Part shown: positions 1-64,000 of the stretch, in pieces | Layout: the number at the start of each line of letters is the position of its first letter | Position numbering within the stretch: position 1 is the first letter of the stretch | DNA from: a virus | DNA length: 64,000 bases | IMG/VR virus record: IMGVR_UViG_3300019487_000024 | Span: 1-64,000 of that record | Reading direction: 5' to 3' (one strand) | Notes under the pieces: model-generated | What the model was told of the DNA's origin: nothing | Seen by the model: only the letters and a program-made list of their open reading frames with translations | Databases searched by the model: none | Translations under genes and position numbers: made by a program

Positions 1-902
1 GTTTGGGTTGTTGGCAACAACCATCAGGTTCAAGAATGATTCTCTACGTGAATGATGCTGCTCCAACGGGAAGTATTATTGGAGGAACACGGGAAGCATG
101 GGCATGTGGCTACGAAAAAATCATAGGATTAACTGGAAGCACTTATCCAACCACAGGAACGGGATATGGAGTATTCCCTCACTATAGCTTGCTCTACGTT
201 TCCACTGCAAACGGAACTGTGCCATCATCTTCGATTTGGTGGAGAAAAAGTGCCAATGCTAACCTTGAAAATCGTCCGTGGGTTTTGTTTGGAGATGCAC
301 ATACTTTTTATTTGTTCGTTAACACAGGTGATGCGGCTGGTGTGTATTACACCTATTGGTTTGGCGATTTGTTTTCATTGCGAAATGATGATGTGCATAA
401 ATGTATAATCAAAGGAAGGATGGCTAATCAAAACAATGCTAGTTCATACAGGTTTGATGCTGGTGATCTTTTATTAAGACCTACTTCAAATGGCTGGCCA
501 CATTTTTTTGCGGCAAGACCCGCCGGTGGTGGTGGATTTAGTTGTCTTCTTAACGTTGTGGGCGACCAAGGAAAGAATACACCACAATCACTTGCTACTG
601 TACTAGGAGGGGCGGAAACCGCTAATGAAATGGCTGGAATAATTCCATATCCAAATTGGGATGGAAGTATTTTTTTAAGTCCTTTGTTTGTTACAGAACA
701 AAGTGGACTTTTGAGAGGAAGGCTTCGTGGACTATACCATGCATGTCATCCGGGAGCAAGTTTCACAGATGGACAGGAATTTGAGGGCACAGGAGAATAT
801 GCCGGAAAAAGATTTCGCTGCATTAAAAGCGGTCCCGCACAATTTGTAAATTCGACTGTGTGGTTAGTGGAAATTAGCGACACGGTTGAAACGAATTCAT
901 AA
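1..902 (+). CDS. tandem virion protein paralog 1 (5' end missing)
   Basis: The gene enters from the left edge; about 300 C-terminal residues are present. It aligns along its length with the next gene: the shared stretch beginning GCWQQPSGSRMILY lies about 60 residues into that protein, so the true start is outside the window. Shared landmarks are FGD-(L/I)-(F/Y)-S, RGRLRGLYHACH and a terminal EISDTVETN. It is Gly/Ser/Thr-rich with aromatic residues, has no membrane segment and no catalytic motif I recognise. It heads a block of four paralogs just upstream of the tail genes, so a virion role (tail fibre, decoration or receptor contact) is inferred from context only. Confidence 0.75.
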   Translation, partial: LGCWQQPSGSRMILYVNDAAPTGSIIGGTREAWACGYEKIIGLTGSTYPTTGTGYGVFPHYSLLYVSTANGTVPSSSIWWRKSANANLENRPWVLFGDAHTFYLFVNTGDAAGVYYTYWFGDLFSLRNDDVHKCIIKGRMANQNNASSYRFDAGDLLLRPTSNGWPHFFAARPAGGGGFSCLLNVVGDQGKNTPQSLATVLGGAETANEMAGIIPYPNWDGSIFLSPLFVTEQSGLLRGRLRGLYHACHPGASFTDGQEFEGTGEYAGKRFRCIKSGPAQFVNSTVWLVEISDTVETNS

Positions 903-904
903 AT

Positions 905-1987
905 ATGCCAACATCACAACTCAGAGTATTTTCATCATATGACTCAGGTGCTCCACAATTGAGGGGTATAAGCGGGTCATTGGTAGATTTATTCGATGCA
1001 GTTCTGGTGAATGGATATGGAGGAACTAGCTCATTGGGATGGACAAAGCCATTGGCAAATGATGCATCAACGGGAAGTTTGGGGTGCTGGCAACAGCCAT
1101 CGGGGTCGAGAATGATTCTCTACATCAATGATGCTGCACCAACGGGTAGTATCAATGGCGGAACACGGGAAGCATGGGCATGTGGATATGAATCCATACT
1201 TGGATTGACGAGTAGTGTGTTTCCAACAACGGGTACTGGTGGAGGACAATTTCCTACAGGAAGCCAGATAACTCCGGGGTTTGTATCTATTGCTAACGGA
1301 GGAGTTACTTCTTCATCTTTGTGGTGGAGAAAGAGTGCAACCAATGAATCTTCGAGTAGATACTGGACCATGTTTGGAGACTCTTCAACCTTTTACTTGT
1401 TTGTTCAAGCGGGAGATACGTATGGAGTTTATTATGTCATGTGGTTTGGGGATATTTACTCTTTCAAAGCCAATGATCCATACCGATGTATGATTCATGG
1501 AAGAATGGCAGATACGAACAACTCTTCCATTTATAGATTTGATGCAAGTGATTTGCTGATGTCACCACTTTCTACGGCTTGGCCATGTTTTTTTATGGTG
1601 CGAGGATTCAATGGAATTCCCGGCAGTGCTCCATGTAATAAAGTAGGAGACCGTGGGAAAAATCTATTTTTGGAGTTAACCACCCCGGCAGGAAGTTCTG
1701 AAGCGGTATGTGAATGGGGAGGACTCATTCCTCTTCAAGCAGACAATGGATTGTTATTGTCTCCTATATTTGTGGCGGATGGTGGAACGGGGCATCTAAG
1801 AGGAAAAATGCGTGGTCTATACCACACAAATCACATCGTAACTTCATTTACAGACGGTCAAGTTTTGACTGGATCGAATGAATACGCAGGAAAGGTATTT
1901 CAGGTTATAAAAACCGGACCATTTACCAATGCGGGCGTTCTATCATCTTGGGTCGTTGAAATAAGTAACACGGTCGATACAAATTAA
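905..1987 (+). CDS. tandem virion protein paralog 2
   Basis: 360 residues, starting 3 bases after the previous stop. It is the closest relative of paralog 1 (both have GCWQQPSGSRMILY, GGTREAWACGYE and a long middle section). The N-terminal section SGAPQLRGISGSLVDLFDAV recurs in paralogs 3 and 4 as SGAPTL-x-G-x-x-GSLLSLLDAVLV. The C-terminus repeats the family ending RGKMRGLYH, SFTDGQ, EISNTVDTN. No signal peptide or enzyme motif is visible. Function is unknown; a structural role is inferred from the tandem block and from the tail module downstream. Confidence 0.8.
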   Translation: MPTSQLRVFSSYDSGAPQLRGISGSLVDLFDAVLVNGYGGTSSLGWTKPLANDASTGSLGCWQQPSGSRMILYINDAAPTGSINGGTREAWACGYESILGLTSSVFPTTGTGGGQFPTGSQITPGFVSIANGGVTSSSLWWRKSATNESSSRYWTMFGDSSTFYLFVQAGDTYGVYYVMWFGDIYSFKANDPYRCMIHGRMADTNNSSIYRFDASDLLMSPLSTAWPCFFMVRGFNGIPGSAPCNKVGDRGKNLFLELTTPAGSSEAVCEWGGLIPLQADNGLLLSPIFVADGGTGHLRGKMRGLYHTNHIVTSFTDGQVLTGSNEYAGKVFQVIKTGPFTNAGVLSSWVVEISNTVDTN

Positions 1988-2995
1988 ATGGCATTCACAA
2001 TTTACAACTGGTTTGACACTGGTGCTCCGACACTGACGGGGTTAACTGGTTCTTTGCTTTCTCTTCTTGACGCTGTGTTGGTGACTGGATATGGAACTAA
2101 GCCCGGTGCGGGATGGACCAAGCCATTAGGAAATACAGGTAGTTATGGAATGTACAAATTGGGGAATGGAACTACAGCGTCATTGTTTGTATATGATGCT
2201 GGTTCTGGAAGTGCCGGGGGATGTGAAGCTTTGATGACGGGGTGGGATTCTATTACATCAATGGATGCCGGTGCTGTTACTGGAAGCAATGCTTTTCCTA
2301 CATATGCTCAGGTTTCCCTTGGATTGGGTTCGGCGGGAAGTGCGGGAGCTATTGCAGTAAGAAAAAGTTCCATAACATCTTCGGCTCCAAGACAATGGAT
2401 TGCTTTTGCTGATAGTGCATCGTTGTATTTGTACACCAGAACCCTAGATGTTTCTTTTGCATCCAGATATTCTGCATTTTTCTTTGGAGATATTTATTCC
2501 TTGAGGAGCGGCTCAATTGATTCGTCTAGGTGTATGATTATCGGACGAAATGTTTCTAGTAGTTCAGTGGCGACAAGTGATTATTTGGATCAAGTTCTTA
2601 CGGCAGGAAACACATTAGTCACTCCGCTCCTTGGACATTATGCGGCTCATGGATTTAGTGGAAGTGGAACGAGTATGGCAATGAGCAAGCATGGCAACAG
2701 CTTTTTGGCAAACAACAGTTCCGTTTTGTTGGGGTCTTTACCATATCCAAATGGAGCAGATAATTCCGTATATTTAAGTCCACTGTGGATTGTAGAATCT
2801 CCTACTGGAACAATCCGTGGAAGAATGCGAGGGCTTTGGCACATTCTTCATGCATCCGCAAGTGTGTATGATTATCAAACATTTTCTGGTTCGGGAGATA
2901 CGGCAGGAAAAATTTTTCAAATCGTGGCTGGTTCTGTAAACACAGCCAATTTCACTATGGAAATTAGTGATACCTTAGAAACAAATAGTCAATAA
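1988..2995 (+). CDS. tandem virion protein paralog 3
   Basis: 335 residues; the ATG directly follows the previous stop codon. It belongs with paralog 4 as a second subtype: both have LGNG at the position of the GCWQQPSG segment, then a DAGSGSA(G/S)G-x-EALMTGW block and the FFFGDIYSLRSGS(I/V)DSSRCMIIGR block. It ends RGRMRGLWHILHAS and EISDTLETN. The alternation of conserved blocks with variable Gly/Ser/Ala-rich stretches suggests beta-rich modules of an exposed virion protein. No function can be named. Confidence 0.8.
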   Translation: MAFTIYNWFDTGAPTLTGLTGSLLSLLDAVLVTGYGTKPGAGWTKPLGNTGSYGMYKLGNGTTASLFVYDAGSGSAGGCEALMTGWDSITSMDAGAVTGSNAFPTYAQVSLGLGSAGSAGAIAVRKSSITSSAPRQWIAFADSASLYLYTRTLDVSFASRYSAFFFGDIYSLRSGSIDSSRCMIIGRNVSSSSVATSDYLDQVLTAGNTLVTPLLGHYAAHGFSGSGTSMAMSKHGNSFLANNSSVLLGSLPYPNGADNSVYLSPLWIVESPTGTIRGRMRGLWHILHASASVYDYQTFSGSGDTAGKIFQIVAGSVNTANFTMEISDTLETNSQ

Positions 2996-2998
2996 CGT

Positions 2999-4021
2999 AT
3001 GGGATTCACAGTATATGCATCTACAGATTCCGGTGCCCCGACATTGAATGGGCAAACGGGGTCTTTGTTGTCCGTGCTTGATGCCGTATTGGTTAATGGT
3101 TACGGAGCCAAAATTGCTGCGGGATGGACGAAGCCATTTCCTAATACAAGTAGCTATGGAACATTTCGACTTGGAAATGGTTCCACTGGTTCTTTATTTG
3201 TCAATGATGCTGGTTCTGGAAGTGCGTCCGGGGCAGAAGCTTTGATGACTGGATGGAGTTACATGTCGGCGATTACCAATGGTGCTGTGACGGGAAGCAA
3301 TCCATTTCCAAGTTATCAAGCTCTTGCTATTGGTCCCGGTGCTGGTGGTGCGGCTGGAGCCGTTGTACTGAGAAAAAGTACGGTTACTACTGCCGTTGCA
3401 AGATCGTGGATTGCTTTTGCGGATAGTGCATCGCTTTATTTTTTTACTAAACCCGCCGACCCTGCTACATTTGCAAATAATCGTTGGTCAGCATTTTTCT
3501 TTGGAGATATTTATTCTTTGAGAAGTGGTTCGGTAGATTCGTCTCGTTGTATGATTATTGGGCGAATCAATCCAAGTTCATCGGCTGTAGCAGATGATCG
3601 CATGGATGTTACGAATACGGTTGCTCTTGGATTGAATGTCAGTGTAACCGGACATTTTTTGGCAAATTTTTTCGGCGGAACATCAAGCAGCGTTCTTGTA
3701 GGAAAGTTTGGAGACTTGAATAAGTCTGCAAATAATAGCATATTAGTTGGTTCTGTTCCTTTCTTAAACACTTGTGACAATTCATTACACATAAGTCCAT
3801 TGTTCTTGATGGATGCGGCTTTTGGTACTGTTCGTGGTAGAATGAGAGGATTTTATCACATTCTTCATGCTTCGGAAAGTGTTAGTGATGGGCAAGTATT
3901 TACAGGTTCAGCAACCTTTGGGGATTATCAAAATAGAAGCTTCCAAGTCGTCGCAAGTTCGGCGAATGCTGCTATGTATTTAATAGAAACGAGTGACACG
4001 TTGGAGACCAACGTTCCATAA
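2999..4021 (+). CDS. tandem virion protein paralog 4
   Basis: 340 residues, 3 bases after paralog 3, which it resembles most closely (FFFGDIYSLRSGSVDSSRC, RGRMRGFYHILHASESVSDGQ, ETSDTLETN). A variable stretch at roughly residues 195-255 is unlike paralog 3, as expected if copies diverge at an exposed face. No membrane, signal or catalytic motif is seen. This is the last of the four tandem copies; the following gene is unrelated in sequence. Confidence 0.8.
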   Translation: MGFTVYASTDSGAPTLNGQTGSLLSVLDAVLVNGYGAKIAAGWTKPFPNTSSYGTFRLGNGSTGSLFVNDAGSGSASGAEALMTGWSYMSAITNGAVTGSNPFPSYQALAIGPGAGGAAGAVVLRKSTVTTAVARSWIAFADSASLYFFTKPADPATFANNRWSAFFFGDIYSLRSGSVDSSRCMIIGRINPSSSAVADDRMDVTNTVALGLNVSVTGHFLANFFGGTSSSVLVGKFGDLNKSANNSILVGSVPFLNTCDNSLHISPLFLMDAAFGTVRGRMRGFYHILHASESVSDGQVFTGSATFGDYQNRSFQVVASSANAAMYLIETSDTLETNVP

Positions 4022-4022
4022 T

Positions 4023-4541
4023 ATGCCCATTGCCAAAACAAATCGTACTACTGCTGCATACAATCAAGGCACAATTGAACGTCGTGCTTTGAATATCTCA
4101 TCGAGTATTAGTAGTTGGAATCAGGGGGTGTCTATCGGTGGTCCAACAAGTATAAGGGGAGATGACTCTTATGTTCGGTCTCTTCAATTTGGTGTTACTA
4201 AATCCCTTGCAGAAGGTAATCCTGCGACACCCGTCCTTCAACTTACTCAAGTAAGCATGTGGAAGTTTAGATGGGTTGTTAAGCCGGGACAACGTAGAAT
4301 TTCCGTTAGAACAAAACAAATCAGATACTATCCGGGTTGGCGTCCTACGATGACAATCAAGGCAAATCCGAACGTTGGATTAAATTCTGATGCCGTAATC
4401 ACAGCCAATGATAATGTGGACTGGGTGATTATGCAACATGTTTTTACGGCAACGGGCACAGATGTAGTGTTCGTTGAGCTTAGGAACAACCTATTTATAG
4501 ATGGTTATCCTGCATATTTTGACCATATTGTCGTCACATGA
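4023..4541 (+). CDS. hypothetical virion-type protein
   Basis: 172 residues. The frame opens earlier, but the ATG at 4023, one base after the previous stop, fits the spacing of this block. The protein is Thr/Ser/Asn-rich in its N-terminal half and beta-strand-like in its C-terminal half (WKFRWVVKPGQRRISVRTKQ, then VDWVIMQHVFTATGTDVVFVEL). This pattern is common in beta-sandwich virion or carbohydrate-binding domains, but I recognise no specific family. Its stop overlaps the start of the next gene (ATGA). Confidence 0.7.
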   Translation: MPIAKTNRTTAAYNQGTIERRALNISSSISSWNQGVSIGGPTSIRGDDSYVRSLQFGVTKSLAEGNPATPVLQLTQVSMWKFRWVVKPGQRRISVRTKQIRYYPGWRPTMTIKANPNVGLNSDAVITANDNVDWVIMQHVFTATGTDVVFVELRNNLFIDGYPAYFDHIVVT

Positions 4542-4705
4542 ACATCCAACCTATCCCCCATGAATTTTTAGTGTGGTATGTCGGTGCTCCGGTAGTATGT
4601 ATTAACGTCGATCTTGAGTTTGAAGTATGGGCACCCCAAGGGTATCCCGTTGAAGAGATTGACGAAACGTGGAATCCAGAACGCCGCAGAGCGGACTTAT
4701 TTTAA
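4538..4705 (+). CDS. small hypothetical protein, 55 aa
   Basis: The ATG overlaps the stop of the preceding gene by four bases, the arrangement used for translational coupling elsewhere in this genome. The 55-residue product has a hydrophobic stretch (FLVWYVGAPVVCINVDLEFE) followed by an acidic/basic tail ending PERRRADLF. No family recognised. The next gene begins 14 bases after its stop. Confidence 0.6.
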   Translation: MNIQPIPHEFLVWYVGAPVVCINVDLEFEVWAPQGYPVEEIDETWNPERRRADLF

Positions 4706-4718
4706 CCAAAGGAAAGTT

Positions 4719-5012
4719 ATGAGCGAACCATTAAAGATTTCGGCAGAAGAACTTGCAGAAATAAAATTACTTCAGTCGAAGTTTCAGGAAAGTATTTATA
4801 AGTTGGGAAATCTCCAAATTGAGAAAATGGAGCTTGACCGACTCGTCACAGAATTCGTTGAACGGGAGAAACGGCTCAAGGAAGAGTGGACCTCTTTACA
4901 AAAGCTCGAACAGGGTTTAATGGACAAGATTGTGCAGAGGTACGGAGAGGGAAATCTCAATATGGCGGATGGAACTTTCATTCCTTCTGCCACAGTTCCA
5001 AAAGTTGTTTGA
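4719..5012 (+). CDS. small coiled-coil protein
   Basis: 97 residues from the ATG at 4719, which follows an AAAGGAAAG ribosome site; the longer open frame would overlap the 55-aa gene out of frame. Residues about 8-75 are almost entirely charged heptad-like helix (KISAEELAEIKLLQSKFQES through KLEQGLMDKIVQRYGEGN), predicted to be a coiled coil. A short tail, DGTFIPSA, closes the protein. Comparable small helical proteins accompany tail genes in many environmental myoviruses. No function assigned. Confidence 0.7.
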   Translation: MSEPLKISAEELAEIKLLQSKFQESIYKLGNLQIEKMELDRLVTEFVEREKRLKEEWTSLQKLEQGLMDKIVQRYGEGNLNMADGTFIPSATVPKVV

Positions 5013-5018
5013 GTTCGC

Positions 5019-5059
5019 TATAAATATTTGCTTCTTGAGTTTTTGGCATATATTTATAA
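5019..5059 (+). promoter_or_regulatory. AT-rich promoter-like elements before the sheath gene
   Basis: TATAAATA (5019-5026), the T4 late-promoter core, is followed by ATATTTATAA (5050-5059), the recurrent element of this genome. The sheath ATG is 54 bases further on and has its own GAAAGAAGG ribosome site, so this transcript would have a leader, unlike genes where the element touches the ATG. Confidence 0.5.
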
Positions 5060-5112
5060 CTGAAACGAACTTTCATTAGACGAACAATCATTTTGAAAGA
5101 AGGATAAAGCAT

Positions 5113-8100
5113 ATGCCAATCACAGAAGGTGGAAGATTTACTCCAAACGACCGCATTGTAAGTCCGGGTGTATTCACTCGTGAAAATGACCTCTCAGGCA
5201 TCGCTCAAGGCGTTGCTGACATTGGAGGCGTTGTTGTAGCCCCATTTGCCAAAGGTCCGGGATTTTCCCCTACTCTGGTCAGAAGTGTCGCTGAACTCGA
5301 AAGCAAATTCGGCATCGCCGATGGAACCCTCTATGGACCATATACGTCCAAGCAGTACCTCCAAGAAAAAGGATTTGTAACTGTTTGCCGTGTTGGTGCT
5401 CTTACTGGTTATCACCAGAAGTATCCGTGGGTCATTTGGGCTGAAAAGGGCACATGGCTCCGAGCACCAGATTCCGCCTCCATTGTAACTTCCGAATCAA
5501 TTCTCTCCCAAGATGGACTCACCTTCTCCACCGCTGGGCAGAACACAAGTGCTTCGGTTCATACTTACACTGGCTCGGTCAATTTTGTAAGCCAATCCGT
5601 AACGTTGGTTCTTTCCGGTAGCACTTTGTATAATGGTGCAACCGTTGAAGGAAACATCAGCGGAAAATTCAACTTCACAGGTTCTTTGAACCTCTCCACG
5701 GCTTCTGCAACTTCTGCATCTATTCTCCAAGCAATCTTTGATGCAGGTCTATTCACTGGAAGCGTAGCTCAAGCTCTGTTCTCAAGCACTCAGAAACCAT
5801 TTGACACGGTTGTCTGGACTGGTGGATTCGTCAGTCAATCATTGGATGCTTGTGGAAACCTTGAACTCAATGTTGGTGGTGTTCTTACGGGAAGCATTGG
5901 AAACTACGATGGAAACTTCACTAGCGGAAGTGGAACGTTTGACCCATGCACCGGACAATGGACCTTCAGCGGAACCGAGTATAAGGTTCTCGCAGTCCTT
6001 TCCGACACTCAAAACGCAACGATCAACGCACAGCTTCAGGCTCCCGGTTTCTTGGGGTCTGTTCAAAGCTATGCTCCATCTCCTTCTGGCAGCGATGCTG
6101 TAGGAGTGGCATTTGACCTTGCACTCAGCCAATCCGAAGACGGTGGATATGGTATCTACAATTTCTCGCTTGACCCGGATAGCGTCAAATACATCACGAA
6201 TGTATTCGGACACGACCCACGAGCAGGAGACCCAGAAACCCATGCCGCTGGAACAAAGATTGAAGCTGCATATCTCTACAAGATTTTTGAAGATGACATC
6301 GCATCTATCGCAAATGATCCATCTTCATGGAGAATTCATGGTGATGCAATGCCTTCTGGCTCTTGGAACGGAGAACCTCTCCAATTCACTGACCAGTACT
6401 CGCTGGATTTGACCAACGGAGATTCTTCGTTTGGCTTGACCAACGCCGCAACTCCTTGGGTTGTGTCTCAGCAAATCGCACCGTTCAATGGTGGAAACCC
6501 AACCCGTTTCCCACTGTTCCGCTTGTTGACTCTGAGCGACGGTACGAACATGAACACGTCCTACAAGATTGAAATCTCCAACGTCCGTCTTGCCGGAACT
6601 GTGGCAGGAAGCGATTGGGGAACTTTCACTCTGACGGTTCGTGACTACAGCGACACCGACAAGAAGCCAAAGATTTTGGAACAATTCAACAATCTTAACC
6701 TTGACCCAACCTCTGCGAACTTCGTTGCTCGCCGTATTGGTGACAGGTACAATTACATCCGTTTCGATGGAAAGATCATTGAATTCGGAACTTACGACAA
6801 CCTCAGCAACTATGTTCGTGTTGAGGCAGCAGATAATCCATATCCAAAGTCTTCGGTCCCATACGGCTTTGAAGCTTATGTGACTCCGGTCAACGGAGCA
6901 CTCGGACAGCAATGTCACGCAGTTGGATATACAAAAGCATCTGTCTATGGATTGTTCCCCGGCAAGTATCCATCTGGTGTGGACTTCAATGGTCCTCCGG
7001 TTGGTGCTGATGCTCAACTATCCGCACTGTATCCAACTTCTTCGGCAGGAGTTGAGCATTGGAGAGACAATCTCCAGTACTTCGCACCACTGCCAGTGGA
7101 TGCAACTATCGGAAACAACGTAGTATTTGCTCTTGACGAAGAAATCAGTGCAAACGGTGTTGGAACGGGGTCGTTCATTGCTTCAAGCAATGTGGTTCCA
7201 TCAACATACGATGCATCGAAAGAAACCACCTACGTCAAGATGCGTAAGTTCGTCTTCGGCTTCCAAGGTGGTTTTGACGGTCAATCGCCAGCTATTCCGC
7301 TGAACACAGGTGCAGACATTACTGCGGGCAACACCCAAGGTTTGAACTGTGCTTCGAGCACAACGGCAGGATCGATTGCTTACAATCAGTGTATTGGTGC
7401 CCTCGGCAATGCAGACGAGTTTGACATCAATCTCATTGTGACTCCGGGTATCATCTACTCGTTGCACTCCTACGTGACTATCATCACTCTGGAAATGTGC
7501 GAACGCCGTGGTGATTGTTTCTACATCCCCGATCTGTATCAAGACGATGGTAATCCAACGGCTGGTCAGATCGATGAAGTGGTCAATCTTGCCAAGGAAT
7601 TCGACACAAGCTATGCAGGAACATACTATCCTTGGATCAAGATCAAGGACACGAATATCAACCAAATCGTGACCGTTCCTCCATCCGTTGTGATGCCAGC
7701 AGTTTACGCCGCTAACGACCGTGTTGCGGGTGAATGGTGGGCAGCAGCAGGCTTGAACCGTGGTGGTATCCCACAGGCAGTTCAAGTAACTGACCGCACA
7801 ACTCACGTTGAGCGTGATTCGCTCTACGAAGGTCGTGTTAACCCAATCGCAGCATTCCCCGGACAAGGAATTGTGGCATGGGGACAGAAGACCTTGCAGG
7901 TTGAATCTTCGGCACTTGACCGTATCAACGTTCGTAGGCTGTTGATTGAAATCAAGAAGTTCTTCGCTTCTACGGCTAGGTTCTTGGTGTTTGAACAAAA
8001 CACTGCGGCAACCCGCAACAAGTTCTTGGCAATTGTGAATCCTTATCTGGAAAGCGTGCAGCAACGTAGTGGTCTGTATGCCTTCCAAGTCGTGATGGAC

Positions 8101-8238
8101 GCAAGTAACAACACAGCAGACTTGATCGACCGTAACATCCTTTATGGTCAAATCTGGCTCAAGCCAACCAAGGCTGCGGAATTCATCGTGTTGGACTTCA
8201 ATGTCCTTCCAACGGGAGCTTCCTTCCCAACGGCATAA
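5113..8238 (+). CDS. gp18: contractile tail sheath protein (gp18-like)
   Basis: 1041 residues. The N-terminus (VSPGVFTRENDLSGIAQGVA, then GGVVVAPFAKGPGFSPTLV) and the C-terminus (DRINVRRLLIEIKKFFASTA, FEQNTAATRNKFLAIVNPYL, LYGQIWLKPTKAAEFIVLDF) are typical of T4-type sheath subunits, which polymerise around the tail tube and contract at infection. T4 gp18 has 659 residues. The excess here is a Ser/Thr/Gly-rich insertion in about residues 120-340 (many TGS/SGS repeats) plus further loops, probably surface domains of the sheath. A strong GAAAGAAGG ribosome site precedes the ATG, and a Rho-independent terminator follows the stop. Confidence 0.95.
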   Translation: MPITEGGRFTPNDRIVSPGVFTRENDLSGIAQGVADIGGVVVAPFAKGPGFSPTLVRSVAELESKFGIADGTLYGPYTSKQYLQEKGFVTVCRVGALTGYHQKYPWVIWAEKGTWLRAPDSASIVTSESILSQDGLTFSTAGQNTSASVHTYTGSVNFVSQSVTLVLSGSTLYNGATVEGNISGKFNFTGSLNLSTASATSASILQAIFDAGLFTGSVAQALFSSTQKPFDTVVWTGGFVSQSLDACGNLELNVGGVLTGSIGNYDGNFTSGSGTFDPCTGQWTFSGTEYKVLAVLSDTQNATINAQLQAPGFLGSVQSYAPSPSGSDAVGVAFDLALSQSEDGGYGIYNFSLDPDSVKYITNVFGHDPRAGDPETHAAGTKIEAAYLYKIFEDDIASIANDPSSWRIHGDAMPSGSWNGEPLQFTDQYSLDLTNGDSSFGLTNAATPWVVSQQIAPFNGGNPTRFPLFRLLTLSDGTNMNTSYKIEISNVRLAGTVAGSDWGTFTLTVRDYSDTDKKPKILEQFNNLNLDPTSANFVARRIGDRYNYIRFDGKIIEFGTYDNLSNYVRVEAADNPYPKSSVPYGFEAYVTPVNGALGQQCHAVGYTKASVYGLFPGKYPSGVDFNGPPVGADAQLSALYPTSSAGVEHWRDNLQYFAPLPVDATIGNNVVFALDEEISANGVGTGSFIASSNVVPSTYDASKETTYVKMRKFVFGFQGGFDGQSPAIPLNTGADITAGNTQGLNCASSTTAGSIAYNQCIGALGNADEFDINLIVTPGIIYSLHSYVTIITLEMCERRGDCFYIPDLYQDDGNPTAGQIDEVVNLAKEFDTSYAGTYYPWIKIKDTNINQIVTVPPSVVMPAVYAANDRVAGEWWAAAGLNRGGIPQAVQVTDRTTHVERDSLYEGRVNPIAAFPGQGIVAWGQKTLQVESSALDRINVRRLLIEIKKFFASTARFLVFEQNTAATRNKFLAIVNPYLESVQQRSGLYAFQVVMDASNNTADLIDRNILYGQIWLKPTKAAEFIVLDFNVLPTGASFPTA

Positions 8239-8251
8239 TGCAAAACTCACC

Positions 8252-8286
8252 AAAAAGGCGGGCTTAGTGCCCGCCTTTTTGTTTTA
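8252..8286 (+). terminator. Rho-independent terminator after sheath gene
   Basis: A perfect 7-bp stem GGCGGGC/GCCCGCC (8257-8263 with 8269-8275) with loop TTAGT is followed by TTTTTGTTTT, 14 bases after the sheath stop. Sheath is thus likely the end of a transcript. Confidence 0.9.
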
Positions 8287-8317
8287 TAGAATGTTGACTT
8301 TGAGAGTACGTTCAGCT

Positions 8318-8326
8318 ATATTTATA
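8318..8326 (+). promoter_or_regulatory. ATATTTATA element abutting the start codon
   Basis: The TATTTA hexamer (8319-8324) ends seven bases before the ATG at 8331, and no Shine-Dalgarno sequence fits between. If it is a -10 element, the transcript would start at the ATG (leaderless). Confidence 0.55.
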
Positions 8327-8330
8327 CGTT

Positions 8331-10532
8331 ATGGCAGACCAAGAGTATTTACAAAACATTGCGGGTTCTCCTCACATTGATGAAGGTCTAGGCGACAGAA
8401 TTTTCTCACGAGGAAGTTCCGCCCTCCAACGTTTGGGTTCCGTCGCAGGTGGTTCATTTGCAGACCCAAACTACACAAAGGTTGAGTCTCTCTTCAACAC
8501 TTTCCTCAAGAAAATAATTCCTGTACTGAAGGATTTTTCCGAAGGTCCACACAGCGTCGCCAATCGCCTTGGACAAATGCGACCCGGACTTACCCCTCAA
8601 CACGAATCGGAAATCCAAAAGCTTCAGGGATTGTATGACTTATTGGTTCCATCTCAATTTCGTCAGCATCAAGTAGCCAATAGTGTTTTGGCTCCTCGCA
8701 ATCGTTCTCAACTTGGAGAATTGTTAAAGGAAGGTCTCTTCACAAGAGACATGGCTCTAAACAAAGCTTTGTATTCCAACGACCCAAAGAAAATTATTGA
8801 TGCTTACACAAACAAAATCAAAGGTGCTTACGATACATTCATTACGGATGCAATGAAAGTTACGGGAGCACCAAAGGATTACATCAAGAGAGTTGTTAGT
8901 AATCTAAATACAAAGTGGGCAAACGTCATAAACAAAGTTGAACAGTCGGTTGGTCCCTCGGTTCCTGCCCCTTCTGCTCCAACTACCCCACCACCAACAC
9001 TTGCGGCACCACCCACTGCACCATCTCCTGCTGATGCTACAGCAACGGCGAAACCTGAAAATGAGCCTCTTCAAGCAAAGTCTGCGGAAGATGATTTTGT
9101 TGTTCTAACTTCAAATGTAATTGACATTCTAATTGAAGCAGTTAAGGGTGATGAAAAACTTGCTGCGGCATTTTTCAAACCATCTAAAGATGGAGGACCG
9201 GGACTTGATCCATTGCCACAAAATTGGAATGAACCATCCATTACCAAAGAAGCAGATGAACCCGAACCTGCGGCTGAAAAAGATGCGTCCGATCCCACAG
9301 GAGATGTTGAAGATGACGCAAGTGGAGAAAACCACGAATTCCTTTACAATTTTCACTCTCTTTATCGAAAGCAACGTAATTTTGCCATTGATGTTCCAAT
9401 CCATGACAAGAGCAAGGCTACCTTCGTAAATCGTCGCAGTAAAACGACGAGTGATATTCAAGTCACTTGGAGCAACGCAAGTCATGAAAATAGCATTTAC
9501 GTGAAGTACACTCCACGAGGAGAAAAGAAAAACGAACCCGCAACGAAATCCAAAGGTGGGCAAATTCTTCTCTTCAAGTTTTGGGACAACCAAGTCAATC
9601 CACGTAATCCAGAGTCTAACAAGTTTAGTATCAAAACACTCTTGACACAGGCTAATCAAGGTGCTGACAAATTGATTGCGGGAGCTAATCCCGAACTGAT
9701 TGCTTCCACCGAGAAAAAGACCGATCAACTTCAACGATCACTTTACGCTACGGTCAGTCGTAAACGAATGGAATTCAAACCAAAACCATTCCAACTCACT
9801 CATGATGACGATGGAAATGTATTCCGTGTCAAACGTGATGGAACAACGGTAGCAGTATCAAAAGAAGAATTGAAAGCACACCTTACAAGTAAGGATGCTT
9901 CGGAACGTGAACGATGGACTTCTTCGTTGGAGAAGATTGGATACTTCAAAAAATTCCCAATGGATTCAACTCCAAAAGAAGAGATTACAATAGACAAGAT
10001 TCCTGCTGCAATGGATGCTGTAAAAGCTCTTGGAACTCTTGGTCATAAGTCCATTGCCTCTATGAAGGCAGTTCAATCAGCCGTAGATGAACTTGGACCA
10101 AAAGCATCAACGGAGGAGTATCTGAAGCTTGCTTTGTCTAAAGCGTCGGGAGTTACTGCAACAACTTCCACATCTTCTACACCAGTAAGTGCTCCTGTAT
10201 CAGCACCCGTGACTGCCCCGGTGTCCGCCCCCGTTTCGGCACCTGTGACTGCACCAGTTTCTACTGAAAAACCAACACCGGAAAAGGCTCCATCCAAACC
10301 CGGAAAACAAGAATTGGGCAAGGCAACATTTGATGACACAGGAGTTATCACATGGGAAAAGCCAAATGGAAAAACAGTCAAAATGACTCCTAAGCAGTTG
10401 AAGAATATGAAAAGCCCTCGGCTTGAGCTTCTTTTGACTAAGATGGGGTACTTCAAAAAGTTTCCTGCGGCAATGAAAGAGTGGTTGGACGAAGAAACGG
10501 TCAATCCGTTTGATCCCGCCAATCTGCTCTAA
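8331..10532 (+). CDS. large hypothetical structural protein with Pro/Ala repeats
   Basis: 733 residues, family not recognised. A helical N-terminal third (about residues 1-205) is followed by a Pro/Ala/Thr linker (about 210-245), an acidic segment (about 300-335), a mixed middle domain and a second linker made of PVSAPV and PVTAPV repeats (about 620-645). Two related modules of about 50 residues end in GYFKKFP: one before the second linker and one at the C-terminus, an internal duplication. Linker-joined globular modules are typical of virion or injected proteins. It lies between sheath and tube genes but has no counterpart I know in T4. Its start is preceded directly by the TATTTATA element. 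Confidence 0.75.
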   Translation: MADQEYLQNIAGSPHIDEGLGDRIFSRGSSALQRLGSVAGGSFADPNYTKVESLFNTFLKKIIPVLKDFSEGPHSVANRLGQMRPGLTPQHESEIQKLQGLYDLLVPSQFRQHQVANSVLAPRNRSQLGELLKEGLFTRDMALNKALYSNDPKKIIDAYTNKIKGAYDTFITDAMKVTGAPKDYIKRVVSNLNTKWANVINKVEQSVGPSVPAPSAPTTPPPTLAAPPTAPSPADATATAKPENEPLQAKSAEDDFVVLTSNVIDILIEAVKGDEKLAAAFFKPSKDGGPGLDPLPQNWNEPSITKEADEPEPAAEKDASDPTGDVEDDASGENHEFLYNFHSLYRKQRNFAIDVPIHDKSKATFVNRRSKTTSDIQVTWSNASHENSIYVKYTPRGEKKNEPATKSKGGQILLFKFWDNQVNPRNPESNKFSIKTLLTQANQGADKLIAGANPELIASTEKKTDQLQRSLYATVSRKRMEFKPKPFQLTHDDDGNVFRVKRDGTTVAVSKEELKAHLTSKDASERERWTSSLEKIGYFKKFPMDSTPKEEITIDKIPAAMDAVKALGTLGHKSIASMKAVQSAVDELGPKASTEEYLKLALSKASGVTATTSTSSTPVSAPVSAPVTAPVSAPVSAPVTAPVSTEKPTPEKAPSKPGKQELGKATFDDTGVITWEKPNGKTVKMTPKQLKNMKSPRLELLLTKMGYFKKFPAAMKEWLDEETVNPFDPANLL

Positions 10533-10561
10533 TTATAACCCCATATTTGGTCAGTTTGATC

Positions 10562-10571
10562 ATATTTATAA
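10562..10571 (+). promoter_or_regulatory. ATATTTATAA element abutting the start codon
   Basis: TATTTA (10563-10568) lies eight bases upstream of the ATG at 10576, inside the 43-base gap after the previous gene. The intervening bases AACGT hold no ribosome site. Confidence 0.55.
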
Positions 10572-10575
10572 ACGT

Positions 10576-11964
10576 ATGACCAAGTTCAAACACCTACTTA
10601 GAGAGATTCATGATGCTGAATCGTTAACCCCACGGGACGTTTACAACTTCTACTATCTTTGGCATACCGCCGTAAACAATCCCCAATCGGTTGAGACTCA
10701 ATATGGAAAAGAAATTCTCAACTACTATCTAGATCAGTTTAAGGCAAAATACGTTAAGCTTTTCACCCGAATAATGGCAAAGCAAATTGCCAAATACGTT
10801 GCCCGCAAACGTGTGGATGCCGACTTCCCAAGCGGACAAAATCTCGATACTGCAAATCCAGAAACTCTATTGGGTTTGATGAAAAAGACCCTCCGCTCGG
10901 ACATGCAACGCCGAAATGATAAGTGGGAAATGGTTGGTGAATTTTTGATCAACCTTGCAAAAGCCAACTCAGCCAAAGACAAATTTCTGTGGATCAATCA
11001 AATTAACAACGCTGTACATAACACTCAAACACGAGTGATGGACAAGCTTCCAAACTATCACAGTGAACTCACACGAGCGTTTGGGGTTGTTGACAAGGCA
11101 AAGAATGCTGATGCTCTGCGTCAATTTGTTGATAAAGACATCCGAGATTTGAGAGATCAAGAACACGAAATGACAGAGGGCGTTGGAAAAACTACTGTGG
11201 TTTGGACGGGAACTATTTCGGAGGGACTTGAAAAAATTGTGATGTCTCCACACATGTTGGCTCAACTTGATGTACCAACTGCCCCGGCATCTACATTTGC
11301 AACGGATAAGCCTGCCTTCATACAACCACCCGAAGGAGAAGGAACGGACGACCGTGACGCCGGTGGTAATTTGAAAGACTTGCCAATTGCTGAAGAAGAT
11401 GATTTTGATTTCTATGGTAATTTGGGTAAGAAGATTGACGCATCTACTCCACATGGAAAACAAACCGGAATTCCTTTGATCAAAAAGCCCGTTGGAAAAC
11501 CATCCGACGATGATAAACAGGACGACAAGTTCAAATTGGGTGCTCTGCAAGAGGAAGAAGATTTTGATTTCTATGGAAACAAGGGAAAGAAAATTGATGC
11601 ATCTACCCCAATGGGAAAATCTACAAACATTCCAACTTTCAGTAAAGGAAACCCATCTACCAAGAAGCCCGAAGACAAGGGAAAGACTGGTGGAGATACT
11701 GATCAGTTCAAATTGGGAGCTTTGCAAGAAGCACTCAAAGGAAGCATTTCCGATGAAGATCGGCAGAACGTAGCCTTTATGTCTGGCTTGAAGTTAGCAA
11801 CTAATGACAAGGTACAAGGTAAAAAACGTAATTTGAGCGGATACCCCTCGGATTTTGTACGTGGGTATAAAATGGTAGGGCAGGAAGGATTTTGGTCCAA
11901 GTTCAATGACAAATTGACTCAGTGGGCGGCAAGTTTTGGGAGCAGCTATGGGCGACGATTCTGA
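10576..11964 (+). CDS. hypothetical protein with duplicated acidic module
   Basis: 462 residues from the ATG at 10576; the frame is open 22 codons upstream but that part overlaps the previous gene. Residues about 1-240 are helical and charged. Two copies of a 30-residue module follow (roughly 297-330 and 350-385): E-(D/E)-DFDFYGN-x-GKKIDAS and TP-x-GK-x-T-x-IP are shared, separated by a Lys/Asp-rich linker. The third repeat of the phrase KLGALQE begins a C-terminal basic domain ending FGSSYGRRF. No enzyme motif is present. Position among tail genes suggests a virion or assembly role; function unknown. Confidence 0.75.
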   Translation: MTKFKHLLREIHDAESLTPRDVYNFYYLWHTAVNNPQSVETQYGKEILNYYLDQFKAKYVKLFTRIMAKQIAKYVARKRVDADFPSGQNLDTANPETLLGLMKKTLRSDMQRRNDKWEMVGEFLINLAKANSAKDKFLWINQINNAVHNTQTRVMDKLPNYHSELTRAFGVVDKAKNADALRQFVDKDIRDLRDQEHEMTEGVGKTTVVWTGTISEGLEKIVMSPHMLAQLDVPTAPASTFATDKPAFIQPPEGEGTDDRDAGGNLKDLPIAEEDDFDFYGNLGKKIDASTPHGKQTGIPLIKKPVGKPSDDDKQDDKFKLGALQEEEDFDFYGNKGKKIDASTPMGKSTNIPTFSKGNPSTKKPEDKGKTGGDTDQFKLGALQEALKGSISDEDRQNVAFMSGLKLATNDKVQGKKRNLSGYPSDFVRGYKMVGQEGFWSKFNDKLTQWAASFGSSYGRRF

Positions 11965-12048
11965 AAACTCCCTGTATATCGAATATCCTGATCTTCATTC
12001 TTTATTTCTTAGTACTTATTCTTTCGAATCGAAGTACTTCGAATTATA

Positions 12049-12068
12049 ACAGGATGAAAATTTCCTGT
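12049..12068. repeat. imperfect palindrome, copy 1 of a two-copy element
   Basis: ACAGGATGAAAATTTCCTGT matches, with one base missing, the reverse complement of the element at 39342-39362. Both sit in gene-free gaps just upstream of a gene. Beside it (12010-12042) lie further overlapping palindromes around AGTACTT and TTCGAA. It may be an operator or RNA hairpin. Confidence 0.5.
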
Positions 12069-12087
12069 CAAGTTTTTATAAACAAGT

Positions 12088-12681
12088 ATGAATGACGCAG
12101 CAACAATAGCTCCTCCCGCCAGTAAAAATAATGACTACATCCTGTACCTAGACATGGATGGTGTGTTGGTTGATTTCAATGGAGGATTCTCCAAGCTTTC
12201 AAATGGCATGGATTTGAAGCAATTTGCTCAGGATAAGGGAGATGCAGCCGCTCGTGATCAATACCTTCAAGCGGGAGCAAAGTTTTGGGCAGGTTTGGAT
12301 TGGATTCATGGAGGAAAAGAACTATGGGAAGCCTCTTCTCGTTTATTCGAAAGGGTCTGTATCCTGTCTTCGGCTGGTACAACGAACGAAGAGAAGGCTG
12401 CGGTCGTTGCCACTGGTAAAAGGGCATGGTTAAAGAAGCATATTCCATCCCTTCCTTCTGACCGAATTTTTATAGTTCCCGGTAAACACCGTAAACAAGA
12501 GTTTGCTGCCAAAAATACCATTTTGGTGGACGACGTAGCAGTTACCATCAAACAATGGAATCAACAAGGTGGATACGGCATTCTCCACGACTCCCGTCAA
12601 TATAAAAAGACCATTGAAGATTTGGAGGATATTGCGGGACCAATCAAGCTTTCAGAAATCGTGAAACGCTTCAAGAAGTGA
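12088..12681 (+). CDS. HAD-type 5'(3')-deoxyribonucleotidase
   Basis: 197 residues of the haloacid dehalogenase superfamily, closest in pattern to 5'(3')-deoxyribonucleotidases (NT5C type), which remove phosphate from dNMPs. Motif I is YLDMDGVLVDF (about residues 21-31, nucleophile Asp in D-x-D), motif II the Ser in CILSSAG, motif III the Lys in PGKHRK, and motif IV ILVDD. The family is common in large phages, where it is thought to tune the nucleotide pool. The start ATG follows TTTTTATAAACAAGT. It sits away from the other nucleotide genes, among tail genes. Confidence 0.8.
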   Translation: MNDAATIAPPASKNNDYILYLDMDGVLVDFNGGFSKLSNGMDLKQFAQDKGDAAARDQYLQAGAKFWAGLDWIHGGKELWEASSRLFERVCILSSAGTTNEEKAAVVATGKRAWLKKHIPSLPSDRIFIVPGKHRKQEFAAKNTILVDDVAVTIKQWNQQGGYGILHDSRQYKKTIEDLEDIAGPIKLSEIVKRFKK

Positions 12682-12690
12682 TATTTATAA
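12682..12690 (+). promoter_or_regulatory. TATTTATAA element abutting the start codon
   Basis: TATTTA (12682-12687) ends exactly seven bases before the ATG at 12694 and begins one base after the stop of the previous gene. There is no room for a ribosome site. Confidence 0.55.
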
Positions 12691-12693
12691 AGT

Positions 12694-13791
12694 ATGGACA
12701 AGGATTTACAGAGAGTCATTAACGAAACCATCATTGAGTTCTTTGAGAACTCTCCTATTAAGATGGTTGAGAAGGGCACTCGTGTAGAGGAATTTGATGT
12801 CTGTCCACATTGCAAAAAGGAAATCTACGAGCGTCATGAGTACACCGAAGATGGTGGAAAAACTTGGAGACATTCTGAGTGCAAAGGTCTGATTGACCGC
12901 CCTCCAATTGATCCCAATACGGTTGCTCCTTGGCTTCGTAAATATCTCACTGAGAAGATTGACATTCCAAGTGGAGAGGAAAAGTATTCCAAACAAGAAC
13001 CGGGTGGTGAAATGTCGGCTGTGAACTGCAACGAAGCCGCATTCCGAATTTACAACGAAACACTATGTCCCGATTTGTGGGATGAATGTCAACATCTTGA
13101 CCCACGAGTTCGTGTGAATCTTCTTAGAGCCGCATATGATTTTTACAAGAAGACAAAATTCGCTGCACCAATTATTGATGTTTGGTTGATGGGGTCTATT
13201 GCCAACTACAACTGGACGCCTGAAAGCGATGCCGATGTTCATATCATCATTGATTTTTCGGCATTAAAAATGCCGCCCGAAACTGCTTCCAAAGTTGCTA
13301 AAGCTGCCGGGGCTGCTTGGAACAAAGAGCACAACATTTTTGTCAAAGGTCACAAGGTAGAAATCAACATCCAAAGTGTAAAGGCTGAGAAGCCATATGT
13401 GATGGGTATCTACTCTTTGGTGAAGGATGAATGGATTCGTCAACCACGAAGAATCAACGTCAACATCGACAAGTCACTTATTCAACAAAAATTTGGAGAG
13501 ATGAAGAAGTATGTTGAGTTTGCACTCAAATCCGGTAATAGGGAAGAGATGAAAAAGACCAAGGACTTCTTGGATGACTATCGTCAATATGGACTTGATA
13601 CAGGTGGAGAATTGAGTGTTGAAAACATTGTTTACAAAATCCTCCGAGCGAAGGGACTTGTCAAGCAACTAAAGGATTCAATCACGGCGACATACGATCA
13701 AGAAATGACTGTGGATGAAATTACTCAGAAAGAGATTCCTGCTAAACATCCCGACCATACTGCTCTGAATCCAGACAAAAACAGACTATGA
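12694..13791 (+). CDS. nucleotidyltransferase with N-terminal zinc-binding segment
   Basis: 365 residues. The motif LMGSIANYNWTPESDADVHI (about residues 165-184) is the GS-x(n)-D-x-D signature of the DNA polymerase-beta-like nucleotidyltransferase fold: GS at 167-168 and two metal-binding acidic residues in SDADVH. Upstream, CPHC (37-40) and H60/C63 form a probable single zinc site. The extreme N-terminus is a short amphipathic helix (LQRVINETIIEFFE) resembling those of other proteins in this window. Substrate is unknown; phage and antitoxin-type members transfer NMP groups to tRNA or protein. It lies between the nucleotidase and a tail gene. Confidence 0.7.
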   Translation: MDKDLQRVINETIIEFFENSPIKMVEKGTRVEEFDVCPHCKKEIYERHEYTEDGGKTWRHSECKGLIDRPPIDPNTVAPWLRKYLTEKIDIPSGEEKYSKQEPGGEMSAVNCNEAAFRIYNETLCPDLWDECQHLDPRVRVNLLRAAYDFYKKTKFAAPIIDVWLMGSIANYNWTPESDADVHIIIDFSALKMPPETASKVAKAAGAAWNKEHNIFVKGHKVEINIQSVKAEKPYVMGIYSLVKDEWIRQPRRINVNIDKSLIQQKFGEMKKYVEFALKSGNREEMKKTKDFLDDYRQYGLDTGGELSVENIVYKILRAKGLVKQLKDSITATYDQEMTVDEITQKEIPAKHPDHTALNPDKNRL

Positions 13792-13792
13792 C

Positions 13793-14677
13793 ATGTCCAA
13801 GCTTACTCTTGGAAATTTGAAGTCGCTCATTGCAAAAGATAGAAGTTTTCTAAAAATTGCTCGGCGGGATGAACGATGGGCAGCACAAATTCCAACATTT
13901 GAAGCAAGGATAAAGTTGTATGTTGCTGAACTGAAGCGAAGACTTAAATACATCAACGATCCGGTCATGGAGGGACACGACGCCGGTTATGATGCTGCCG
14001 TCGATTTTCACGAACGCCGTGACCGAGAGTTAGAGGACTTGGCACGGCTTTTGAAACAAAGCCAAGGAAAAGGCAGAGTTCCTTGGAAGACTGTACCCGC
14101 CTCTTTATTGAAACGTGTATGGCTCCAATTTGGAAAATATCATCGCATCAAGGAAAATGATCTTGATAAGATTGCCGATCAGATTATGACTAACATTGCT
14201 CGTCTTCAAGCATCTACTGAAATGATGGGACATACTTCTCATGATGTTCGTCCAGAATTGGCTGACAATGGATATGAGTTTTCGGATGAAGAATGGGAAG
14301 ATTGGATGACCAGTTATTTTGCAGACGAAGAAGGAAGTTGGAGACTTAGTGATTATGGACTTGAGCCATTGAAGCACATTTACGTTGACATTTTCAACGC
14401 CCAAACTCCCGAAGAAAAACTTTATGCATGTGACAAGGCATTGAATGTCGTTCATAGACGTAGTGACTTGGCGGCAATGTTTATTGAAGGTGGAACAGCT
14501 ACCCTCAACGCTGTAGCAAGTCAAGGAGGATACACCGCTCCCGACGATGTAACAGAAGGATTTGGGTGGGTTCATCAGAAAGACATCAAAAAAGACCCAC
14601 TTCACATTCCCGGCGAAAGATGGCGGATTAAGTGGTATTCCAAGCGAAAAACTCCTAAAATGAAAGAGGAGGAATAA
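13793..14677 (+). CDS. hypothetical protein, 294 aa
   Basis: It starts one base after the previous stop. The protein is charged and helix-rich (about residues 1-150), followed by an acidic section with aromatic residues (SDEEWEDWMTSYFADEEGSW), and ends with a very basic tail (WRIKWYSKRKTPKMKEEE). No domain recognised and no membrane segment. It precedes the tail tube gene; a link with tail assembly is only positional. Confidence 0.7.
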   Translation: MSKLTLGNLKSLIAKDRSFLKIARRDERWAAQIPTFEARIKLYVAELKRRLKYINDPVMEGHDAGYDAAVDFHERRDRELEDLARLLKQSQGKGRVPWKTVPASLLKRVWLQFGKYHRIKENDLDKIADQIMTNIARLQASTEMMGHTSHDVRPELADNGYEFSDEEWEDWMTSYFADEEGSWRLSDYGLEPLKHIYVDIFNAQTPEEKLYACDKALNVVHRRSDLAAMFIEGGTATLNAVASQGGYTAPDDVTEGFGWVHQKDIKKDPLHIPGERWRIKWYSKRKTPKMKEEE

Positions 14678-14712
14678 CACACAATTTTCTGAATTATTCT
14701 CGTGACAGGCAT

Positions 14713-14722
14713 ATATTTATAA
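14713..14722 (+). promoter_or_regulatory. ATATTTATAA element upstream of tail tube gene
   Basis: The same element as before other genes, but 29 bases from the ATG at 14752, so the tube transcript would carry a short A-rich leader. It lies in a 74-base gene-free gap. Confidence 0.5.
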
Positions 14723-14751
14723 CCTAGAGACGAAAACAAAACGAACCTATT

Positions 14752-15243
14752 ATGGCAGACCTTCTCACAAATAATGAAATGTTCTATACGATCTGGGAGC
14801 CAAAGACCAAGAATCGCTTCCTGATGTATATTGACGGCATTCCAACCTACCTCATTCGCAAGACTGACCGCCCAAAGTGGACGCAGGAGCGTAAGACCAT
14901 TGATTACATCAATCTCCAATGGTTCTACAAAGGAAAGACGGTATGGGATCAGATTACCGTGGAACTTTACGACCCCGTTGTTCCTTCGGGTGCTCAAACC
15001 GTTTTTGAATGGTTCCGTCTCTCTCACGAATCTGTCACTGGTCGTGACGGCTATCAAGACTTCTATAAAAAGGAAGTCACCATCGACGTTCTTGGTCCCG
15101 TTGGTGATAAGGTTGAGGAATGGACTCTCAAGGGTTGCTTCCCTACCTCCTTTGATGGTGGTGAACTTAACTGGACGGACAGTGGAGACCCCGTAATCAT
15201 CACGCTCCAATTGAGCTACGATTACGCAATCCTCCAGTACTAA
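14752..15243 (+). CDS. gp19: tail tube protein (gp19-like)
   Basis: 163 residues, the usual size for T4 gp19 (163). The fold pattern is typical of myovirus tube subunits: FLMYIDGIPTYLIRKTDRPK near the N-terminus, WDQITVELYDPV in the middle and SYDYAILQY at the C-terminus. It forms the hexameric rings of the inner tube through which DNA passes, inside the sheath encoded at 5113. A strong terminator follows 18 bases after the stop, isolating it as a highly expressed unit with its own promoter-like element. Confidence 0.93.
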   Translation: MADLLTNNEMFYTIWEPKTKNRFLMYIDGIPTYLIRKTDRPKWTQERKTIDYINLQWFYKGKTVWDQITVELYDPVVPSGAQTVFEWFRLSHESVTGRDGYQDFYKKEVTIDVLGPVGDKVEEWTLKGCFPTSFDGGELNWTDSGDPVIITLQLSYDYAILQY

Positions 15244-15261
15244 GGATTCGTTTCTTTCAAG

Positions 15262-15290
15262 AAAGCCCCGCATGATGTGGGGCTTTTTTG
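15262..15290 (+). terminator. Rho-independent terminator after tube gene
   Basis: Stem AAGCCCC/GGGGCTT (15263-15269 with 15279-15285), loop GCATGATGT, then TTTTTG. Confidence 0.9.
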
Positions 15291-15313
15291 TTGTACTTTA
15301 CTTGTGCCTTGCG

Positions 15314-15323
15314 ATATTTATAA
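15314..15323 (+). promoter_or_regulatory. ATATTTATAA element abutting the start codon
   Basis: TATTTA (15315-15320) lies eight bases before the ATG at 15328, just after the tube terminator, so a new transcript must begin here. Confidence 0.6.
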
Positions 15324-15327
15324 CCAT

Positions 15328-16197
15328 ATGAAGCAAGAACTCTTGGAATACATCATCCGTGCCTGCGTAAAGGAAGTTTTGACTCAAGTCAATGAATCTG
15401 AGATGGACGCTAAAACTTATGCAGATACGTTTAAGATTCCGGAAAAAGATTTGCCATTTGTTCAAGATTTAATGTCCAAGCATGGACTTTCATATGCCGA
15501 GGCAGTAAGAGACTATTTGGAAATGTATGGTTCTAATCAAAAAGGAAAGCCGATTAAATTTGATGATCAACCGTCACATATAGGAAGACGCTTCAAAGAG
15601 GAAGAAGAGAAAGGTGCTCCTGCTCCACCCGCAGACGGTCAAGGAACGGCAGACCAACCACCAATTCCAAAAGCAGACGCAGCCGACACTTCCACTGAAG
15701 AGCCTAAACAAGATGAACCAGAGGCACCGGCACCAGATGTAAAAGGTATTTTTCTTGTAAATCCAAGAGACAAAGCCAAGCGTCAAAAAGTTCCTCTTCG
15801 TGATGGAGACGATGCTTCTTTGGAACGTAATCTCCATAGTGTAGCTGCTGCGTTAGCAGGCTCACAAGTTAAGATTGCAATTTCTACCATGCGAATGGTA
15901 AAGGATGCCGTTCGTAATCCAAATGCATCTGTCTATCTTTATCTCGGAAAATACGACCCACAATCCGATGAAGTCTTTTTGATGGCAGATAAGAGTCTTC
16001 AAGTAGCTAAAGACTCAAGTGTTCCTCCCAATGAAATTGCATCGGGACCAACATATGTTTCTCACATCAAAAATCCAACTGATCAAGAGCTTGCTAGGAA
16101 CATGGCAACTGGCGGACGCACCGTGCCCGTTCCTGTGAATGAAAATTTGAAAGCCAAAATCAAGTCTATGGTCAATGAACTTTTGGACTCTAAGTAA
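15328..16197 (+). CDS. hypothetical protein with acidic Pro/Ala linker
   Basis: 289 residues from the ATG at 15328; the longer frame would run back through the terminator. It has an N-terminal amphipathic helix (LLEYIIRACVKEVLTQV), a small helical part (to about 100), a Pro/Ala/Glu/Asp linker (about 105-150), and a C-terminal globular part (VKGIFLVNPRDKAKRQKVPL through PVNENLKAKIKSMVNELLDS). No family recognised. Similar helix-linker-domain designs recur at 28052 and 42893. A virion or head-internal role is possible but unproven. Confidence 0.7.
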   Translation: MKQELLEYIIRACVKEVLTQVNESEMDAKTYADTFKIPEKDLPFVQDLMSKHGLSYAEAVRDYLEMYGSNQKGKPIKFDDQPSHIGRRFKEEEEKGAPAPPADGQGTADQPPIPKADAADTSTEEPKQDEPEAPAPDVKGIFLVNPRDKAKRQKVPLRDGDDASLERNLHSVAAALAGSQVKIAISTMRMVKDAVRNPNASVYLYLGKYDPQSDEVFLMADKSLQVAKDSSVPPNEIASGPTYVSHIKNPTDQELARNMATGGRTVPVPVNENLKAKIKSMVNELLDSK

Positions 16198-16199
16198 TT

Positions 16200-16532
16200 A
16201 TGTCAAACATCAAACGAAGTCAACTTGAGTCTCTGATTCGTCAAATTGTGACTGAGATTCTATCATCGTCTGATATTCAGGCGATGGTTGACAAGAATCC
16301 TGAATTGGATTCGTCCACGGCTCCAGAAGATGCTATGACTCCTGCGGAAAAGGCTCGTATTGAGCGTGACGCAGAACTTCAGCGTCAAAAAGACATTCGT
16401 CAAAAGAGCACGGAATTGGATGCAAAGAAGAAGGAAATGGAATTCAACAAGAAGAAACTTGACCAACAAAAGCGGTTCGACATTCCAAACGCCACGAAAG
16501 ACCTTCAACGCCTCAAGGGAGCAAAAATCTAA
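16200..16532 (+). CDS. small helical protein, 110 aa
   Basis: It starts two bases after the previous stop, so is co-transcribed with it. The N-terminus SQLESLIRQIVTEILSSS is another copy of the amphipathic-helix type noted in neighbours. The remainder is a long charged helix, very rich in Lys, Gln, Glu and Asp (about residues 45-105), likely a coiled coil. No function recognised. Its 3' end meets the convergent endonuclease gene with a four-base overlap. Confidence 0.65.
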   Translation: MSNIKRSQLESLIRQIVTEILSSSDIQAMVDKNPELDSSTAPEDAMTPAEKARIERDAELQRQKDIRQKSTELDAKKKEMEFNKKKLDQQKRFDIPNATKDLQRLKGAKI

Positions 16533-17044
16533 AATTTTTTATTTTGTTTTGCAGTTTCGTAGAAACTTTTGAGAGCTTGGTACATTATTTCTGGAGTACT
16601 AGTTCCTTTTAACGCATTTACTCCCCAACAACAGAATACGATGTTTTCTGGTAAATATCCAATGTCTGAATTTATTCTATCCAAAGAAATGGAAAATAGA
16701 CTCCTAGACGGGTCTTCCAACCGTTTTATTTTCATCTCAACTCCGGTATAATAACACTTTCCTCCTTGTTTTTCATACTGATTTTTGAGATCATTTATTG
16801 TCAATGTGAATTCAAGAGGTATTCCTTTCTTTTTATGTCGTGGTGAAACTGAAAGGAAATCATAAAATCGTTTCATTAGTAATTGTTTGGGGTCATTACT
16901 AGAACGTAACTCTTGTCTGCTTTTAACTGCTCTAGCTTTTCCACATGTTTTACACCAAGACAGATAGACGTTTTTCTTTTTGTTCAAATAGAATTCGTCT
17001 AAGGATTTAACTTGTTTACATTTTGGACATTGTTTGTGAGTCAT
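16529..17044 (-). CDS. HNH-type homing endonuclease
   Basis: 171 residues from the ATG at 17044. The N-terminus carries a zinc finger (CPKCKQ and CKTCGK, about residues 5-34). The C-terminal half is the nuclease: KCYYTGVEM, then SISLDRINSDIGYLPENIVF with the conserved DRI-(N/D)-S-x-x-GY-x-x-x-N of phage HNH enzymes, and VNALKG. These selfish genes cut DNA lacking their own copy. It is on the opposite strand to its neighbours, and its base composition is visibly more AT-rich, consistent with recent insertion between tail genes. Confidence 0.85.
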   Translation of the reverse strand: MTHKQCPKCKQVKSLDEFYLNKKKNVYLSWCKTCGKARAVKSRQELRSSNDPKQLLMKRFYDFLSVSPRHKKKGIPLEFTLTINDLKNQYEKQGGKCYYTGVEMKIKRLEDPSRSLFSISLDRINSDIGYLPENIVFCCWGVNALKGTSTPEIMYQALKSFYETAKQNKKF

Positions 17045-17059
17045 AATATATCTTGTGAT

Positions 17060-17069
17060 TATAAATATA
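17060..17069. promoter_or_regulatory. TTATAAATAT element in divergent gap
   Basis: Read on the minus strand it is ATATTTATAA, 16 bases before the endonuclease ATG. Read on the plus strand it gives TATAAATA, the T4 late core, 78 bases before the gp26-like gene. It could serve either direction. Confidence 0.45.
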
Positions 17070-17144
17070 TTTTTTTGAAGAAAAATGATGAATTTTTTGA
17101 GAATTTGTCTATGTATTCTCAAAGGTAACAACCATAGAAAGTTT

Positions 17145-17969
17145 ATGCCAGATCAAATGATTCCAATCACCCGGCCAACCGTGAGCAATCCGGTGCCGCC
17201 AGTTACGCCTGTAGAGTCTAAATTTCCAACCGAAGTCATCGGTCTTCCAAGCAAGGGATGGTTCTATCCAACGGACAACCCACTGTCGTACGGCACGCTT
17301 GAACTGAAAATGATGACTGCCAAAGAAGAAGACATCCTCACGTCACGCAACCTTATCCAAAAGAACATTGTCCTTGACAAGCTTCTTGAGTCTATCGTCA
17401 TTGACAAGACCATTAAGTTGGATGACATGCTCATTTGTGACCGAAACGCCGTGTTCTTTGCCATTCGCCGCCTTGCGTATGGTGATCAATACGATGCCAA
17501 GATTACTTGCGGTCGCTGTGCAAAGGAGAATGATATTTCTATCGATCTGGCAAAGCTTGACAACCGCCCATTCAAGTTTGAAGAGCATACCAAGGGTGAG
17601 AACAGCTTCAAATTTGATCTTCCATTTTCCAAGAAGACAATCACGTTCAAACTTCTGTCCAAGAAAGACGAATCGGCGATTGACTTGGAACTTCAAGGAT
17701 TGACAAAAGTTTACAAAGATGTCAGTAAGGAAGTTACTACTCGCCTCGCACATTTGATTACGAGTGTTGATGGTAACACCGAGACTGCTCGTATTCGTAA
17801 ATTTGTCAACGAAGAACTTCCTTCCAAAGACAGCTTGGCTCTACGTCGCCACATTCGGGAAACCATGCCCGATATTGACTCCACCTTCGATTTCGCTTGC
17901 GGACATTGTGGGTTGGAGCGAAAGGAGGAGACGCCGATGGGCGTATCCTTTTTTTGGCCTAACGGATGA
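17145..17969 (+). CDS. gp26-like baseplate/tail assembly protein, first frame of a frameshift pair
   Basis: 274 residues from the ATG at 17145. The pattern matches the T4 base plate protein family as I know it from T4-like cyanophages: EVIGLPSKGWFYP, MMTAKEEDILTSRNLI, CDRNAVFFAIRRLAYGDQYD, then a zinc-ribbon-like pair CGRC and CGHC, and the terminal FFWP. Position between tail tube and tape measure is that of the tail assembly chaperones of other phages, and its end overlaps a +1-frame ORF across a T7 run. An AAAGGAGG sequence (17921-17928) precedes an in-frame internal ATG (17937). Upstream codons before 17145 overlap the divergent promoter region and are less likely used. Confidence 0.75.
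   Translation: MPDQMIPITRPTVSNPVPPVTPVESKFPTEVIGLPSKGWFYPTDNPLSYGTLELKMMTAKEEDILTSRNLIQKNIVLDKLLESIVIDKTIKLDDMLICDRNAVFFAIRRLAYGDQYDAKITCGRCAKENDISIDLAKLDNRPFKFEEHTKGENSFKFDLPFSKKTITFKLLSKKDESAIDLELQGLTKVYKDVSKEVTTRLAHLITSVDGNTETARIRKFVNEELPSKDSLALRRHIRETMPDIDSTFDFACGHCGLERKEETPMGVSFFWPNG
17949..17955 (+). other. T7 run, candidate +1 frameshift site
   Basis: The zero frame reads TCC TTT TTT TGG CCT. Skipping one T gives TTT TTT GGC CTA and opens the frame that continues to 18195. A -1 shift would meet TAA within three codons, so only +1 (or -2) extends the protein. The mechanism is unproven; a one-base sequencing error would look the same. Confidence 0.5.
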
Positions 17970-18195
17970 GTACAAAGTAAATCTTCACGATCTTCTCTTT
18001 GATCTATGCAAAATCGGTAACTTAGGTTACGATGCTGCATATTCCATGCCCGTCCATTACAGGACATTCTATATTCGTAAACTTATCAAGGACCAAGAGA
18101 AGGACAAGGTGAGATACGAGAAAGAGAAGGCAGCAGCAGAAGGAAAGACCACGAGTCAAGGATTTGCTCGTGGTCCTGCCGTTGAACGCCGTTAG
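17956..18195 (+). CDS. +1-frame extension of the gp26-like protein (tail chaperone-type)
   Basis: 79 codons with no ATG, GTG or TTG at a sensible place: the only in-frame candidate is a GTG at 17908, buried in the upstream gene without a ribosome site. The product reads FGLTDEYKVNLHDLLFDLCK, then YSMPVHYRTFYIRKLIKD and a basic tail ending VERR. It is too well formed to be chance: hydrophobic periodicity, charged helical end, and a stop just before the next transcription unit. It is most likely made as a C-terminal extension (about 349 residues in total) by frameshifting or slippage at the T7 run. Confidence 0.6.
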   Translation, partial: GLTDEYKVNLHDLLFDLCKIGNLGYDAAYSMPVHYRTFYIRKLIKDQEKDKVRYEKEKAAAEGKTTSQGFARGPAVERR

Positions 18196-18485
18196 TAATT
18201 GTTCATACCCGCCAAGATTGCAAGAGTCACAATCCAAGTGGCGATGCAGACAATCCAAAGTCCAATTCGCATCCGGCGAAGTTGACGCTGTGCGACACGA
18301 ATCTTGTTTGCGTCGTTTCCCCAGCATCGGTCGTACATCCCTTTGCAGAGAAGTGGCTCCAATGCGGGAGCAAAGAGCAAACCAATGAACAGCGTCAGAA
18401 ACGCCACACCCGCCAACGTGGAGAGAATTCGCTTTGAATCGGCGACCAATCCACCCAAGAACGTGTTTTCATTTTCCAGCATCAT
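18192..18485 (-). CDS. small membrane protein, two TM segments
   Basis: 97 residues on the minus strand between plus-strand tail genes. Two hydrophobic segments are clear: VAFLTLFIGLLFAPALEPLL (about 27-46) and IGLWIVCIATWIVTLAILAG (about 74-93), separated by a charged loop with two Cys and the basic stretch RVAQRQLRRMR. The size and topology would suit a holin-like or superinfection-type inner-membrane protein, but no family is recognised. A sigma70-like promoter on the same strand ends seven bases before the ATG, supporting it as a separately expressed early gene. Confidence 0.65.
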   Translation of the reverse strand: MMLENENTFLGGLVADSKRILSTLAGVAFLTLFIGLLFAPALEPLLCKGMYDRCWGNDANKIRVAQRQLRRMRIGLWIVCIATWIVTLAILAGMNNY

Positions 18486-18491
18486 GGCATC

Positions 18492-18519
18492 AATCTACCA
18501 TGCTTCTATAAAAAGTCAA
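18492..18519 (-). promoter_or_regulatory. sigma70-like promoter for the membrane protein
   Basis: Minus strand: TTGACT (18519-18514), 16 bases, TAGATT (18497-18492). The -10 ends seven bases before the ATG at 18485, so transcription would begin at the start codon. Confidence 0.5.
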
Positions 18520-18558
18520 GTGCCAAATTGAAATCCGCAAGAAAATCTTGATGACAGG

Positions 18559-18568
18559 CTATTTATAA
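18559..18568 (+). promoter_or_regulatory. CTATTTATAA element before tape measure gene
   Basis: TATTTA (18560-18565) lies 11 bases before the ATG at 18576, with AAGAG between as a possible weak ribosome site. Confidence 0.5.
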
Positions 18569-18575
18569 TAAGAGT

Positions 18576-20891
18576 ATGCCCGACATCAACGTGCCAAATA
18601 GTATTCAGAATGTTGTCCAAGAGAGTATGGACGCTCTGAATGTGCAACGCCAGCTTGAGCAAAGCCTTGCCAATCAAACAACTGCCTTGGAGCAGATGCT
18701 CGGTATTTCCTCCGCACTGAAGAATTCCTTCGTTCAACGTCTTACCCGTGAAGTAGAATTGGGTCGCACAGTTAAGAACATTGAAAAGCAACTTCAAGAT
18801 CAAAAGAAACACACGGCAACTTTGACCGACGAGGCAAAACGTGCCGAATCAAAACTTGTTGAAGATGGTCTTGCTCAACAACTCTCTGCATACAGTAAAG
18901 AACTTGAAATACTTCGCAAGGTCAACGGAGCAGCAATTGGTCCTATGCTTTACTTCTTGGGACAAGCATGGGAACTATTCAAGAGTCTTGACAAGGCGGC
19001 AGCGAATTTCAGACAAACGATGGGATTTGTTCGTGCCACGGCATCTGATTTGAGAAAGGTTGCCGAACAGACCGCAATTGATTTCATGCATGTTGGTGTT
19101 AACATTGACACTGCATATTCTTCCATTTTGGCTTTGGGTAAAGAAATGGGAAGTGTTCACGCAATATCTTCTGATTTGGTTAAAACGACCGCAGTATTAA
19201 AATCTCAGTTGGGAGTTTCGGAAGACGCCTCGGCAGGTTTCTTGAGAAATATGGCAGCGATTGCCGGAAGCTCTATGGAAGCTCAGAAGGACATGGCATT
19301 CATGGCGGGGGCTTTGTCTAATGCCGCTGGTGTTCCTCTCCCTGCCATTATGAAGGATATTGCAACGAAGTCCAATACTACGTTGACAATGATGTCTCGT
19401 CTTCCTACTCAAGTCATTCGTACGGCATTAGAACTTCGCAAGATGGGAACTGACTTGGATAAGGCGGCAAAGTCTAGTCGTGAAATTTTGAACTTCACGG
19501 ACAGCGTGAATGCAGAAATGGAAGCCTCAGTATTGTTGGGACATTCCATCAACTTGCAACGTGCTCGTGAATTGGCATATCGCCGTGATATTGCAGGTTC
19601 CACTAAAGAGATTCTTAGAATTACTAAGAGTATCAGTTTTGAAAACCTAGACGTGTCTCAACAAGAAGCATTTGCTCGTGCGACGGGAAAGAGCGTGGAC
19701 GAATTACTTTCATTGGTACAATCCGAGAAGCAATGGCAAGCAGCCCGCAAAGACCCTGCGTTAGCGGGACGTGTCGCTGCTTATGAAAAGTTGAGAGAAT
19801 CCAACGAAGCCGCAGCAAAAGCCGCAGGAAAGAATTTGGAGTTCTTGATTATGACCAGTTCTAATCAGGAACGATTGACCGCCATCAGCCAGAAATGGAG
19901 TCAGATTCTTGCACAGGCAGGACAGATTCTTCTTCCAATCATTGATGTTGCTCTTGACTTGGTTATTCCAGTAATGGACATCGCCCGTGGTATTGCAGGA
20001 TGGTATTTGGCATTGAAAACTGTCGGACCAATCCTTGCACCTATCGTCAATTTCGTGACGAAGATATTTGAATGGGTTAAAGCTATTGGTGTGGCTGGCA
20101 CTACGGTTGGTGGGGTATTTGCACGGGTTGGTGGATTTTTTGGAAGAATTTTCGGATTCGTGGCAGAGCTTTTCCCGTGGGTAGGACGTTTGTTTGGAAT
20201 GTTCGGAAAATTCTTGGGACCAATTGGTCTTATCATCACGGCATTTCAATTTGTTGTCAACTTGTTCAAACGATTGCATGGTATTGGCGATGCATTTAAG
20301 GAAGGTATTTTGAATGGTATCTGGTTTGGTATCAAAGCAATTGGTGGGGCGTTGTATGATACATTGCTCAAACCATTTGTGGATGCATGGAACTGGATTA
20401 AGGGAATTTTCATTGGAAAGTCTCCCTCGGCTCTTGGACTTGGAATAGTTAAGGGCATTATGTCGGTTGCAGCTATGGTATTTGATGCTCTTACTTATCC
20501 GTGGAGAAAGTTCTTGGCTTGGGTCTTGGACAAGATTCCCGGTATGGGCAAGTATGCCAAAGGATTGCGTGAAGGTGCTGGTGGATTGCTCGCTAAGTCA
20601 GTTGAGAGCGAAACCAAGGCAGCAAATGTACCGGCACAAAAGATTGCTCCCGAACCTGCGAAAGTTCCCGGAACAAATGAAAAGCCTAATGGTGCGGTTG
20701 CTCCTGCGGGCGAGATGCCTCCAATTGAGTCCCCCGATAAGGTGTTTCAAGACATCTTGTCTTCAATAAAGGAACTGAATGCTAATCTTCAAAGCGGAAA
20801 GATTGGTATTTATTTGGATGGACAGTTAGTGTCTGCAACTCTGGCTCGTCAAAGCGAGTTCCGAGGCGGTTTCGGCGTGAATAAGGTCTAA
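18576..20891 (+). CDS. tail tape measure protein
   Basis: 771 residues. The N-terminal 90 residues are a charged coiled coil, the middle is long alpha-helix, and residues about 450-670 form a very hydrophobic, Gly-rich region (for instance LILPIIDVALDLVIP; GGVFARVGGFFGRIFGFVAE; KFLGPIGLIITAFQFVVNLF). This is the hallmark of tape measure proteins, which set tail length and help DNA cross the inner membrane. By the usual rule of about 0.15 nm per residue the tail would be near 115 nm (inference). The C-terminal part is Pro-rich then globular. It follows the frameshift chaperone pair, the standard order in long-tailed phages. Confidence 0.85.
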   Translation: MPDINVPNSIQNVVQESMDALNVQRQLEQSLANQTTALEQMLGISSALKNSFVQRLTREVELGRTVKNIEKQLQDQKKHTATLTDEAKRAESKLVEDGLAQQLSAYSKELEILRKVNGAAIGPMLYFLGQAWELFKSLDKAAANFRQTMGFVRATASDLRKVAEQTAIDFMHVGVNIDTAYSSILALGKEMGSVHAISSDLVKTTAVLKSQLGVSEDASAGFLRNMAAIAGSSMEAQKDMAFMAGALSNAAGVPLPAIMKDIATKSNTTLTMMSRLPTQVIRTALELRKMGTDLDKAAKSSREILNFTDSVNAEMEASVLLGHSINLQRARELAYRRDIAGSTKEILRITKSISFENLDVSQQEAFARATGKSVDELLSLVQSEKQWQAARKDPALAGRVAAYEKLRESNEAAAKAAGKNLEFLIMTSSNQERLTAISQKWSQILAQAGQILLPIIDVALDLVIPVMDIARGIAGWYLALKTVGPILAPIVNFVTKIFEWVKAIGVAGTTVGGVFARVGGFFGRIFGFVAELFPWVGRLFGMFGKFLGPIGLIITAFQFVVNLFKRLHGIGDAFKEGILNGIWFGIKAIGGALYDTLLKPFVDAWNWIKGIFIGKSPSALGLGIVKGIMSVAAMVFDALTYPWRKFLAWVLDKIPGMGKYAKGLREGAGGLLAKSVESETKAANVPAQKIAPEPAKVPGTNEKPNGAVAPAGEMPPIESPDKVFQDILSSIKELNANLQSGKIGIYLDGQLVSATLARQSEFRGGFGVNKV

Positions 20892-20894
20892 AAT

Positions 20895-23144
20895 ATGGCA
20901 TTTCAACCAATAACGATTCCGACGAATTTCCCAAACATTCCAACGCCGGGAAAGATTCAAATCCTGTGGGATGCCAATAGCACTAAGCTTTATCGTCGGC
21001 TGTCTCCTTACACAGACTATCATCAAAGTTTGATTGGTGGAGCAACACAAGAACCATTTTTCTATACTTTCATCGACCAAGCTGGTAAAGGAGTTTCAGG
21101 ACTCAAGAAGTATGAGTCCCGACTTTTTCCCATTGGATCGGCACCAATTGATGTAATCCGAACCTCCAAATTCTTGGCTTCGGGTAATGGTATCATTTTC
21201 TTGGGTAAGCAGTTCTTGCTGCAAACCGGAAATGCATACAACGAAACTCGTATTTACAACCCAACCTCTCCAATTGTGGCAGCGGGTATGGGATTGGCTT
21301 TGGGAGCGGTTCGCCCGCAACGCAATTTTGATACATCGGGGGGCTTGGGCGGCATTGCTCGTACATTGATTGGTAATCAAATTCCAGATGCTCTGTTTGG
21401 AGCACCTAAAGTAAGTCCTCCTAGCGGAACGGTTAGTGGTGCATTACCCGATGCAACCCTGAATACGGGTGGAAAGGGATTGCTTCGTGCAGGCACGGCA
21501 AATCGTGGACTTAGCCATTTGAATTTGGCTTGGCCACAAAACACCAAAGGGTCAAGCCTCGCAAGTAGTTTCGGAGCAGCCGTCAAGGGACTGGTTACTT
21601 CCATGTTCGCCAATTTCATCCCACAAAACCAAAATGGAATGGTTGCAAGAAGTGATGAAGGAACTTATGGAATGATGGTTGGAGCAGGTTCGGCAAAGTT
21701 TACGTATGTTGGACGTGATGGTAGCACGTTTGGATTCGTTCAACAATGGATTGCAGGATCAAAGACGATTCGTAAGGCGGGGCAATATCCATCACGTCCA
21801 TCACGTCTATTCGTTGGACCATTTGGAGAACCAGTTGAAGTTCTCAATGATAATCTTCAAAGCAAAGACATTCCCGGTATTGGTGAGGTTGGTTATACCG
21901 TTGCGGAAAGTACTAAAGCCAACAACCCCGGATTTCGGTATGGTGATAGTCTAGGTAAAGACAAAGATGGAGATTATGCGGCGTCTGACGTGATGATTCA
22001 ATACTCAGAATTTGTCAAGGAAGCAAATGAATTTCCAACCAAGCAAACCAATCAAGACCTTGTTGCTAAGACCAACATTGCCTTGATCAAGACGCTTGAT
22101 AGAATTCGAGCGGCTAGTGGTGGGACTTATACGGTTGATGTTCCTGACAATGCCAAAGTAATCAGTAGTGGACAGGCGGACAAGAATGGATATGATCGTC
22201 TCTTTGCTACGAATAAGAAAGGCGTCGGACCAATCAACTACCCTATTGGTGTTCTTCAGGATTATCGCACGAGTCGTGTGGTTGACAATACGTTGACTAC
22301 AAATGCAGCGTTGAAGTCTTTGAAGCTTCCAACAGCAGGACATTTTGATGCACTGAATACGCTCACGGTTCTTAATAAGGATCAAAAAATACCCAACTCT
22401 AAACTGAAGGGATGGACCCAATGGCAACCTTATGTGGACGATCAGATTGCATTGTATTTCTATGACGTTGTAAATGAGAAATACATTCCATTCCGTGCAT
22501 CCATTAAGGGACTTTCAGAAACCGACACGGCAAATTGGGAAGAACTCCAATTCATCGGTCGTGGTGATAAAGTGTATGCCTATGGAGGATTCAATAGGAA
22601 TCTTTCGTTCGGAATCAGCATATGTATCAACAGTATTGCGGAACTTGCCCCATCGTGGCAGAGAATTAACTATTTGACTACGTTGGTAAAGCCAGCAAAC
22701 TATACTGTGGCTAAGTTTAATGATGCCGGGTTGAATCGGTCGGTTACAAATCGTTTCATGATTCCTCCGATGATTATGCTTACTCTTGGAGACATGTATA
22801 AAGATCAACCAGTGCTTATACAATCCATTGCAGTCACGGTTCCCGATGATGCAACGTGGGAGACACAGAACCAATTTAATACTGACGAATGGGAGTATTT
22901 GGCGTCATACATCAAAGCCCCCGGAGTTCTTTATGGACAGCTTCCAAAACAAGTGGAGATTTCCTTGGGTCTTGTTCTTCTTGAGAAAGAGAGGGCAATT
23001 GTTGGTGGTGCAAACTTTGGACATGCTCCGAGAATGGATGATGACCAATCCAAATGGAATACGGAAACTATTCCGACTGGTGGAACTCCATCTAAGCTTC
23101 ATCAATCGTGGGTTGTGAGCAAGGATAATACCACTGTAGAATAA
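20895..23144 (+). CDS. baseplate protein, tube-cap-like C-terminus (gp48/gp54-like)
   Basis: 749 residues, three bases after the tape measure stop. The C-terminal part (about residues 600-730) carries NRFMIPPMIMLTLGDMYKDQ, PVLIQSIAVTVPDDATWE and VEISLGLVLLEKERA, a pattern seen in tube-initiator/baseplate proteins of T4-like phages (gp48/gp54), whose tail-tube-like domain seeds tube polymerisation. The N-terminal 550 residues are not recognised and are Gly/Ser-rich in places. Placement straight after the tape measure fits a baseplate-tube junction protein. The exact gp assignment is tentative. Confidence 0.6.
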   Translation: MAFQPITIPTNFPNIPTPGKIQILWDANSTKLYRRLSPYTDYHQSLIGGATQEPFFYTFIDQAGKGVSGLKKYESRLFPIGSAPIDVIRTSKFLASGNGIIFLGKQFLLQTGNAYNETRIYNPTSPIVAAGMGLALGAVRPQRNFDTSGGLGGIARTLIGNQIPDALFGAPKVSPPSGTVSGALPDATLNTGGKGLLRAGTANRGLSHLNLAWPQNTKGSSLASSFGAAVKGLVTSMFANFIPQNQNGMVARSDEGTYGMMVGAGSAKFTYVGRDGSTFGFVQQWIAGSKTIRKAGQYPSRPSRLFVGPFGEPVEVLNDNLQSKDIPGIGEVGYTVAESTKANNPGFRYGDSLGKDKDGDYAASDVMIQYSEFVKEANEFPTKQTNQDLVAKTNIALIKTLDRIRAASGGTYTVDVPDNAKVISSGQADKNGYDRLFATNKKGVGPINYPIGVLQDYRTSRVVDNTLTTNAALKSLKLPTAGHFDALNTLTVLNKDQKIPNSKLKGWTQWQPYVDDQIALYFYDVVNEKYIPFRASIKGLSETDTANWEELQFIGRGDKVYAYGGFNRNLSFGISICINSIAELAPSWQRINYLTTLVKPANYTVAKFNDAGLNRSVTNRFMIPPMIMLTLGDMYKDQPVLIQSIAVTVPDDATWETQNQFNTDEWEYLASYIKAPGVLYGQLPKQVEISLGLVLLEKERAIVGGANFGHAPRMDDDQSKWNTETIPTGGTPSKLHQSWVVSKDNTTVE

Positions 23145-23147
23145 TCT

Positions 23148-23444
23148 ATGAAACGCTACGCAAACATCCCGGTGCAGAACCGATACGATGGAAAACGAGT
23201 CTATAAGACAACTGTTTATCCAATCATTTTGCCTGCGGACACAGACCTTCAAGTAGTATCAAATGAAGGAGACTACTTGGACACCTTGGCATACAAATAC
23301 TATGGAGACCCAACTCTCTATTGGATCATTGCCATTGTAAACAAAATTGGAAAAGGACGCCTAAGTGTTCAAGGAGGATTGACTCTTAGAATCCCCACAA
23401 ATGTCAATGACATCATAGACCAATTCAACAGACTGAACGTTTAA
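23148..23444 (+). CDS. gp53: baseplate wedge protein, gp53-like (LysM-like)
   Basis: 98 residues. The core DYLDTLAYKYYGDPTLYWII followed by AIVNK is the LysM-like signature of the gp53 baseplate family (G-D-x-L-x-x-I-A-x-x-Y-Y-G-x-x-x-L-W-x-x-I-A-x-x-N). T4 gp53 is larger (196 residues) but short forms occur in other myoviruses. It sits between two large baseplate-type genes with spacings of 3 and 6 bases. LysM-like domains here connect wedge to hub rather than bind peptidoglycan (inference from the family). Confidence 0.75.
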   Translation: MKRYANIPVQNRYDGKRVYKTTVYPIILPADTDLQVVSNEGDYLDTLAYKYYGDPTLYWIIAIVNKIGKGRLSVQGGLTLRIPTNVNDIIDQFNRLNV

Positions 23445-23450
23445 TAAGTT

Positions 23451-25925
23451 ATGCCAGCACCTATCATACCGTGGGAACCATGTAACATCCCCGAAGAGAT
23501 TCAGGCAGAACTGAATCGTCGCAAAATCAATCGTAGTTTTCATTATATTGATGGTGCCAAGGGAGAGTGGGACGGAAACACTGGTGAATGGACCAAATAT
23601 CGTGGTCCTATGACGCCGTGGATTCGTTTTTGTTCCAATGGTGCGGGCAGAGTTGGAAAAGATGGTCGTGAGGACAAACAAGGATTTGTGTTCTCCGGGG
23701 GAAAGAATTTCTATAATGGTTATGGATTCGTTCAAAACGCTAGTGGAAGTATGGATAGCATCATTGGCTACATGCCCGATGGAACCCCTCACATCATTGA
23801 TAATGACATTCGCACGAGTGATTATCCAATCCATGTTCCTTCTCCTGAGATTGAGAAAATTAGCGTCACAATTCAGAAGGAACTGTTCCGCCGAGCATCG
23901 GTTGAGTGGGTGTGTTTCTCTAAGAAACAATTGGAGTACATGACTCCCTACTTCTTGATTCCCGGTCTTACATGCATACTTGAATGGGGATGGAACCACT
24001 ATGATGCAACATCTCTTCTTCGCCTAGATAAGATTGATGAACTAAAGAGATTGAATGACAATCCCTACCCACTCTATACAGATCACATTCTTAGGTCCAA
24101 AGGAAATTATGACGTTTTGTTCGGAAAAATCACTCATTTTGAATGGTCGGTGGATGGAAACAAAATCCGATGCAAGACCGAAATCACATCGCAAGACAGA
24201 ATCTATGCGGGGTTGGTCGTTGATTCCAATTCGGTTGATCAGGTTAAGAATTCCAAAGGAGAGAAGACGGATGTTAAACCGCTCAACAACCTCACTCAAT
24301 TTGTTGATAAAGTGTTGACAAAAATGAAAGAAATCAACACGAACAAGGCTGAACCATCTTCCGAACTGAGGGGGTTTTTGAGGTATTTGCAGAAAGTCCA
24401 TCCAACCAATTGGAAAGAATATTGGTATGGTGTCTTCTATGGACGTGACCCCGAAGACACAAAAAAGGATGTCATTCCATACGACAACAAGAAAGAAGAC
24501 TTTGATCGAAAGGCTCCAAACCAAGAAGTATGGATCAACCTTGGTCTTTTGATGGAAGCAATCAATTTCAATACTGATGCCCTCAAGTCATTTAAGAATC
24601 ATCCAATGTTTAGGGTTGATATTGATGATTGCGTCATCAGTGGGCATCCAAATTTGATTTCCACTGACGGAAGTGTGTTGCTGATTCCAAACGCCGAAGC
24701 TCCCAAGTATTTCTCTGGACGCTTTGGGTTCACTCCTGCCGAAGCCAAGAACAACAAAGAAGCCGACTTCAAAGCTCTGGATAACATCAACAATCCACTC
24801 GTCAAAGTTCCCGACAAGAAAGAAGAAGCTCAGAAGCAAAACAAGCTGGCAGATTATCGGGTGTTTATGATTTGCAAACAGCGTGGGGGTGCTCGTCGTG
24901 ATAATTTGGATGAAGTAATAAACCGCATTCGTTACGAGAACAACCCAAAAACCAAGAGCACGTTTGAATTTCCGTTTCTGAATGATGTTCCAAGCGTACC
25001 GGGGTCTAAAGACTATCCACGTCGTTATGCGGGCTTCCTGAAGCATTTGTATTTCAATGTTGGATGCTTACAAGATATGTTGTCTAAAGATGCAGACATC
25101 AAAACATATCCACAATTGATTGAGAAAATCATGGAGAAGATTAGTGATTCGGCTGGAAATTTTTGGGATTTCCGTCTGGTATCTGGAACTGGAAAGAAAG
25201 ATTTGAATGGAAATGAATTGGCAACAATGAAAATTGTGGACTACCGATTCATGAGCACTGCCAACCGTGGTGTTCCTTATAGCTTTGATTACTTTGATGC
25301 AGACAGCTTGCTTCAAGGATTTGGTTTTAAGCCAACCTTGAGTAATGCCCAAGCAATCCGAACAATTTACGCTCAAACCAACAATCCAGATAAAAAGACT
25401 GCGTTGACCAATGGTGAAAATGAATTGTTGGACTATCATTTCCGTGACCGATTATTTTTGGATGAAGACCGTAAAGTGACTACAAGCACCACGCCCGACA
25501 CGTCTCAATTTTATGAAAGGATGCGAGAGTTACAACAGATTGCTCCGGTCGCCGGTGTGTATCAGATTACATCCAAAAACCAAATTGGTCTGCCATTTGT
25601 TCGTCGCTTGGTTCTTCCTTCTCCCGACGTGTTGACGCTTTTGTTGGATGACGACGATGAAGATAATAATCCAAAATACACGGGTATCATGCCGGGTATT
25701 CAGGCAAGCATTACTATTCAAGGAATCGGTGGACTGAGAACATTCATGATGTTTTTGGTTCGCAATGTTCCAGAACCATACTCTCACCAAAACATTGTCT
25801 TTCGTATTGTTGACGTGCAGGAAACGGTTGAAGCAAGCCGTTGGACGACGACAGTCACGGCTGGCATCATTCCTCTACGGGAGCAAATAAAGAAACGCCT
25901 CGGTTTCAACAGTAAAACAAATTGA
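23451..25925 (+). CDS. large baseplate/hub-associated structural protein
   Basis: 824 residues, family not firmly recognised. Notable blocks are YFLIPGLTCILEWGWNHYDA, then VLFGKITHFEWSVDGNKIRC with KTEITSQDR (residues about 220-260), and a C-terminal section of beta-hairpins (GIMPGIQASITIQGIGGLRT, HQNIVFRIVDVQETVEASRW, TTTVTAGIIPLREQ) that reads like the tube-like or OB-type domains of baseplate hub proteins. It is the last gene of the tail transcription block: the next gene starts from its own promoter right after the stop. A gp27-type hub role is possible, but no motif proves it. Confidence 0.55.
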   Translation: MPAPIIPWEPCNIPEEIQAELNRRKINRSFHYIDGAKGEWDGNTGEWTKYRGPMTPWIRFCSNGAGRVGKDGREDKQGFVFSGGKNFYNGYGFVQNASGSMDSIIGYMPDGTPHIIDNDIRTSDYPIHVPSPEIEKISVTIQKELFRRASVEWVCFSKKQLEYMTPYFLIPGLTCILEWGWNHYDATSLLRLDKIDELKRLNDNPYPLYTDHILRSKGNYDVLFGKITHFEWSVDGNKIRCKTEITSQDRIYAGLVVDSNSVDQVKNSKGEKTDVKPLNNLTQFVDKVLTKMKEINTNKAEPSSELRGFLRYLQKVHPTNWKEYWYGVFYGRDPEDTKKDVIPYDNKKEDFDRKAPNQEVWINLGLLMEAINFNTDALKSFKNHPMFRVDIDDCVISGHPNLISTDGSVLLIPNAEAPKYFSGRFGFTPAEAKNNKEADFKALDNINNPLVKVPDKKEEAQKQNKLADYRVFMICKQRGGARRDNLDEVINRIRYENNPKTKSTFEFPFLNDVPSVPGSKDYPRRYAGFLKHLYFNVGCLQDMLSKDADIKTYPQLIEKIMEKISDSAGNFWDFRLVSGTGKKDLNGNELATMKIVDYRFMSTANRGVPYSFDYFDADSLLQGFGFKPTLSNAQAIRTIYAQTNNPDKKTALTNGENELLDYHFRDRLFLDEDRKVTTSTTPDTSQFYERMRELQQIAPVAGVYQITSKNQIGLPFVRRLVLPSPDVLTLLLDDDDEDNNPKYTGIMPGIQASITIQGIGGLRTFMMFLVRNVPEPYSHQNIVFRIVDVQETVEASRWTTTVTAGIIPLREQIKKRLGFNSKTN

Positions 25926-25950
25926 CAGTTTCTATATCTTGTGGTAGTCT
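25922..25950 (+). promoter_or_regulatory. sigma70-like promoter for the DNA polymerase gene
   Basis: TTGACA (25922-25927), 17-base spacer, TAGTCT (25945-25950). The predicted start lies 0-3 bases from the TTG/ATG pair at 25957/25960, giving an essentially leaderless mRNA. The spacer shares CTATA and TGTGG with the promoter at 47932. Confidence 0.6.
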
Positions 25951-25959
25951 GAATGGTTG

Positions 25960-27312
25960 ATGATAGAGACAGATTCAGATTTTCGCCGTTTCAAGACAGA
26001 AAATGCCGAAGGCGATTTGTTCGTGCATGTTGTTCCCACAGAGGAACAACAGCATCCAGTTGCCAATTCTCCGTCCGTCGTATTCATCCGAAACCTCTCA
26101 ACTGGAAGGACTTACTACTATTCCTTCAATCATCCAGATTCTCTTCCAGAAGTTTCTCGGCAAGACTTTTTTGAAGAGCTTGATTGCATGTCTGACCGTT
26201 TGTGGGCGATTGATAAGAAGGCAACGATCCAACTTCTCGGAGCAACGAAGGTCAACGACGTGAATCTTGTGAGCTACTTGAAAGACAACACCACCGTTGA
26301 CTTGTCGGAGTATGACACAACATCTCACTTTCTTGTTCGCAGCCATTCGGTTGGTCTTGGAAAGGTCGGGCTTGCGGTGCCTCTGATGAAGCATCTTGAA
26401 GCATTTGACGAATTGGCAGACGATGTTAAGAAGATCATCAAGAAGGCTGAAATCGACATTCCATTTGTCAGGTTCAATGATTTGATTATAGGAACTCTTG
26501 GGGAGATGGAACGTCAAGGAATCCATGTTGATCGAGAGTTGTTTAAGAAACACTTTGAAATTGACGTGGGGGAGAAGTCTATAACTCACAGTCAGTACAA
26601 CGTTTACACATCCACGGGAAGACCAAGTAATCGGTTTGGAGGCGTAAACTATGCGGCGTTGAATCAGACCGATGGTAGTCGTGGTTGTTTCCGTTCTCGG
26701 CACGGTGACAAAGGAAAGATTGTGGTTATTGATTACACTGCATTTCATCCTCGCATCATTTGTGCTCTCACCAAGTATCCAATATCGGTTGAGACGGACA
26801 TTTATGAGTATCTGGCTCGGCTCTTCTTCAAGAAAAAGGAAGTGGATGAAACCGACATCAAGAATGCCAAGCAATTGACGTTCCGGCAGCTATATGGAGG
26901 CGTGGAGGACAAGTATGCTCACATCAAATACTTGGCTAATCTCAAGACCTACATTGATGAACAGTGGGATTTCTTTCAGAAGAACGGGCACATTGTAACC
27001 CCATTCTTCAAGCGTAAAATCACGACTCACCACATTCAAGACCCGAACCCAACCAAGATTTTCAACTATATTCTTCAGGCAGTAGAAGGTGAGATTTCAA
27101 TCCCCAAATTGAAGGAAGTTCAGTCGTTCTTGGATGATAAAAAGACACGGGCAATCCTCTATACCTATGATGCTGTGTTGTATGACTATCACCAAGACGA
27201 TGGTATGGAGACCTTGAATGAAGTGTGTAAAATAATGAGCTTTGATGGCACATTTCCCATGAAAACATACATTGGGGACTCCTACCAAGACGTTCGTCTG
27301 TTCACAGTGTAA
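25960..27312 (+). CDS. compact family A DNA polymerase
   Basis: 450 residues. Polymerase motifs are in order: TSTGRPSNRF (about 217-226, the T-x-T-G-R-x-S before motif A), motif A DYTAFHPR (258-265, equivalent to DYSQIELR), motif B-like KQLTFRQLYGGV (304-315), NYILQAVEGEI (the N-x-x-x-Q-x-x-x-x-D/E region), and motif C reduced to TYDAVLYD where HDE is usual. The catalytic Asp residues of motifs A and C are kept. The N-terminal 150 residues may be a degenerate 3'-5' exonuclease fold, but I see no D-x-E exonuclease site. Most family A phage enzymes are 550-900 residues. It heads the replication module, where T4 uses a family B polymerase (not seen here). It could be replicative or a repair/translesion enzyme. 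Confidence 0.8.
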   Translation: MIETDSDFRRFKTENAEGDLFVHVVPTEEQQHPVANSPSVVFIRNLSTGRTYYYSFNHPDSLPEVSRQDFFEELDCMSDRLWAIDKKATIQLLGATKVNDVNLVSYLKDNTTVDLSEYDTTSHFLVRSHSVGLGKVGLAVPLMKHLEAFDELADDVKKIIKKAEIDIPFVRFNDLIIGTLGEMERQGIHVDRELFKKHFEIDVGEKSITHSQYNVYTSTGRPSNRFGGVNYAALNQTDGSRGCFRSRHGDKGKIVVIDYTAFHPRIICALTKYPISVETDIYEYLARLFFKKKEVDETDIKNAKQLTFRQLYGGVEDKYAHIKYLANLKTYIDEQWDFFQKNGHIVTPFFKRKITTHHIQDPNPTKIFNYILQAVEGEISIPKLKEVQSFLDDKKTRAILYTYDAVLYDYHQDDGMETLNEVCKIMSFDGTFPMKTYIGDSYQDVRLFTV

Positions 27313-27337
27313 AATATCGTTTTTGGGTATCCTTTTG

Positions 27338-27347
27338 ATATTTATAA
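27338..27347 (+). promoter_or_regulatory. ATATTTATAA element before endonuclease gene
   Basis: TATTTA (27339-27344) lies 13 bases before the ATG at 27357, in a 44-base gap. Confidence 0.45.
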
Positions 27348-27356
27348 ATCAAAGAT

Positions 27357-28055
27357 ATGTCATTACGCAGAACAACATCAGAGTTTATTTCGGCTTCTAA
27401 AAAGATTCATGGTGAGAAGTATGATTACTCCAATGTAGAATATACTACCAGATTTACAAAAGTAAAACTTTGTTGTTATAAACATGGAGAGTTTTTTCAA
27501 CAACCTTGTCACCACTTAAAAGGGCATGGATGCCCGAAATGTATGGGAGAAGGCATCGGCAATCAATTTAGAGAAAATCTAAATGTGTTTATTTCCAAGG
27601 CCATAAAAATCCACGGAGATTTATATGATTATTCCAGATCGGTATATGTAGGAAGTAAGCATAAAATAGAATTGATTTGTAAAAAACATAATACATCATT
27701 CTGGCAGCAAGCAGGAAGTCATTTGCGTGGTGCGGGATGTCCACACTGTAAATGGGATTTGCTCACAAGTGAGGGAATAATGGTTGATAAGGGATCATTA
27801 CGTCTTAAAGAATGGCTTGAAAGTCGTGGTTATTTATTCCATTTTCAATATTTTGTTCCTACTCTTCATGTTTCAATTGATTTTTACGACCCAACATCCA
27901 ATGTAGTTATTGAATATGATAGTCGGTATCATCATTCCAAAACTCAACAGAGAAAAGATCGTCTTAGGGAAGAAAAGATTATTGCATATTTACAACCAGT
28001 CGAGTTCTGGCGGATTGATGGAAAAACAAAAACAGCTAAAAATATATTAGTATGA
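27357..28055 (+). CDS. VSR-like homing endonuclease with two zinc modules
   Basis: 232 residues. Two tandem copies of a roughly 60-residue zinc-binding module lie at about 8-65 and 78-138: (I/L)-H-G-x-x-YDYS, a C-x-x-H pair, H-L-(K/R)-G-x-GCP-(K/H)-C. The C-terminal third (VSIDFYDPTSNVVIEYDSRY, then HHSKTQQRKDRLREE) is a PD-(D/E)xK/VSR-like nuclease core with D-x(n)-E-x-D. Such genes are mobile endonucleases of phages; the zinc modules probably read the target. Its stop overlaps the ATG of the next gene (ATGA), so insertion has preserved coupling to downstream translation. A related enzyme lies at 53320-54048. Confidence 0.82.
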   Translation: MSLRRTTSEFISASKKIHGEKYDYSNVEYTTRFTKVKLCCYKHGEFFQQPCHHLKGHGCPKCMGEGIGNQFRENLNVFISKAIKIHGDLYDYSRSVYVGSKHKIELICKKHNTSFWQQAGSHLRGAGCPHCKWDLLTSEGIMVDKGSLRLKEWLESRGYLFHFQYFVPTLHVSIDFYDPTSNVVIEYDSRYHHSKTQQRKDRLREEKIIAYLQPVEFWRIDGKTKTAKNILV

Positions 28056-28789
28056 TCTCTAACATATTAGATAAAGTTTTTAATGAAGTCTGCTTAGACG
28101 AACGTATCAAAGACGGCATTTTCAAACTGGAAGAGGAAGAGCATATGAACGCTCTTCGTGATTACTTTGTCAAGAAAGGAATCGCCCAAGAAGCCGCAGT
28201 CCATGTGACGAACCGAATGGTAGAGGGAAGGTTCCCGGAACGTCAGGCGTATAACAAGGATGGAATTTTGGTAACATTTCCTACCCCTCAACACAAAGCC
28301 AAGGCTATTCAACGTGGGACACATTTTGAGAAGAATCCTGCTCCTCAAAATACTACTCCTCCAAGGGAACAACCAAAGAAAGAACTTCCACCCGCACCAC
28401 CAAAAGAGAAGGAATTGCCTCCTCAAGAAGAACCCGCTCCGAAGGAAGTGCCCGCAGTCGATGACAAAGAGCCTGAAGGCGGTTTGGTAAATAAAGTGAC
28501 TCAAGGAGATACCGAATTGGAAGTTGAGCCTCCTCGTGGATCAGAAAAGCCAGAACCTGCCCCACCACAATCTCCAACGCCTCCACCGGCACCAAGAACT
28601 CCTGAACGAATCGCAGCCGAGAAAGAAGTGGCGAAACAAATTTTTGCGACAGATGATACCGCACTCAACCCCGTTGCTCCACAGCTTGATGAAGCATTGC
28701 TTCGTCATCAGATAACCTCTATGTATCAAAAATGTGATGAATGGGGATTCAGAGAATTGCAAAAGTTCCTGAAACCACATTTGAAATAA
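28052..28789 (+). CDS. Pro/Glu-rich hypothetical protein
   Basis: 245 residues. It has an N-terminal helical part (about 1-70) ending VRF-like basic residues, a long low-complexity stretch of Pro, Glu and Lys (about 85-195), and a short C-terminal helical domain (LDEALLRHQITSMYQKCDEW, then GFRELQKFLKPHLK). The start overlaps the endonuclease stop. It shares the helix-linker-domain plan of 15328 and 42893. No enzyme motif; role unknown. Confidence 0.65.
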   Translation: MISNILDKVFNEVCLDERIKDGIFKLEEEEHMNALRDYFVKKGIAQEAAVHVTNRMVEGRFPERQAYNKDGILVTFPTPQHKAKAIQRGTHFEKNPAPQNTTPPREQPKKELPPAPPKEKELPPQEEPAPKEVPAVDDKEPEGGLVNKVTQGDTELEVEPPRGSEKPEPAPPQSPTPPPAPRTPERIAAEKEVAKQIFATDDTALNPVAPQLDEALLRHQITSMYQKCDEWGFRELQKFLKPHLK

Positions 28790-28810
28790 GTGCGTGTTAC
28801 ATCAACTGCT

Positions 28811-29209
28811 ATGAATCCCTCTGACAATCGCCAGCTATTGTGTACTTTCACCAACTCCAAAGACGTTCGCCAGTGTGCGGTTGATGTTCTGAAGTTTTAC
28901 GAAGTTTACAGCAAAAGAATTTTCGCATTCACAAATGCAAAAAGCCCCAAAGAAGTTTATCTCACTTACAACGTTTTGAACATGCAGCGGGGTGCCCCAA
29001 AGTTTCCAAATACCATTCTGATTCATCGCAAAAAGCAGACGAATACTCTCTACACTTTGAACGCAATGAATCGTTTGATTGAAGAAGAAAATGGTCGAGC
29101 CGACAACACGTACATCGTAAACTGGAAGCTCTACGAAAACTCTTTGATCATCACCGGCGAAGTTTCAATTCGTGTAATTCCCTTGAAAATCTTCAATGTT
29201 TTTGAGTGA
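28811..29209 (+). CDS. hypothetical protein, 132 aa
   Basis: The ATG at 28811 is preferred over a GTG seven codons upstream that overlaps the previous stop. The protein is a compact alpha/beta type (LLCTFTNSKDVRQCAVDVLK; FAFTNAKSPKEVYLTYNVLN; NTLYTLNAMNRLI) with no motif I can assign. It is in the replication/recombination block, just before an endonuclease VII gene and SSB. Confidence 0.65.
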   Translation: MNPSDNRQLLCTFTNSKDVRQCAVDVLKFYEVYSKRIFAFTNAKSPKEVYLTYNVLNMQRGAPKFPNTILIHRKKQTNTLYTLNAMNRLIEEENGRADNTYIVNWKLYENSLIITGEVSIRVIPLKIFNVFE

Positions 29210-29226
29210 TAATCTTCAAATAAGTT

Positions 29227-29616
29227 ATGACCAACGAAGAACGTAAAAAGAAACAGCGAGAATACTATCTCCAAAATAAAGAAAGATTTCGTGAGAATCA
29301 TCGCCGGTGGTGTTCTAAAAACAAAGAAAAATTAGCTAAGAGAAATGCCGGTTACGTAACGGAGTGGATATTGAAAAAGAAATATGGGATAGATGGGGCC
29401 GAATATAATCGTCTTTTTACATTACAATCGGGTCGTTGTGCTATTTGTCTTAGAGAAGCAAGTGAGTTCAAACGAAAGTTGGCAGTAGATCACAATCATA
29501 CAACAGGACAAGTTCGGGGATTGCTTTGTGTGAAATGTAACCGTGGTATTGGGTGCTTTGAAGAAATTTCCATTCGTTTTGATGCAGCAAGAGAGTATCT
29601 TTTACGGTTCACTTAA
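29227..29616 (+). CDS. endonuclease VII-type HNH nuclease
   Basis: 129 residues. The motif CAICLREASEFKRKLAVDHN, then HTTGQVRGLLCVKCNRGIGC is that of the recombination endonuclease VII family: a C-x-x-C/C-x-x-C zinc site and the DHNHTTG-x-VRGLLC core. T4 gp49 (157 residues) resolves Holliday junctions and debranches replicated DNA before packaging. The very basic N-terminus here (about 40 residues, KKKQREYYLQNKERFRENHR) resembles mobile HNH relatives, so it could be either a resolvase or a mobile variant. Placement beside SSB and UvsX favours recombination. Confidence 0.78.
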   Translation: MTNEERKKKQREYYLQNKERFRENHRRWCSKNKEKLAKRNAGYVTEWILKKKYGIDGAEYNRLFTLQSGRCAICLREASEFKRKLAVDHNHTTGQVRGLLCVKCNRGIGCFEEISIRFDAAREYLLRFT

Positions 29617-29642
29617 AATAATTCCTGATTTCATAAAATAAG

Positions 29643-29671
29643 TTTACAATTGATCTTTCGTGTGATAGACT
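29643..29671 (+). promoter_or_regulatory. sigma70-like promoter upstream of SSB gene
   Basis: TTTACA (29643-29648), 17 bases, TAGACT (29666-29671). An 84-base leader follows with repeated GATTAAC/TTTAACC words (29708-29757), which could bind SSB for autogenous control as T4 gp32 does on its mRNA (inference). Confidence 0.5.
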
Positions 29672-29761
29672 TCTACTTATTATGGTGAGAGTAGTTAAGA
29701 CTTGATCTTCCGATTAACGATTAACGCTTAAACCATTTAATCAATTAACAGTTTAACCATT

Positions 29762-30610
29762 ATGGCAATTAACGTCCAAAAACTCGCAGATCGCCTTCGT
29801 GAATTCGAAGATGGTCAAAAATCCTCAGAATTTTCCAAACTCCTATGGAAACCCAAAGAAGGCACCCAAACAGTCAGAATTGTTCCGTACAAGTTCAATC
29901 CTGATTCCCCGTTCATCGAATTGCAGTTCTACTACAATCTCGGTGGAAAGCATTACTTGGCTCCCGTGACCTTCGGCAAGCCCGACCCGATCCAAGAAGT
30001 CATTGAGACCTTGCGTTCCAGCGGAAGCAACGAAGAGAAGGAAATCGCCAAGAAACTCCAAGCAACCCCTCGCACTTACGTTCCAGTGTTGGTTCGTGGT
30101 GAAGAAGAACAAGGTGTTCGCTTTTGGGGCTTCGGCGTCCAAGTCTATAAGCAGCTTTTGAAGCTGATGACCAATGCAAATTGGGGCGACATTACTTCCT
30201 TTACGGAAGGGCACGACATTGAAATCGAATTCAAGAAGGTCAGTGCAAAGAAAAATGTCAAGACGGGACAAGCCTTCCCTGAGACAATCATCACTCCAAT
30301 TCCAACCAAGACACCAGTCGTCAATCCGACTCGCCGTGATTTGATGGAAAAGGTCAAGGAACAGACGGACATTCTGAAAATCTTCCCTCTCAAGTCGTAT
30401 GACGAATTGAAGGAAGTCGTTCAGAAGTGGCTCAACCCTGAAGACGCTGCTGTGGAAGCTCCCGCAGAAGATCAGGCTCAGTCAACCGCAGCCCAAACCA
30501 CGGCTCCTGCGGCTGCAACTCCTCCAACTCAATCCTCGGCTGCTGGTGCTCCAGTTGCCGCAGGCGGCAATCTTGCCGACGAGTTCGAGAAGTTCTTCCA
30601 AACCAAGTAA
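29762..30610 (+). CDS. gp32: single-stranded DNA-binding protein (gp32-like)
   Basis: 282 residues. Recognised by the gp32-type core: WKPKEGTQTVRIVPYKFN, then PFIELQFYYNLGGKHYLAPV and VRFWGFGVQVYKQLL, a Pro/Ala/Gln linker (about 225-265) and an acidic-aromatic tail DEFEKFFQTK typical of SSB tails that recruit partners. T4 gp32 (301 residues) coordinates zinc through three Cys and one His; this protein has no Cys at all, so the zinc site is absent. It coats replication-fork DNA and works with UvsX (next gene) and the helicase at 37904. Confidence 0.88.
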   Translation: MAINVQKLADRLREFEDGQKSSEFSKLLWKPKEGTQTVRIVPYKFNPDSPFIELQFYYNLGGKHYLAPVTFGKPDPIQEVIETLRSSGSNEEKEIAKKLQATPRTYVPVLVRGEEEQGVRFWGFGVQVYKQLLKLMTNANWGDITSFTEGHDIEIEFKKVSAKKNVKTGQAFPETIITPIPTKTPVVNPTRRDLMEKVKEQTDILKIFPLKSYDELKEVVQKWLNPEDAAVEAPAEDQAQSTAAQTTAPAAATPPTQSSAAGAPVAAGGNLADEFEKFFQTK

Positions 30611-30628
30611 TTGGTGAACTCAAACACG

Positions 30629-30663
30629 CTTGGGGTATGCCGGACATTCCGGTGTACCCCAAG
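30629..30663 (+). promoter_or_regulatory. strong hairpin between SSB and uvsX
   Basis: CTTGGGGTA (30629-30637) pairs with TACCCCAAG (30655-30663), and CCGG (30640-30643) with CCGG (30649-30652), giving a long near-perfect hairpin with loop ACATT. No T run follows, so an mRNA processing or 3'-end stability element is more likely than a terminator. Confidence 0.6.
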
Positions 30664-30691
30664 TGTAACCAAAATTTAATCCTTTCCTCCT

Positions 30692-31861
30692 ATGGCAAAA
30701 AAGACATCTAAACACGTAGAGAGTGATGCCCAAGTTGAACGTGACGACTTGGCATTGCTTCTCCAAAAAGAACTCAACAAATCCCAAAAAGACGGCAGCA
30801 AAGTCTCTTACTTTTTGGACGAAGGCGAAAATCCGTGGGACATCCTTGAGTGGGTTTCCACAGGTTCTACGCTTTTGGACTTAGCAGTTTCTAATCGCCC
30901 GCACGGAGGACTTCCTGTTGGTCGTATGATCGAATTGAGCGGTCTTGAAGGCACAGGAAAATCGCTTATCTGCGGTCATTTGATTGCAGAAACTCAAAAG
31001 AAGGGTGGACTTTCAGTATTTTTTGATTCGGAATCCGCCGTGGACAAAGCATATTGGACTGCTCTTGGTGTGGATGTACGCAGCGTGAACTGCGTGCCTT
31101 TCACAACTCTTGAAGAGTTGTTCAACAAATTGGAACTTTGTATCGGAGCATTCCGAAAAGCATCCAAAGATCGTCTTTTGACTATCTTCGTTGACTCCAT
31201 TGCCCAAGCATCCGTTGAAAAAGAAATGGAATCTGAGCACGGTGTTGATGGATACAACACGGGCAAGTCCATTATCATCAGCAAGGCTATGAGAAAGATT
31301 ACCAATCTCATTGCCAAACAACGCATTCTGTTGGTGTTCACCAATCAACTCCGCTACAACATGAACGCCGGACCTTTCGGCGATAAGTGGATTACTCCCG
31401 GTGGAAAAGCACTTCCATTTTCTTGTTCCGTTCGCATTCGTCTCGCCAATCTTGGTAAACTTACCAAGGGAGATGAAGTGATCGGAATGAAGGCTCAAAC
31501 ACAAGTCATCAAGAATCGTTGCGGTCCAAACTACAGGACTGCGGCATTTGAGATTCACTACGACTCAGGAATTCAAGACCTTTCAAGTTGGGTTAAGTAC
31601 ATGAAAGAACATGGACTTGTCAATGGCGACGGTCATGGATATGACTACAAACGTGCCGATGGCAGTGAAATCACCTTCAAGACCGACAAGTTTGTGGAAT
31701 TGGTAAATACCGATCCTGTGTTCAAAGAGGAAGTGTATCAAGCCATTTGCAACAACTATGTCATGAAGTATCGTGACCCCAACAGCAAGATTGTTGAGGA
31801 CGTGGTAGAAGTTGAGGGTGAGAATGATGACATTACGAAAAATTCCGTCAAGGAATCGTAA
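30692..31861 (+). CDS. uvsX: UvsX/RecA-like recombinase
   Basis: 389 residues (T4 UvsX 391). Walker A GLEGTGKS is at about 84-91 and the ESAVD segment, equivalent to the catalytic Glu region, follows it. Walker B is LTIFVDSIAQ, and the L2/Gln switch region is LVFTNQLRYNMNAGPFGDKW. It forms filaments on ssDNA displaced from SSB and drives strand invasion for recombination-dependent replication. A strong TTTCCTCCT run lies just upstream of the ATG, on the wrong strand sense for a ribosome site. The following small gene begins three bases after the stop. Confidence 0.93.
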   Translation: MAKKTSKHVESDAQVERDDLALLLQKELNKSQKDGSKVSYFLDEGENPWDILEWVSTGSTLLDLAVSNRPHGGLPVGRMIELSGLEGTGKSLICGHLIAETQKKGGLSVFFDSESAVDKAYWTALGVDVRSVNCVPFTTLEELFNKLELCIGAFRKASKDRLLTIFVDSIAQASVEKEMESEHGVDGYNTGKSIIISKAMRKITNLIAKQRILLVFTNQLRYNMNAGPFGDKWITPGGKALPFSCSVRIRLANLGKLTKGDEVIGMKAQTQVIKNRCGPNYRTAAFEIHYDSGIQDLSSWVKYMKEHGLVNGDGHGYDYKRADGSEITFKTDKFVELVNTDPVFKEEVYQAICNNYVMKYRDPNSKIVEDVVEVEGENDDITKNSVKES

Positions 31862-31863
31862 TC

Positions 31864-31983
31864 ATGAACCTTAGTCCCGAAGAAAGAAGCCGTCTTGCGA
31901 ATATCCTAAAAAACAAGGGTAATCAACTCCAAGATGCACATAAGAATTGGTCTCGTTTGACTAACTCCGATATTCTGATATGA
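31864..31983 (+). CDS. 39-aa peptide between uvsX and an endonuclease
   Basis: The sequence MNLSPEERSRLANILKNKGN, then QLQDAHKNWSRLTNSDILI ends at a TGA that overlaps the endonuclease ATG. It is helical and basic, like the beginning of a larger recombination-mediator-type protein. It may be a complete small gene, or the 5' remnant of a gene split by the inserted endonuclease; no continuation in frame is evident downstream. Confidence 0.5.
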   Translation: MNLSPEERSRLANILKNKGNQLQDAHKNWSRLTNSDILI

Positions 31984-32912
31984 AGTCTATAGACTTAACT
32001 GGATATAAATATGGAAGGTGGACGGTTATTTCTAAGTCCGATAGTAAGCGGTGGAATTGTATTTGTGAATGTGGTTCGGAAAAACAAGTAAGTAGGTCAA
32101 ATCTACGAAGTGGCAAGTCTGTTTCTTGTGGATGTTTTGCTCGCCAGAAATTGAGTGAACGAATGCAAGGAAATACTCTTGGTCTTATAGATTTAAGTGG
32201 CACAAAAATTGGACGAATTTCCATACTTCGTAGGATAACAAAAAACGAGTCTGAATTCAGAACATTAAAAGGTCGAAATTCACAATATCTGTGTAGATGT
32301 GACTGCGGTAAAAAATATGTTTGCAGTGCTCATGTTCTAACCAGCGGTCGAGCAATAAGTTGTGGTTGTTATAATCGAGAAGTTCTTAAATCTCATACAC
32401 AAAGCAATCATCCGGGGTGGAAAGGATATAAAAAACTTTCTGGCAATTACATAACGGAAATTAAAAAAGGTGCGGTTTCTCGTGGGTTAAAATATGATGT
32501 AAGTAAGGAATATCTATATGGTTTGTTTGTATTTCAAAATGAACGATGTGCATTGTCGGGAATTCAACTATCATTAGAATTTTGTCGAGGAAAACGACAG
32601 ACAGCATCATTGGACCGCATAGACTCTTCCAAAGGATATGTTGAAGGAAATGTTCAATGGGTTCATAAAGATGTTAATAAAATGAAGCAAGATTTGCCTC
32701 AGAATACTTTTTTGAATTGGTGTAAACTTATCGAAGAAAATATGAAAACAATAAAGCGAGTAGTTAATGGTGTCCTTGTTGAAATATGTGAAAATGGGGA
32801 TGTATTTGTAGATAATTCGGTTCTCCCTGATTATGGCGGGACAGAGGAAAATCTAAATAAAGTGTGTCGGGAAATTGGTGAAAAAAATTATTCAAACCAA
32901 AGATTTGTCTGA
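31980..32912 (+). CDS. HNH homing endonuclease with two zinc modules
   Basis: 310 residues, start overlapping the previous stop (ATGA). Two tandem modules of the type D-L-(T/S)-G-x-K-x-G-R followed by W-x-C-x-CxCG and SCGC are at about 5-52 and 73-137. The HNH-like core CALSGIQLSLEF, then QTASLDRIDSSKGYVEGNVQ and WVHKDVNKMK lies at about 190-240. A C-terminal tail of about 60 residues (from TIKRVVNGVLVEICENGDVF) has no counterpart in the sister enzyme at 37114 and may be a captured fragment. AT-rich relative to neighbours. Confidence 0.85.
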   Translation: MKSIDLTGYKYGRWTVISKSDSKRWNCICECGSEKQVSRSNLRSGKSVSCGCFARQKLSERMQGNTLGLIDLSGTKIGRISILRRITKNESEFRTLKGRNSQYLCRCDCGKKYVCSAHVLTSGRAISCGCYNREVLKSHTQSNHPGWKGYKKLSGNYITEIKKGAVSRGLKYDVSKEYLYGLFVFQNERCALSGIQLSLEFCRGKRQTASLDRIDSSKGYVEGNVQWVHKDVNKMKQDLPQNTFLNWCKLIEENMKTIKRVVNGVLVEICENGDVFVDNSVLPDYGGTEENLNKVCREIGEKNYSNQRFV

Positions 32913-32982
32913 ACATATCGCAGTGAAATAATTACACTTTTCTACGATGTTTCTCCGCTAATCCGCTAATCCGCTAATCCAC

Positions 32983-32990
32983 TATTTATT
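32983..32990 (+). promoter_or_regulatory. TATTTATT element abutting the start codon
   Basis: TATTTA (32983-32988) lies eight bases before the ATG at 32996. It is preceded by three tandem copies of CCGCTAAT (about 32956-32979). Confidence 0.5.
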
Positions 32991-32995
32991 AGTGT

Positions 32996-33841
32996 ATGAT
33001 TGATGAACAAAAAATAGTGGATGAAATGTATCGGAAATTTATTTCTGATGAATCTATCATTGGATTTGAAGGATTGTTTCAACAGTTTGGAATTAAAAGT
33101 GGTAGAAAAAAAAAATAGAATTCGAGCGTTAATATATGATAAACATGGTAAAGATAATCTCATTACCATATATCGTAGTCGGTTAGCAAAATCCGCTCAT
33201 AAAAACAGAACTGCTGATGACTATGTAATTTTAGCCGATCAGCGTTGTAGAATGATTGAGGGAATACGGCAAAGTTGGAAAAATGCAAATGAACGAAAAA
33301 AACAAGCCCAACAATTGATGGTTAATTATTGCCATTCAAAAGCATGGTCAACAGAAACTAATGAGAAGAGAATACAATCTCGTAAGGACGGGGTAGGATG
33401 GAATAAACATTCGGATTCCACTCGGCAAAAGATTTCTTCCGTTTTGAAACAAAAATGGAAAGATGGATGTTTTGATAATCGTCGTCCGACTATAAAGAGT
33501 AAGGGTCAACTTGAATTGTGTTCTTTGTTACAAAAATTAGAATTAGATGTTATTGAAGAATTTCGAGTTAACAGTAAACCGTTTGATGCTTGTTTACCGA
33601 AAAAAAAAAATTACTTTTTGAATTTAATGGAACTTACTGGCATTTAGACCCAAGAATATATGAGCCACGATATTGGGATAAGTTTCGAAAACAATTTGCA
33701 TTCCAGATATGGCGAAAAGATAATCTTAAAAATATGGAAGCCCATAGGAATGGATATAAGGTCATTACTATATGGCAAAAGGATTGGGATGAATGTCAGA
33801 ATAAAGAAGTATATCTGAAAGAATTGATATGCAACATCTGA
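32996..33841 (+). pseudogene. VSR/NUMOD-type homing endonuclease broken at two poly-A runs
   Basis: Three reading-frame segments make one protein: 32996-33117 (40 codons to a stop just after A10 at 33106-33115), then the +1 frame to A11 at 33600-33610, then back to the first frame to 33841. Joined, it would have about 280 residues: a helical N-terminus, a NUMOD3-like stretch (GWNKHSDSTRQKISSVLKQK), and the nuclease core KLLFEFNGTYWHLDPRIYEP with KVITIWQKDWDEC, the same E-F-x-G-x-YWH-x-(D/N)-P pattern as the enzyme at 53320. The two shifts compensate one another. Either decay, sequencing error in homopolymers, or slippage-dependent expression. Confidence 0.75.
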
Positions 33842-34905
33842 ATAATACCGAGAAGACAAATTTGTATTCCATTTTCAAAAAAATGGGAACAAAAACTATG
33901 GATGACCATCGTCGGAATACGAATAGTAACATCTTGATAGTGGACGGAACCAATACATTTTTAAGATGTTTTATGGCAAATCCGGCAATGGATGAAAATG
34001 GAAATCACACTGGTGGCGTAGTCGGCTTTCTCAAATCAGTCGGCTACGCCATCAAACTTTTGGCTCCCACTCGCTGCGTTATCATTTTTGATGGTGTCGG
34101 CGGCTCTTTCAAACGTCGCCAAATTTATCCCAATTACAAAGAGAAGCGTAAGGGTCGTATTCGTCTCAATCGTGCATACGAAGACATGTCCGACATGACG
34201 ACTGAAGAGGAAAGTTGTATCAAGCAATACCTTCGCCTTACGAAATATCTTCAAGTCCTTCCCGTCAACATTCTTTCTATAGACCACGTTGAGGCAGATG
34301 ACGTAATTGCTTATCTTGCAACGGAACACTTCAAAGATTCTCGGAAAGTTTTTATCATGTCGTCGGATAAGGACTTTTTACAGCTATCAACCGAAAAGAT
34401 TTCCGTGTATTCTCCTACGAAGAAGCGTATTTATGGACCGGCAGAAGTCTTGGCAGACTATCAAATTCATCCCAATAACTTTGTGATGTTTCGTGCAATG
34501 GACGGAGACGACTCAGACAACATTGATGGAATTGAAGGAGCAGGACCAAAGACGGTCGTCAAGCACTTCCCGTGGTTGAACGAAGACAAGGTTCATACCA
34601 TTGACGAGATTGTGAATCACGCAACGAATTTGAGAAACAAATACAAAGTGTGTGATCGGATTGCAGAAGGTAAGACTCTTCTTGAGAGAAATTACGCATT
34701 GATGCAATTGAAAGAAACGATGTTGACCACAACGGCTCAACTTCATTGCAACGATTGTTTGGAGACGGCTAAAATTCCACGACTGGATCGTGGAGCATTC
34801 TTCAAGCTCGTCCGAGAAGATTTGATTGATGGAAACTTGCCAAACCATACAAGCTGGATCAACGAAGTGTTCTCTCCACTTGATATGGTAACAAGAACGG
34901 AATGA
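33829..34905 (+). CDS. RNase H / 5'-3' exonuclease (FEN-like)
   Basis: Up to 358 residues. The T4 RNase H-type catalytic Asp clusters are present: ILIVDGTNTFLRCF, VIIFDGVGGSFKRRQIYPNY, IDHVEADDVIAYLA, IMSSDKDFLQLS and MDGDDSDNIDGIEGAGPKT (helix-hairpin-helix). It removes RNA primers and flaps on the lagging strand, acting with SSB. The start is uncertain: ATG 33829 overlaps the endonuclease remnant, while ATG 33883 or 33898 would give a more usual N-terminus. The first 25 residues are not part of the fold. Confidence 0.88.
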   Translation: MQHLNNTEKTNLYSIFKKMGTKTMDDHRRNTNSNILIVDGTNTFLRCFMANPAMDENGNHTGGVVGFLKSVGYAIKLLAPTRCVIIFDGVGGSFKRRQIYPNYKEKRKGRIRLNRAYEDMSDMTTEEESCIKQYLRLTKYLQVLPVNILSIDHVEADDVIAYLATEHFKDSRKVFIMSSDKDFLQLSTEKISVYSPTKKRIYGPAEVLADYQIHPNNFVMFRAMDGDDSDNIDGIEGAGPKTVVKHFPWLNEDKVHTIDEIVNHATNLRNKYKVCDRIAEGKTLLERNYALMQLKETMLTTTAQLHCNDCLETAKIPRLDRGAFFKLVREDLIDGNLPNHTSWINEVFSPLDMVTRTE

Positions 34906-34906
34906 T

Positions 34907-35224
34907 ATGAAAAAGTTCAAGCTATTGCGGATCGGAAAGTGCTACCTTAACCGTGAGGGTGATATGGTCGTTGCACTTGTCAAAGCCCACAAAAATCCCG
35001 GATTCAAAACACAGAGCTATCAGTTCGTGGGCAGTTTTGTCAACAAATTCTTTCCAGTGTTCAAATTCCAACTTTTGTCCCGCATTGTTCCCAACGACGG
35101 AAGCTGGACTGAAGTGGACACCCACATGTTCAAAGTAGTGCAAGCACTTCATAATTCTGGACACGTTGTCAAACTTCCCGACCCAAACTCTCCAAGCGAT
35201 TTGCCTGTGATTGCAAAATACTGA
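34907..35224 (+). CDS. hypothetical protein, 105 aa
   Basis: The ATG lies one base after the RNase H stop. Small basic beta-type protein (LLRIGKCYLNREGDMVVALV; KTQSYQFVGSFVNKFFPVFK). No family recognised. Co-transcribed with its neighbours by spacing. Confidence 0.6.
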   Translation: MKKFKLLRIGKCYLNREGDMVVALVKAHKNPGFKTQSYQFVGSFVNKFFPVFKFQLLSRIVPNDGSWTEVDTHMFKVVQALHNSGHVVKLPDPNSPSDLPVIAKY

Positions 35225-35225
35225 T

Positions 35226-36053
35226 ATGAGATTCATTCGTTATCATAGCTGCAACGAGAACACCTTCAGAGACAAGGTAGTTGGTTCCATTCTATTTGCC
35301 GGAAGAAACTGGCTCCACATTGGAAAGAGGACGATCAATGCCGAATGGTCGTTCTTTCATAAGTGTCGTAGCCATCCTGCCTTGAAAATGGAATTTGGTG
35401 GTGGTGATGGAGACGATGGATTGATGTTCCATGTTGCCATTCCATATCTTTTTTCCATTTTCCTCTCTGTGGATTGTGTATTTGGAAAACTTTTTTGGGG
35501 AGATGTTGAAACCCGTGAGACAGGAATTGCCTTCCACAACGGAAGTTTCTGGTTTTACCCGTTTTCAAAAACAATGTCATGGTCAAGCCGTGACCCGTGG
35601 TGGAGAAAGTCTCATTCATTCTCCCCCGCAGAATTTATCTGTGGACGCAACAAGTACTCGGAAGAGAACGACCAAGGATGGCAACCTATTGAAATAACTA
35701 TGCCCGAAGGAAAATACAAGGGCAAGTTGCGTCTCTACACAGGTGCGTGGAAGAATCGCTTCCGCACAATGAGAATTTCACGAGCAGAAATTGACATGGA
35801 AGAAGGAATCCCCTTTCCCGGAAAGGGCGAGAGTTCTTGGGATTGTGGCGAAGACGCTACGTATGGAATGACATGTCCTGCCCGTGATGAAGCGGAGGCA
35901 ATTGCAGCAATGATTGAATCTGTGCTGTCTCGTCGCCGCAAATATGGTTCCCGCAATTGCTTGTTCAATTACAAGCCCGTGGAACGTCATGTCCGAAGTG
36001 CTGTACATGAAAAAGCCTCAGAAGCATGTTGTGCTTCCGAGGCTTCTTCGTGA
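35226..36053 (+). CDS. hypothetical protein, 275 aa
   Basis: ATG at 35226, one base after the previous stop. Trp- and Phe-rich (for instance GIAFHNGSFWFYPFSKTMSW, then SSRDPWWRKSHSF), suggesting a compact beta-rich domain, and a C-terminal helix of Arg and Ala residues. The last codons (KASEACCASEASS) encode the arms of a hairpin that acts as a terminator for the convergent gene. Function unknown. Confidence 0.65.
   Translation: MRFIRYHSCNENTFRDKVVGSILFAGRNWLHIGKRTINAEWSFFHKCRSHPALKMEFGGGDGDDGLMFHVAIPYLFSIFLSVDCVFGKLFWGDVETRETGIAFHNGSFWFYPFSKTMSWSSRDPWWRKSHSFSPAEFICGRNKYSEENDQGWQPIEITMPEGKYKGKLRLYTGAWKNRFRTMRISRAEIDMEEGIPFPGKGESSWDCGEDATYGMTCPARDEAEAIAAMIESVLSRRRKYGSRNCLFNYKPVERHVRSAVHEKASEACCASEASS
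36005..36045 (-). terminator. terminator of the minus-strand gene, inside a plus-strand coding end
   Basis: AAGCCTCAGAAGCA (36013-36026) pairs with TGCTTCCGAGGCTT (36032-36045), one mismatch, loop TGTTG. Read on the minus strand it is followed by TTTTTCATG, 19 bases beyond the stop at 36064. Confidence 0.75.
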
Positions 36054-36063
36054 GTCCTACTGC

Positions 36064-37008
36064 TTATTGTTTCCAACCCTTCGGTGGTTTCGCATACTTA
36101 GAGTCTGCAAATGGCTCTGGAAAGCTCACTTGCTTTTCATTGCCGAGAGGGACTCCCATCTCTAACAACGATTGACGACTAGCGTAATAGATGTTCGTGG
36201 TCAGAACGACAACTCCTCGTTCAAACTCGACCTCGACTACCCGACTTTCCTTTGCTTCACCCCATTTGGTTCCCATATCAAAGCCACGAGGCTTTTCATC
36301 GACCTTGGTGCTGCAATTCATGGCTCTCAAGACATTGGAGGTTGCAGACTTGGTAATTCCCTTGGTAGGAATTTTGTCGCAACTGTATTGAGCACTTCCG
36401 GCACCCAAGGCTTCCCCACCCGAATTGGACAGAGTTTGTCCGCTCAAGGAAGAGCCAATGGGGTCTCCAAGGGAGTCGCAGCTTGTGCTGTAAGTGGTGT
36501 CGCACCAGATGGTTGGTTGGTGTGGCCATACCCAAGGTGGATTACCCGTATCCCACGGATCGTAGGGTGGATACGTCGGGCGTCATTTTGGATAGTGATG
36601 GTGATGAATTTCAACCGGGGGTGGAGGAAGGACGATCTTCTCATCAAAGAGACGAACGCCAATTACACCAACATTTTTCTCGGAGCCATCGCTCTTGGAA
36701 GCGGCGTAGGATTGGTTCTTGTAGTCAAAAACGAACTTGGCAACTTTGTCATCAGAAACACGGAAGCCATCAAAGCGAGCCGAGTTGTTTCCACTGACAA
36801 CATAACCGGGACCGTCTTGTTTGGCGAGCTTTCCATTCAGAATGTCAAGCCCGTCAACAGAGCAGACTGCGAGAATGCGGCTCCAATTGTTGTTTTTGAT
36901 TTCAATGGCATACTCAGAGCCTTCTTTGGCTTCGATGAAAGTTTTACCTTCAAAGAAGTATTTTTTGCAGGGATTTCCATTAACCAGTATATTTATTTTG
37001 TAGGACAT
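36064..37008 (-). CDS. conserved two-domain protein interrupted by in-frame UGA
   Basis: ATG at 37008 with ribosome site AAAGG. The first 141 residues (to the TGA at 36583-36585) hold a domain I recognise from unannotated bacterial proteins: NNWSRILAVCSVDGLDILNG, then GYVVSGNNSARFDGFRVSDD and NVGVIGVRLF. The same frame continues open for 172 codons after the TGA: a Pro/Tyr/Trp linker, then RGFDMGTKWGEAKESRVVEV, EFERGVVVLTTNIYYASRQS and LLEMGVP, the C-terminal domain that follows the first one in those bacterial proteins. So one gene of 314 codons is expected. UGA is followed by C, a leaky context. Readthrough, suppression or a nonsense mutation are all possible. Confidence 0.7.
36583..36585 (-). 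other. in-frame UGA (UGA-C), candidate readthrough site
   Basis: Minus-strand context AAA TGA CGC. The codons on both sides encode the two halves of a known domain pair. Other genes in the window end normally at TGA, so a genome-wide recoding of UGA is unlikely. Confidence 0.6.
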
Positions 37009-37097
37009 AGTATTTACCTTTCTTTAGTTAGAGTTAAAGATTTAGCCGCTCATACTGCGGATTTCATCTTGTTAACAATAAATACTATGTTACATTG

Positions 37098-37115
37098 AAA
37101 GTCAACTTTTTATAT
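37098..37115 (+). repeat. 18-bp direct repeat, left copy
   Basis: AAAGTCAACTTTTTATAT, running into the ATG of the endonuclease at 37114. An identical copy lies 689 bp downstream just after its stop. On the minus strand it contains TTGACT, a possible -35 for the gene at 37008. Confidence 0.75.
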
Positions 37116-37788
37116 GAAACTTGAAAAATCAAAAATCAAAAAATTGTATCAGGAAGAAAAAATGGATACGGCTGAGATTGCTAATTTACTAAACGTGAGT
37201 CAAAAAACGGTATGGTATTTCATGGTTAAAAATGGAATACCCAGAAGAAACAAAAAACAAACGGGAGCAAGCGATCTTATTGGTAAACAAATCGGAGAGT
37301 TATTTGTTATTCGTCGAGCCGAAGAAGTAGAAACAAACCAAGGAACAATGTGGGAATGCAAATGTTCGTGTGGAAATACAAAGATAATTCGAGGAAGTAG
37401 TTTGACAACGAAAAACGCAACCTCATGTGGATGTAAATGGAGGCGAGCGTCCTATGAAGAAATATCGGGGAGTTACTGGTGGGGGTTAAAGCGAAATGCC
37501 CAAAAGCGAAAGTTTGCGTTTGAAGTGACGCAACAAGAAATGTGGGAGTTGTTCTTAAAACAAAACAGACAATGTGCGTTGAGTGATGCTGAAATAGGGT
37601 TTGGAAAAGGGTTGAATAGAAATGGGCAAACGGCATCATTAGACAGGATCGATTCTTCTAAAGGTTATGTCATTGGAAATGTAAGATGGGTTCATAAAAC
37701 GGTCAATCAAATGAAGTGGGATTTGTCTGACGAATCCTTTTTTCAATGGGTTCATAGAGTTGCTATGAAGTATGATATTGGAAGATAA
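37114..37788 (+). CDS. HNH homing endonuclease with N-terminal HTH
   Basis: 224 residues. Residues about 1-50 form a helix-turn-helix (TAEIANLLNVSQKTVWYFMV). A zinc module of the D-L-I-G-K-x-I-G type with CKCSCG and SCGC follows at about 55-110. The HNH-like core (CALSDAEIGFG; QTASLDRIDSSKGYVIGNVR; WVHKTVNQMK) is at about 150-205. It shares module and nuclease with 31980-32912 but has one module instead of two and an added HTH, a case of modular shuffling. The gene is bracketed by an 18-bp direct repeat and is AT-rich, both marks of mobility. Confidence 0.85.
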   Translation: MKLEKSKIKKLYQEEKMDTAEIANLLNVSQKTVWYFMVKNGIPRRNKKQTGASDLIGKQIGELFVIRRAEEVETNQGTMWECKCSCGNTKIIRGSSLTTKNATSCGCKWRRASYEEISGSYWWGLKRNAQKRKFAFEVTQQEMWELFLKQNRQCALSDAEIGFGKGLNRNGQTASLDRIDSSKGYVIGNVRWVHKTVNQMKWDLSDESFFQWVHRVAMKYDIGR

Positions 37789-37804
37789 AGTCAACTTTTT
37801 ATAT
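37787..37804 (+). repeat. 18-bp direct repeat, right copy
   Basis: Identical to 37098-37115; its first two bases are the last two of the endonuclease stop codon. The gene therefore lies within one repeat period. Confidence 0.75.
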
Positions 37805-37820
37805 CGAAAAACTTAAACCC

Positions 37821-37881
37821 GCAGTATCCCGTTTTCGATATTATAAGTTTACACTCGGAACAAAATGAAGTAGGATACTGC
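37821..37881 (+). promoter_or_regulatory. wide inverted repeat upstream of helicase gene
   Basis: GCAGTATCC (37821-37829) pairs with GGATACTGC (37873-37881) around 43 bases, 23 bases before the helicase ATG. Between them lies TATTATAAGTTTACA. Could be a two-site operator or the closing stem of a structured leader. Confidence 0.55.
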
Positions 37882-37903
37882 ACAACAAAACGAAGAAAAG
37901 AAT

Positions 37904-39310
37904 ATGGAAAATGGTCAAAACGAAGTGAACACACTAAAGAAGTTTGGAAACGTGTTCCAAGCCAAATGCATCGCAATCCTCATATCAGACAGAGCTTTCC
38001 TTGAACGAATTTCGGACATTATCTCACCTGAATACTTTGAAACTGATGCCCACAAGTGGATCATCAAATTGATTGCTGAATACTTTCCTCAGTATCGTGA
38101 AATTCCTACGATGGAAGTGTTCAAGGTTGAGATTCAAGGAATTCCCGACGAGGTTTTGAAGGCGGCAGTCTTTGAGCAAGTCAAGTCTGCTTACAAACAT
38201 GTTTCCTCTACCGACACTGAATACGTTAAGGAAACTTTCTTGGAATTCTGCCGTAACCAAAAATTGAAGAACGCAATTTGGGACGCACATGAATACTTGA
38301 AGCAAGGTGATTACGACAACATTTGGAACGTAATCAATGAAGCATCCCGTGCCGGTATTGAGAGAAATCTCGGTCACAATTACTTTGATGACATTGAATC
38401 CCGTCACACGGCTGCGGCTCGTGACACCATCAAGACGAATTGGACAATCATTGACACACACTTGGATGGTGGTCTTGGAAAGGGTGAACTTGGATTTATC
38501 GTTGCCCCCGCAGGTAGCGGAAAGTCTTGGTTGCTTGCTCGTCTCGGTGCCGAGGCGATGAAGCAGGGCAAAAACGTGATGCATATCACTTTGGAGTTGA
38601 ACGAAAAGTATGTCGGTCTTCGTTATGACGCCATTTTCTCTGGCATTGCATTCCAAGAAGTCCGAAAGAACGCTGATGTTGTCAAGAAACACATTGATGA
38701 CATGAAGGCTCAGGGTGGTGGAAAGCTCTTCATTAAGTATTTCCCGATCAAGACCGCTTCTTCGGCAACAATCAAGATGCACATTGATCGTCTCCAATTG
38801 ATTACGGGGACAAAAATTGATTTGTTGGTCGTTGACTATGCCGATTTGCTACGTCCATTTGCCGCAGACAAAAACAGCAATTCTTACACTGAAGCAGGCG
38901 GCGTTTACGAAGAACTCCGTGGTGTATTGGGCGAACTTCAAATCCCCGGATGGACTGCTTCTCAATCAAATCGTGGTGCCCACGAAGAGGAAATCATTGA
39001 GGCACATAACGTCGCCGACAGTTATCGCAAGATCATGACAGGTGATTTCATCATGTCGTTGTCCCGAAAGATGGAGGACAAGCTTGCGGGGACTGGACGC
39101 ATCCACGTTATGAAGAACCGCTTCGGTGCTGATGGTATTACTTACGTCTGTGAGTTTGATACGTCTTGTGGAAAGATCAACATCTTTGATTCAAAGTCCG
39201 TTGAAGGAATGGAGATTTTGAGCAAAGCGAAATCCGAACAAGAAAACATCAAAGACATTCTCAAGAAGCGTTGGAAAGAAACGCATGGGAATGAAGATTC
39301 GTCAGAGTAA
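37904..39310 (+). CDS. gp41: replicative DNA helicase (gp41/DnaB-like)
   Basis: 468 residues (T4 gp41 475). N-terminal helical domain to about 150, then RecA-like ATPase: Walker A APAGSGKS (201-208), MHITLELNEKYVGLRYDAIF, Walker B KIDLLVVDYADLLRP, Gln sensor PGWTASQSNRGA, and the arginine-finger region IHVMKNRFGADG. It forms the hexamer that unwinds the fork 5'-3' and recruits primase. The C-terminal 40 residues are charged and disordered. It follows a mobile endonuclease insertion and has a long structured leader. Confidence 0.92.
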   Translation: MENGQNEVNTLKKFGNVFQAKCIAILISDRAFLERISDIISPEYFETDAHKWIIKLIAEYFPQYREIPTMEVFKVEIQGIPDEVLKAAVFEQVKSAYKHVSSTDTEYVKETFLEFCRNQKLKNAIWDAHEYLKQGDYDNIWNVINEASRAGIERNLGHNYFDDIESRHTAAARDTIKTNWTIIDTHLDGGLGKGELGFIVAPAGSGKSWLLARLGAEAMKQGKNVMHITLELNEKYVGLRYDAIFSGIAFQEVRKNADVVKKHIDDMKAQGGGKLFIKYFPIKTASSATIKMHIDRLQLITGTKIDLLVVDYADLLRPFAADKNSNSYTEAGGVYEELRGVLGELQIPGWTASQSNRGAHEEEIIEAHNVADSYRKIMTGDFIMSLSRKMEDKLAGTGRIHVMKNRFGADGITYVCEFDTSCGKINIFDSKSVEGMEILSKAKSEQENIKDILKKRWKETHGNEDSSE

Positions 39311-39341
39311 GTACAAACTTCTCAATTCATAAATCTGTCGG

Positions 39342-39362
39342 ACAGGAAATTTTCATTCCTGT
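39342..39362. repeat. imperfect palindrome, copy 2 of a two-copy element
   Basis: ACAGGAAATTTTCATTCCTGT; its reverse complement equals the 12049-12068 element plus one base. It lies in the gap between the helicase and ribonucleotide reductase genes, 65 bases before the latter. Confidence 0.5.
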
Positions 39363-39426
39363 TCGAGATTAGAAATATCTACTTATACCTACGGCAAAAA
39401 CAGGCAGCGAAAGAATTTTGGTAATT

Positions 39427-42051
39427 ATGGAAACAAACCCGACACGTTTTGAAGATGTCAAAAAATTAACCACTGAAGAATACTTTCAAGGAAACGATTT
39501 CAGTGTTGATGCATTTCACAAGAAGTACTCACTTACTCCAACTGAAACTTACGTACATGCGGTCAAACGTGTGTGTGATTTCATCGCTTCGGTAGAAAAG
39601 ACAGAAGAGCTTCGTCAGTATTGGAGTGCAAGGTGGTTTGACGAAATCTTCAATGATTGGTGGCATCCCGCTGGCTCAATCATGCAAGGAGCGGGTTCTG
39701 GACGAAAAATTTCTCTCGCAAATTGCACTACGATTTCTCTTGGTGCTCGTCGTGAAGACGAAGAGTGGGACAGTCTTGAGTCCATTATCAAAAACGCCTC
39801 ATATACGATTGCAAAGTGTGCCGCCTATCGTCAAGGGTTGGGGGTTGACTTCTCACGATTACGACCCAACGGAACTCAAGTATTGAACAGTGCCAATCAG
39901 AGTACCGGAGCGGTTCATTGGATGCAATTCCAAGACAAGATTGGATACTTCGTGGGACAAAAGGGACGTATTCCTGCCATGTTATTTAGTATCTCATGCG
40001 ATCACCCTGACGTTGAGGAGTTTATCCAAGTCAAGGGTGATTACACCAAGATTCAAAACGCCAACATCAGCGTGCAATGTTCGGAAAAGTTCTACAAGGC
40101 GGTGGAAAATGATGCTGATTGGGAATTGTATTTTGAAATCCCTGCCATCAAACAAGGCGACAAAATCTACGTTGACGTTCACAGCGTTGACATGAATTGC
40201 ACCAAGGAGAAAGAGACTGGTCGTTATTATAAGGTAGCCACACATGATCGCAAGAAAGAGGCATTTACGAAGACCGTGAAGGCTCGTAAGCTCATGGAAT
40301 TGATTGCGAAGAACATGCATACCAACGCCGAGCCGGGAATTCAGAACATTGACATTGCTCGTAAGTACAGCAATAGTGATGCTTTGTACGACCCGAATGA
40401 CGAATACGATTCTCGCATTCTTTCTACCAATGCTTGCTCCGAGCAATATCTTTCTCGTGAATCTCTTTGCGTTCTAGCCTCCATCAACTGTGGCAAGTTT
40501 TCCCCAAATGTTGAGACTTACATTCATCAACTTGAAAAGATTTCCAAGTCGGTTAACCGATTCTTGGACAACGTTAACGAATGTGAATTGGCATATCAAA
40601 CTTTCGCCACACCCCATCAAGAGTTGGCAATTCGTAAACTCCGTCGCACTGGAGCAGGTTTAACTAATATAGCTGCATGGTTGTTTCGTCAGAAGCTTTC
40701 GTATGGAAGCAAAGATGCCAACGATGCGACTGAAGAGTTCACCAAATGGTATAACTACTGGCTCTATGTTTCTACAGAAGAGCTTGGTAAAGAAAAGGGA
40801 GACTTCGGTCTATTCAACAAAGAGAAGTGGCAGAATGCTCCGTTTGTTTCTCGTATCATGAAGGAGTCTGAGAAGCTTCACGCCGCTCATGGTGTTCCCG
40901 TCCTGAAAGGAACCCATGCTCGAAATGTGACCGTCAGTTCTATTGCTCCAACCGGCACCTTGTCGTTGATGTTCAGGGACTTTGTGTTTAGCTATGGAAT
41001 TGAACCTGCGTTCTTTCTCTATTACTGGAAACGCACTCGTATGGCAGGAAAGTATGAGTATTACTTCTGTGTCCCACGAGTTGTCCGTGAAATGTTTGAA
41101 GAAGCGGGACACCCGATTCCAATCGCATCAGATACCATGCGTGATGATTGGGATGGAAGGAATGGCAGACCAATTGCTGCGTTCATCGATCAACACAAGG
41201 CAAAGTTCAATTTCAAAGACTCAACCGAAATTGATCCGCTCCGCAAGCTTGAGCTTATGTCTCAGGTCATGAAGTGGGTGGACAGTTCCATTTCAGTCAC
41301 TTACATGTTGCCAATTGGCTCTTCGTGGAAGGACGTTTACAACTTCATCATGGAAGCACATCGCAAGGAAGTGAAGAGCATCGCCGCATTCCCCGACAAG
41401 AAAATGTATGGAATTGTCTCCAGCCTGTCTTTCAAAGACTTGGCATTCAAGTTGAAGGATGAAGGCGTCTCCATTCATCATCAAAATTTCTCGGACGATG
41501 AATTGAAGGTGTTGAACCTTTCTCGTGAAAGCATTGAGCCGCACTCACATTCTATTCCAAAGCGTCTTACCACGTTGGACGCAGACATTTACGTTGTGTC
41601 CGTCAAGGGAGAAAAGTATTGCGTTGTCGTTGGATTACAAAACGGACAGCCGTACGAAATTTTTGGCGGACATTTGAATGGGTTTGGATTTAAGTTCACT
41701 CATAAGAAAGGCAAAATCATCAAGATCAAGCAAGGACAGTATTCCTTGGAGTTTGATGATATTGCTATTGAAGACTTCTCCAAGCAATTCACTCCGACCG
41801 AACAAATTCTATTCCGAATGGCATCAATGTCATTGCGGCATGGTGTTCCAATTCAATTCGTTGTGGAACAACTTCAAAAAGCAACCAACGACATTACAAG
41901 CATGGCATCCGCTGCGTCACGCTGTCTGAAAAAGTATATTCAAGACGGCACTAAGATTACAAGTCAGAAATGCCCAAGTTGCGGAAAAGAGCTTGTTTAC
42001 ATTGAAGGATGCTCTACCTGTACCTCATGCGGACATAGTAAATGTAGTTGA
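39427..42051 (+). CDS. nrdJ: class II (B12-dependent) ribonucleotide reductase
   Basis: 874 residues from the ATG at 39427 (a TTG three codons earlier is also open). Class II features are NCTTISLGARREDEEWDSLE, YRQGLGVDFSRLRPNG, the catalytic N-x-C-x-E as NACSEQ, IAPTGTLSLMF, YGIEPAF, and a C-terminal zinc-like tail CPSCGK...CSTCTSCGHSKC that re-reduces the active site. It makes deoxyribonucleotides using adenosylcobalamin, without oxygen or a second subunit; no NrdB-like gene is in the window. T4 uses a class I enzyme instead. The nearby CobS/CobT-like pair may relate to the cofactor. Confidence 0.9.
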   Translation: METNPTRFEDVKKLTTEEYFQGNDFSVDAFHKKYSLTPTETYVHAVKRVCDFIASVEKTEELRQYWSARWFDEIFNDWWHPAGSIMQGAGSGRKISLANCTTISLGARREDEEWDSLESIIKNASYTIAKCAAYRQGLGVDFSRLRPNGTQVLNSANQSTGAVHWMQFQDKIGYFVGQKGRIPAMLFSISCDHPDVEEFIQVKGDYTKIQNANISVQCSEKFYKAVENDADWELYFEIPAIKQGDKIYVDVHSVDMNCTKEKETGRYYKVATHDRKKEAFTKTVKARKLMELIAKNMHTNAEPGIQNIDIARKYSNSDALYDPNDEYDSRILSTNACSEQYLSRESLCVLASINCGKFSPNVETYIHQLEKISKSVNRFLDNVNECELAYQTFATPHQELAIRKLRRTGAGLTNIAAWLFRQKLSYGSKDANDATEEFTKWYNYWLYVSTEELGKEKGDFGLFNKEKWQNAPFVSRIMKESEKLHAAHGVPVLKGTHARNVTVSSIAPTGTLSLMFRDFVFSYGIEPAFFLYYWKRTRMAGKYEYYFCVPRVVREMFEEAGHPIPIASDTMRDDWDGRNGRPIAAFIDQHKAKFNFKDSTEIDPLRKLELMSQVMKWVDSSISVTYMLPIGSSWKDVYNFIMEAHRKEVKSIAAFPDKKMYGIVSSLSFKDLAFKLKDEGVSIHHQNFSDDELKVLNLSRESIEPHSHSIPKRLTTLDADIYVVSVKGEKYCVVVGLQNGQPYEIFGGHLNGFGFKFTHKKGKIIKIKQGQYSLEFDDIAIEDFSKQFTPTEQILFRMASMSLRHGVPIQFVVEQLQKATNDITSMASAASRCLKKYIQDGTKITSQKCPSCGKELVYIEGCSTCTSCGHSKCS

Positions 42052-42086
42052 GAGTGAACTTTTTTTAAGTTTACTTATCTCATTTT

Positions 42087-42095
42087 ATATTTATT
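42087..42095 (+). promoter_or_regulatory. ATATTTATT element
   Basis: Variant of the recurrent element, 27 bases before the ATG at 42123, in the gap after nrdJ. Confidence 0.4.
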
Positions 42096-42122
42096 GGCAT
42101 AACACTGCGTTCGTGTATTGCT

Positions 42123-42512
42123 ATGTTTGATTTAAGTATAATCATTACGGTCGTCCCACCCATTGTCACGGGCATTTTTGCCTATCTAGTTGCCCGCAAG
42201 AAAAACATTGTGGCTGAACGGATTAGCCGTGCTAAGGTTGATGCCGATGTCCAGACACAAGCCTTGGTTATTGTCCGACAAGTCATGAATGACATGCGGG
42301 ACGATTTCCATCGTGAGATGGCGGTTATGAGAACCGAGAATGAGAAACTCAGATCAGAGATTGAGGAGAACAAGTCCCGTCTTCAATCGCTCCAAGAACA
42401 GTTGTTGGCAAGTGACGAACTCATAGAAACGCTCAAATCCGAATTGTCAACCCTCAAAAAAACCTTGGCTTTGTACGAGGAAGAAATTGAACGGTTGCGA
42501 AAGGGAAGCTGA
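42123..42512 (+). CDS. membrane-anchored coiled-coil protein
   Basis: 129 residues. One N-terminal hydrophobic segment (LSIIITVVPPIVTGIFAYLV, about 4-23) is followed by basic residues (ARKKN) and a coiled coil occupying about 60-127 (ENEKLRSEIEENKSRLQSLQ and so on). N-in anchor with the coil in the cytoplasm is the likely topology by the positive-inside rule. No family; may tether a complex to the inner membrane. Confidence 0.7.
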   Translation: MFDLSIIITVVPPIVTGIFAYLVARKKNIVAERISRAKVDADVQTQALVIVRQVMNDMRDDFHREMAVMRTENEKLRSEIEENKSRLQSLQEQLLASDELIETLKSELSTLKKTLALYEEEIERLRKGS

Positions 42513-42519
42513 AACAACT

Positions 42520-42834
42520 ATGACTGGTTTACTGATGAAAAAGTATCATATTGCCATTTTGGATAACGATGATGGGTTTGTTACAAAAGTGGTGGGAGCC
42601 TTAAAGCTGTGGTACAGTAACAAAATTGTGATTCAAACATACCGAGATACTCACTCCATGTTTGAAGCCGTAAGTCTTAACAAAGCCAAGAATAAGCCCT
42701 TTGATATGGCTGTGGTCAGCCCCGAACAAATGGCAGAGAGATTGATTCTTCAACGAGCCAATCCCGCTCTAAAAGTGGTCTGTTGTGAAGACGAACAAAC
42801 TCTCAAAGCAGCAACCGCAAAGGTCTTGTTATAA
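42520..42834 (+). CDS. receiver-like (CheY-fold) protein lacking the phosphoacceptor Asp
   Basis: 104 residues (ATG 42520; ATG 42535 also fits). The alternation YHIAILDNDDGFVTKVVGAL, then FDMAVVSPEQMAERLIL and ALKVVCCEDEQTLKAATAKV matches the beta-alpha pattern of response-regulator receivers: an acidic pair after strand 1 (DNDD) is kept, but the position at the end of strand 3, where Asp is phosphorylated, is Ser (AVVS). No output domain. This is a tentative fold call; it may be a pseudo-receiver that binds a host or phage partner. Confidence 0.5.
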   Translation: MTGLLMKKYHIAILDNDDGFVTKVVGALKLWYSNKIVIQTYRDTHSMFEAVSLNKAKNKPFDMAVVSPEQMAERLILQRANPALKVVCCEDEQTLKAATAKVLL

Positions 42835-42858
42835 AATCACTTTTCCTTCATCGAAGCC

Positions 42859-42887
42859 ATATTTATAAGGGTAGCGATTTATAAATA
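42859..42887 (+). promoter_or_regulatory. two AT-rich promoter-like elements
   Basis: ATATTTATAA (42859-42868) and TATAAATA (42880-42887, the T4 late core) lie in tandem, 24 and 5 bases before the ATG at 42893. Confidence 0.5.
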
Positions 42888-42892
42888 CGTCT

Positions 42893-43621
42893 ATGAACCC
42901 AGAAAATTTCCAAGGTCTGATTCGCCGCATTCTCAAAGAAGAAGTTGAGAAGCGTAGCGATACCAACAAGCCAACATATAGTCGTGTCCCCGAAGTGGTT
43001 CATGGCGAAGATTACCAGAAGAAAAAAATTTCTCCGCAGCCACGGGACACTATGACCAAGCAGGAGATGCTTGAGGACATGGACAAGGTAGTCAAAGCAA
43101 TCAACAAGGAGTACATGGTCGTATGGGATGACCATGACGACATGTCAATTCATGCCAAAGACTTGTTCACGATTCGCATCATCCCCAAGTGGGAAAACAA
43201 TTTCTGCATTGAAGCAATGACCCGCAACGAAGATCGCATTTTCATCACTGGACAAAATTGGGATCAAGTCAAGGAATTCGTCAAGGTCAACTTGAAGGAT
43301 GACAAGACTTCTCAAGAGATTGCTTACAACAAAGCCATTGCAAATGTCACTGGCAAGAATGACACCACTTCAAAAGCTGACAAGGATTTACCTCAGAAAG
43401 ACAAACCAAAAACTTTACCGCTTACCAACGAACCTCCAAAGAAGGACAAGAACAAAGACAAGGATTACACGGAAGACTCGGTTAAGAAGGACGATGATTT
43501 GCCTGAGAAACCAATGAAGGAAGTTAAGGATTTCGAGAAACAAATTGATCACAAAGTTAAAGACCCGGTTAAGCTTCGCCGTCGCAACCCCGACACCAAG
43601 TTGACAATTAAGCAGTCTTGA
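42893..43621 (+). CDS. Lys/Asp-rich hypothetical protein
   Basis: 242 residues: an N-terminal amphipathic helix (NFQGLIRRILKEEVEKRS), a globular middle (about 60-135, KDLFTIRIIPKWENNFCIEA), and a highly charged, disordered C-terminal half (KKDKNKDKDYTED and similar) ending in RRRNPDTKLTIKQS. It shares the N-terminal helix type with 15328, 16200 and 12694. No catalytic motif. A terminator follows the stop. Confidence 0.65.
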   Translation: MNPENFQGLIRRILKEEVEKRSDTNKPTYSRVPEVVHGEDYQKKKISPQPRDTMTKQEMLEDMDKVVKAINKEYMVVWDDHDDMSIHAKDLFTIRIIPKWENNFCIEAMTRNEDRIFITGQNWDQVKEFVKVNLKDDKTSQEIAYNKAIANVTGKNDTTSKADKDLPQKDKPKTLPLTNEPPKKDKNKDKDYTEDSVKKDDDLPEKPMKEVKDFEKQIDHKVKDPVKLRRRNPDTKLTIKQS

Positions 43622-43640
43622 TTTTGATTTTCTCCACTGA

Positions 43641-43667
43641 AGGCGAGACGCAAGTCTCGCCTTTTTT
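43641..43667 (+). terminator. Rho-independent terminator
   Basis: AGGCGAGAC (43641-43649) pairs with GTCTCGCCT (43654-43662), loop GCAA, then TTTTTT. Confidence 0.9.
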
Positions 43668-43668
43668 A

Positions 43669-43697
43669 TTGACTTTGGACGGCACATGTGCCATAAT
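43669..43697 (+). promoter_or_regulatory. sigma70-like promoter for the CobS-like gene
   Basis: TTGACT (43669-43674), 17 bases, CATAAT (43692-43697), directly after the terminator. The -10 ends seven bases before the ATG at 43704, predicting a leaderless mRNA. Confidence 0.65.
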
Positions 43698-43703
43698 GCT
43701 AGA

Positions 43704-44606
43704 ATGATCAACATGGACTTTTCCAAGGCTTCCGACCTTAAACCCAAAGAGCTAATCATTAGCGATTTGAAGTGGAAGTACCTTGTCCGAGCAGTGATGC
43801 GTGCCAAGAACATCATGATTATTGGACCTTCTGGCTGTGCAAAAACGATGGCGGCAAGGTGTGTGGCAACGGCTCTCAAACGTCCCTTTCAGAAGTTCAA
43901 CATCGGTTCTACACAAGATGCCCGTGCAACTTTGATTGGCAACACGACCTACAACAAGGAGTCGGGCACCGTGTTTCATAAATCGGGGTTTGTTAAAGCA
44001 ATCACTACTCCAAACACTATCGTTCTTCTTGACGAATTAACCCGTGGAACACACGACGCATGGAACATTCTCATGCCGGTTACTGATCCCACACAGCGTT
44101 GTCTTCAATTAGACGAAGACGAAAATAGCACAGTAGTCAATGTTGCTGAAGGAGTATCGTTTATCGCCACAGCCAATATCGGCAATGAGTACACGGGAAC
44201 CAAGGTGCTAGACAAAGCAAATTCTCGTCGGTTTCCAGTCAAACTTGAAATGAATCCATTGGAGCCAGACGAATTGAAAAATCTCTTTGGTATTCTTTTT
44301 AAGGATGCCACAAGTCAACACAAAGCAACGATGAATGTTCTCGTTGAGATTTATGACGACATCATCAAGCAGTGTCAGTTAGAAGATGCGTCAATTTCTA
44401 CGATTATCCCACCAGCCAACATGGTGGAAATGGCTGAACTTGTCATGGATAATTTTGACCTTGAAGAAATCGCAGAAGCGGCTATTTATCCCGAATATGG
44501 CGATGAAGGAGGGGCAGATAGCGAACGAGCGTTCGTCAAATCCATCTTGCAGAAATACTTTCCGAAAGATGTAAAGAGTCCAATCAAAGACCCTCGCCGA
44601 AAGTAA
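43704..44606 (+). CDS. CobS/MoxR-like AAA+ ATPase
   Basis: 300 residues. Start ATG 43704 is chosen because the upstream ATG (43686) lies inside the promoter. Walker A GPSGCAKT is at about 41-48, Walker B TIVLLDEL at about 105-112, sensor 1 is FIATANIG, and the arginine region SRRFPVKLEM. This is the MoxR/CobS group of AAA+ chaperones, which work with a VWA-domain partner; CobS is the ATPase of aerobic cobaltochelatase, and CobS-like genes are known from T4-like cyanophages. The partner gene follows with no gap. Its job may be metal insertion or complex remodelling; sequence alone does not decide. Confidence 0.85.
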   Translation: MINMDFSKASDLKPKELIISDLKWKYLVRAVMRAKNIMIIGPSGCAKTMAARCVATALKRPFQKFNIGSTQDARATLIGNTTYNKESGTVFHKSGFVKAITTPNTIVLLDELTRGTHDAWNILMPVTDPTQRCLQLDEDENSTVVNVAEGVSFIATANIGNEYTGTKVLDKANSRRFPVKLEMNPLEPDELKNLFGILFKDATSQHKATMNVLVEIYDDIIKQCQLEDASISTIIPPANMVEMAELVMDNFDLEEIAEAAIYPEYGDEGGADSERAFVKSILQKYFPKDVKSPIKDPRRK

Positions 44607-46913
44607 ATGAGCAAAGGTATATCACCAGCCGAAGCTGACTTCTGGTTGGATACTGATAAGTATGCCAACTTCTTTGAAGAGCAACTAGACCCAAATAAGG
44701 GTCTGGTCTTCAGCATAGATATGGTTCGCCTTTCATCCATCAGAAAGGCAATCTCCAACTTTGTTCGCATTCTCACCCGCAAAAACATCCCGGTCTATTT
44801 CAATGACATGGACGCCAACGTCAACTTTGGTGGGAAGATCATCTATATCTCGGCGAAGATATTGAACAAGCAGGACTTTGATGTAGCAGTTGGACAAGCA
44901 CTCCACGAAGCTGCCCACACCCTCAAGACCGATTTTGATACCGTAAAGCTGGCATGGACCAATATCCCACACAAGATATTTCAACTGTCCGACTCAAAAG
45001 GAATCCGCCGTGCATCATTGGAGAAATTCATTCACACCACTTGGAACGTCATTGAAGACCGCTACATTGATGACTACGTGTTCAATTCGGCACCGGGCTA
45101 CCGTGGATACTATGTCTCGCTCTATGACCGATTTTGGCACTGTCCAGAAGTAGATGAAAATCTCTTGAGTGATAAGTTTAGGTATCCTAGCTTGGATTCC
45201 TACATGTTCCGAATCATCAACTTCACCAATGATAACACGGATTTGCTTGCTCTTCCACGCTTGGATGAAATTGCCGACGTGATTGACATTGAGAACATAA
45301 GCCGATTAAAGACAACTCAAGACCGAGTTAAGACGGCGTTTGAAGTTGTTGAGATTGTCTTGAACTGTCTTGACGTAAATCCACCACAAGCAGGAAAAGG
45401 AACTCCAAACAAAGGAAAGGGAAAGAACCTTGCTCGCCCCGAAGATTTTTTCGACTTTGATGGTGAAGAAGGCGAAGGAGACCCCCAAGAGTCCGATGGT
45501 TCTGGCAAAGAGTCCACCCCATCCGAAAGTCCACAAGAGGAAAAGGAAGTGGGGAATAATCCGAAGGATGAATCAAAGGATGTTGATGTTGGAAAGCAAA
45601 TGGTAGAGGAAATTTCCGACGTAATGAGCGGGCGTGACCAGACACCGGAGATTCTCAAGGAGAACAAAGATGTCGTGAATAAGGTGTCCGAGGACGAGCT
45701 TTCCGATGGAGAAGTCAAAGAAATCAAGAACATGGTTGAACAGCAGAGGAAGTTTCTGCTTGGGGAATTGCCGAAGGAAGTCGTTACGCCAGAACAGAAA
45801 CAGCTACTTGACTTAATTGAAAAGCATGGCATATTACTCGTGAAAGTTGATGCACCCACTCTCCTAGCAGGAGATGACAAGAACTTGAAAGTGGATTGTA
45901 TTGTGGTTCAGAAGATGACCAAAGAACTCATATTGGCGGGACAAGAAGTATTCCCTCTCTGTGGAGTCATGAAGCTTGGAAATGAGACGCCCGACCCTCC
46001 CAAAGAAAACGCCGAAGCAGTCAAAAAGGGCATAGTGCTTGGCACCAAGCTCGGTAGAAAACTTCAAATCCGAAACGAAATCAATCCCACCAAGACAATC
46101 CGAAAGAAGTGGGGAAAGATTCATCGTCGTCAACTTCATGAAGCAGCATTTGATGCGGAGGATTTGTTTTACAAAATCACCATTGACGAACATCAGAAGG
46201 CAACCCTCCACATTACAGTTGACGCCAGCGGGTCTATGTCAAGAGGCAACAAGTGGACACAAACCATGATTGCCGTGGTTGCCATCTGCAAGGCGGCATC
46301 CATGATTGACAATGTTCACGTCACGGTTTCATTCCGGTCCACACAGAATGTTGGAATGACTTGTTTGCCGCATATCATTCTCGCCTACGATTCAAAGGTG
46401 GATAAGTTCTCCAAAGTCCGAAACTTGTTCCCATATCTCAGTCCCAACGGCTATACGCCAGAAGGATTGGCATTCAGTGCCATCATGAATCTGTTTGAGA
46501 ACATTACTCCCGACGAAACGGATCGTTATTTCCTCAATCTCTCCGATGGTGAGCCATGCTATGCTATCAAGGTCGCATCGACAGGAATGCACATTTCATA
46601 TCAAGATGAAGTGGGCGTAACCCATACCAAGGGGCAGGTAGATAAAATAAGACGCCACGGAATTGAAATCCTGAGTTACTTCATTGATGAAGATTATGAA
46701 GGTCCATTGGGCAAGGTAAATAAAGAAACAAAGCCCGCAGACATTGCCAAGGCTAAAGAAACTCAGAAGGAATTGGACGAAACGCCACTACGAAAAAACT
46801 TCCGCAAAATGTATGGTAAGAACGCACAATTCATCAATGTTGAAAGCATAGTTGACTTGGCTCGTACAATTAACCGACTTTTTTTAACAAAGCAAAATGA
46901 AAAAAGGACTTGA
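44607..46913 (+). CDS. CobT-like VWA protein with HEAAH metallopeptidase-like motif
   Basis: 768 residues, the ATG directly abutting the ATPase stop. The N-terminal part has GQALHEAAHTLKTDFD (HExxH-type motif HEAAH at about 100-104), as in metallopeptidases. A Glu/Asp/Ser-rich linker spans about 280-330. The C-terminal part is a von Willebrand A domain with MIDAS motif VDASGSMSRG (DxSxS at about 539-543) and a later LNLSDGEP acidic site. MoxR-VWA partners are known from cobaltochelatase (CobS/CobT) and from protein-complex remodelling systems. Having both HEAAH and VWA in a phage protein suggests a chelatase or protease-remodeller. Its last codon overlaps the next promoter's -35. Confidence 0.8.
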   Translation: MSKGISPAEADFWLDTDKYANFFEEQLDPNKGLVFSIDMVRLSSIRKAISNFVRILTRKNIPVYFNDMDANVNFGGKIIYISAKILNKQDFDVAVGQALHEAAHTLKTDFDTVKLAWTNIPHKIFQLSDSKGIRRASLEKFIHTTWNVIEDRYIDDYVFNSAPGYRGYYVSLYDRFWHCPEVDENLLSDKFRYPSLDSYMFRIINFTNDNTDLLALPRLDEIADVIDIENISRLKTTQDRVKTAFEVVEIVLNCLDVNPPQAGKGTPNKGKGKNLARPEDFFDFDGEEGEGDPQESDGSGKESTPSESPQEEKEVGNNPKDESKDVDVGKQMVEEISDVMSGRDQTPEILKENKDVVNKVSEDELSDGEVKEIKNMVEQQRKFLLGELPKEVVTPEQKQLLDLIEKHGILLVKVDAPTLLAGDDKNLKVDCIVVQKMTKELILAGQEVFPLCGVMKLGNETPDPPKENAEAVKKGIVLGTKLGRKLQIRNEINPTKTIRKKWGKIHRRQLHEAAFDAEDLFYKITIDEHQKATLHITVDASGSMSRGNKWTQTMIAVVAICKAASMIDNVHVTVSFRSTQNVGMTCLPHIILAYDSKVDKFSKVRNLFPYLSPNGYTPEGLAFSAIMNLFENITPDETDRYFLNLSDGEPCYAIKVASTGMHISYQDEVGVTHTKGQVDKIRRHGIEILSYFIDEDYEGPLGKVNKETKPADIAKAKETQKELDETPLRKNFRKMYGKNAQFINVESIVDLARTINRLFLTKQNEKRT

Positions 46914-46938
46914 CATTTTATACCAAATGGCGTATCCT
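46910..46938 (+). promoter_or_regulatory. consensus sigma70 promoter
   Basis: TTGACA (46910-46915), 17 bases, TATCCT (46933-46938), the best sigma70 match in the window. A leader of about 38 bases with AAGGAGTGAT follows. Confidence 0.75.
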
Positions 46939-46982
46939 TGCCCTCGATTCACCAAGGAGTGATCTCACTTCCTAGTTAAATT

Positions 46983-47357
46983 ATGAAACAAAATACTCGT
47001 AAGAACAAAACCAATCAGTCGGTTACTTGGCCAACTACTGCGTACTTCACCATTGCCGACTTGCACAAGCTTAATCCAAAGTTCGTCAACATCACTTTGA
47101 GAGTTCGTCTCGCCAATGCGATTGAAGATGGCAAGGTTGCCGAAATTGGTTGGGTGCCCGGAGGAAAGGGTCGTCCACCAAAGGTTTTCTCGTTAACCCC
47201 CGTCCAACAAACAACCCTCAACAAAGCCAAGTCTGAGAACGTCAACTTGGTTGACAATGCCGAGAAGCTCGTCAATGTCATCAATGTCTCCACTCCGACC
47301 CCTGCCACGGTGCCTGCTTCCACAGTGCCCGACGCTGCGACTCCCGCAGTGAAGTAA
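46983..47357 (+). CDS. small basic, probably DNA-binding protein
   Basis: 124 residues. Residues about 18-75 (WPTTAYFTIADLHKLNPKFV; NITLRVRLANAIEDGKVAEI; GKGRPPKVFSLTP) read as a winged-helix: a helix pair, then a beta-hairpin ending in GRPP. The C-terminal third is a Thr/Pro/Ala/Val tail. Strong promoter and ribosome site suggest high early expression, as for transcription modulators or host-takeover proteins. Fold assignment is tentative. Confidence 0.6.
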   Translation: MKQNTRKNKTNQSVTWPTTAYFTIADLHKLNPKFVNITLRVRLANAIEDGKVAEIGWVPGGKGRPPKVFSLTPVQQTTLNKAKSENVNLVDNAEKLVNVINVSTPTPATVPASTVPDAATPAVK

Positions 47358-47404
47358 GGTCTGAGAATCAAATAGCCGTATATCGGCGTAATCTAGGGAC
47401 AGTT

Positions 47405-47608
47405 ATGGCAAAGAAGAAGAGAACCAAGCAACAATTGTTGGACAAAATCAAACCCAAAGATTACCTGATATACGGCATTTTTGATTTCGAGAAACAGACG
47501 CTTGTATATGTCCACATGGATTACGACCAAGTGGAAATGGAGTTTGAGTTGGAAGGATATTCCGAAGAGCGGTATGACATTGTTGAGTTCTACATCCGCT
47601 TGATTTAG
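47405..47608 (+). CDS. small acidic hypothetical protein, 67 aa
   Basis: Basic N-terminus (AKKKRTKQQLLDKIK), then an acidic beta/alpha part (YGIFDFEKQTLVYVHMDYDQ; EEFELEGY-like segment). No family. Ends converging with the next minus-strand gene with a four-base overlap. Confidence 0.6.
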   Translation: MAKKKRTKQQLLDKIKPKDYLIYGIFDFEKQTLVYVHMDYDQVEMEFELEGYSEERYDIVEFYIRLI

Positions 47609-47907
47609 TAGCGTCGGATGTATTTCCCAATCGTTTCAATGGGACCGTTGTAGGTGTCGATGCGGCGGAAACCTTCTTGAGTCAAAATGTAGGAGTAGAT
47701 ACGAACTTTGGTGATGGGTTTCACTCCCATCAACTCGTCCAATTTTTTCACTTGCGTCATAACGACGTTTTTCGATCCCCAAATGATAGGTGTCTCAAAA
47801 TCCCTGTCAAAAAGGATTGACGTGTTCGAGTCGGGATAAAATAAATGGAACACCGACCCCGCAATTTTCCCCTTCTTTTCTGGATTGATAACATTTTGTG
47901 CGAGCAT
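47605..47907 (-). CDS. small hypothetical protein (minus strand)
   Basis: 100 residues from the ATG at 47907; an ATG two codons earlier is possible. The sequence (GKIAGSVFHLFYPDSNTSIL; PIIWGSKNVVMTQVKKLDEL; VRIYSYILTQEGFRRIDTYN) reads as a normal soluble alpha/beta protein. A TATTTA element sits six bases upstream of the start on the same strand, which supports it as a gene rather than an antisense shadow. Function unknown. Confidence 0.55.
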   Translation of the reverse strand: MLAQNVINPEKKGKIAGSVFHLFYPDSNTSILFDRDFETPIIWGSKNVVMTQVKKLDELMGVKPITKVRIYSYILTQEGFRRIDTYNGPIETIGKYIRRY

Positions 47908-47912
47908 ACTCA

Positions 47913-47918
47913 TAAATA
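47913..47918 (-). promoter_or_regulatory. TATTTA element abutting a minus-strand start
   Basis: Minus-strand TATTTATGAGT directly before ATG 47907. Confidence 0.45.
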
Positions 47919-47931
47919 GAGATAAAATAAC

Positions 47932-47960
47932 TTGAACCACTATCTATACTGTGGTAATGT
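47932..47960 (+). promoter_or_regulatory. sigma70-like promoter
   Basis: TTGAAC (47932-47937), 17 bases, TAATGT (47955-47960). The spacer end CTGTGG matches the CTTGTGG of the 25922 promoter. A leader of about 20 bases with AAGGAAA leads to the ATG at 47987. Confidence 0.65.
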
Positions 47961-47986
47961 GACCGTTGAACAAGGAAACCCGTAGT

Positions 47987-48154
47987 ATGGGCAAGACCTA
48001 TAAACGAAATGATCGCCATCTGAACAAAGATGGTAGGACTTTTACCAAACCACAGAAGAAAACGTCTGGCAAACAAGACTCTCAGGAAAACAAACAGCGA
48101 TGGAAGTTTTCCGCTCGTGAAGAGGCTCAAATACTGGACGACATGAGATTATGA
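47987..48154 (+). CDS. small basic protein, 55 aa
   Basis: It is rich in Lys, Arg, Gln and Ser (KRNDRHLNKDGRTFTKPQKK), with an acidic C-terminal helix. Shine-Dalgarno AAGGAAA precedes the ATG, and the stop overlaps the next start (ATGA). First gene of the run leading to the clamp loader and dNMP kinase. Function unknown. Confidence 0.6.
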   Translation: MGKTYKRNDRHLNKDGRTFTKPQKKTSGKQDSQENKQRWKFSAREEAQILDDMRL

Positions 48155-48396
48155 TTTACGCCGTTATCGTTCTTTCCGTTTTAGTTATCTTGCTCGGTGT
48201 TTTGTTTTTCTTCCTTGAGAAGAGACAACAATCATTGCTCAAAGCATTCTCCGAGACATTGGAGCGGATTGAATTGATAGAGGACAACTGCCGAACGCTT
48301 CGTCAAAATGATGACATTCTGGCAAATGACTTAAAAATGTTACTGCATGAGTTCAAAGGTGTCGAAAAGAAAGTCGTCAAGCCAGTCGCCAAGTGA
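48151..48396 (+). CDS. small membrane-anchored helical protein, 81 aa
   Basis: One N-terminal transmembrane helix (AVIVLSVLVILLGVLFFFLE, about 4-23) is followed by a charged, probably coiled-coil helix (LLKAFSETLERIELIEDNCR). A similar plan to 42123 but unrelated in sequence. It overlaps the next gene by 50 bases. Confidence 0.6.
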   Translation: MIYAVIVLSVLVILLGVLFFFLEKRQQSLLKAFSETLERIELIEDNCRTLRQNDDILANDLKMLLHEFKGVEKKVVKPVAK

Positions 48397-48859
48397 CGGA
48401 CCAAAGAGACGTTCTCTCTTTGATCATGTGAAGCACATCCGGCAAGTCCAAGACCCGGATTACTACAACAATTTGTCTGAGGACGACCGCAAGTCGTTCA
48501 ATCATTTCATGATCATCCGTGCTCTCTCAATGGATGAAGAAATCCTTGAGACGATGGCACAGCTTTATCAGATTTTCGACAAGATTCCCTCGGCTCAGTT
48601 CTATAAGCTTCTCATTGCTCTCGTTCCAAAAAGCATGAGATTCTATCCGTGGATAAAATCCAAGAAGATGAAACACGACAAAGAGCTTTTGGCTCTGGTC
48701 GCAAAACGATTTCAAGTCCCAAGCTATCAAGCCAATGATTACGTCAATCTTTTGCTTCGCACTGAGAACGGTCAAGCGGAACTGGTAAGCATTTGCAAGG
48801 CGTTTGGACTTGAGGACAAAGAAGTGGAAGAACTTTTTGCGGAGAAGAAAGACGAATGA
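48347..48859 (+). CDS. gp62: clamp loader small subunit (gp62-like)
   Basis: 170 residues. After a basic Ser/Lys N-terminal extension of about 22 residues, the family pattern begins with SLFDHVKHIRQVQDPDYYNN, then LSEDDRKSFNHFMIIRALSM and KLLIALVPKSMRFYPWIKSK, as in gp62 of T4-like cyanophages. With gp44 ATPase it loads the sliding clamp gp45; neither is in the window. T4 gp62 has 187 residues. The ATG at 48347 lies inside the previous gene, and no better start exists. Confidence 0.75.
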   Translation: MSSKVSKRKSSSQSPSDGPKRRSLFDHVKHIRQVQDPDYYNNLSEDDRKSFNHFMIIRALSMDEEILETMAQLYQIFDKIPSAQFYKLLIALVPKSMRFYPWIKSKKMKHDKELLALVAKRFQVPSYQANDYVNLLLRTENGQAELVSICKAFGLEDKEVEELFAEKKDE

Positions 48860-49392
48860 GAGGAAAAACTGCCAACGAATTGCCTCCAATGGACCCGAAC
48901 ACATTGGAAGATGATGATTTGTTAATCATTTGGGATAAGAGTGCATACGATCTGAGGGAGCATGTTATTCGATCAAAGGACGATGCTCCTCTTCCCTTTA
49001 CAACAAAACACATTCGCCTTGGGGATTTGAAAGCATATCTTCAAAAGAAGCCTACACCAGTAAGTTCTGGATTTACTGCGGAGACTTTGAAAGAAATGTT
49101 TGAGTCTGCAAAGCGGGTTAAGGATGACGCTTTGGCGGCAGCAAAACAAGCATTGGAAGAGGCGTATGTAAAGTATCATCCGTCGTCTAGGAGCAAAGAA
49201 TTTAACAAATGGGCAGCAAGCTTTTTTTCTTGGGAAGACCCAACCCCCGAAAAAGATATTGAAGCCTGTGAGCTTGCATGGAATGCGTGCAAAAACCGAG
49301 TTTTGAAGATTCTCGAAACCCCAATACAAAATCTTGACCTAAGCACCGAGGAAGTTGATCGACGCTTCATCGACAAAATCAAAGAGTTATGA
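48856..49392 (+). CDS. hypothetical protein, 178 aa
   Basis: Start overlaps the gp62 stop (ATGA). The N-terminal part (LEDDDLLIIWDKSAYDLREH; HIRLGDLKAYLQKK) resembles a short motif often seen at the head of phage virion and fibre proteins (D-L-L-x-I-x-D...K-x-I-x-L-x-D-L). The rest is a long helix and a Trp-rich segment (KWAASFFSWEDPTPEKDIEA). A role cannot be assigned. Confidence 0.6.
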   Translation: MRGKTANELPPMDPNTLEDDDLLIIWDKSAYDLREHVIRSKDDAPLPFTTKHIRLGDLKAYLQKKPTPVSSGFTAETLKEMFESAKRVKDDALAAAKQALEEAYVKYHPSSRSKEFNKWAASFFSWEDPTPEKDIEACELAWNACKNRVLKILETPIQNLDLSTEEVDRRFIDKIKEL

Positions 49393-50075
49393 AAGTAATC
49401 GGAGTTGGCGGATATGCCCGTTGTGGCAAGGATACCTTCGTTAGCATTGCGAAGAAGATTCTCACAAAGAACAATTACGAACCCCTTCGTGTGGCGTTCG
49501 CTGATACTTTGAAGAATGAAGTTCAAGCCATGTTGAAAGTCAACGACTTTCCGCTCGATGTTTACACCACCGATACAGTGGAAAAGACAAAAATTCGTCC
49601 GTTGCTTGTTTGGTGGGGTTGTGCGAGACGAGATTTGAGTGAAGATGGACTGTATTGGGTAAACGTAGTGGACAAACAACTTCGGTCGGTGAGTGCTACC
49701 GATTCAAGAGACGATGTTATTGTCTTGGTTTCTGATGTACGGTTCCCAAATGAGGCGGCGTGGATTCACAAGAGTTGGGGTGGAGAAGTGATTCATTTGA
49801 AACGCTATTCTGTCCATTGTAGTGCTTCGCCGGTATTTGATCCGGCGACTAAGACTTTTGGAAACTCCGCACCAATCAAGACATTTGATCCCGCTCCAAA
49901 CGAAGAAGAATCCAAAAATGATCCACTCGTTCAAGCAGTTGCAGACGTTTCCGTTTCTTGGGAAAGTCGTGGGATTCCTGCCGGTGGATGCGTTACCGAA
50001 GACACATATCTTCAAGAGCAAGTTTTGAATGCTCTCAATTCTACTGGAGCATTTAACGGGAAACTATCACTATAA
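49389..50075 (+). CDS. deoxynucleoside monophosphate kinase (T4 gp1-like)
   Basis: 228 residues. P-loop GGYARCGKDTF (about 7-17), LRVAFADTLKNEVQ, KIRPLLVWWGCARRD and the DVRFPNEAAWI segment match phage dNMP kinases, which raise dNMPs to dNDPs. An insertion (about 135-185, HCSASPVFDPATKTFGNSAP) is unlike T4. Works with NrdJ and the nucleotidase on the dNTP pool. Overlaps its upstream gene by four bases; converges with the minus-strand sugar operon. Confidence 0.82.
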   Translation: MKVIGVGGYARCGKDTFVSIAKKILTKNNYEPLRVAFADTLKNEVQAMLKVNDFPLDVYTTDTVEKTKIRPLLVWWGCARRDLSEDGLYWVNVVDKQLRSVSATDSRDDVIVLVSDVRFPNEAAWIHKSWGGEVIHLKRYSVHCSASPVFDPATKTFGNSAPIKTFDPAPNEEESKNDPLVQAVADVSVSWESRGIPAGGCVTEDTYLQEQVLNALNSTGAFNGKLSL

Positions 50076-50346
50076 GTTGTCCAGCTTCGGTGTAAAAGAT
50101 GAGTTGCCTGTCTGTTGTCTTAGATAGGAACTCGTTTTTTAGTCTTGGGACAATGTGTCTGGCTCCATCCAAGTAAAGCTTGGAGCATACAGCATAGAGT
50201 TTGGCTTTGTCTTCTTTTCGGAAGCAATTACAATCAACCGCATAGTCATTGATGCAGTTAATGAGTTGTGTGAAGGTGCTATCCAACCTTGATAATTCAT
50301 GTGTGCTCAAGAACCGAGCAAACTCAGTTGGATTTCGGAACTCCAT
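50053..50346 (-). CDS. hypothetical protein, 97 aa
   Basis: The 3'-most gene of the minus-strand block. Helical, with four Cys (INCINDYAVDCNCF; YAVCSKLYLD), which could bind zinc, but spacing fits no known finger. It follows the next gene by three bases. Overlaps the end of the convergent dNMP kinase gene by 23 bases. Confidence 0.6.
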   Translation of the reverse strand: MEFRNPTEFARFLSTHELSRLDSTFTQLINCINDYAVDCNCFRKEDKAKLYAVCSKLYLDGARHIVPRLKNEFLSKTTDRQLIFYTEAGQLIVIVSR

Positions 50347-50349
50347 GCG

Positions 50350-50700
50350 TTACCCCAACAATTTGTCTATGACTGCGTAGATGAACAGTCCTCCCAAGAT
50401 CACAAGTGGTAATTGTGCAAACACCCCGATGGAAACCAAGAAGCCTTGAACACAGCACACCAATAAGCCTAGCCACACAGACAGACAAATCGGACAGCTA
50501 ATCAAACGTACGAAGAAGCAGTTGCGGTGCCTTAGAAGGTAAAGACGGTAGGTTAACGACACATCGTTGTATTTCTTATCGTCGTAGTCCTTGTAAAAGG
50601 ATATAAAATTGAGTCTCAGTAGGCGGCAGTATTCCACCCAAGCATCGGTTCTGAACCAAATCAGAAGGAGAAGACCTATAATGGAGATAGACAGTAACAT
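50350..50700 (-). CDS. membrane protein with CPICLSVW motif (DUF1360-like)
   Basis: 116 residues. Hydrophobic segments are LLSISIIGLLLLIWFRTDAW at the N-terminus and CPICLSVWLGLLVCCVQGFL with LVILGGLFIYAVIDKLL at the C-terminus; between them lies a basic soluble loop. The Cys-rich entry to the second membrane segment is like that of small DUF1360-type phage and Bacillus membrane proteins. Function unknown. ATG 50700 is preceded at the fixed spacing by TATTTA. Confidence 0.65.
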   Translation of the reverse strand: MLLSISIIGLLLLIWFRTDAWVEYCRLLRLNFISFYKDYDDKKYNDVSLTYRLYLLRHRNCFFVRLISCPICLSVWLGLLVCCVQGFLVSIGVFAQLPLVILGGLFIYAVIDKLLG

Positions 50701-50704
50701 CAAC

Positions 50705-50713
50705 AATAAATAT
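50705..50713 (-). promoter_or_regulatory. ATATTTATT element abutting a minus-strand start
   Basis: Minus-strand TATTTA ends seven bases before ATG 50700, in the 15-base gap after the glycosyltransferase gene. Confidence 0.5.
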
Positions 50714-50715
50714 CC

Positions 50716-51987
50716 TCAAAGGATAGTAAAGTTGATGTCGTCTATGGGAGGATTTTTTACAATCAGGCTGTCCTGAATGTGGTTTGTAATGCGATTGATG
50801 GTAAGAACTCCGTTGGCACATTCATACTGCCCCGGTTCGGCAGTGTGAATTATGTCATTCAGGTGAAGAATTGTTTGGTCGGTGAAAACATTCGGAGCGG
50901 CTTTGGAAAAATCCAAGTCCAATACGATTTCATCGTCAATTGCCGCCTCCACAAAAACATCTTCATCCAGTCGGTAATACTTTTTGTAAAGCTCCCATTG
51001 TAGCTGGTTAATATCCAAGAGTTGATTTGCAAACTCATGAAGTTGCTTCAATGATGCTTGAAGATTCTGTCGTATTTCTGGATTATCAACGAAAATCCGG
51101 CTGAAACGAAAGTGGTTTTGAAAAATTCCGCTTGCATCATTCCACTTCACGTTTTTGAGGTTTGCTGCTACGGGATATTTGTATTCCTTTGTGGCGTCAA
51201 ATGCGGTGTCGTGTTTGAAATGTGGCCACTTTCGTAGAAAGCGAGTCATTTCTACCGTATCGGCTTGTTGTTGAAGCTGTGTGCGTGCTTTTGCCTTCTC
51301 AGTCCACCATTCAATGCCACGAGAAGATGTGCAAGTGAAGTGATATACAATGGCATTCCACACTTGGTCAATTTTCACGCCCTTCATGGTGAAGCGATAT
51401 AACAAGTCTGAATCTTCACGAGACCGGCGAAAGAAAGTGTCATGTCCCCCAATGTCCAACCAATCCTTTTTATACAAACTGAAGGGAGCAAACCAAAATT
51501 GGGTCACTCGGTCGGACTTTTTCTGCTCGGCAAACTTGGAAAAAGCATCCAAGTCAAATTTTTGAGGGTCTAGCCCGAAATCATGGGTAATTTTCTCTGG
51601 AGAAGGAGGATGAAGCGGCGGTTCAATGCGGGTAGAGGAAACGATTCGTCCGGGAGCCAAATGCTTGCCCAATTCTAAATCATAAAGCGGTCCTATAACC
51701 ATGTCTGACTGCAAATACGACACAAAGTCCGTCTCAGCCATCTCAAACATCAAATTGATGTTTCGAGCATATCCAATAGGGACCGGAAGCGGGTTTATTA
51801 TAACCTTCAGGTTAGGAAAGTGCTCTTTTTGAGTCTTGAGAAATCCAACGGTATCTTGATTGTCGTTTTCTACATAAACCAAGATGGGGTGGTTTCGGTG
51901 GGAGAGGTTTTTATAAAGAGAACGAAACAACAACTCTATGTGATGCCGTTCGTTCCTTGCTGTATTGATACAAAATGTGATGTTCAT
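50716..51987 (-). CDS. family 2 glycosyltransferase
   Basis: 423 residues. The N-terminal GT-A domain reads NITFCINTARNERHHIELLF, VYVENDNQDTVGFLK, PIGYARNINLMFEMAETDFV, and YLQSDMVI, where the SDM acidic residue sits at the D-x-D nucleotide-sugar site. A later RSREDSDLLYRF is the usual (R)-E-D acceptor-side motif. The C-terminal 150 residues are helical and unassigned. It is the only clear transferase of the sugar operon, so it may place the sugar built upstream on a phage or host acceptor (DNA, glycan or virion). Confidence 0.8.
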   Translation of the reverse strand: MNITFCINTARNERHHIELLFRSLYKNLSHRNHPILVYVENDNQDTVGFLKTQKEHFPNLKVIINPLPVPIGYARNINLMFEMAETDFVSYLQSDMVIGPLYDLELGKHLAPGRIVSSTRIEPPLHPPSPEKITHDFGLDPQKFDLDAFSKFAEQKKSDRVTQFWFAPFSLYKKDWLDIGGHDTFFRRSREDSDLLYRFTMKGVKIDQVWNAIVYHFTCTSSRGIEWWTEKAKARTQLQQQADTVEMTRFLRKWPHFKHDTAFDATKEYKYPVAANLKNVKWNDASGIFQNHFRFSRIFVDNPEIRQNLQASLKQLHEFANQLLDINQLQWELYKKYYRLDEDVFVEAAIDDEIVLDLDFSKAAPNVFTDQTILHLNDIIHTAEPGQYECANGVLTINRITNHIQDSLIVKNPPIDDINFTIL

Positions 51988-52850
51988 GCCAATGCTTCCA
52001 CCATTCGCTTAATTCCGGCATCCATACCAATCAGGTTTAGGTTTTGACTTCTAAGTCTTCCACCGTCACCCGTGTAAGGATGGTCTTTTTCCACTTGCTT
52101 AACAACAACATTGATTGGAACGTTCATTGCCTTGCAAATCTTCGCACCAACGTCGGCAAGGGTTTCTTTATGCCCCATGTCTTGTTCATAAACCAGATTC
52201 ATGTGACAAAGCTCTTTAGAGCGAGTTTTCAAAACGTGATCTATGACGACAGCAACATCATCCACAAAAAAGAAATCCATCTTCTTGTTTTTTTCAATCT
52301 CAATCGGAAGTCCTTCCTTTAGGCGAAGGATTGATCGCTTGATAAATCGAAAGTCGGGTTCATCTGGACCAAAACATCCAAACAACCGAAGAAGATATGG
52401 TTCGGACAATTCCACTTCATCTTCGTTGTACTGTCCCATGCCCAAGGCTCGCTTTGCTATTATGTTTTTGGAGAGTCCGTATAAATCAACCGGCCAAGAC
52501 TTGTAAAGTTCTTCTTCGTCCACTTGGTCTATATCAAAGCGTCTGTCAAATTCTGCCCCCGAACCAATAATGATGGTTGGTCTGTAATCATCAATCCAAG
52601 TGAGGACTTCATACATTTTGATGTTGTCCACAAAATCTTGATGTTGGTTTTGGGATGCAAAATGACCTTTGAATCCGGTGTGGACGATAGCAGTTGGGCA
52701 ATGCTTATTGAGATACATCATGCATTTCCCAAGGTCGGTCATGTCCAATTCTTGACGGGTTGGTGCCAGAACATCATGCCCAAGACTTCTAAGAGCACGG
52801 GCGACGTTTCGACCAACAAATCCTCCCCCACCAGTGACTAATGTTCTCAT
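51984..52850 (-). CDS. NAD-dependent sugar epimerase/reductase (Fcl/ColC-like SDR)
   Basis: 288 residues, extended SDR. NAD motif TGGGGFVGRNVARAL (about 6-20), RQELDMTDLGKCMMYL, IVHTGFKGHF and the catalytic Y-x-x-x-K as YGLSK (about 124-128). The ELD-(M/L)-TD segment and glycine-rich HTGFKGHF resemble GDP-fucose synthase and ColC, which epimerise and reduce 4-keto sugars: the final step after a 3-dehydrase. Start overlaps the upstream gene by four bases. Confidence 0.78.
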   Translation of the reverse strand: MRTLVTGGGGFVGRNVARALRSLGHDVLAPTRQELDMTDLGKCMMYLNKHCPTAIVHTGFKGHFASQNQHQDFVDNIKMYEVLTWIDDYRPTIIIGSGAEFDRRFDIDQVDEEELYKSWPVDLYGLSKNIIAKRALGMGQYNEDEVELSEPYLLRLFGCFGPDEPDFRFIKRSILRLKEGLPIEIEKNKKMDFFFVDDVAVVIDHVLKTRSKELCHMNLVYEQDMGHKETLADVGAKICKAMNVPINVVVKQVEKDHPYTGDGGRLRSQNLNLIGMDAGIKRMVEALA

Positions 52851-53323
52851 TTTACAAGGTTCATGTAAGACGGACGACCGTTGAACAGGTAATGGTGCAG
52901 CAAATTTTGCATATCAACCTCGGTGGTCGGCTTGAATAATACCAAATTCTGAAAAGGAGTCAACACCGAAATATCTTCTTCTGCCCAATGGGTATATCCA
53001 AGGTATCCGTAGTCACGATCACGCCCTCCACCGGCAATTTTGATGGGCAAAGACTCGTATTGCATGAAGTTTCGGATGAATTCAAACGGACGAAAGACTG
53101 CAAATGAGGAAATGGAATAGCAAACTGGAAGTTTTCCTTCCATTGCCATACCCGCTGCACAAGCAATCATCAATTGTTCGGCTGAACCTACGTTAAAAAA
53201 GCGATTTGGATAGGTATCACGAACTTTGTCCCATAAACCATAGCCCATGTCGGCAGTGATAAGCACGATGGAATCGTTCTCACCCATCTTTGTCAGTAAT
53301 GCGTCAGCAAATGCACGTCTCAT
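52847..53323 (-). CDS. transketolase-type PYR subunit, short form
   Basis: 158 residues from ATG 53323. It is the pyrimidine-binding domain of transketolases/E1 beta subunits: IVLITADMGYG, RFFNVGSAEQLMIACAAGMA with the catalytic Glu in GSAEQ, and GYLGYTHWAEEDISVLTPFQ. It ends right after this domain (PSYMNLVK), so the C-terminal swivel domain of normal subunits (about 120 residues) is missing. It pairs with the TPP-binding subunit at 54112, from which it is separated by an inserted endonuclease whose stop overlaps this ATG. Either a naturally minimal enzyme or a truncation. Confidence 0.78.
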   Translation of the reverse strand: MRRAFADALLTKMGENDSIVLITADMGYGLWDKVRDTYPNRFFNVGSAEQLMIACAAGMAMEGKLPVCYSISSFAVFRPFEFIRNFMQYESLPIKIAGGGRDRDYGYLGYTHWAEEDISVLTPFQNLVLFKPTTEVDMQNLLHHYLFNGRPSYMNLVK

Positions 53324-54048
53324 AAAACTTGATATATTAAAGGAATGGTATGAACTCCTCGTTTGAATTTTCTCCAATCATTCTCCCAAATATATTTTAC
53401 TTTGTACCCAAGAGATTTCATTTTGGTTAGTTTCTCGTATGTTTTCTTTAACAAGATTCCATATTTCAATTTGGTGTCAGGATTTAGGTCTGTTTGTTTG
53501 TATATTTCGGGATTTCCGTGCCAATAATCACCAAGAAATTCATAAACCGTATTGTTTTCCCGATCATATCCATCCACTTTCTTCTTTTTCCATTTTGGAA
53601 GCGAGTAGTTTGTAGTTTTAATTCCCATCCACAATAAAAAGTCACGTTCAAGTCTTGAAATTTTATGTAAACAAGTAGGACACTTACTACCACGCAAATG
53701 ATGATATGGACTTTGAATAAACGTGCCATGTTTATGACAGATTATTTTTACCTTGTGGTGAGAATGAATATAGTTGACCTTAGAATAATTATATTCATTT
53801 TTATGAACTTTGTTTGCCTTAGTTATAAATTCATAGTTTGAATACAAATATCTTCCGGAACATTTGATACAACCTTTCCCCATTAAATGGTCATTTGGTC
53901 TTTGAGAAAACATGTGTTGACATGCATTACATTTAATGTCCACTTTTTCTCTGCTTGATTTGTACAACACATGAGAATAATCATATTTTTTGCCATGAAT
54001 TTTTATGGCTTTTTCGATAAATTCTTTTGTGTTAGAAAACTTTGGCAT
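53320..54048 (-). CDS. VSR-like homing endonuclease between transketolase subunits
   Basis: 242 residues. Two zinc modules (IHGKKYDYSHVLY...CNAC...H-L-M-G-K-GCIKC; HKNEYNYSKVNY...CHKHG...HHLRGSKCPTC) as in 27357, then the nuclease core VYEFLGDYWHGNPEIYKQTD with KVKYIWENDWRKFK. Strongly AT-rich compared with its neighbours. Its TGA overlaps the ATG of the transketolase PYR gene, so expression of the interrupted operon remains coupled. Confidence 0.85.
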   Translation of the reverse strand: MPKFSNTKEFIEKAIKIHGKKYDYSHVLYKSSREKVDIKCNACQHMFSQRPNDHLMGKGCIKCSGRYLYSNYEFITKANKVHKNEYNYSKVNYIHSHHKVKIICHKHGTFIQSPYHHLRGSKCPTCLHKISRLERDFLLWMGIKTTNYSLPKWKKKKVDGYDRENNTVYEFLGDYWHGNPEIYKQTDLNPDTKLKYGILLKKTYEKLTKMKSLGYKVKYIWENDWRKFKRGVHTIPLIYQVL

Positions 54049-54111
54049 TACAATGGTTCCATTTATCCAAGTGAGTTTTTACGAAAACTTCCTTACTATC
54101 TTTGAATAATT

Positions 54112-54753
54112 TTACTTCAGAATTTCAAGTGCAACTGCATATTCTTCCGGGCACATTATTTTGTAGTGAGCATTTTGACCTTTGAGAAACGAAAATTCCT
54201 CAGTAGCTTGTTGTGTGTCTCCAATGCAGGCAATGTTTCCGATGGAAAATGCTGCCAAACGTTTTTGAAGCTTATCATATGGGATTTCGCAATATGCTCC
54301 ATATCCATTATGAACCACGTAAACCTTGATGTTCTTCACGGGATGGTCCGCAATGAATCGAAGGGCTTCCCAAATGACTCCTTCGGCACATTCGCCATCA
54401 CTTACCATCACATGCACGCCACGATTGGGGTTTGCAAGTGCCCGACCTACAGCGGCGGCTAATCCCATACCCAAACTTCCCGTTGAACACCAAAGATGAT
54501 TCGCTTCGTCCAGATGTGGGTGCCCGCCATGCTTCTTGAACAACTCCTCAGCATTATGTCCGTGATGTTTTTCCAGCACGACGTATTGTGCCAAAGAAGC
54601 ATGTCCGTTAGAAAGGATGAAAATGTCATCCACAGGCTTGTTTCTGAAAATCCAGTCAATGATGTCCACACAGGACAAATAGCTCCCCAAGTGAGAGAGT
54701 TTGTTCTTGTAGGCAATCTCAATGATGCGTTTCTTTAGGTCTTTGTTTACCAT
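54112..54753 (-). CDS. transketolase-type TPP-binding subunit
   Basis: 213 residues. The thiamine diphosphate domain of transketolases: LSHLGSYLSCVDIIDWIF, ILSNGHASLAQYVVL, GSLGMGLAAAVGRAL, and the metal motif SDGECAEGVIWEALRF (usual form GDGE-x-x-EG), with the following N as VHNGYGAY where DNN is common. Two deviations from consensus (SDG for GDG, HNG for DNN) leave metal ligands plausible. With the PYR gene it would form a two-subunit enzyme that moves a C2 unit, for example making sedoheptulose 7-phosphate or adding a branch to a keto sugar. Confidence 0.82.
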   Translation of the reverse strand: MVNKDLKKRIIEIAYKNKLSHLGSYLSCVDIIDWIFRNKPVDDIFILSNGHASLAQYVVLEKHHGHNAEELFKKHGGHPHLDEANHLWCSTGSLGMGLAAAVGRALANPNRGVHVMVSDGECAEGVIWEALRFIADHPVKNIKVYVVHNGYGAYCEIPYDKLQKRLAAFSIGNIACIGDTQQATEEFSFLKGQNAHYKIMCPEEYAVALEILK

Positions 54754-55724
54754 ACGAAATTCTTCTTGTAGTATTCCACAATCTCAGGAAGTTTTTGATC
54801 TAGGGAACATTGATTCTTCCACCCAAGCTTTTTCAGCTTACTATCATCCAAGCTATAACGTACGTCTTGTCCGTCACGGGAATATGTGAAGTCACAGAAT
54901 TCCAACAATCGGTCCATGTCGTTGTCGGGATTGAAATCAACGGTTGACGGATGGAACGTGAGAGCATAGACCTTCTTCACAATGTCAATGTTGAAACATT
55001 CTTCTGGACCGGAAATGTTGTAAATTTCATTCGTCACACCGGCATCAATGATGGTCATGACAGCATCGGCAGTGTCTTGAGCATGAAGCCATACACGTCT
55101 TGGCGATCCTCCATTGTGCAATGGAACCTTGCTTTCCAAATGAAAGCACTTGCATGTTTTTGGAATGAGTTTTTCGACGTATTGTCCAACACCATAGTTG
55201 TTCGTGGGTCGGACAATAACATACGGAACCTTGAAAGTCCGTGCCCAAGCGAGAATCAACATGTCAGCCGCAGCTTTCGTAGCCGAGTAGGGATTGCTTG
55301 GCTTCAACAAGTCGGTTTCCGTATGAGACCCCGATTCAATGTCTCCATATACTTCATCGGTACTGAAATGAAGCAGGGTGGGCATCTTTAACCGTTTGGT
55401 ACGGATAAGATCGAGAAGGTGCTTTACTCCATTGACATTTGAGTGAAGAAAGGCATCGCTGTTGGTTATGGAATTGTCAACGTGGCTTTCGGCGGCAGTA
55501 TTGATGACATAATCACAATCATAGAGGCTTTCCAAATTGCAAATGTCTTCCTTGATAAACTTGAAGTTTGGACCGTAGCAATGAAAGTCAATCAATCGGT
55601 GTGGTTGAGCCGCATAGGTTACTTTATCGACGCCAATGACATACCACCCACGACGAAGGCAGGCTTCGGTCACATAGGCTCCGATGAATCCAAGGCATCC
55701 CGTAACGTAAACGATTTTTTTCAT
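54747..55724 (-). CDS. NDP-hexose 4,6-dehydratase (RmlB-like)
   Basis: 325 residues, extended SDR. VTGCLGFIGAYVTEACL (NAD), DKVTYAAQPHRL, ESHVDNSI, FSTDEVYGDIE, catalytic Y-x-x-x-K in NPYSATKAAADML, and RPTNNYGVGQYVEKLIPK are the dTDP-glucose 4,6-dehydratase pattern. It yields the 4-keto-6-deoxy sugar needed by both 3-dehydrases and the RmlC-like epimerase of this operon. The nucleotide carried (dTDP, CDP or GDP) cannot be told. Overlaps the TPP subunit gene by seven bases. Confidence 0.87.
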   Translation of the reverse strand: MKKIVYVTGCLGFIGAYVTEACLRRGWYVIGVDKVTYAAQPHRLIDFHCYGPNFKFIKEDICNLESLYDCDYVINTAAESHVDNSITNSDAFLHSNVNGVKHLLDLIRTKRLKMPTLLHFSTDEVYGDIESGSHTETDLLKPSNPYSATKAAADMLILAWARTFKVPYVIVRPTNNYGVGQYVEKLIPKTCKCFHLESKVPLHNGGSPRRVWLHAQDTADAVMTIIDAGVTNEIYNISGPEECFNIDIVKKVYALTFHPSTVDFNPDNDMDRLLEFCDFTYSRDGQDVRYSLDDSKLKKLGWKNQCSLDQKLPEIVEYYKKNFVW

Positions 55725-55727
55725 AAC

Positions 55728-56378
55728 TTATTGGTAGTTGGCTTCCAGCTCTTCCTGCGTATAAGTATAAGGCAGTTTCTTCACAAACACTTGCCATCCA
55801 CCATGCAAAACTTGAGTGTGTCCGTCATACGCTGTAAGAAAACTGTCCACGGCGAGCTTCGGCTTCTGCTTTTCGTCTGTAGTATGAGCACCCCATCCAT
55901 AATCATCAAAAATCAGGATGCCGTTGTCCTTGAGGATGTACCAAGCGAGCACGGCATCTTGCATAACATCAATTGCCAAGTGAGAGCCATCAATGTAAAC
56001 ATAGTCGGCGAACCCTTTGGTTTGACCGTTATGAGTCAACGAACGGAGAACATCGTAGGAGCTTCCCTTGATGAAATGGATGTTGGGGAAGGAACCAATG
56101 TTATGGCGAAGGCATTCGTTATCATTGATGTCAATGGCATAGTGAACGCTTCCCGGACCATTGGCAATTCTCTGAGCACAAAACACGGCACAGTCGCCAT
56201 GCAAGACTCCAATCTCAACACCAACCACGTTTGGTCTGCCTGCAATGAAGGCAAGATGGTTTTGCCAGTCGGGAATCCACTTCTCAAAGAAATTTGAGCC
56301 GAAGAACCCTTCGGGGCGTTTCATGAAGGCTGGATATGTGTAACTTGTGATGTCTCGTTTAAGTGTGTATTCGCTCAT
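55728..56378 (-). CDS. SAM-dependent methyltransferase (class I)
   Basis: 216 residues. Motif I VVGVEIGVLHGDCAVF (E-x-G-x-x-x-G), motif II acidic YAIDINDN, and DYVYIDGSHLAIDVMQDAVL, then GILIFDDYGWG, the pattern of the small Methyltransferase_24/CmcI-like group often found in polysaccharide and glycopeptide clusters. Target probably a sugar hydroxyl or the finished glycan. Starts four bases before the end of the RfbH-like gene's coding sequence. Confidence 0.78.
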   Translation of the reverse strand: MSEYTLKRDITSYTYPAFMKRPEGFFGSNFFEKWIPDWQNHLAFIAGRPNVVGVEIGVLHGDCAVFCAQRIANGPGSVHYAIDINDNECLRHNIGSFPNIHFIKGSSYDVLRSLTHNGQTKGFADYVYIDGSHLAIDVMQDAVLAWYILKDNGILIFDDYGWGAHTTDEKQKPKLAVDSFLTAYDGHTQVLHGGWQVFVKKLPYTYTQEELEANYQ

Positions 56379-57730
56379 AACGTTTTGAAGAAGTTGTCAA
56401 CCTGTTCCTTTACATAGTCCAATTGAACGGGAGTTATCACTGGACTTGTGCCCAAGAAAAAGGTGTCTGTTGTGACCTTGGTCGCCGCACTAAACAATTG
56501 TTTGGCAACGTGTTGTGATTTATGGAATTCGCCATACATATCCATCCATTTGATGTCATTGTATGCTGGCTGCAATAAGAGATTGCCGCCGAAATAGTTT
56601 CGAGTCTGAATCTTACGATCCTCAAGATACGCAGTGAACTTGGAACGTTTGAAGACAGATGGATTCTTTACAGTAACGGGGAACGCAAACCACGAAGGGT
56701 CAGAGTTCTCGGTTGCTTTATGAACAATGAAAAACTCTTCATAGGGAGCGAAGATTTCTGTCAGTATCTTGTGATTTCTCCTTCTGAGAGAATGAATCTC
56801 GTCCAACTTATTCAGTTGAACAACTCCCATTGAGCATTGCAACTCGATTGGTTTCAAGTTGTAGCCCACATTGTCATAGACATACTTGTGATCGAAAATT
56901 TCATCGGGAATGGCGGGGAGCCAATTGCTGAAGCGGCATCCACAAGAACCCTTGATTGAAAGATTTGCCTTTCGTCCCACGCAGTAGCATCCACGACCCC
57001 ACTCACGGAAGCTTCGTGCTACTTTTTCTTGTTCGGCTGTTTTGCAAGCCACGAATCCGCCTTCACCCATTGTCATATGGTGGGCGGGATAGAAAGAGCA
57101 CGTTGCCATGTCACCATCGGTTCCGACAGGCTTTCCATCGTAGGTTGAACCAAGGGCGTCACAACAATCTTCCAAGAGAATGATGTCTGGGCGAAGCTCT
57201 TTGATTATCTCTTTGAGCTTCTTCATGTTCGGAGGGTTTCCGAGAACATGGGCAAAGGTAATGACACGGGCATCGGTGTTTCTGAGGGCTGTAGCAACTT
57301 GCTCCAGATTCAAATTGAGAGAATCCAGTTCAATGTCAACAAAGACAGGCGTAAGTCCACATTGAAGAACCGGATTGACTGTTGTTGGGAAGCCAGCAAC
57401 AGGAACGATGACTTTCTCTTCGTCTTTCAGACCATAGAGACGTTTGGCAGTCTCCATCATTAAAAGATTGGAGCTTGACCCGCTGTTGGTCACTATTCCA
57501 TATTGTTTTCCAAGAAGGGGTGGGAAGTTCTTTTCAAACTTCATGGCATCTTCCCCAAGGACAAGCCATTCGTTTAGCAAAGCATTTGTAGCTGCCACAA
57601 ACTCAGCCGAATCAAAGTATGGACCAGCATATTGAACCCAATCTTTTCCGGGGGTCCATGTCTTTGCTGCGTGCTTTTCCCCAATGTATTCGGAGACAAG
57701 CTTCAGGATGTCTTCTTTGCTGACTGGCAT
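56375..57730 (-). CDS. rfbH: RfbH-like NDP-4-keto-6-deoxyhexose 3-dehydrase (PLP, Fe-S)
   Basis: 451 residues from ATG 57730. It has the DegT/aminotransferase fold, but the PLP Lys is replaced by His in SFYPAHHMTMGEGG (about 212-225), the hallmark of 3-dehydrases. Iron-sulfur Cys candidates are C190 (EDCCDALG), C248 and C250 (GRGCYCVG) and C263/C265 (GSCGCRF), close to the RfbH pattern C-x57-C-x-C-x7-C but with five extra residues before the last. It removes the 3-OH of CDP-4-keto-6-deoxyglucose with help of an Fe-S reductase (RfbI/AscD type), not found in the window. First step to 3,6-dideoxy or branched sugars. Confidence 0.88.
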   Translation of the reverse strand: MPVSKEDILKLVSEYIGEKHAAKTWTPGKDWVQYAGPYFDSAEFVAATNALLNEWLVLGEDAMKFEKNFPPLLGKQYGIVTNSGSSSNLLMMETAKRLYGLKDEEKVIVPVAGFPTTVNPVLQCGLTPVFVDIELDSLNLNLEQVATALRNTDARVITFAHVLGNPPNMKKLKEIIKELRPDIILLEDCCDALGSTYDGKPVGTDGDMATCSFYPAHHMTMGEGGFVACKTAEQEKVARSFREWGRGCYCVGRKANLSIKGSCGCRFSNWLPAIPDEIFDHKYVYDNVGYNLKPIELQCSMGVVQLNKLDEIHSLRRRNHKILTEIFAPYEEFFIVHKATENSDPSWFAFPVTVKNPSVFKRSKFTAYLEDRKIQTRNYFGGNLLLQPAYNDIKWMDMYGEFHKSQHVAKQLFSAATKVTTDTFFLGTSPVITPVQLDYVKEQVDNFFKTL

Positions 57731-57731
57731 A

Positions 57732-58679
57732 TCAAATGTCGGAGAACGGGCAATTGGTGTTCTTAATGATTGGGCAAGCCGCAAGAACTTCACGAATAGA
57801 ATCATCCAATGAAAATTGGGGTCTCCACCCAAGCGATTCCAACTTGTCATTTGAGACAATGTAGTTTCTTTGGTCGGGGTCTTTGTTGATTTCCGATGTA
57901 GTGATGAAAAAGTCGGGTACTTGTTTCTTGATGGCGAGACAGAGTTCCATTTTGTTTACGTTGGCACTGGTATTGCCGACGTTATAGACTTGTCCTTGCA
58001 TTGAAGGAGTTTTGAGAGCCAATGACATAGCACTTACTACGTCTCGGATGTGTACGAAGTTTCTAGCGAAGTGGGATTCAAATAAGACAATGAACTTGTC
58101 GTTCCATGCTCTCCAAGTGAAATCATTGACGAGCAAATCCATACGCATTTTGCGGGAGACTCCCATTACTGTAGCCAAACGAAATGACGTTGCATTTCCA
58201 TTTTGCATGAGAGCCTTTTCAGCCGCACATTTGGTTTCACCATAAAGAGAAATTGGTCTTAATGGAGTCTCTTCCGTGCAGAAGATGGCTTTTCCATCCG
58301 AATGCTCTCCCAATCCATATCCAGAATTGGTTGTGGCATAAATGACGATTTGATCCTTGCTAACCTTGCTGGCTAGAAACTCCGAACTCTCTTGGTTTAC
58401 CTGTTTGGTTTCGATGGGGAATCGGTTGCAAAGGGGCATTCCAACGTAGGCGGCGAGATTGATGATTGCATCGTGTTGGGAAATTAAAAAGGAATAGCGG
58501 GCTGTATCACGAACATCGCCATAAACAAATCTGAAGTTAGGATTGGAACAGTTTTCCAAAATCCCATGTTGACGATGAATCAGATTGTCCAACACCGTGA
58601 CCGAATAACCTTGGTCAAGAAGATTGGGAGCCAATATGTTTCCAATGTAGCCAGCACCACCAGCGATCAGTATTCTCAT
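57732..58679 (-). CDS. NAD-dependent epimerase/dehydratase (extended SDR)
   Basis: 315 residues. IAGGAGYIGNILAPNLLDQG (NAD), YGDVRDTARY, NLAAYVGMPLC, YATTNSGYGLG, catalytic YGETK, and a late DDSIREVL helix. General UDP-glucose 4-epimerase/4,6-dehydratase/reductase group; the exact reaction cannot be read. Given the operon, a C4 reduction or epimerisation of a deoxy sugar is likely. Overlaps its upstream gene by four bases. Confidence 0.8.
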   Translation of the reverse strand: MRILIAGGAGYIGNILAPNLLDQGYSVTVLDNLIHRQHGILENCSNPNFRFVYGDVRDTARYSFLISQHDAIINLAAYVGMPLCNRFPIETKQVNQESSEFLASKVSKDQIVIYATTNSGYGLGEHSDGKAIFCTEETPLRPISLYGETKCAAEKALMQNGNATSFRLATVMGVSRKMRMDLLVNDFTWRAWNDKFIVLFESHFARNFVHIRDVVSAMSLALKTPSMQGQVYNVGNTSANVNKMELCLAIKKQVPDFFITTSEINKDPDQRNYIVSNDKLESLGWRPQFSLDDSIREVLAACPIIKNTNCPFSDI

Positions 58680-59098
58680 AGTTTCTCTAAAAGTTTGCTT
58701 GAAGCATACAACTTTGGAAGAGAAATTGCAACATATTTTATTCCCAATTCTTTACACAATATGACTTCAGCAGACTCGGCGTTGATTCCTACACGGTCTC
58801 CGCTGTTAAAAAAATACATCTCGTCATCAGGAAACTCTTTCCTGACCTTTTTTATACTCTCACAGACCGTTTTGTCCTTGTCCACAGAAATCCACGCCTC
58901 GCTAATCGGTTTGAGGGTCGCAACGATGTTTCGGCGGTGATCTTGGTCCATGAACACTCTGGAACCCTTGACCGTTACTTGATGGTCATTATTTATGATA
59001 GCAATTAAGTAATTGCATTGATCCTTGGCGGCTAGGAAGTACTGAATGTGCCCGTAGTGCAAGGGATTGAAATAACCCGATACGATTCCAATTTTCAT
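58676..59098 (-). CDS. cytidylyltransferase-like sugar-phosphate nucleotidyltransferase
   Basis: 140 residues. Nucleotidyltransferase HxGH motif in YFNPLHYGHIQYFLAAKD (about 10-27), VTVKGSRVFMDQDHRR (the K-x-S-x(n)-R region), and FFNSGDRVGI. The closest groups are glycerol-3-phosphate cytidylyltransferase and the heptose-1-phosphate adenylyltransferase domain of HldE. Next to the HddA-like kinase it probably activates a heptose or related 1-phosphate with CTP or ATP. Confidence 0.8.
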   Translation of the reverse strand: MKIGIVSGYFNPLHYGHIQYFLAAKDQCNYLIAIINNDHQVTVKGSRVFMDQDHRRNIVATLKPISEAWISVDKDKTVCESIKKVRKEFPDDEMYFFNSGDRVGINAESAEVILCKELGIKYVAISLPKLYASSKLLEKL

Positions 59099-60048
59099 GA
59101 GTGGATTCTGGATACTCCGGTGGATTCAAACTTGAACGGAAGAACATCGTCTCCAAACACTTCAAGTAGTTTGGCTTTGGTGTGTGGGGTGCAGATAGCC
59201 AAAACAAATCCACATCCTCCGCTGCCAAGTAACTTAGCACCATACGCACCGTTATCCATTACAGTCTTGACAGTATGGTCAACTTTTGGGGTAGAAATCA
59301 ATGGTGACAAGTCTTTCTTCTGTCTCCACGTTTCATATAGAAGGTTCCCAATACCCTCAATGTCTTCTTCGACGAAGCGGTCATATGCTTCACGAGCAAG
59401 CGACAAGATTTGCATCTTATCTTTGTGGTTATGAGATTTGGCAATCTCTTCTTGGCTTCTTTGCTCGTTGGTGTAAATTAGAACCATTGAGTCTTCAAGC
59501 TCTTGCTTGAAATCCTCGGTGATGGGGAGCGGCTTGACCGAAAAGTCGCCCGTGGAGTGAATCTCAATTGAGTTGAGTCCACCGTAAGCTGGCCAAATTG
59601 AGTCTTGAATACCTCCCGCCTCTTTCAAGATTTCTCTTTCTACCTTGATGGCATCATATACCAACTTCTTTTTGTCTATGGGGCGTCCATAGAGTTGATT
59701 GATTAGATAGAGAAGTCCAACACAGTAGGAAGAAGACCCACCAAGACCCGTCCTTGATGGAATGTCGGCAAAGGAGAAGAGTTCCACGAAATCTTTGACA
59801 TCACCATACTTCAAAGTTTCACGAATGAGTGGGTTTTGGATAGAATCAAATTCCTTGACATAATCCATCTTGGAATAAACGACCAATGTCTCTTTGGATA
59901 GAATCTTGGGACGAAACCGCATTGACAAGTAGGAATACTTGTCGATTGTGGTGCCAATCAAAAACGAACCGTGTTCTTTGTAAAACGATTCATAATCAGT
60001 TGACCCACCAAACAGGGAAATGCGTAATGGCGTCTTGGCGATTATCAT
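59095..60048 (-). CDS. hddA: GHMP kinase, HddA-like (heptose 7-phosphate kinase)
   Basis: 317 residues. RISLFGGSTDYESFYKEHG at the N-terminus, ATP loop SRTGLGGSSSYCVGLLYLIN (about 98-117), and AKLLGSGGCGFVLAICTP near the C-terminus are as in D-glycero-alpha-D-manno-heptose 7-phosphate kinases. These act after a sedoheptulose-7-phosphate isomerase (GmhA) and before a phosphatase (GmhB); neither is in the window. L-fucokinase-like substrates are an alternative. Coupled by four-base overlaps on both sides. Confidence 0.8.
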   Translation of the reverse strand: MIIAKTPLRISLFGGSTDYESFYKEHGSFLIGTTIDKYSYLSMRFRPKILSKETLVVYSKMDYVKEFDSIQNPLIRETLKYGDVKDFVELFSFADIPSRTGLGGSSSYCVGLLYLINQLYGRPIDKKKLVYDAIKVEREILKEAGGIQDSIWPAYGGLNSIEIHSTGDFSVKPLPITEDFKQELEDSMVLIYTNEQRSQEEIAKSHNHKDKMQILSLAREAYDRFVEEDIEGIGNLLYETWRQKKDLSPLISTPKVDHTVKTVMDNGAYGAKLLGSGGCGFVLAICTPHTKAKLLEVFGDDVLPFKFESTGVSRIHS

Positions 60049-60560
60049 TGGTCACGTTTGGAAAGAATTGGAGTTTGAGTTGGCCAGATTAGATTGAACA
60101 ATGGGTCGTTCCACTTAACCGACAACTGGTCCGATTGGGGAGTGAATCCATGACTCAGGCGATAGTGAAACAAAGCATCGTCGCTCATTACGCAATGACC
60201 ATTGACACAGCCGGGAGGAAGAAAGGCTTGAAATCGGTTTCCGGCAGTCAGCACGACTTCTTCTTTCCCCTTATATGTTGAAGACTTGGGGTTCATGTCT
60301 ATCACCACAAAGTAAACTTCTCCATGTAACACTTCGATGAGTTTCCAATTGGTGAAGTCACCATGTAATCCCCGCAAAACGTTCTTAGTAGAATGAGCAT
60401 ACGAATCCACTAGGAAATCAATTTCTCGCCCAAACAGTTGGTTGTAAACCTCTTTGTTGTAGGCTTCGTAGTTGTAGCCCCGATGATCGGAGAATGCTTC
60501 GGTACGAATGAGAAGAAAGTCATGTATCTTCTCGCTTTTATACTCTACTTTCGGATTCAT
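60045..60560 (-). CDS. rfbC: RmlC-like sugar 3,5-epimerase (cupin)
   Basis: 171 residues (family about 180). STKNVLRGLHGDFTNWKLIE carries the R-G-x-H catalytic motif, then LHGEVYFVVIDMNPKSSTYK and the FLPPGCVNGHCVMSDDALF cupin strand. The YNQLF region replaces the usual F-x-Q-x-N of RmlC. It epimerises C3 and/or C5 of a 4-keto-6-deoxy sugar nucleotide. Some relatives epimerise only one carbon, as in heptose pathways. Confidence 0.85.
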   Translation of the reverse strand: MNPKVEYKSEKIHDFLLIRTEAFSDHRGYNYEAYNKEVYNQLFGREIDFLVDSYAHSTKNVLRGLHGDFTNWKLIEVLHGEVYFVVIDMNPKSSTYKGKEEVVLTAGNRFQAFLPPGCVNGHCVMSDDALFHYRLSHGFTPQSDQLSVKWNDPLFNLIWPTQTPILSKRDQ

Positions 60561-61723
60561 ATGCTGTTCAAGATTTGACAGAGTTCCAAGATTTTACTGT
60601 GTTCCAGTTCTGGATAGTTTCCAATATACCATCCGAAATGATGGACGAAATTGCAGACTGGATAACTCAGATATTCATTTCCATAAAGCTTTCGCAAATA
60701 GGGTTGGGCAAGTTGATTGCCTCCACCAGACATACCACGGCGGAATTCAATTACGTTTTGTGAAAGAACTTCTTCAACGTAGTTTCTCTTTGCAACGTCG
60801 GGAGAAGCCAACAAAAGGGTGAACGCATAGTTGCTATTTCCTTCACGATCAAAGTCGGTGTAATACTTGGTCTTATCAAGGTTGTCCAAGAATACATCCA
60901 AGTTTTCCTTACGCTTCACGTTATTTTCGTCCAAGCGTTTCAATTGATTCAGTGCCATGACTGCATTGATTTCTGTAGAACGCATGTTATAGGAAGCAGC
61001 AAGGAAGATGAAATCCTTATTCAATTCGGGATTGGCAGCAACGATGTTGTTTTTCATCACTACATCGTCCATTTCCCGTGCCATAGAATGAGAGCGAAGC
61101 GAACGACAAAAGTCGTAGAACAATGGGTCGTTGGTGCAAATCATTCCTCCTTCAATCGAAGTCATATGATGTGCGTAATAGAACGAGAAATTGGATGCAT
61201 ATCCAAAGGAACCTAGTTTCCGACCATTGAAAGTGGCTCCATGAGATTCACACACGTCTTCAATGATTTTGATGCCTTGATTTTCGCATACATCCAACAA
61301 CTTTTGTGACAAGCCATTGTATCCGAGGATATGAGTCAACAAAATCGCCTTTGTTCTTGGGGTGATCTTCTTGATAATCTCGTCCACATCCGCCGCCAAG
61401 TTCTTTTGGTTAATGTCCACAAACACCGGCGTAAATCGGGCATGAAGAATTGCCGCTACGTCGGAAACCCATCCCAAAGGAGAGGTAATAATTTCTCCAT
61501 CACCATAAAGTTCCTTCAAGGCAAGGAGAGTCAATATGTTTGCAGAACTTCCAGAGTTAACGAACACCGAATACTTGACGCCCAACCATTTACTCCATTC
61601 TTCCTCAAATTCCCGAACCTTCTTACCATTGGTAAGAATGGGGATGGGGCGTTGAGATAGGAACTGTACAAGGACATCCATATCCGACTCTACAATGTTG
61701 TTATGCATCAGTGGCCAATTCAT
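60557..61723 (-). CDS. colD: ColD-like NDP-4-keto-6-deoxyhexose 3-dehydratase (PLP)
   Basis: 388 residues from ATG 61723 (the TTG at 61735 overlaps the previous gene). DegT-family fold with VNSGSSANILTLLALKE, IIEDVCESHGATFNGRKLG and FSFYYAHHMTSIEGGM, where His (about 186) replaces the PLP Lys. This is the ColD arrangement, which makes GDP-4-keto-3,6-dideoxymannose and needs no Fe-S cluster; no Fe-S Cys set is present. It is the second, separate 3-dehydrase type of the operon beside the RfbH-like enzyme. A DegT aminotransferase is excluded if the His reading is right. Confidence 0.87.
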   Translation of the reverse strand: MNWPLMHNNIVESDMDVLVQFLSQRPIPILTNGKKVREFEEEWSKWLGVKYSVFVNSGSSANILTLLALKELYGDGEIITSPLGWVSDVAAILHARFTPVFVDINQKNLAADVDEIIKKITPRTKAILLTHILGYNGLSQKLLDVCENQGIKIIEDVCESHGATFNGRKLGSFGYASNFSFYYAHHMTSIEGGMICTNDPLFYDFCRSLRSHSMAREMDDVVMKNNIVAANPELNKDFIFLAASYNMRSTEINAVMALNQLKRLDENNVKRKENLDVFLDNLDKTKYYTDFDREGNSNYAFTLLLASPDVAKRNYVEEVLSQNVIEFRRGMSGGGNQLAQPYLRKLYGNEYLSYPVCNFVHHFGWYIGNYPELEHSKILELCQILNSI

Positions 61724-61724
61724 A

Positions 61725-63257
61725 TCAATCTCCAAGAATCTTTCTCTTTAGTTTGATTTTGGTCATTTCCAAAATGTTCTTTGCTTCCTCGGCACCAAAG
61801 ATTCTTTCAATCCTCGCCAAGAATGCCGGATCAGTGTGATACTTCACAAATGCTTCATCACGGAACTTTAGAACCTCGGCAGCAGTCAAGTGCTTGGTTG
61901 GCATCGGAACCGTTGTATAGGAGTGGAATGAGTATCCTGAATACTCCTTCGGCAATTCATATCCATTCTCCAAGGCATCCTTGTAGAGCTTACTACCGGG
62001 GAATGGCATAACTGCATAGGCATTCCACCCCGACGTACAAAGCTCAAGGCTAAGATCAAGTGTTTTCTGCATTGATGCCATATCGTCTTCAGGAAGCCCG
62101 AAGAGATAGTTGGCAAGGACTTCAATACCCGCCTCTTGAACGGATTCAATTACTCGGCGAATGTCGGTGTCTTCAAACTTTCCTTTGGAGACTTCCAAAC
62201 GGACATTACGGTCTCCGCTTTCAATTCCGAGGCAGAGCCAACGGAAGCCTGCTCTACGCAAGAGCTTCAAAAGTTCTGGATTTTTACCAACCGTGTCAAC
62301 ACGAGAATAAGCCCAAATGAGAACCTTGTCGGCATATGGTTTTGCTGCCAATGCTTCACAGATTGGGACGTAGTTCGCAGGACTGAGCAAAAACATTTCG
62401 TCGGTGATACGAATGGTGTAAACACCCGCAGCGACTAGCTTGTCAATCTGATTGACAACAAATTCGGTGGACCAGTGACGCATCACACGATAATTGCTTG
62501 CGACACCGATTGGATCGTTGTCTGTACGGTTTAGGATGTTAATCATACAGAAGTCACATCCGAACTTACATCCAAGCGATGTATAGAGCGTAGCATACGG
62601 ACTGCGTTTAGCAGGGTCGTAATTAGCGTGCCACATTGGAGAGCGGTACAAATCAAATGGACGTTCCTTCTGAGGAAGCAAGTCCCACGCATATCCCGGC
62701 AAATCCTTATCCAAAAGAATCTGAGGAACCAAACGCTCGGCGGGAGTCAGCGTAGGAACACCGTTTTTGCGAAAGCCGATCCCCTTGATGTTATCCATAT
62801 TGGTTACATCAATGGATGGCTCCTTGAGCAAGTTATGAAGAGCATAGACACCTTCATTGGTAAATACAAAGTCCACGTTCTTTTCATCTTCCAATGTTTG
62901 AAGTGGGAGAGCTTGCATGTAAGACCCCAAGAACCCAAGAGGGATGGTTACGCCTGCACCCTTGATGTCATTGGCAAGCTTTACGGCACCGCTCATACTG
63001 ACAGAGCCAGCGTTGACGTTCTGCCCATAAACAACAAAGCACAAAAGGCGTGGGTTGAGTTGGTTGATCCGCTCAATGATTTTGGAATTTGGAAGCTTTT
63101 CAGCATTCACGTCAATCAATCCAACTTTGAATCCTTTACTGCGGCAAGATTCGGCTAGTAAGAGTGCCCAAGTTGGTGGTTCGATGGATGAATAGCTGGT
63201 TGCCAAATCTTGATAGATTTCGGAGGCATTGCCGGGAGCGATGAATAAAACGTCCAT
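61725..63257 (-). CDS. B12-binding-domain radical SAM enzyme
   Basis: 510 residues. N-terminal Rossmann-like cobalamin domain (DVLFIAPGN, GLIDVNAEK, GFLGSYMQALPLQ), radical SAM cluster motif C-x3-C-x2-C in SLGCKFGCDFCMIN (Cys 230, 234, 237), IESGDRNVR, and LPGLPEDD-like LFGLPEDDMASM. Such enzymes methylate unreactive carbons or rearrange sugars; in sugar clusters they do C-methylation or deoxygenation. Cobalamin dependence here is notable because the phage also has class II RNR. The classical D-x-H-x-x-G B12 motif is not obvious, so base-off binding without His is likely. Confidence 0.85.
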   Translation of the reverse strand: MDVLFIAPGNASEIYQDLATSYSSIEPPTWALLLAESCRSKGFKVGLIDVNAEKLPNSKIIERINQLNPRLLCFVVYGQNVNAGSVSMSGAVKLANDIKGAGVTIPLGFLGSYMQALPLQTLEDEKNVDFVFTNEGVYALHNLLKEPSIDVTNMDNIKGIGFRKNGVPTLTPAERLVPQILLDKDLPGYAWDLLPQKERPFDLYRSPMWHANYDPAKRSPYATLYTSLGCKFGCDFCMINILNRTDNDPIGVASNYRVMRHWSTEFVVNQIDKLVAAGVYTIRITDEMFLLSPANYVPICEALAAKPYADKVLIWAYSRVDTVGKNPELLKLLRRAGFRWLCLGIESGDRNVRLEVSKGKFEDTDIRRVIESVQEAGIEVLANYLFGLPEDDMASMQKTLDLSLELCTSGWNAYAVMPFPGSKLYKDALENGYELPKEYSGYSFHSYTTVPMPTKHLTAAEVLKFRDEAFVKYHTDPAFLARIERIFGAEEAKNILEMTKIKLKRKILGD

Positions 63258-63260
63258 AAC

Positions 63261-64000
63261 TTATTGGTTGAGGAACGAAACGATTCGTTCGTGTAACTGA
63301 GGCACCGAAAGACCGTTCATATCAAGAACTTCCTCTCGTGTGCCGTTATCAAATATGTATCGTTCAGGAAGCCCCAAACGCAAAATTTTGTGGTTCAGTC
63401 CAAGGTCACATACAACCTCACAAACCGAAGAACCAAATCCACCGGAAAGTGTTTGTTCTTCGAGGGTTATGACGTGTGAGTACGGATTAAAAGTATTCAC
63501 AAAGACCTGAAGATCGATGGGTTTAATCTTCCAAAGGTCAACTACACCCACGTCTAAATTGTGACTTTCCTTCAAACTGTCACGGAGCTTTAAGGCTCGT
63601 GGCAATAGGTGTCCACTGGTCGTAATACATACTTTGTGACCTTGATGTAAGGTACACATGCCACGTTCCACCGTGTCTGTCGTGGCATCCTTGTAGAAAT
63701 CCACACAGGATTTGTCGGTGCCACGCTCCAAACGAACATAGCGGAACTTTGGCTTGTCCAAGGTCAACTTGACCAACGGACGAATGAGATTGTTGTTGGC
63801 GGGAGAGTGAATCTCCAAACCAAGTAGCGAACGCATGTAAGCAATGTCTTCGTTTGGCTCATGGGCAGGACCGGACGGAACATATCCGAGACCGACACCA
63901 CATGCCAAGAAGGTGATTGGATTGTTTGCCATTGCACAGGAGTAACGCATCTGCTCAAAGCATCGTGCCGCCCACGAACCCATCGTATAAACATAGACTT
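63261..64000 (-). CDS. transketolase-type PYR/C-terminal subunit (5' end missing)
   Basis: The frame is open through the right edge (codons upstream of the ATG at 63983 continue in frame), so the start is outside. Visible are the end of the PYR domain (NPITFLACGVGLGYVPSGPA, HEPNEDIAYMRSLLGLEIHS) and the complete C-terminal domain (CITTSGHLLPRALKLRDSLK, VVDLWKIKPID, ITLEEQTLSGGFGSSVCEVV). This is the full design of a transketolase/E1-beta subunit, unlike the short copy at 52847. A partner TPP-binding subunit may lie beyond the window. Confidence 0.82.
   Translation of the reverse strand, partial: VYVYTMGSWAARCFEQMRYSCAMANNPITFLACGVGLGYVPSGPAHEPNEDIAYMRSLLGLEIHSPANNNLIRPLVKLTLDKPKFRYVRLERGTDKSCVDFYKDATTDTVERGMCTLHQGHKVCITTSGHLLPRALKLRDSLKESHNLDVGVVDLWKIKPIDLQVFVNTFNPYSHVITLEEQTLSGGFGSSVCEVVCDLGLNHKILRLGLPERYIFDNGTREEVLDMNGLSVPQLHERIVSFLNQ

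Follow-up and report, generated by a model that had tools for sequence, protein, structure and literature searches.

A predicted +1 frameshift at conserved phenylalanine codons probably gives rise to short and long forms of a T4-like tail assembly chaperone

Introduction

Between the tail tube and tape measure genes of a virus studied here, an open reading frame resembling T4 gp26 ends shortly after a run of seven T, which raises the question whether ribosomes leave the frame at this point to produce a second, longer protein. The original prediction, made on the window (the whole 64,000-base stretch of DNA analysed, part of a 100,409-base virus record), held that a +1 frameshift, or slippage, joins the gp26-like frame to a chaperone-type extension before the tape measure gene, at the position where phages encode G/GT-type tail assembly chaperones.

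In a review of frameshifting, T4 was called the exception to the G-T rule (PMC5009743). According to two papers that cite their work (PMC10885494; PMC12846349), Vladimirov, Gautam and Davidson (2022, Virology 566:9-15) named the tail assembly chaperone genes of T4-like phages; some of these phages are described there as carrying a short gene and a longer fusion gene, and the TAC-N genes as carrying poly-T -1 signals. To judge by these citing papers, both the tail chaperones of T4-like phages and the -1 signal in their genes are prior published knowledge. Neither the title of the 2022 paper nor the papers citing it were found to describe a +1 signal in T4-like TAC genes, and as far as the literature accessible in this form shows, a +1 form acting at a sense codon of the same FF motif appears to be new.

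The gene, its predicted shift site and its neighbours

The features of the locus are as follows.

14752 to 15243, + strand: tail tube protein gene of T4 type, upstream neighbour (PF06841 E 6e-9; phrog_4542 E 3e-26)
17145 to 17969, + strand: short form (TAC-N, T4 gp26-like) in the 0 frame (PF12322 E 5e-16; phrog_150 E 2e-17; AlphaFold pLDDT 84.7; Foldseek matches)
17921 to 17939, + strand: purine block AAAGGAGG and in-frame ATG, SD-like, a candidate element that is not universal
17949 to 17957, + strand: putative shift site TTT TTT TGG, conserved in variant forms in 53/53 near and 113/113 distant representatives (both sets are defined below)
17956 to 18195, + strand: extension (TAC-C, like the T4 gp51 C-terminus) in the +1 frame, 79 codons and TAG (dN/dS 0.11; hhalign E 4e-7; helical model pLDDT 83.5)
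18576 to 20891, + strand: tape measure protein gene, the neighbour downstream, whose product is the presumed client (phrog_58 E 6e-7)

On re-reading, all coordinates of the original prediction were exact. Read in the 0 frame from the ATG at 17145, the gp26-like frame ends GTA TCC TTT TTT TGG CCT AAC GGA TGA; the T run at 17949-17955 comprises exactly seven T, the TGA lies at 17967-17969, 11 bases beyond the run, and the protein ends FFWPNG. The +1 frame from 17956 reads GGC CTA ACG GAT GAG, with a product beginning GLTDEYKVNLHDLLFDLCKIGNLGYDAAYSMPVHYRTFYIRKL, and as had been claimed it has no usable start of its own: the window has no ATG, GTG or TTG on the way from the shift site to the conserved block of the extension, and the mechanical list of open reading frames starts this frame at GTG 17764, far upstream inside gp26. 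The expectation that a -1 shift would stop immediately was likewise borne out (TTT TTG GCC TAA). AAAGGAGG occupies 17921-17928, and the in-frame ATG at 17937-17939 lies 12 nt 5' of the shift site.

The order of tail tube, gp26-like gene and tape measure gene, correctly placed by the original prediction, is the same in the phages immuto, SP-15 and LIS04. Two open reading frames on the opposite strand flank the chaperone gene. Directly before it, at 16529-17131 (-), lies a 200-aa frame with CxxC motifs, perhaps an inserted endonuclease, for which Pfam gave nothing above cut-off; the second, a 97-aa frame at 18192-18485 (-) located after the extension and before the tape measure gene, has hydrophobic segments and likewise no Pfam match. 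Elsewhere the window encodes a recombination endonuclease VII family protein (29227-29616, +; PF02945, E 8e-21) and a very long tail sheath protein of 1041 aa (5113-8238, +), whose domains match from residue 761 on only, the ~750 N-terminal residues being additional.

Assignment of both domains to the T4 gp26/gp51 family

The PF12322 score of the short form is above the curated cut-off. In Foldseek searches its model matched an SP-15 gp26-like protein (E 3e-18) and Aeromonas phage 25 gp26 (E 7e-6); against solved structures the match to the HK97 tail assembly chaperone (2ob9) was weak (E 1.0, probability 0.54) and is to be taken as a hint only. The extension, modelled as a domain separate from the short form, gave a helical model with a pLDDT of 83.5 that had no meaningful match in the PDB, and single extension sequences found no useful match in PHROGs and Pfam, for which profiles were needed. 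T4 gp51 spans positions 13-280 of the 282 in phrog_150, whereas T4 gp26 stops at 235, and gp51 therefore consists of a gp26-type domain plus a C-terminal addition. A profile built narrowly from extensions of the window clade matched weakly (probability 12%) until distant members bridged the gap: the broad +1 extension profile aligned to gp51 C-termini and cyanophage extensions with an hhalign probability of 92.7% (E 4e-7) and to the cyanophage extensions alone with 90.5% (E 1.4e-6). By profile comparison, the extension is thus homologous to the C-terminus of T4 gp51, and the predicted short and long products would correspond to T4 gp26 and T4 gp51, respectively. Both marks of this family are present, the N-terminal match and a gp51-type C-terminal domain on the long form, as are two marks of a G/GT-type gene, the position between tube and tape measure and a conserved overlapping frame that a shift would reach, with an extension lacking a start of its own.

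The family names themselves suggest another function, since phrog_150 is called 'baseplate hub' and PF12322 is T4_baseplate. The shift might accordingly be real and the protein a structural component of the baseplate hub rather than an assembly chaperone, a reading that is also in keeping with some genetic work that placed T4 gp26 in the hub (PMC3004832). The same source, however, lists T4 gp26 and gp51 as hub assembly chaperones and describes gp51 as needed yet absent from the particle (PMC3004832). Together with the position before the tape measure gene, the logic of a short and a long form and the earlier assignment of tail assembly chaperones in T4-like phages, which PMC10885494 and PMC12846349 cite, this makes a structural hub role unlikely, although it is the alternative that fares best. 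By analogy with lambda G/GT, we infer that the locus encodes the tail assembly chaperone of a T4-like myovirus as a short/long pair.

Conservation of the +1 arrangement and selection on the extension

Relatives were gathered in two sets. The near set comprises relatives on viral contigs reduced to 53 non-redundant representatives, the window included; the distant set comprises relatives of Flavobacterium phage immuto and Microcystis phage Mel-JY01, reduced to 113 non-redundant representatives, in each of which the frame was called by an HMM search of three frames (extension HMM i-E <= 2e-9). The extension is in the +1 frame in 53/53 near and 113/113 distant representatives (166/166), and the same arrangement is found in seven named phages or records (Mel-JY01, immuto, SP-15, LIS04, GXN1, RM378 and LR756508), bringing the total to 173. 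This pattern is far beyond chance. Because at least ~600 contig stretches matched each of the two queries, immuto and Mel-JY01, the +1 lineage is abundant; scans of viral contigs with the gp26 of SP-15 and of Atu_ph07 found only the queries themselves.

Within the near set the +1 frame of the extension is under purifying selection. Its median dN/dS is 0.11 (53 representatives, 95 pairs), against 0.13 for the gp26 body, and 57% of the differences in the extension fall on third positions of the +1 frame. In the near clade, the GL that the +1 frame encodes directly 3' of the site does not vary. Database annotation has recorded parts of the extension under other names: small hypothetical ORFs are annotated after gp26 in immuto (L083, 4845-4955), SP-15 (L085, 4809-4928) and RM378 (L086, 4701-4877), and an overlapping hypothetical protein is annotated at the position of the extension in Mel-JY01. 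The first three of these ORFs share the frame of the extension and start inside it; judging from frame and position they are fragments of a putative long form that has gone unannotated.

Alternatively, the extension might be made as a separate protein, through a start of its own, through reinitiation, or through initiation at the internal ATG (17937) followed by a +1 shift. Such a start is hinted at by the SD-like purine block 15-25 nt upstream of the site, which in the near clade is stronger than in synonymous shuffles, by codon -4, which is start-like in 51/60 sequences, and by homologues outside the lineage, with an overlapping ATG in Atu_ph07 and LR756511 and an ATG just after the stop in many cyanophages. 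Against this, 36/53 near and 33/113 distant representatives (69/166) offer no possible start ahead of the conserved block, since ATG, GTG and TTG are all absent over the whole interval reaching from the preceding stop of the +1 frame to codon 5 of the extension. In RM378 and GXN1 the SD-like sequence is weak, and initiation at 17937 would still require the +1 shift. Separate production of the extension is therefore very unlikely. The original prediction had also considered a short internal product from the ATG at 17937: AAAGGAGG and the ATG are indeed present, but codon -4 is not start-like in 9/60 sequences, and such a product is possible but unsupported.

The predicted shift site

The site reads TTTTTTTGGCCT in 50/53 near representatives and TTCTTTTGGCCT in the other 3/53. 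Among the 113 distant representatives it is TTT TTT TGG CCT in 79, TTT CTT TGG CCT in 25, TTT CTA TGG CCT in 3, CTT TTT TGG CCT in 3, TTT TTT TAC CCT in 2 and TTT CTT TAC CCT in 1; TTT TTT CAC also occurs among the +1 relatives, LR756508 has TTT CTA TTC and RM378 has TTT TTT TGG AAT.

These variants bear on whether the frame is changed by the ribosome or already in the mRNA. If RNA polymerase slipped on the T run, part of the mRNA would carry one T fewer or two more and the long form would result; T7 runs are present in most members, and the protein outcome could be the same. The +1 extension is kept, however, in representatives with runs of only three or four T, namely the 3/53 near representatives with TTC TTT TGG, the 28/113 distant ones with TTT CTT TGG or TTT CTA TGG, and LR756508 with TTT CTA TTC; a -2 outcome would in addition need pairing that these short-run variants lack. 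Polymerase slippage as the general mechanism is accordingly very unlikely. Although homopolymers are error-prone and the window is a contig assembled from a metagenome, a sequencing or assembly error in the T7 run, with a real gene that is a single ORF or ends at FFWPNG, is refuted by independent relatives, since 166/166 non-redundant representatives and seven named phages or records share the arrangement, including members whose site, TTC TTT T or TTT CTT T, contains no long run. Of the original 'frameshift or slippage', the frameshift is thus supported and slippage disfavoured. Similarly, of the two directions proposed, +1 or -2, the former is supported, and a -2 shift is disfavoured by the TTC TTT T, TTT CTT T and TTT CTA T variants, which lack the pairing it needs. 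The comparison of relatives suggested at the outset finds the +1 arrangement kept, the T7 run as such not being the signal; nothing in the +1 lineage points to a true run of six or eight T or to an ATG-started gene of the relatives' own, which the prediction had named as counter-evidence.

Common to the sites (173/173) is an in-frame UUU at one of the two site codons with U or C as the next base, so that tRNA-Phe can re-pair one base downstream. UUU_U or CUU_U is found in 163/166 representatives, and the other 3 (TTT CTA TGG) have UUU_C. On its own the conservation of UUU is modest, as TTT is the common Phe codon (~75%). The A-site codon is UGG, rarely UAC, with CAC, AGU and CGU in distant phages. 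Among 59 conserved degenerate columns of the gp26 frame only 2 are without synonymous variation, the second Phe (TTT) and the Pro (CCT), each in 53/53, compared with a share of 27% for CCT among the Pro codons of the gp26 body. CCT is forced if the 0 frame has to encode W-P and the +1 frame G-L, and the invariant G-L and forced CCT place the shift before TGG CCT; CCT is not a slippery codon itself, because RM378 has TTT TTT TGG AAT. The base before the site is never T in the 166 representatives, T making up 36-38% of third positions (nominal probability 1e-11 for the 53 near representatives, which is overstated since the sequences are related). The -1 heptamer U_UUU_UUU is therefore absent, and no in-frame U_UUU_UUY of the X_XXY_YYZ type occurs in the +1 lineage. 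Of the features of an RF2-type site, CUU_U or UUU_U in the P site is present, whereas an A-site UGA and a consistent SD close to the site are absent, the 0-frame stop following 3-6 codons later.

The search for stimulators identified none. Downstream RNA folding is unremarkable (mean z -0.6), and upstream folding over -60..0 has a mean z of -1.2, with 14/53 below -2. Rfam had no match over 17000-19000. There are no tRNA genes in the window, so no effect of a phage tRNA-Trp or tRNA-Phe can be proposed from it. The purine block was considered as an RF2-type stimulator and rejected, as it is too far from the P site and not universal.

These comparisons establish the +1 architecture with its conservation and selection, the site and the homology of both domains.

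Proposed mechanism and significance

A +1 programmed frameshift in a conserved, coding T4-like tail chaperone gene, through which one gene yields two forms, is very probably the correct reading of this locus. For the shift in vivo, its rate, the exact slipping codon and the chaperone role, we infer the following from the sequence comparisons. Most ribosomes would read on in the 0 frame and produce the short form (TAC-N) ending FFWPNG. A minority would shift +1 while peptidyl-tRNA-Phe occupies UUU and the A site holds UGG; the P-site tRNA would re-pair with the overlapping UUU one base downstream, and reading would resume at GGC (17956) CTA. An 80-residue helical domain (TAC-C) would thereby be added, giving a long form as the counterpart of T4 gp51. 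If lambda G/GT is a guide, the short form may coat the tape measure protein encoded next, the scarcer long form may bring in tail tube subunits, and their ratio would serve the chaperoning of the tape measure protein.

RF2 shifts +1 on CUU_U and in few species on UUU_U, and in E. coli RF2 tests UUU_U was a much weaker shift site than CUU_U (PMC5009743). As UUU_U is weak and the A site holds no stop codon, a low shift rate may be enough; otherwise a stimulator has escaped detection. We see about an even chance for the wider proposal, in which a +1 shift at a sense codon pair (UUU_UGG or CUU_UGG) is stable across a large and abundant lineage, has reversed its direction relative to -1 homologues at the same two Phe codons without changing the product, and dispenses with the stop and close SD of RF2, possibly with the nascent peptide or pausing as stimulator.

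If true, this would be one gene family in which the direction of the shift was reversed and the product preserved. The recently named T4-like tail chaperones would be extended to a large lineage whose long form, hidden in the +1 frame, is missed or truncated by gene callers. The family would also offer a natural experiment in which one chaperone reaches two forms by three routes (+1, -1 and gene duplication) that all pivot on the same end of the short form, and a system in which to examine +1 shifting at a sense codon, a process less thoroughly understood than shifting at RF2 or -1 sites.

Relatives with the extension in the -1 frame and comparison with known systems

In other relatives the corresponding domain lies in the -1 frame: cyanophages (S-PM2 and ~50 further contigs), pf16, Asswx_1, ACP17, VH7D, OLIVR6, P-HM1, Atu_ph07 and LR756511. 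U_UUU_UUC stands at the FF codons in 57/59 of the -1 representatives; pf16 has U_UUU_UUU, and VP-1 has no clear site. These representatives carry an SD-like block ~10 nt upstream that is stronger than in synonymous shuffles, as expected of a -1 stimulator, and when VP-1 is set aside, 22/58 lack a start codon near the junction. An ATG directly 3' of the gp26 stop is found in many cyanophages. In Atu_ph07 and LR756511 an ATG overlaps at the homologous domain (ATGA, TAATG), from which a separate start appears possible. The gp26 of S-PM2 (L094, 5472-6364) and of L096-L175 and the annotated 57-aa gp51 look like a -1 pair at U_UUU_UUC, and the annotated cyanophage gp51 is probably the extension rather than a separate gene. 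In Stenotrophomonas phage IME-SM1 (L180, 2971-3813), gp26 reads GLEDFSADAS, as if its T run were shorter than that of its relatives, and continues in a different frame, perhaps through an indel or a sequencing error. For the gp26 domain, a tree of 47 rows needs three changes of mode, with weakly supported deep branches and some long branches that meet.

Among known systems, T4 gp26/gp51 belong to the same family in both domains and have short and long chaperone forms, but T4 uses one short and one long gene (26 and 51), whereas in the window lineage both forms would come from one gene by a +1 shift. The paralogous orf143/144 of phage 0305phi8-36, a two-gene form of the G/GT pair (PMC2147016), resemble T4 26/51 and, unlike the window gene, involve no frameshift. 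Cyanophage gp26/'gp51' have homologous domains with the junction at the same FF codons, theirs lying in the -1 frame behind U_UUU_UUC. Lambda G/GT and SPP1 17.5/17.5*, the latter using UUUUUUC (PMC6316719), lie like the window gene between tail tube and tape measure and make short and long forms by frameshifting; their direction, however, is -1, and no sequence similarity to the window gene was detected. For the tail chaperone of the archaeal myovirus HSTV-2, a counterpart of G/GT, a +1 shift is considered very likely (PMC5009743), and this +1 shift is the likeness to the window gene noted here. Bacterial RF2 (prfB) shares with the window site the shift codons CUU_U/UUU_U and a +1 re-pairing to UUU, but its A site is occupied by UGA and an SD lies a few bases 5' of the shift codons, where the window lineage has a sense codon and no such SD.

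Follow-up and report, generated by a model that had tools for sequence, protein, structure and literature searches.

The sugar genes of this virus are real, yet they form two modules instead of one pathway, and we think it rather probable, judging from their sequences, that each module makes a branched sugar with a ThDP enzyme that would add carbons to a keto sugar. The source is an uncultured contractile-tailed phage with a variable glycan island, which spans 50.7 to ~75 kb of a 100,409-bp contig; the window (the whole 64,000-nucleotide stretch analysed here) is part of that contig. Positions 50716-63257 hold 14 complete sugar-related ORFs on one shared strand, with a single homing-endonuclease-like ORF lying among the sugar ORFs, and a fifteenth sugar-related ORF runs up to the window end (64000). 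Most adjacent ORFs overlap by 4 bp. Gene classes were assigned by Pfam and NCBIfam profile matches, to which best solved-structure matches were added (Table 1). Each class named in the original prediction was supported by these profiles, whilst its count of a single transketolase pair was corrected to two. The RfbH gene has its real start near 57718, not 57859.

Table 1. Features of the two sugar modules (window positions unless marked as contig positions).
Feature	Module	Position	Strand	Profile or structural match
GT2-like glycosyltransferase	A	50716..51987	-	Glycos_transf_2, weak, E=9e-4
SDR, probable keto reductase	A	51984..52850	-	Epimerase family
First transketolase pair, PYR-domain subunit	A	52847..53323	-	Transket_pyr only; no Transketolase_C domain
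Homing-endonuclease-like ORF	outside pathway	53320..54048	-	DUF4379
First transketolase pair, N (ThDP-binding) subunit, 213 aa	A	54112..54753	-	Transketolase_N
RmlB-type NDP-hexose 4,6-dehydratase	A	54747..55724	-	TIGR01181 280 bits (cut-off 365)
Methyltransf_24 (CmcI-like) methyltransferase, accessory	A	55728..56378	-	Pfam Methyltransf_24
RfbH/E1-type 3-dehydrase	A	56375..57718	-	NF011936 428 bits (cut-off 423, exceeded)
GalE-like SDR	B	57732..58679	-	no dehydratase motif beside YxxxK
RfaE2/HldE-like nucleotidyltransferase	B	58676..59098	-	CTP_transf_like; rfaE_dom_II 42 bits
HddA-like GHMP sugar-1-kinase	B	59095..60048	-	best model NF049969, 130 bits (cut-off 600)
RmlC-type 3,5-epimerase	B	60045..60560	-	PF00908; TIGR01221 125 bits
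ColD-like PLP 3-dehydrase	B	60557..61735	-	DegT protein; best PDB match 2gms (ColD)
Radical-SAM protein, B12-binding-like N domain, AprD4-like	B	61725..63257	-	PF04055, PF02310
Second transketolase pair, PYR + C-terminal subunit (C half)	B	63261..64000, on to contig 64202	-	Pfam; Transketolase_C present
Second transketolase pair, N subunit (N half, beyond window)	B	contig 64199-64963		
Gmd-like dehydratase	B	contig 64960-65916		

Module A (50716-57718) comprises an RfbH-type 3-dehydrase, a methyltransferase, an RmlB-type 4,6-dehydratase, a split transketolase that lacks the C-terminal domain, an SDR and a GT2. When aligned to Yersinia E1 (3bcx/3bb8), the RfbH protein retains the catalytic His and the cysteines of the [2Fe-2S] cluster. 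The dehydratase carries the TDE and YxxxK motifs, and the CDP-type model scores only 56 bits. The best solved match of the TK-N subunit is the split transketolase 6yak, and the predicted fold of the PYR subunit matches the split transketolase 6yaj. The homing-endonuclease-like ORF is a clean insertion between these two genes and is absent at that site in phage L008. In relatives the SDR always follows the PYR gene (26-56% identity), and homologues of the GT2-like gene (49-66% identity) lie at the module A end in L008, L013, L014 and L168, with none seen there in L171. The methyltransferase is 60% identical in L008 and had no match in L013, L014 or L171.

Module A looks like a yersiniose pathway in which a transketolase replaces YerE. 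As in the yersiniose A and erwiniose pathways, one operon contains a 4,6-dehydratase, an E1-type 3-dehydrase, a ThDP carboligase and an SDR. However, those pathways use YerE, an E3 and a CDP-glucose dehydratase, whereas module A has an RmlB-type dehydratase, no phage E3 gene and a split transketolase at the position of YerE, with no YerE-type ThDP decarboxylase there. Classical E1 works on CDP sugars and the dehydratase of module A is of dTDP type, which counts against our model.

Module B (57732-65916) contains an SDR, a nucleotidyltransferase that is RfaE2-like rather than HddC, an HddA-like kinase, RmlC, a ColD-like dehydrase, an AprD4-like radical-SAM protein, the second transketolase pair and a Gmd-like dehydratase. 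The best PDB match of the kinase is 4n3o, a putative heptose 7-P kinase; a heptose substrate is uncertain, since its score is far under the HddA cut-off. A His replaces the PLP lysine of the 3-dehydrase, in alignment with ColD His188 and its H188 variants. The radical-SAM protein has a CX3CX2C motif at 230, and AprD4 is its best match both by sequence and by fold (model pLDDT 72), the nearest folds being the AprD4 diol dehydratase and then TsrM.

The original prediction placed at least twelve of these genes in a single pathway. Comparison with related phages did not support this: there the genes form separate cassettes, an outcome that the prediction had itself named as its refutation. Six phage lineages have the whole module A core (RfbH, RmlB, TK-N, PYR and SDR), among them L171, in which the flanking sequence does not match that of the window phage. 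Related phages can carry module A with no HddA, nucleotidyltransferase, ColD-like or radical-SAM gene; heptose-kinase genes are lacking in four other lineages, and in a fifth the module stands beside module B. No kinase or ColD-like gene was present at the module A locus in L008/L009, L013, L014 or L171, and the complete L008/L009 contigs yielded no kinase either. Module B, for its part, lacks module A in most contigs. Gene content, the division into modules, and the retained and lost residues are shown by the sequences. Both mechanisms that had been put forward for the single pathway are partly right, for different modules. An NDP-heptose route suits module B because bacterial versions of the cassette carry GmhA, GmhB and HddC, but the proposed step from transketolase to sedoheptulose 7-phosphate is unlikely because E1-type or acetolactate-synthase-type enzymes fill the same slot elsewhere. 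Module A is best matched by the other mechanism, in which a ThDP enzyme puts a C2 unit onto a 3,6-dideoxy-4-keto sugar. The statement that no phage has been described with the full set holds within the phage collection searched, where the radical-SAM protein had a single hit, of 23% identity, in a Streptomyces phage with two records, and the first transketolase subunit matched only distantly; individual genes, RfbH for one, are frequent in cyanophages.

Neighbouring sequence was searched for GmhA, GmhB and an Fe-S reductase, as the original prediction had proposed, and none was found on the contig. GmhA was absent from a profile search (PF13580) of the whole contig, GmhB was not found by tblastn against it, and HddC was not found in it. 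An RfbI/AscD-type E3 reductase (PF00175) was absent from the contig and from six other phage records in a search that detected its positive controls. Several steps would therefore need host enzymes, which also counts against our model.

In both transketolases of the window, the ThDP/Mg and catalytic residues (D155, N185, E411) and the donor-side histidines are retained. Module A keeps Glu411 and the equivalents of TK His26, 66, 100 and 473, with His26/66/100 invariant in an alignment of four phages. The acceptor residues Ser385, His461, Asp469 and Arg520 are altered identically in all four of these phages, and in the module B transketolase R520 alone of the four is retained. S385, H461, D469 and R520 are listed among the substrate-binding residues of TK (PMC4601599), and in E. 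coli TK changes at 385, 469 and 520 shift preference away from phosphorylated acceptors (PMC5073344). The Transketolase_C domain is absent in module A and present in the module B of the window. A search of 795 sampled genomes from two phyla yielded no bacterial source of the module A transketolase at E <= 1e-26, which is a weak negative, and a scan of genome contigs for close relatives gave none.

In the scheme that we favour, all substrates are predicted, as are the step order and what the product is used for. In module A, the RmlB-type enzyme would dehydrate an NDP-hexose at C4/C6 and the RfbH/E1-type enzyme would deoxygenate C3, using a reductase from the host. The reduced split transketolase would then move a hydroxyacetyl unit from a ketose donor to C4 of the 3,6-dideoxy-4-keto sugar. 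Reduction of this branch would fall to the SDR, possibly with decoration by the methyltransferase, and transfer of the sugar to the GT2. In module B, the HddA-like kinase would phosphorylate a host heptose phosphate at C1, with activation next; the Gmd-like enzyme would give the 6-deoxy-4-keto form, to be epimerised by the RmlC-like enzyme and deoxygenated at C3 by the ColD-like enzyme. The ketone would be branched by whichever thiamine enzyme is present in the slot, and the product modified by the AprD4-like radical-SAM enzyme. The products are most likely used to glycosylate a component of the virion or of the host surface.

At least 68 viral contigs carry the module B cassette, and bacteria have it at 80 loci or more. 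At most 8 kb from the anchor gene, viral loci contained HddA (52/54) and the radical-SAM gene (47/54), and bacterial loci contained ColD (52/62) and HddA (52/62); the SDR was close to the ColD-like or radical-SAM gene at 46/54 loci in viruses and 49/62 in bacteria. At least one of GmhA, GmhB and HddC was near the radical-SAM gene in 54/80 bacterial loci, the calls being family-verified in two bacterial representatives. As bacterial versions often carry these genes, module B probably begins at NDP-heptose. The ThDP slot in the 54 viral loci is filled by a transketolase pair (10), an E1-alpha/beta-like pair (37) or an acetolactate-synthase type (3), and never by two of them (raw counts, kin included). 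Near-identical cassettes can differ in this slot: L035 carries the transketolase and L036 the E1 type, whilst their ColD proteins are 97% and their SDRs 98% identical. The acetolactate-synthase type occurs solely in module B of other phages and is a single enzyme; its best solved relative is 8rph, the structure of JanthE, which couples ketones and resembles YerE (PMC12188165). JanthE-like similarity alone is no proof of ketone coupling, as scores almost as high are obtained with ordinary acetolactate synthases. Because the three types interchange and near-identical cassettes differ in the slot, the slot enzyme most likely serves to branch the keto sugar, not to produce sedoheptulose 7-phosphate. 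L035, L036 and L050 hinted that the radical-SAM gene is always swapped together with the thiamine enzyme, but L069 and L072 contradict this. The sum C7 + C2 + C1 = 10 prompted us to consider bradyrhizose, the C10 sugar of photosynthetic Bradyrhizobium, as the module B product. This was rejected because the radical-SAM gene is so rare in that genus (3 of 149 genomes), photosynthetic members included (1 of the 13 whose genomes encode a photosynthetic reaction centre).

It is improbable that the transketolases are ordinary pentose-phosphate enzymes whose sedoheptulose 7-phosphate feeds a heptose route, with all the genes in one pathway. The HddA-like kinase would fit such a route, and GmhA, GmhB and HddC in the bacterial loci make it plausible for module B. 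However, most of the normal acceptor residues are gone in both pairs, the E1-type and acetolactate-synthase-type alternatives yield no sedoheptulose 7-phosphate, and module A of related phages has the transketolase without a heptose kinase. An unlikely alternative is that the thiamine enzymes act off the nucleotide sugar, for instance in supplying an acyl or hydroxyacetyl unit for a carrier or glycan decoration, whilst the dehydrases yield a plain dideoxy sugar. In natural-product pathways, pairs of the E1 and TK types are known to hand C2 units to carriers, and the branch position is not revealed by sequence. Against this, the Pfam matches of the modules include no carrier-protein families, the thiamine enzymes keep conserved company with 3-dehydrases, and all three ThDP classes have been reviewed as forming, or proposed for, tertiary alcohols from keto sugars (PMC12247030). 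Lastly, the island could be pieced together from host-derived cassettes, unrelated or in decay, that yield nothing of use to the phage, as might be suspected from the strong differences between glycan islands of related phages and from the homing endonuclease inserted into the operon. We regard this as very unlikely, given that all ORFs are intact with catalytic residues retained, the genes are tightly coupled, and module A keeps its order in phages with unrelated flanks.

Branching by the thiamine enzymes has partial precedents. Branching of a keto sugar by a TK has been proposed only for a handful of Streptomyces antibiotics and has yet to be demonstrated in vitro (PMC12247030). Among these, the split-gene transketolases of miharamycin and amipurimycin are, like the phage pair, predicted to transfer hydroxyacetyl onto a keto sugar (PMC12247030), but these candidates are all from Streptomyces, whereas the phage system has a PYR subunit without C-terminal domain and an RfbH partner. 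The alpha-keto acid dehydrogenase 2 enzymes of branched sugars (for example aldgamycin, kibdelomycin KbDH; PMC12247030) resemble the E1-alpha/beta-like slot pair of most module B relatives, which differ in their shortened subunits, phage or SAR11 hosts and heptose-pathway company. In Synechococcus phage S-B43, a sugar cluster close to genes for tail fibres and replication includes an RfbH-like gene; no transketolase, kinase or radical-SAM gene was detected there. The Campylobacter capsule GDP-6-deoxy-heptose pathways have an HddA-like kinase, a Gmd-like dehydratase and an RmlC-like epimerase. Module B shares these enzymes, with GmhA/GmhB/HddC added in bacterial versions, but it has an extra ColD-like 3-dehydrase, ThDP carboligase and radical-SAM protein, and the phage lacks GmhA/GmhB/HddC. 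No described cassette of this kind was found in the literature searched.

On a broader proposition we are evenly divided: that phages and marine and soil bacteria have a common cassette whose exchangeable carboligase slot (TK pair, E1-type pair, or acetolactate-synthase YerE/JanthE type) adds different branches to one conserved dideoxy-keto-sugar backbone, and that the module A transketolase would provide the first demonstrated case of C2 ligation to a nucleotide-linked ketone. If true, exchange of one enzyme class alters the sugar made. Transketolase branching, long proposed, becomes directly testable with viruses that swap three thiamine-enzyme types, and paired phages with a near-identical cassette but a different thiamine-enzyme class are a ready natural experiment. 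The enzymes are compact (213 + ~158 residues) and natural, and lie in phage operons alongside dehydrases predicted to make their substrate. The module B cassette is also found in SAR11 bacteria and many aquatic phages, which points to branched deoxy sugars as a possibly common, uncharacterised kind of surface chemistry in phage-host conflict.

The virus record totals 100,409 bp, of which the window is bases 1-64000, and outside the sugar island it encodes a tail sheath, UvsX-like recombinase, DnaB-like helicase and ribonucleotide reductase, which are genes of a phage with a contractile tail. Most adjacent genes of the island overlap by 4 bp. Every enzyme class of the original prediction was found again by profile search, and the island contains two split transketolases, each with a ThDP-binding N subunit (TK-N) and a PYR-domain subunit; the second transketolase spans the window end. 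Homing-endonuclease-like genes are repeated invaders of the island.

Features of the contig and of individual loci (L labels) compared with the window phage
Location	Feature	Observation
contig 50716 to about 75.3 kb	sugar island	minus strand; more glycosyltransferases up to 80.1 kb
window 53320-54048	homing-endonuclease-like ORF	cleanly between the TK-N and PYR genes of the first transketolase
L013:12011-12469	HNH-like ORF	between SDR and GT2
contig 73368-74564	HNH_3 fused to HAD phosphatase-like ORF	downstream
L005:14494-17343 (contig 95494-98343)	helicase-like ORF, 949 aa	apparent intein-like insertion
window 43686-46913	MoxR-type AAA protein beside VWA-domain-like protein	pair kept next to the island in related phages
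L024:12086-12859	RfaE2-like nucleotidyltransferase	additional HAD-like domain at the N terminus, which might act as an integral phosphatase on the sugar bisphosphate
L017:15737-18265	radical-SAM ORF, 842 aa	homology to window protein split in two pieces; possibly interrupted by an in-frame insertion, which may be an intein
L072:5487-6650	387-aa gene	between acetolactate-synthase-type enzyme and kinase

The original prediction assigned all of the sugar genes to a single pathway; instead, they fall into two modules. When viral contigs were searched at the protein level with the first TK-N, two contigs were returned, and alignment searches added more. The core of module A (RfbH, RmlB, TK-N, PYR and SDR) is common to six lineages (window, L008/L009, L013, L014, L015=L168 and L171). 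In L008/L009 the island is flanked on both sides by genes of the window phage, and comprises only RfbH, Methyltransf_24, a second methyltransferase, RmlB, TK-N, PYR, SDR, GT2 and other glycosyltransferases; an HddA-like kinase is absent from the whole of these contigs. The flanks of L171 share nothing with the window phage, whilst in L168 module A adjoins module B as it does in the window. Given the shared core, the kinase-free islands and the unrelated flanks, module A is an independent unit.

A scan that used the ColD-like dehydrase as query located module B at 68 viral loci, 54 of which had sufficient flank for counting. The HddA-like kinase was present in 52/54, the radical-SAM protein in 47/54 and the SDR in 46/54. 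Phages whose gene neighbourhoods are T4-like have a compact cassette of radical SAM, thiamine enzyme, kinase, dehydrase and SDR, with no glycosyltransferases. Scanning bacteria with the radical-SAM alignment gave 293 confirmed relatives; many of the best 80 of these were in SAR11, and the 62 usable loci among the 80 had a ColD-like gene (52/62), kinase (52/62) and SDR (49/62). NCBIfam supports GmhA and an HddC-like gene with a Bradyrhizobium copy of module B and an HddC-GmhB fusion with a SAR11 copy. A tblastn count placed one or more of the genes GmhA, GmhB and HddC close to the radical-SAM gene in 54/80 loci (best 80 of 293), suggesting that module B probably starts from an NDP-heptose. One contig binned as a Parcubacteria genome (L083, QZIP01000015.1), with a module B up to 71% identical to the window, is phage-like in look and a possible mis-binned virus.

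The thiamine-enzyme position of module B is an exchangeable slot. Within an 8-kb limit, the 62 bacterial loci contained a transketolase pair (27), an E1-alpha/beta-like pair (31), both (2) or neither (2), a mutual exclusivity with Fisher p = 6e-13 when loci are treated as independent and shared descent is ignored. The 54 viral loci contained transketolase (10), E1 (37), an acetolactate-synthase type (3) or none (4), and never two classes together. Among those with none, L071 and L082 are truncated where the contig stops next to the kinase, and in L015/L016 an E1 pair lies just outside the limit. Pfam finds only E1_dh plus PYR in the E1 pair, and PDB matches agree. The third type, a protein of 611 residues, belongs to the acetolactate-synthase family; its best solved match, 8rph, is JanthE, a YerE-like aldehyde-ketone coupling enzyme (PMC12188165). 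Loci L035 (transketolase) and L036 (E1) are 97% identical in ColD, 98% in SDR, 95% in kinase and 79% in the radical-SAM protein; therefore, one thiamine-enzyme class replaced another on a nearly unchanged cassette. Since E1 or acetolactate-synthase types fill the same slot, the supply of sedoheptulose 7-phosphate, one role originally predicted for the transketolase, is unlikely. In a review (PMC12247030), the same three ThDP classes convert keto sugars to branched sugars or are proposed to do so.

Aligned to E. coli TktA (positions 261 and 358 were left out as unreliable), both window transketolases retain Asp155, Asn185, Glu411 and His26, 66, 100 and 473. At 385, 461, 469 and 520, module A has Gly, Gly, Leu and Lys, the same in 4/4 phages aligned, and window module B has Pro, Gly, Ser and Arg. 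Equivalents of these acceptor-side residues bind substrate (PMC4601599), and engineering E. coli transketolase at 385, 469 and 520 shifted it away from phosphorylated acceptors (PMC5073344). With the catalytic residues and histidines kept, the four positions mostly changed and these published roles, the donor site looks transketolase-like but the acceptor site does not. The C-terminal domain is missing from the PYR subunit of module A, whose predicted structure (pLDDT 82) matches the PYR domain in the split transketolase of C. hydrogenoformans. Both dehydrases (RfbH-type and ColD-like) retain His in place of the PLP lysine. Cysteines that align with the E1 cluster region, which we take to be E1 cluster ligands, are conserved in RfbH. 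The radical-SAM protein is nearest, by sequence and by fold, to the radical diol dehydratase AprD4, a resemblance with which C-methylation and deoxygenation are both compatible.

Gene content, the division into modules, the exclusivity of the slot and the residue pattern are observed, whereas substrates, reaction order and purpose are inferred. In the resulting scheme, module A would 3-deoxygenate an NDP-4-keto-6-deoxyhexose and transfer a hydroxyacetyl unit to C4, after which the branch would be reduced and methylated and the sugar transferred. Module B would activate heptose 1-phosphate, followed by 4,6-dehydration, 3,5-epimerisation, 3-deoxygenation, branching at the ketone and, lastly, radical modification. 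The original prediction had proposed searching neighbouring sequence for GmhA, GmhB and an Fe-S reductase, none of which was found in the contig; a family search of the contig yielded no GmhA or NAD-binding E3-type reductase, and there was no GmhB-like match. The host must therefore supply the GmhA, GmhB and E3-type functions. By analogy with other phage sugar clusters, the products would most likely glycosylate virion proteins or a host surface precursor.

RfbH-containing clusters are already known in cyanophages, and phages with O-antigen nucleotide-sugar genes have been reported (PMC12911398); the novelty here lies in a branched-sugar scheme that uses a transketolase and in the exchangeable slot. 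In keeping with the original prediction that no described phage carries the full gene set, 50,697 phage records gave only distant matches: all those to the first transketolase subunit were below 33% identity, and the radical-SAM protein matched only Streptomyces phage SF3, at 23% identity.
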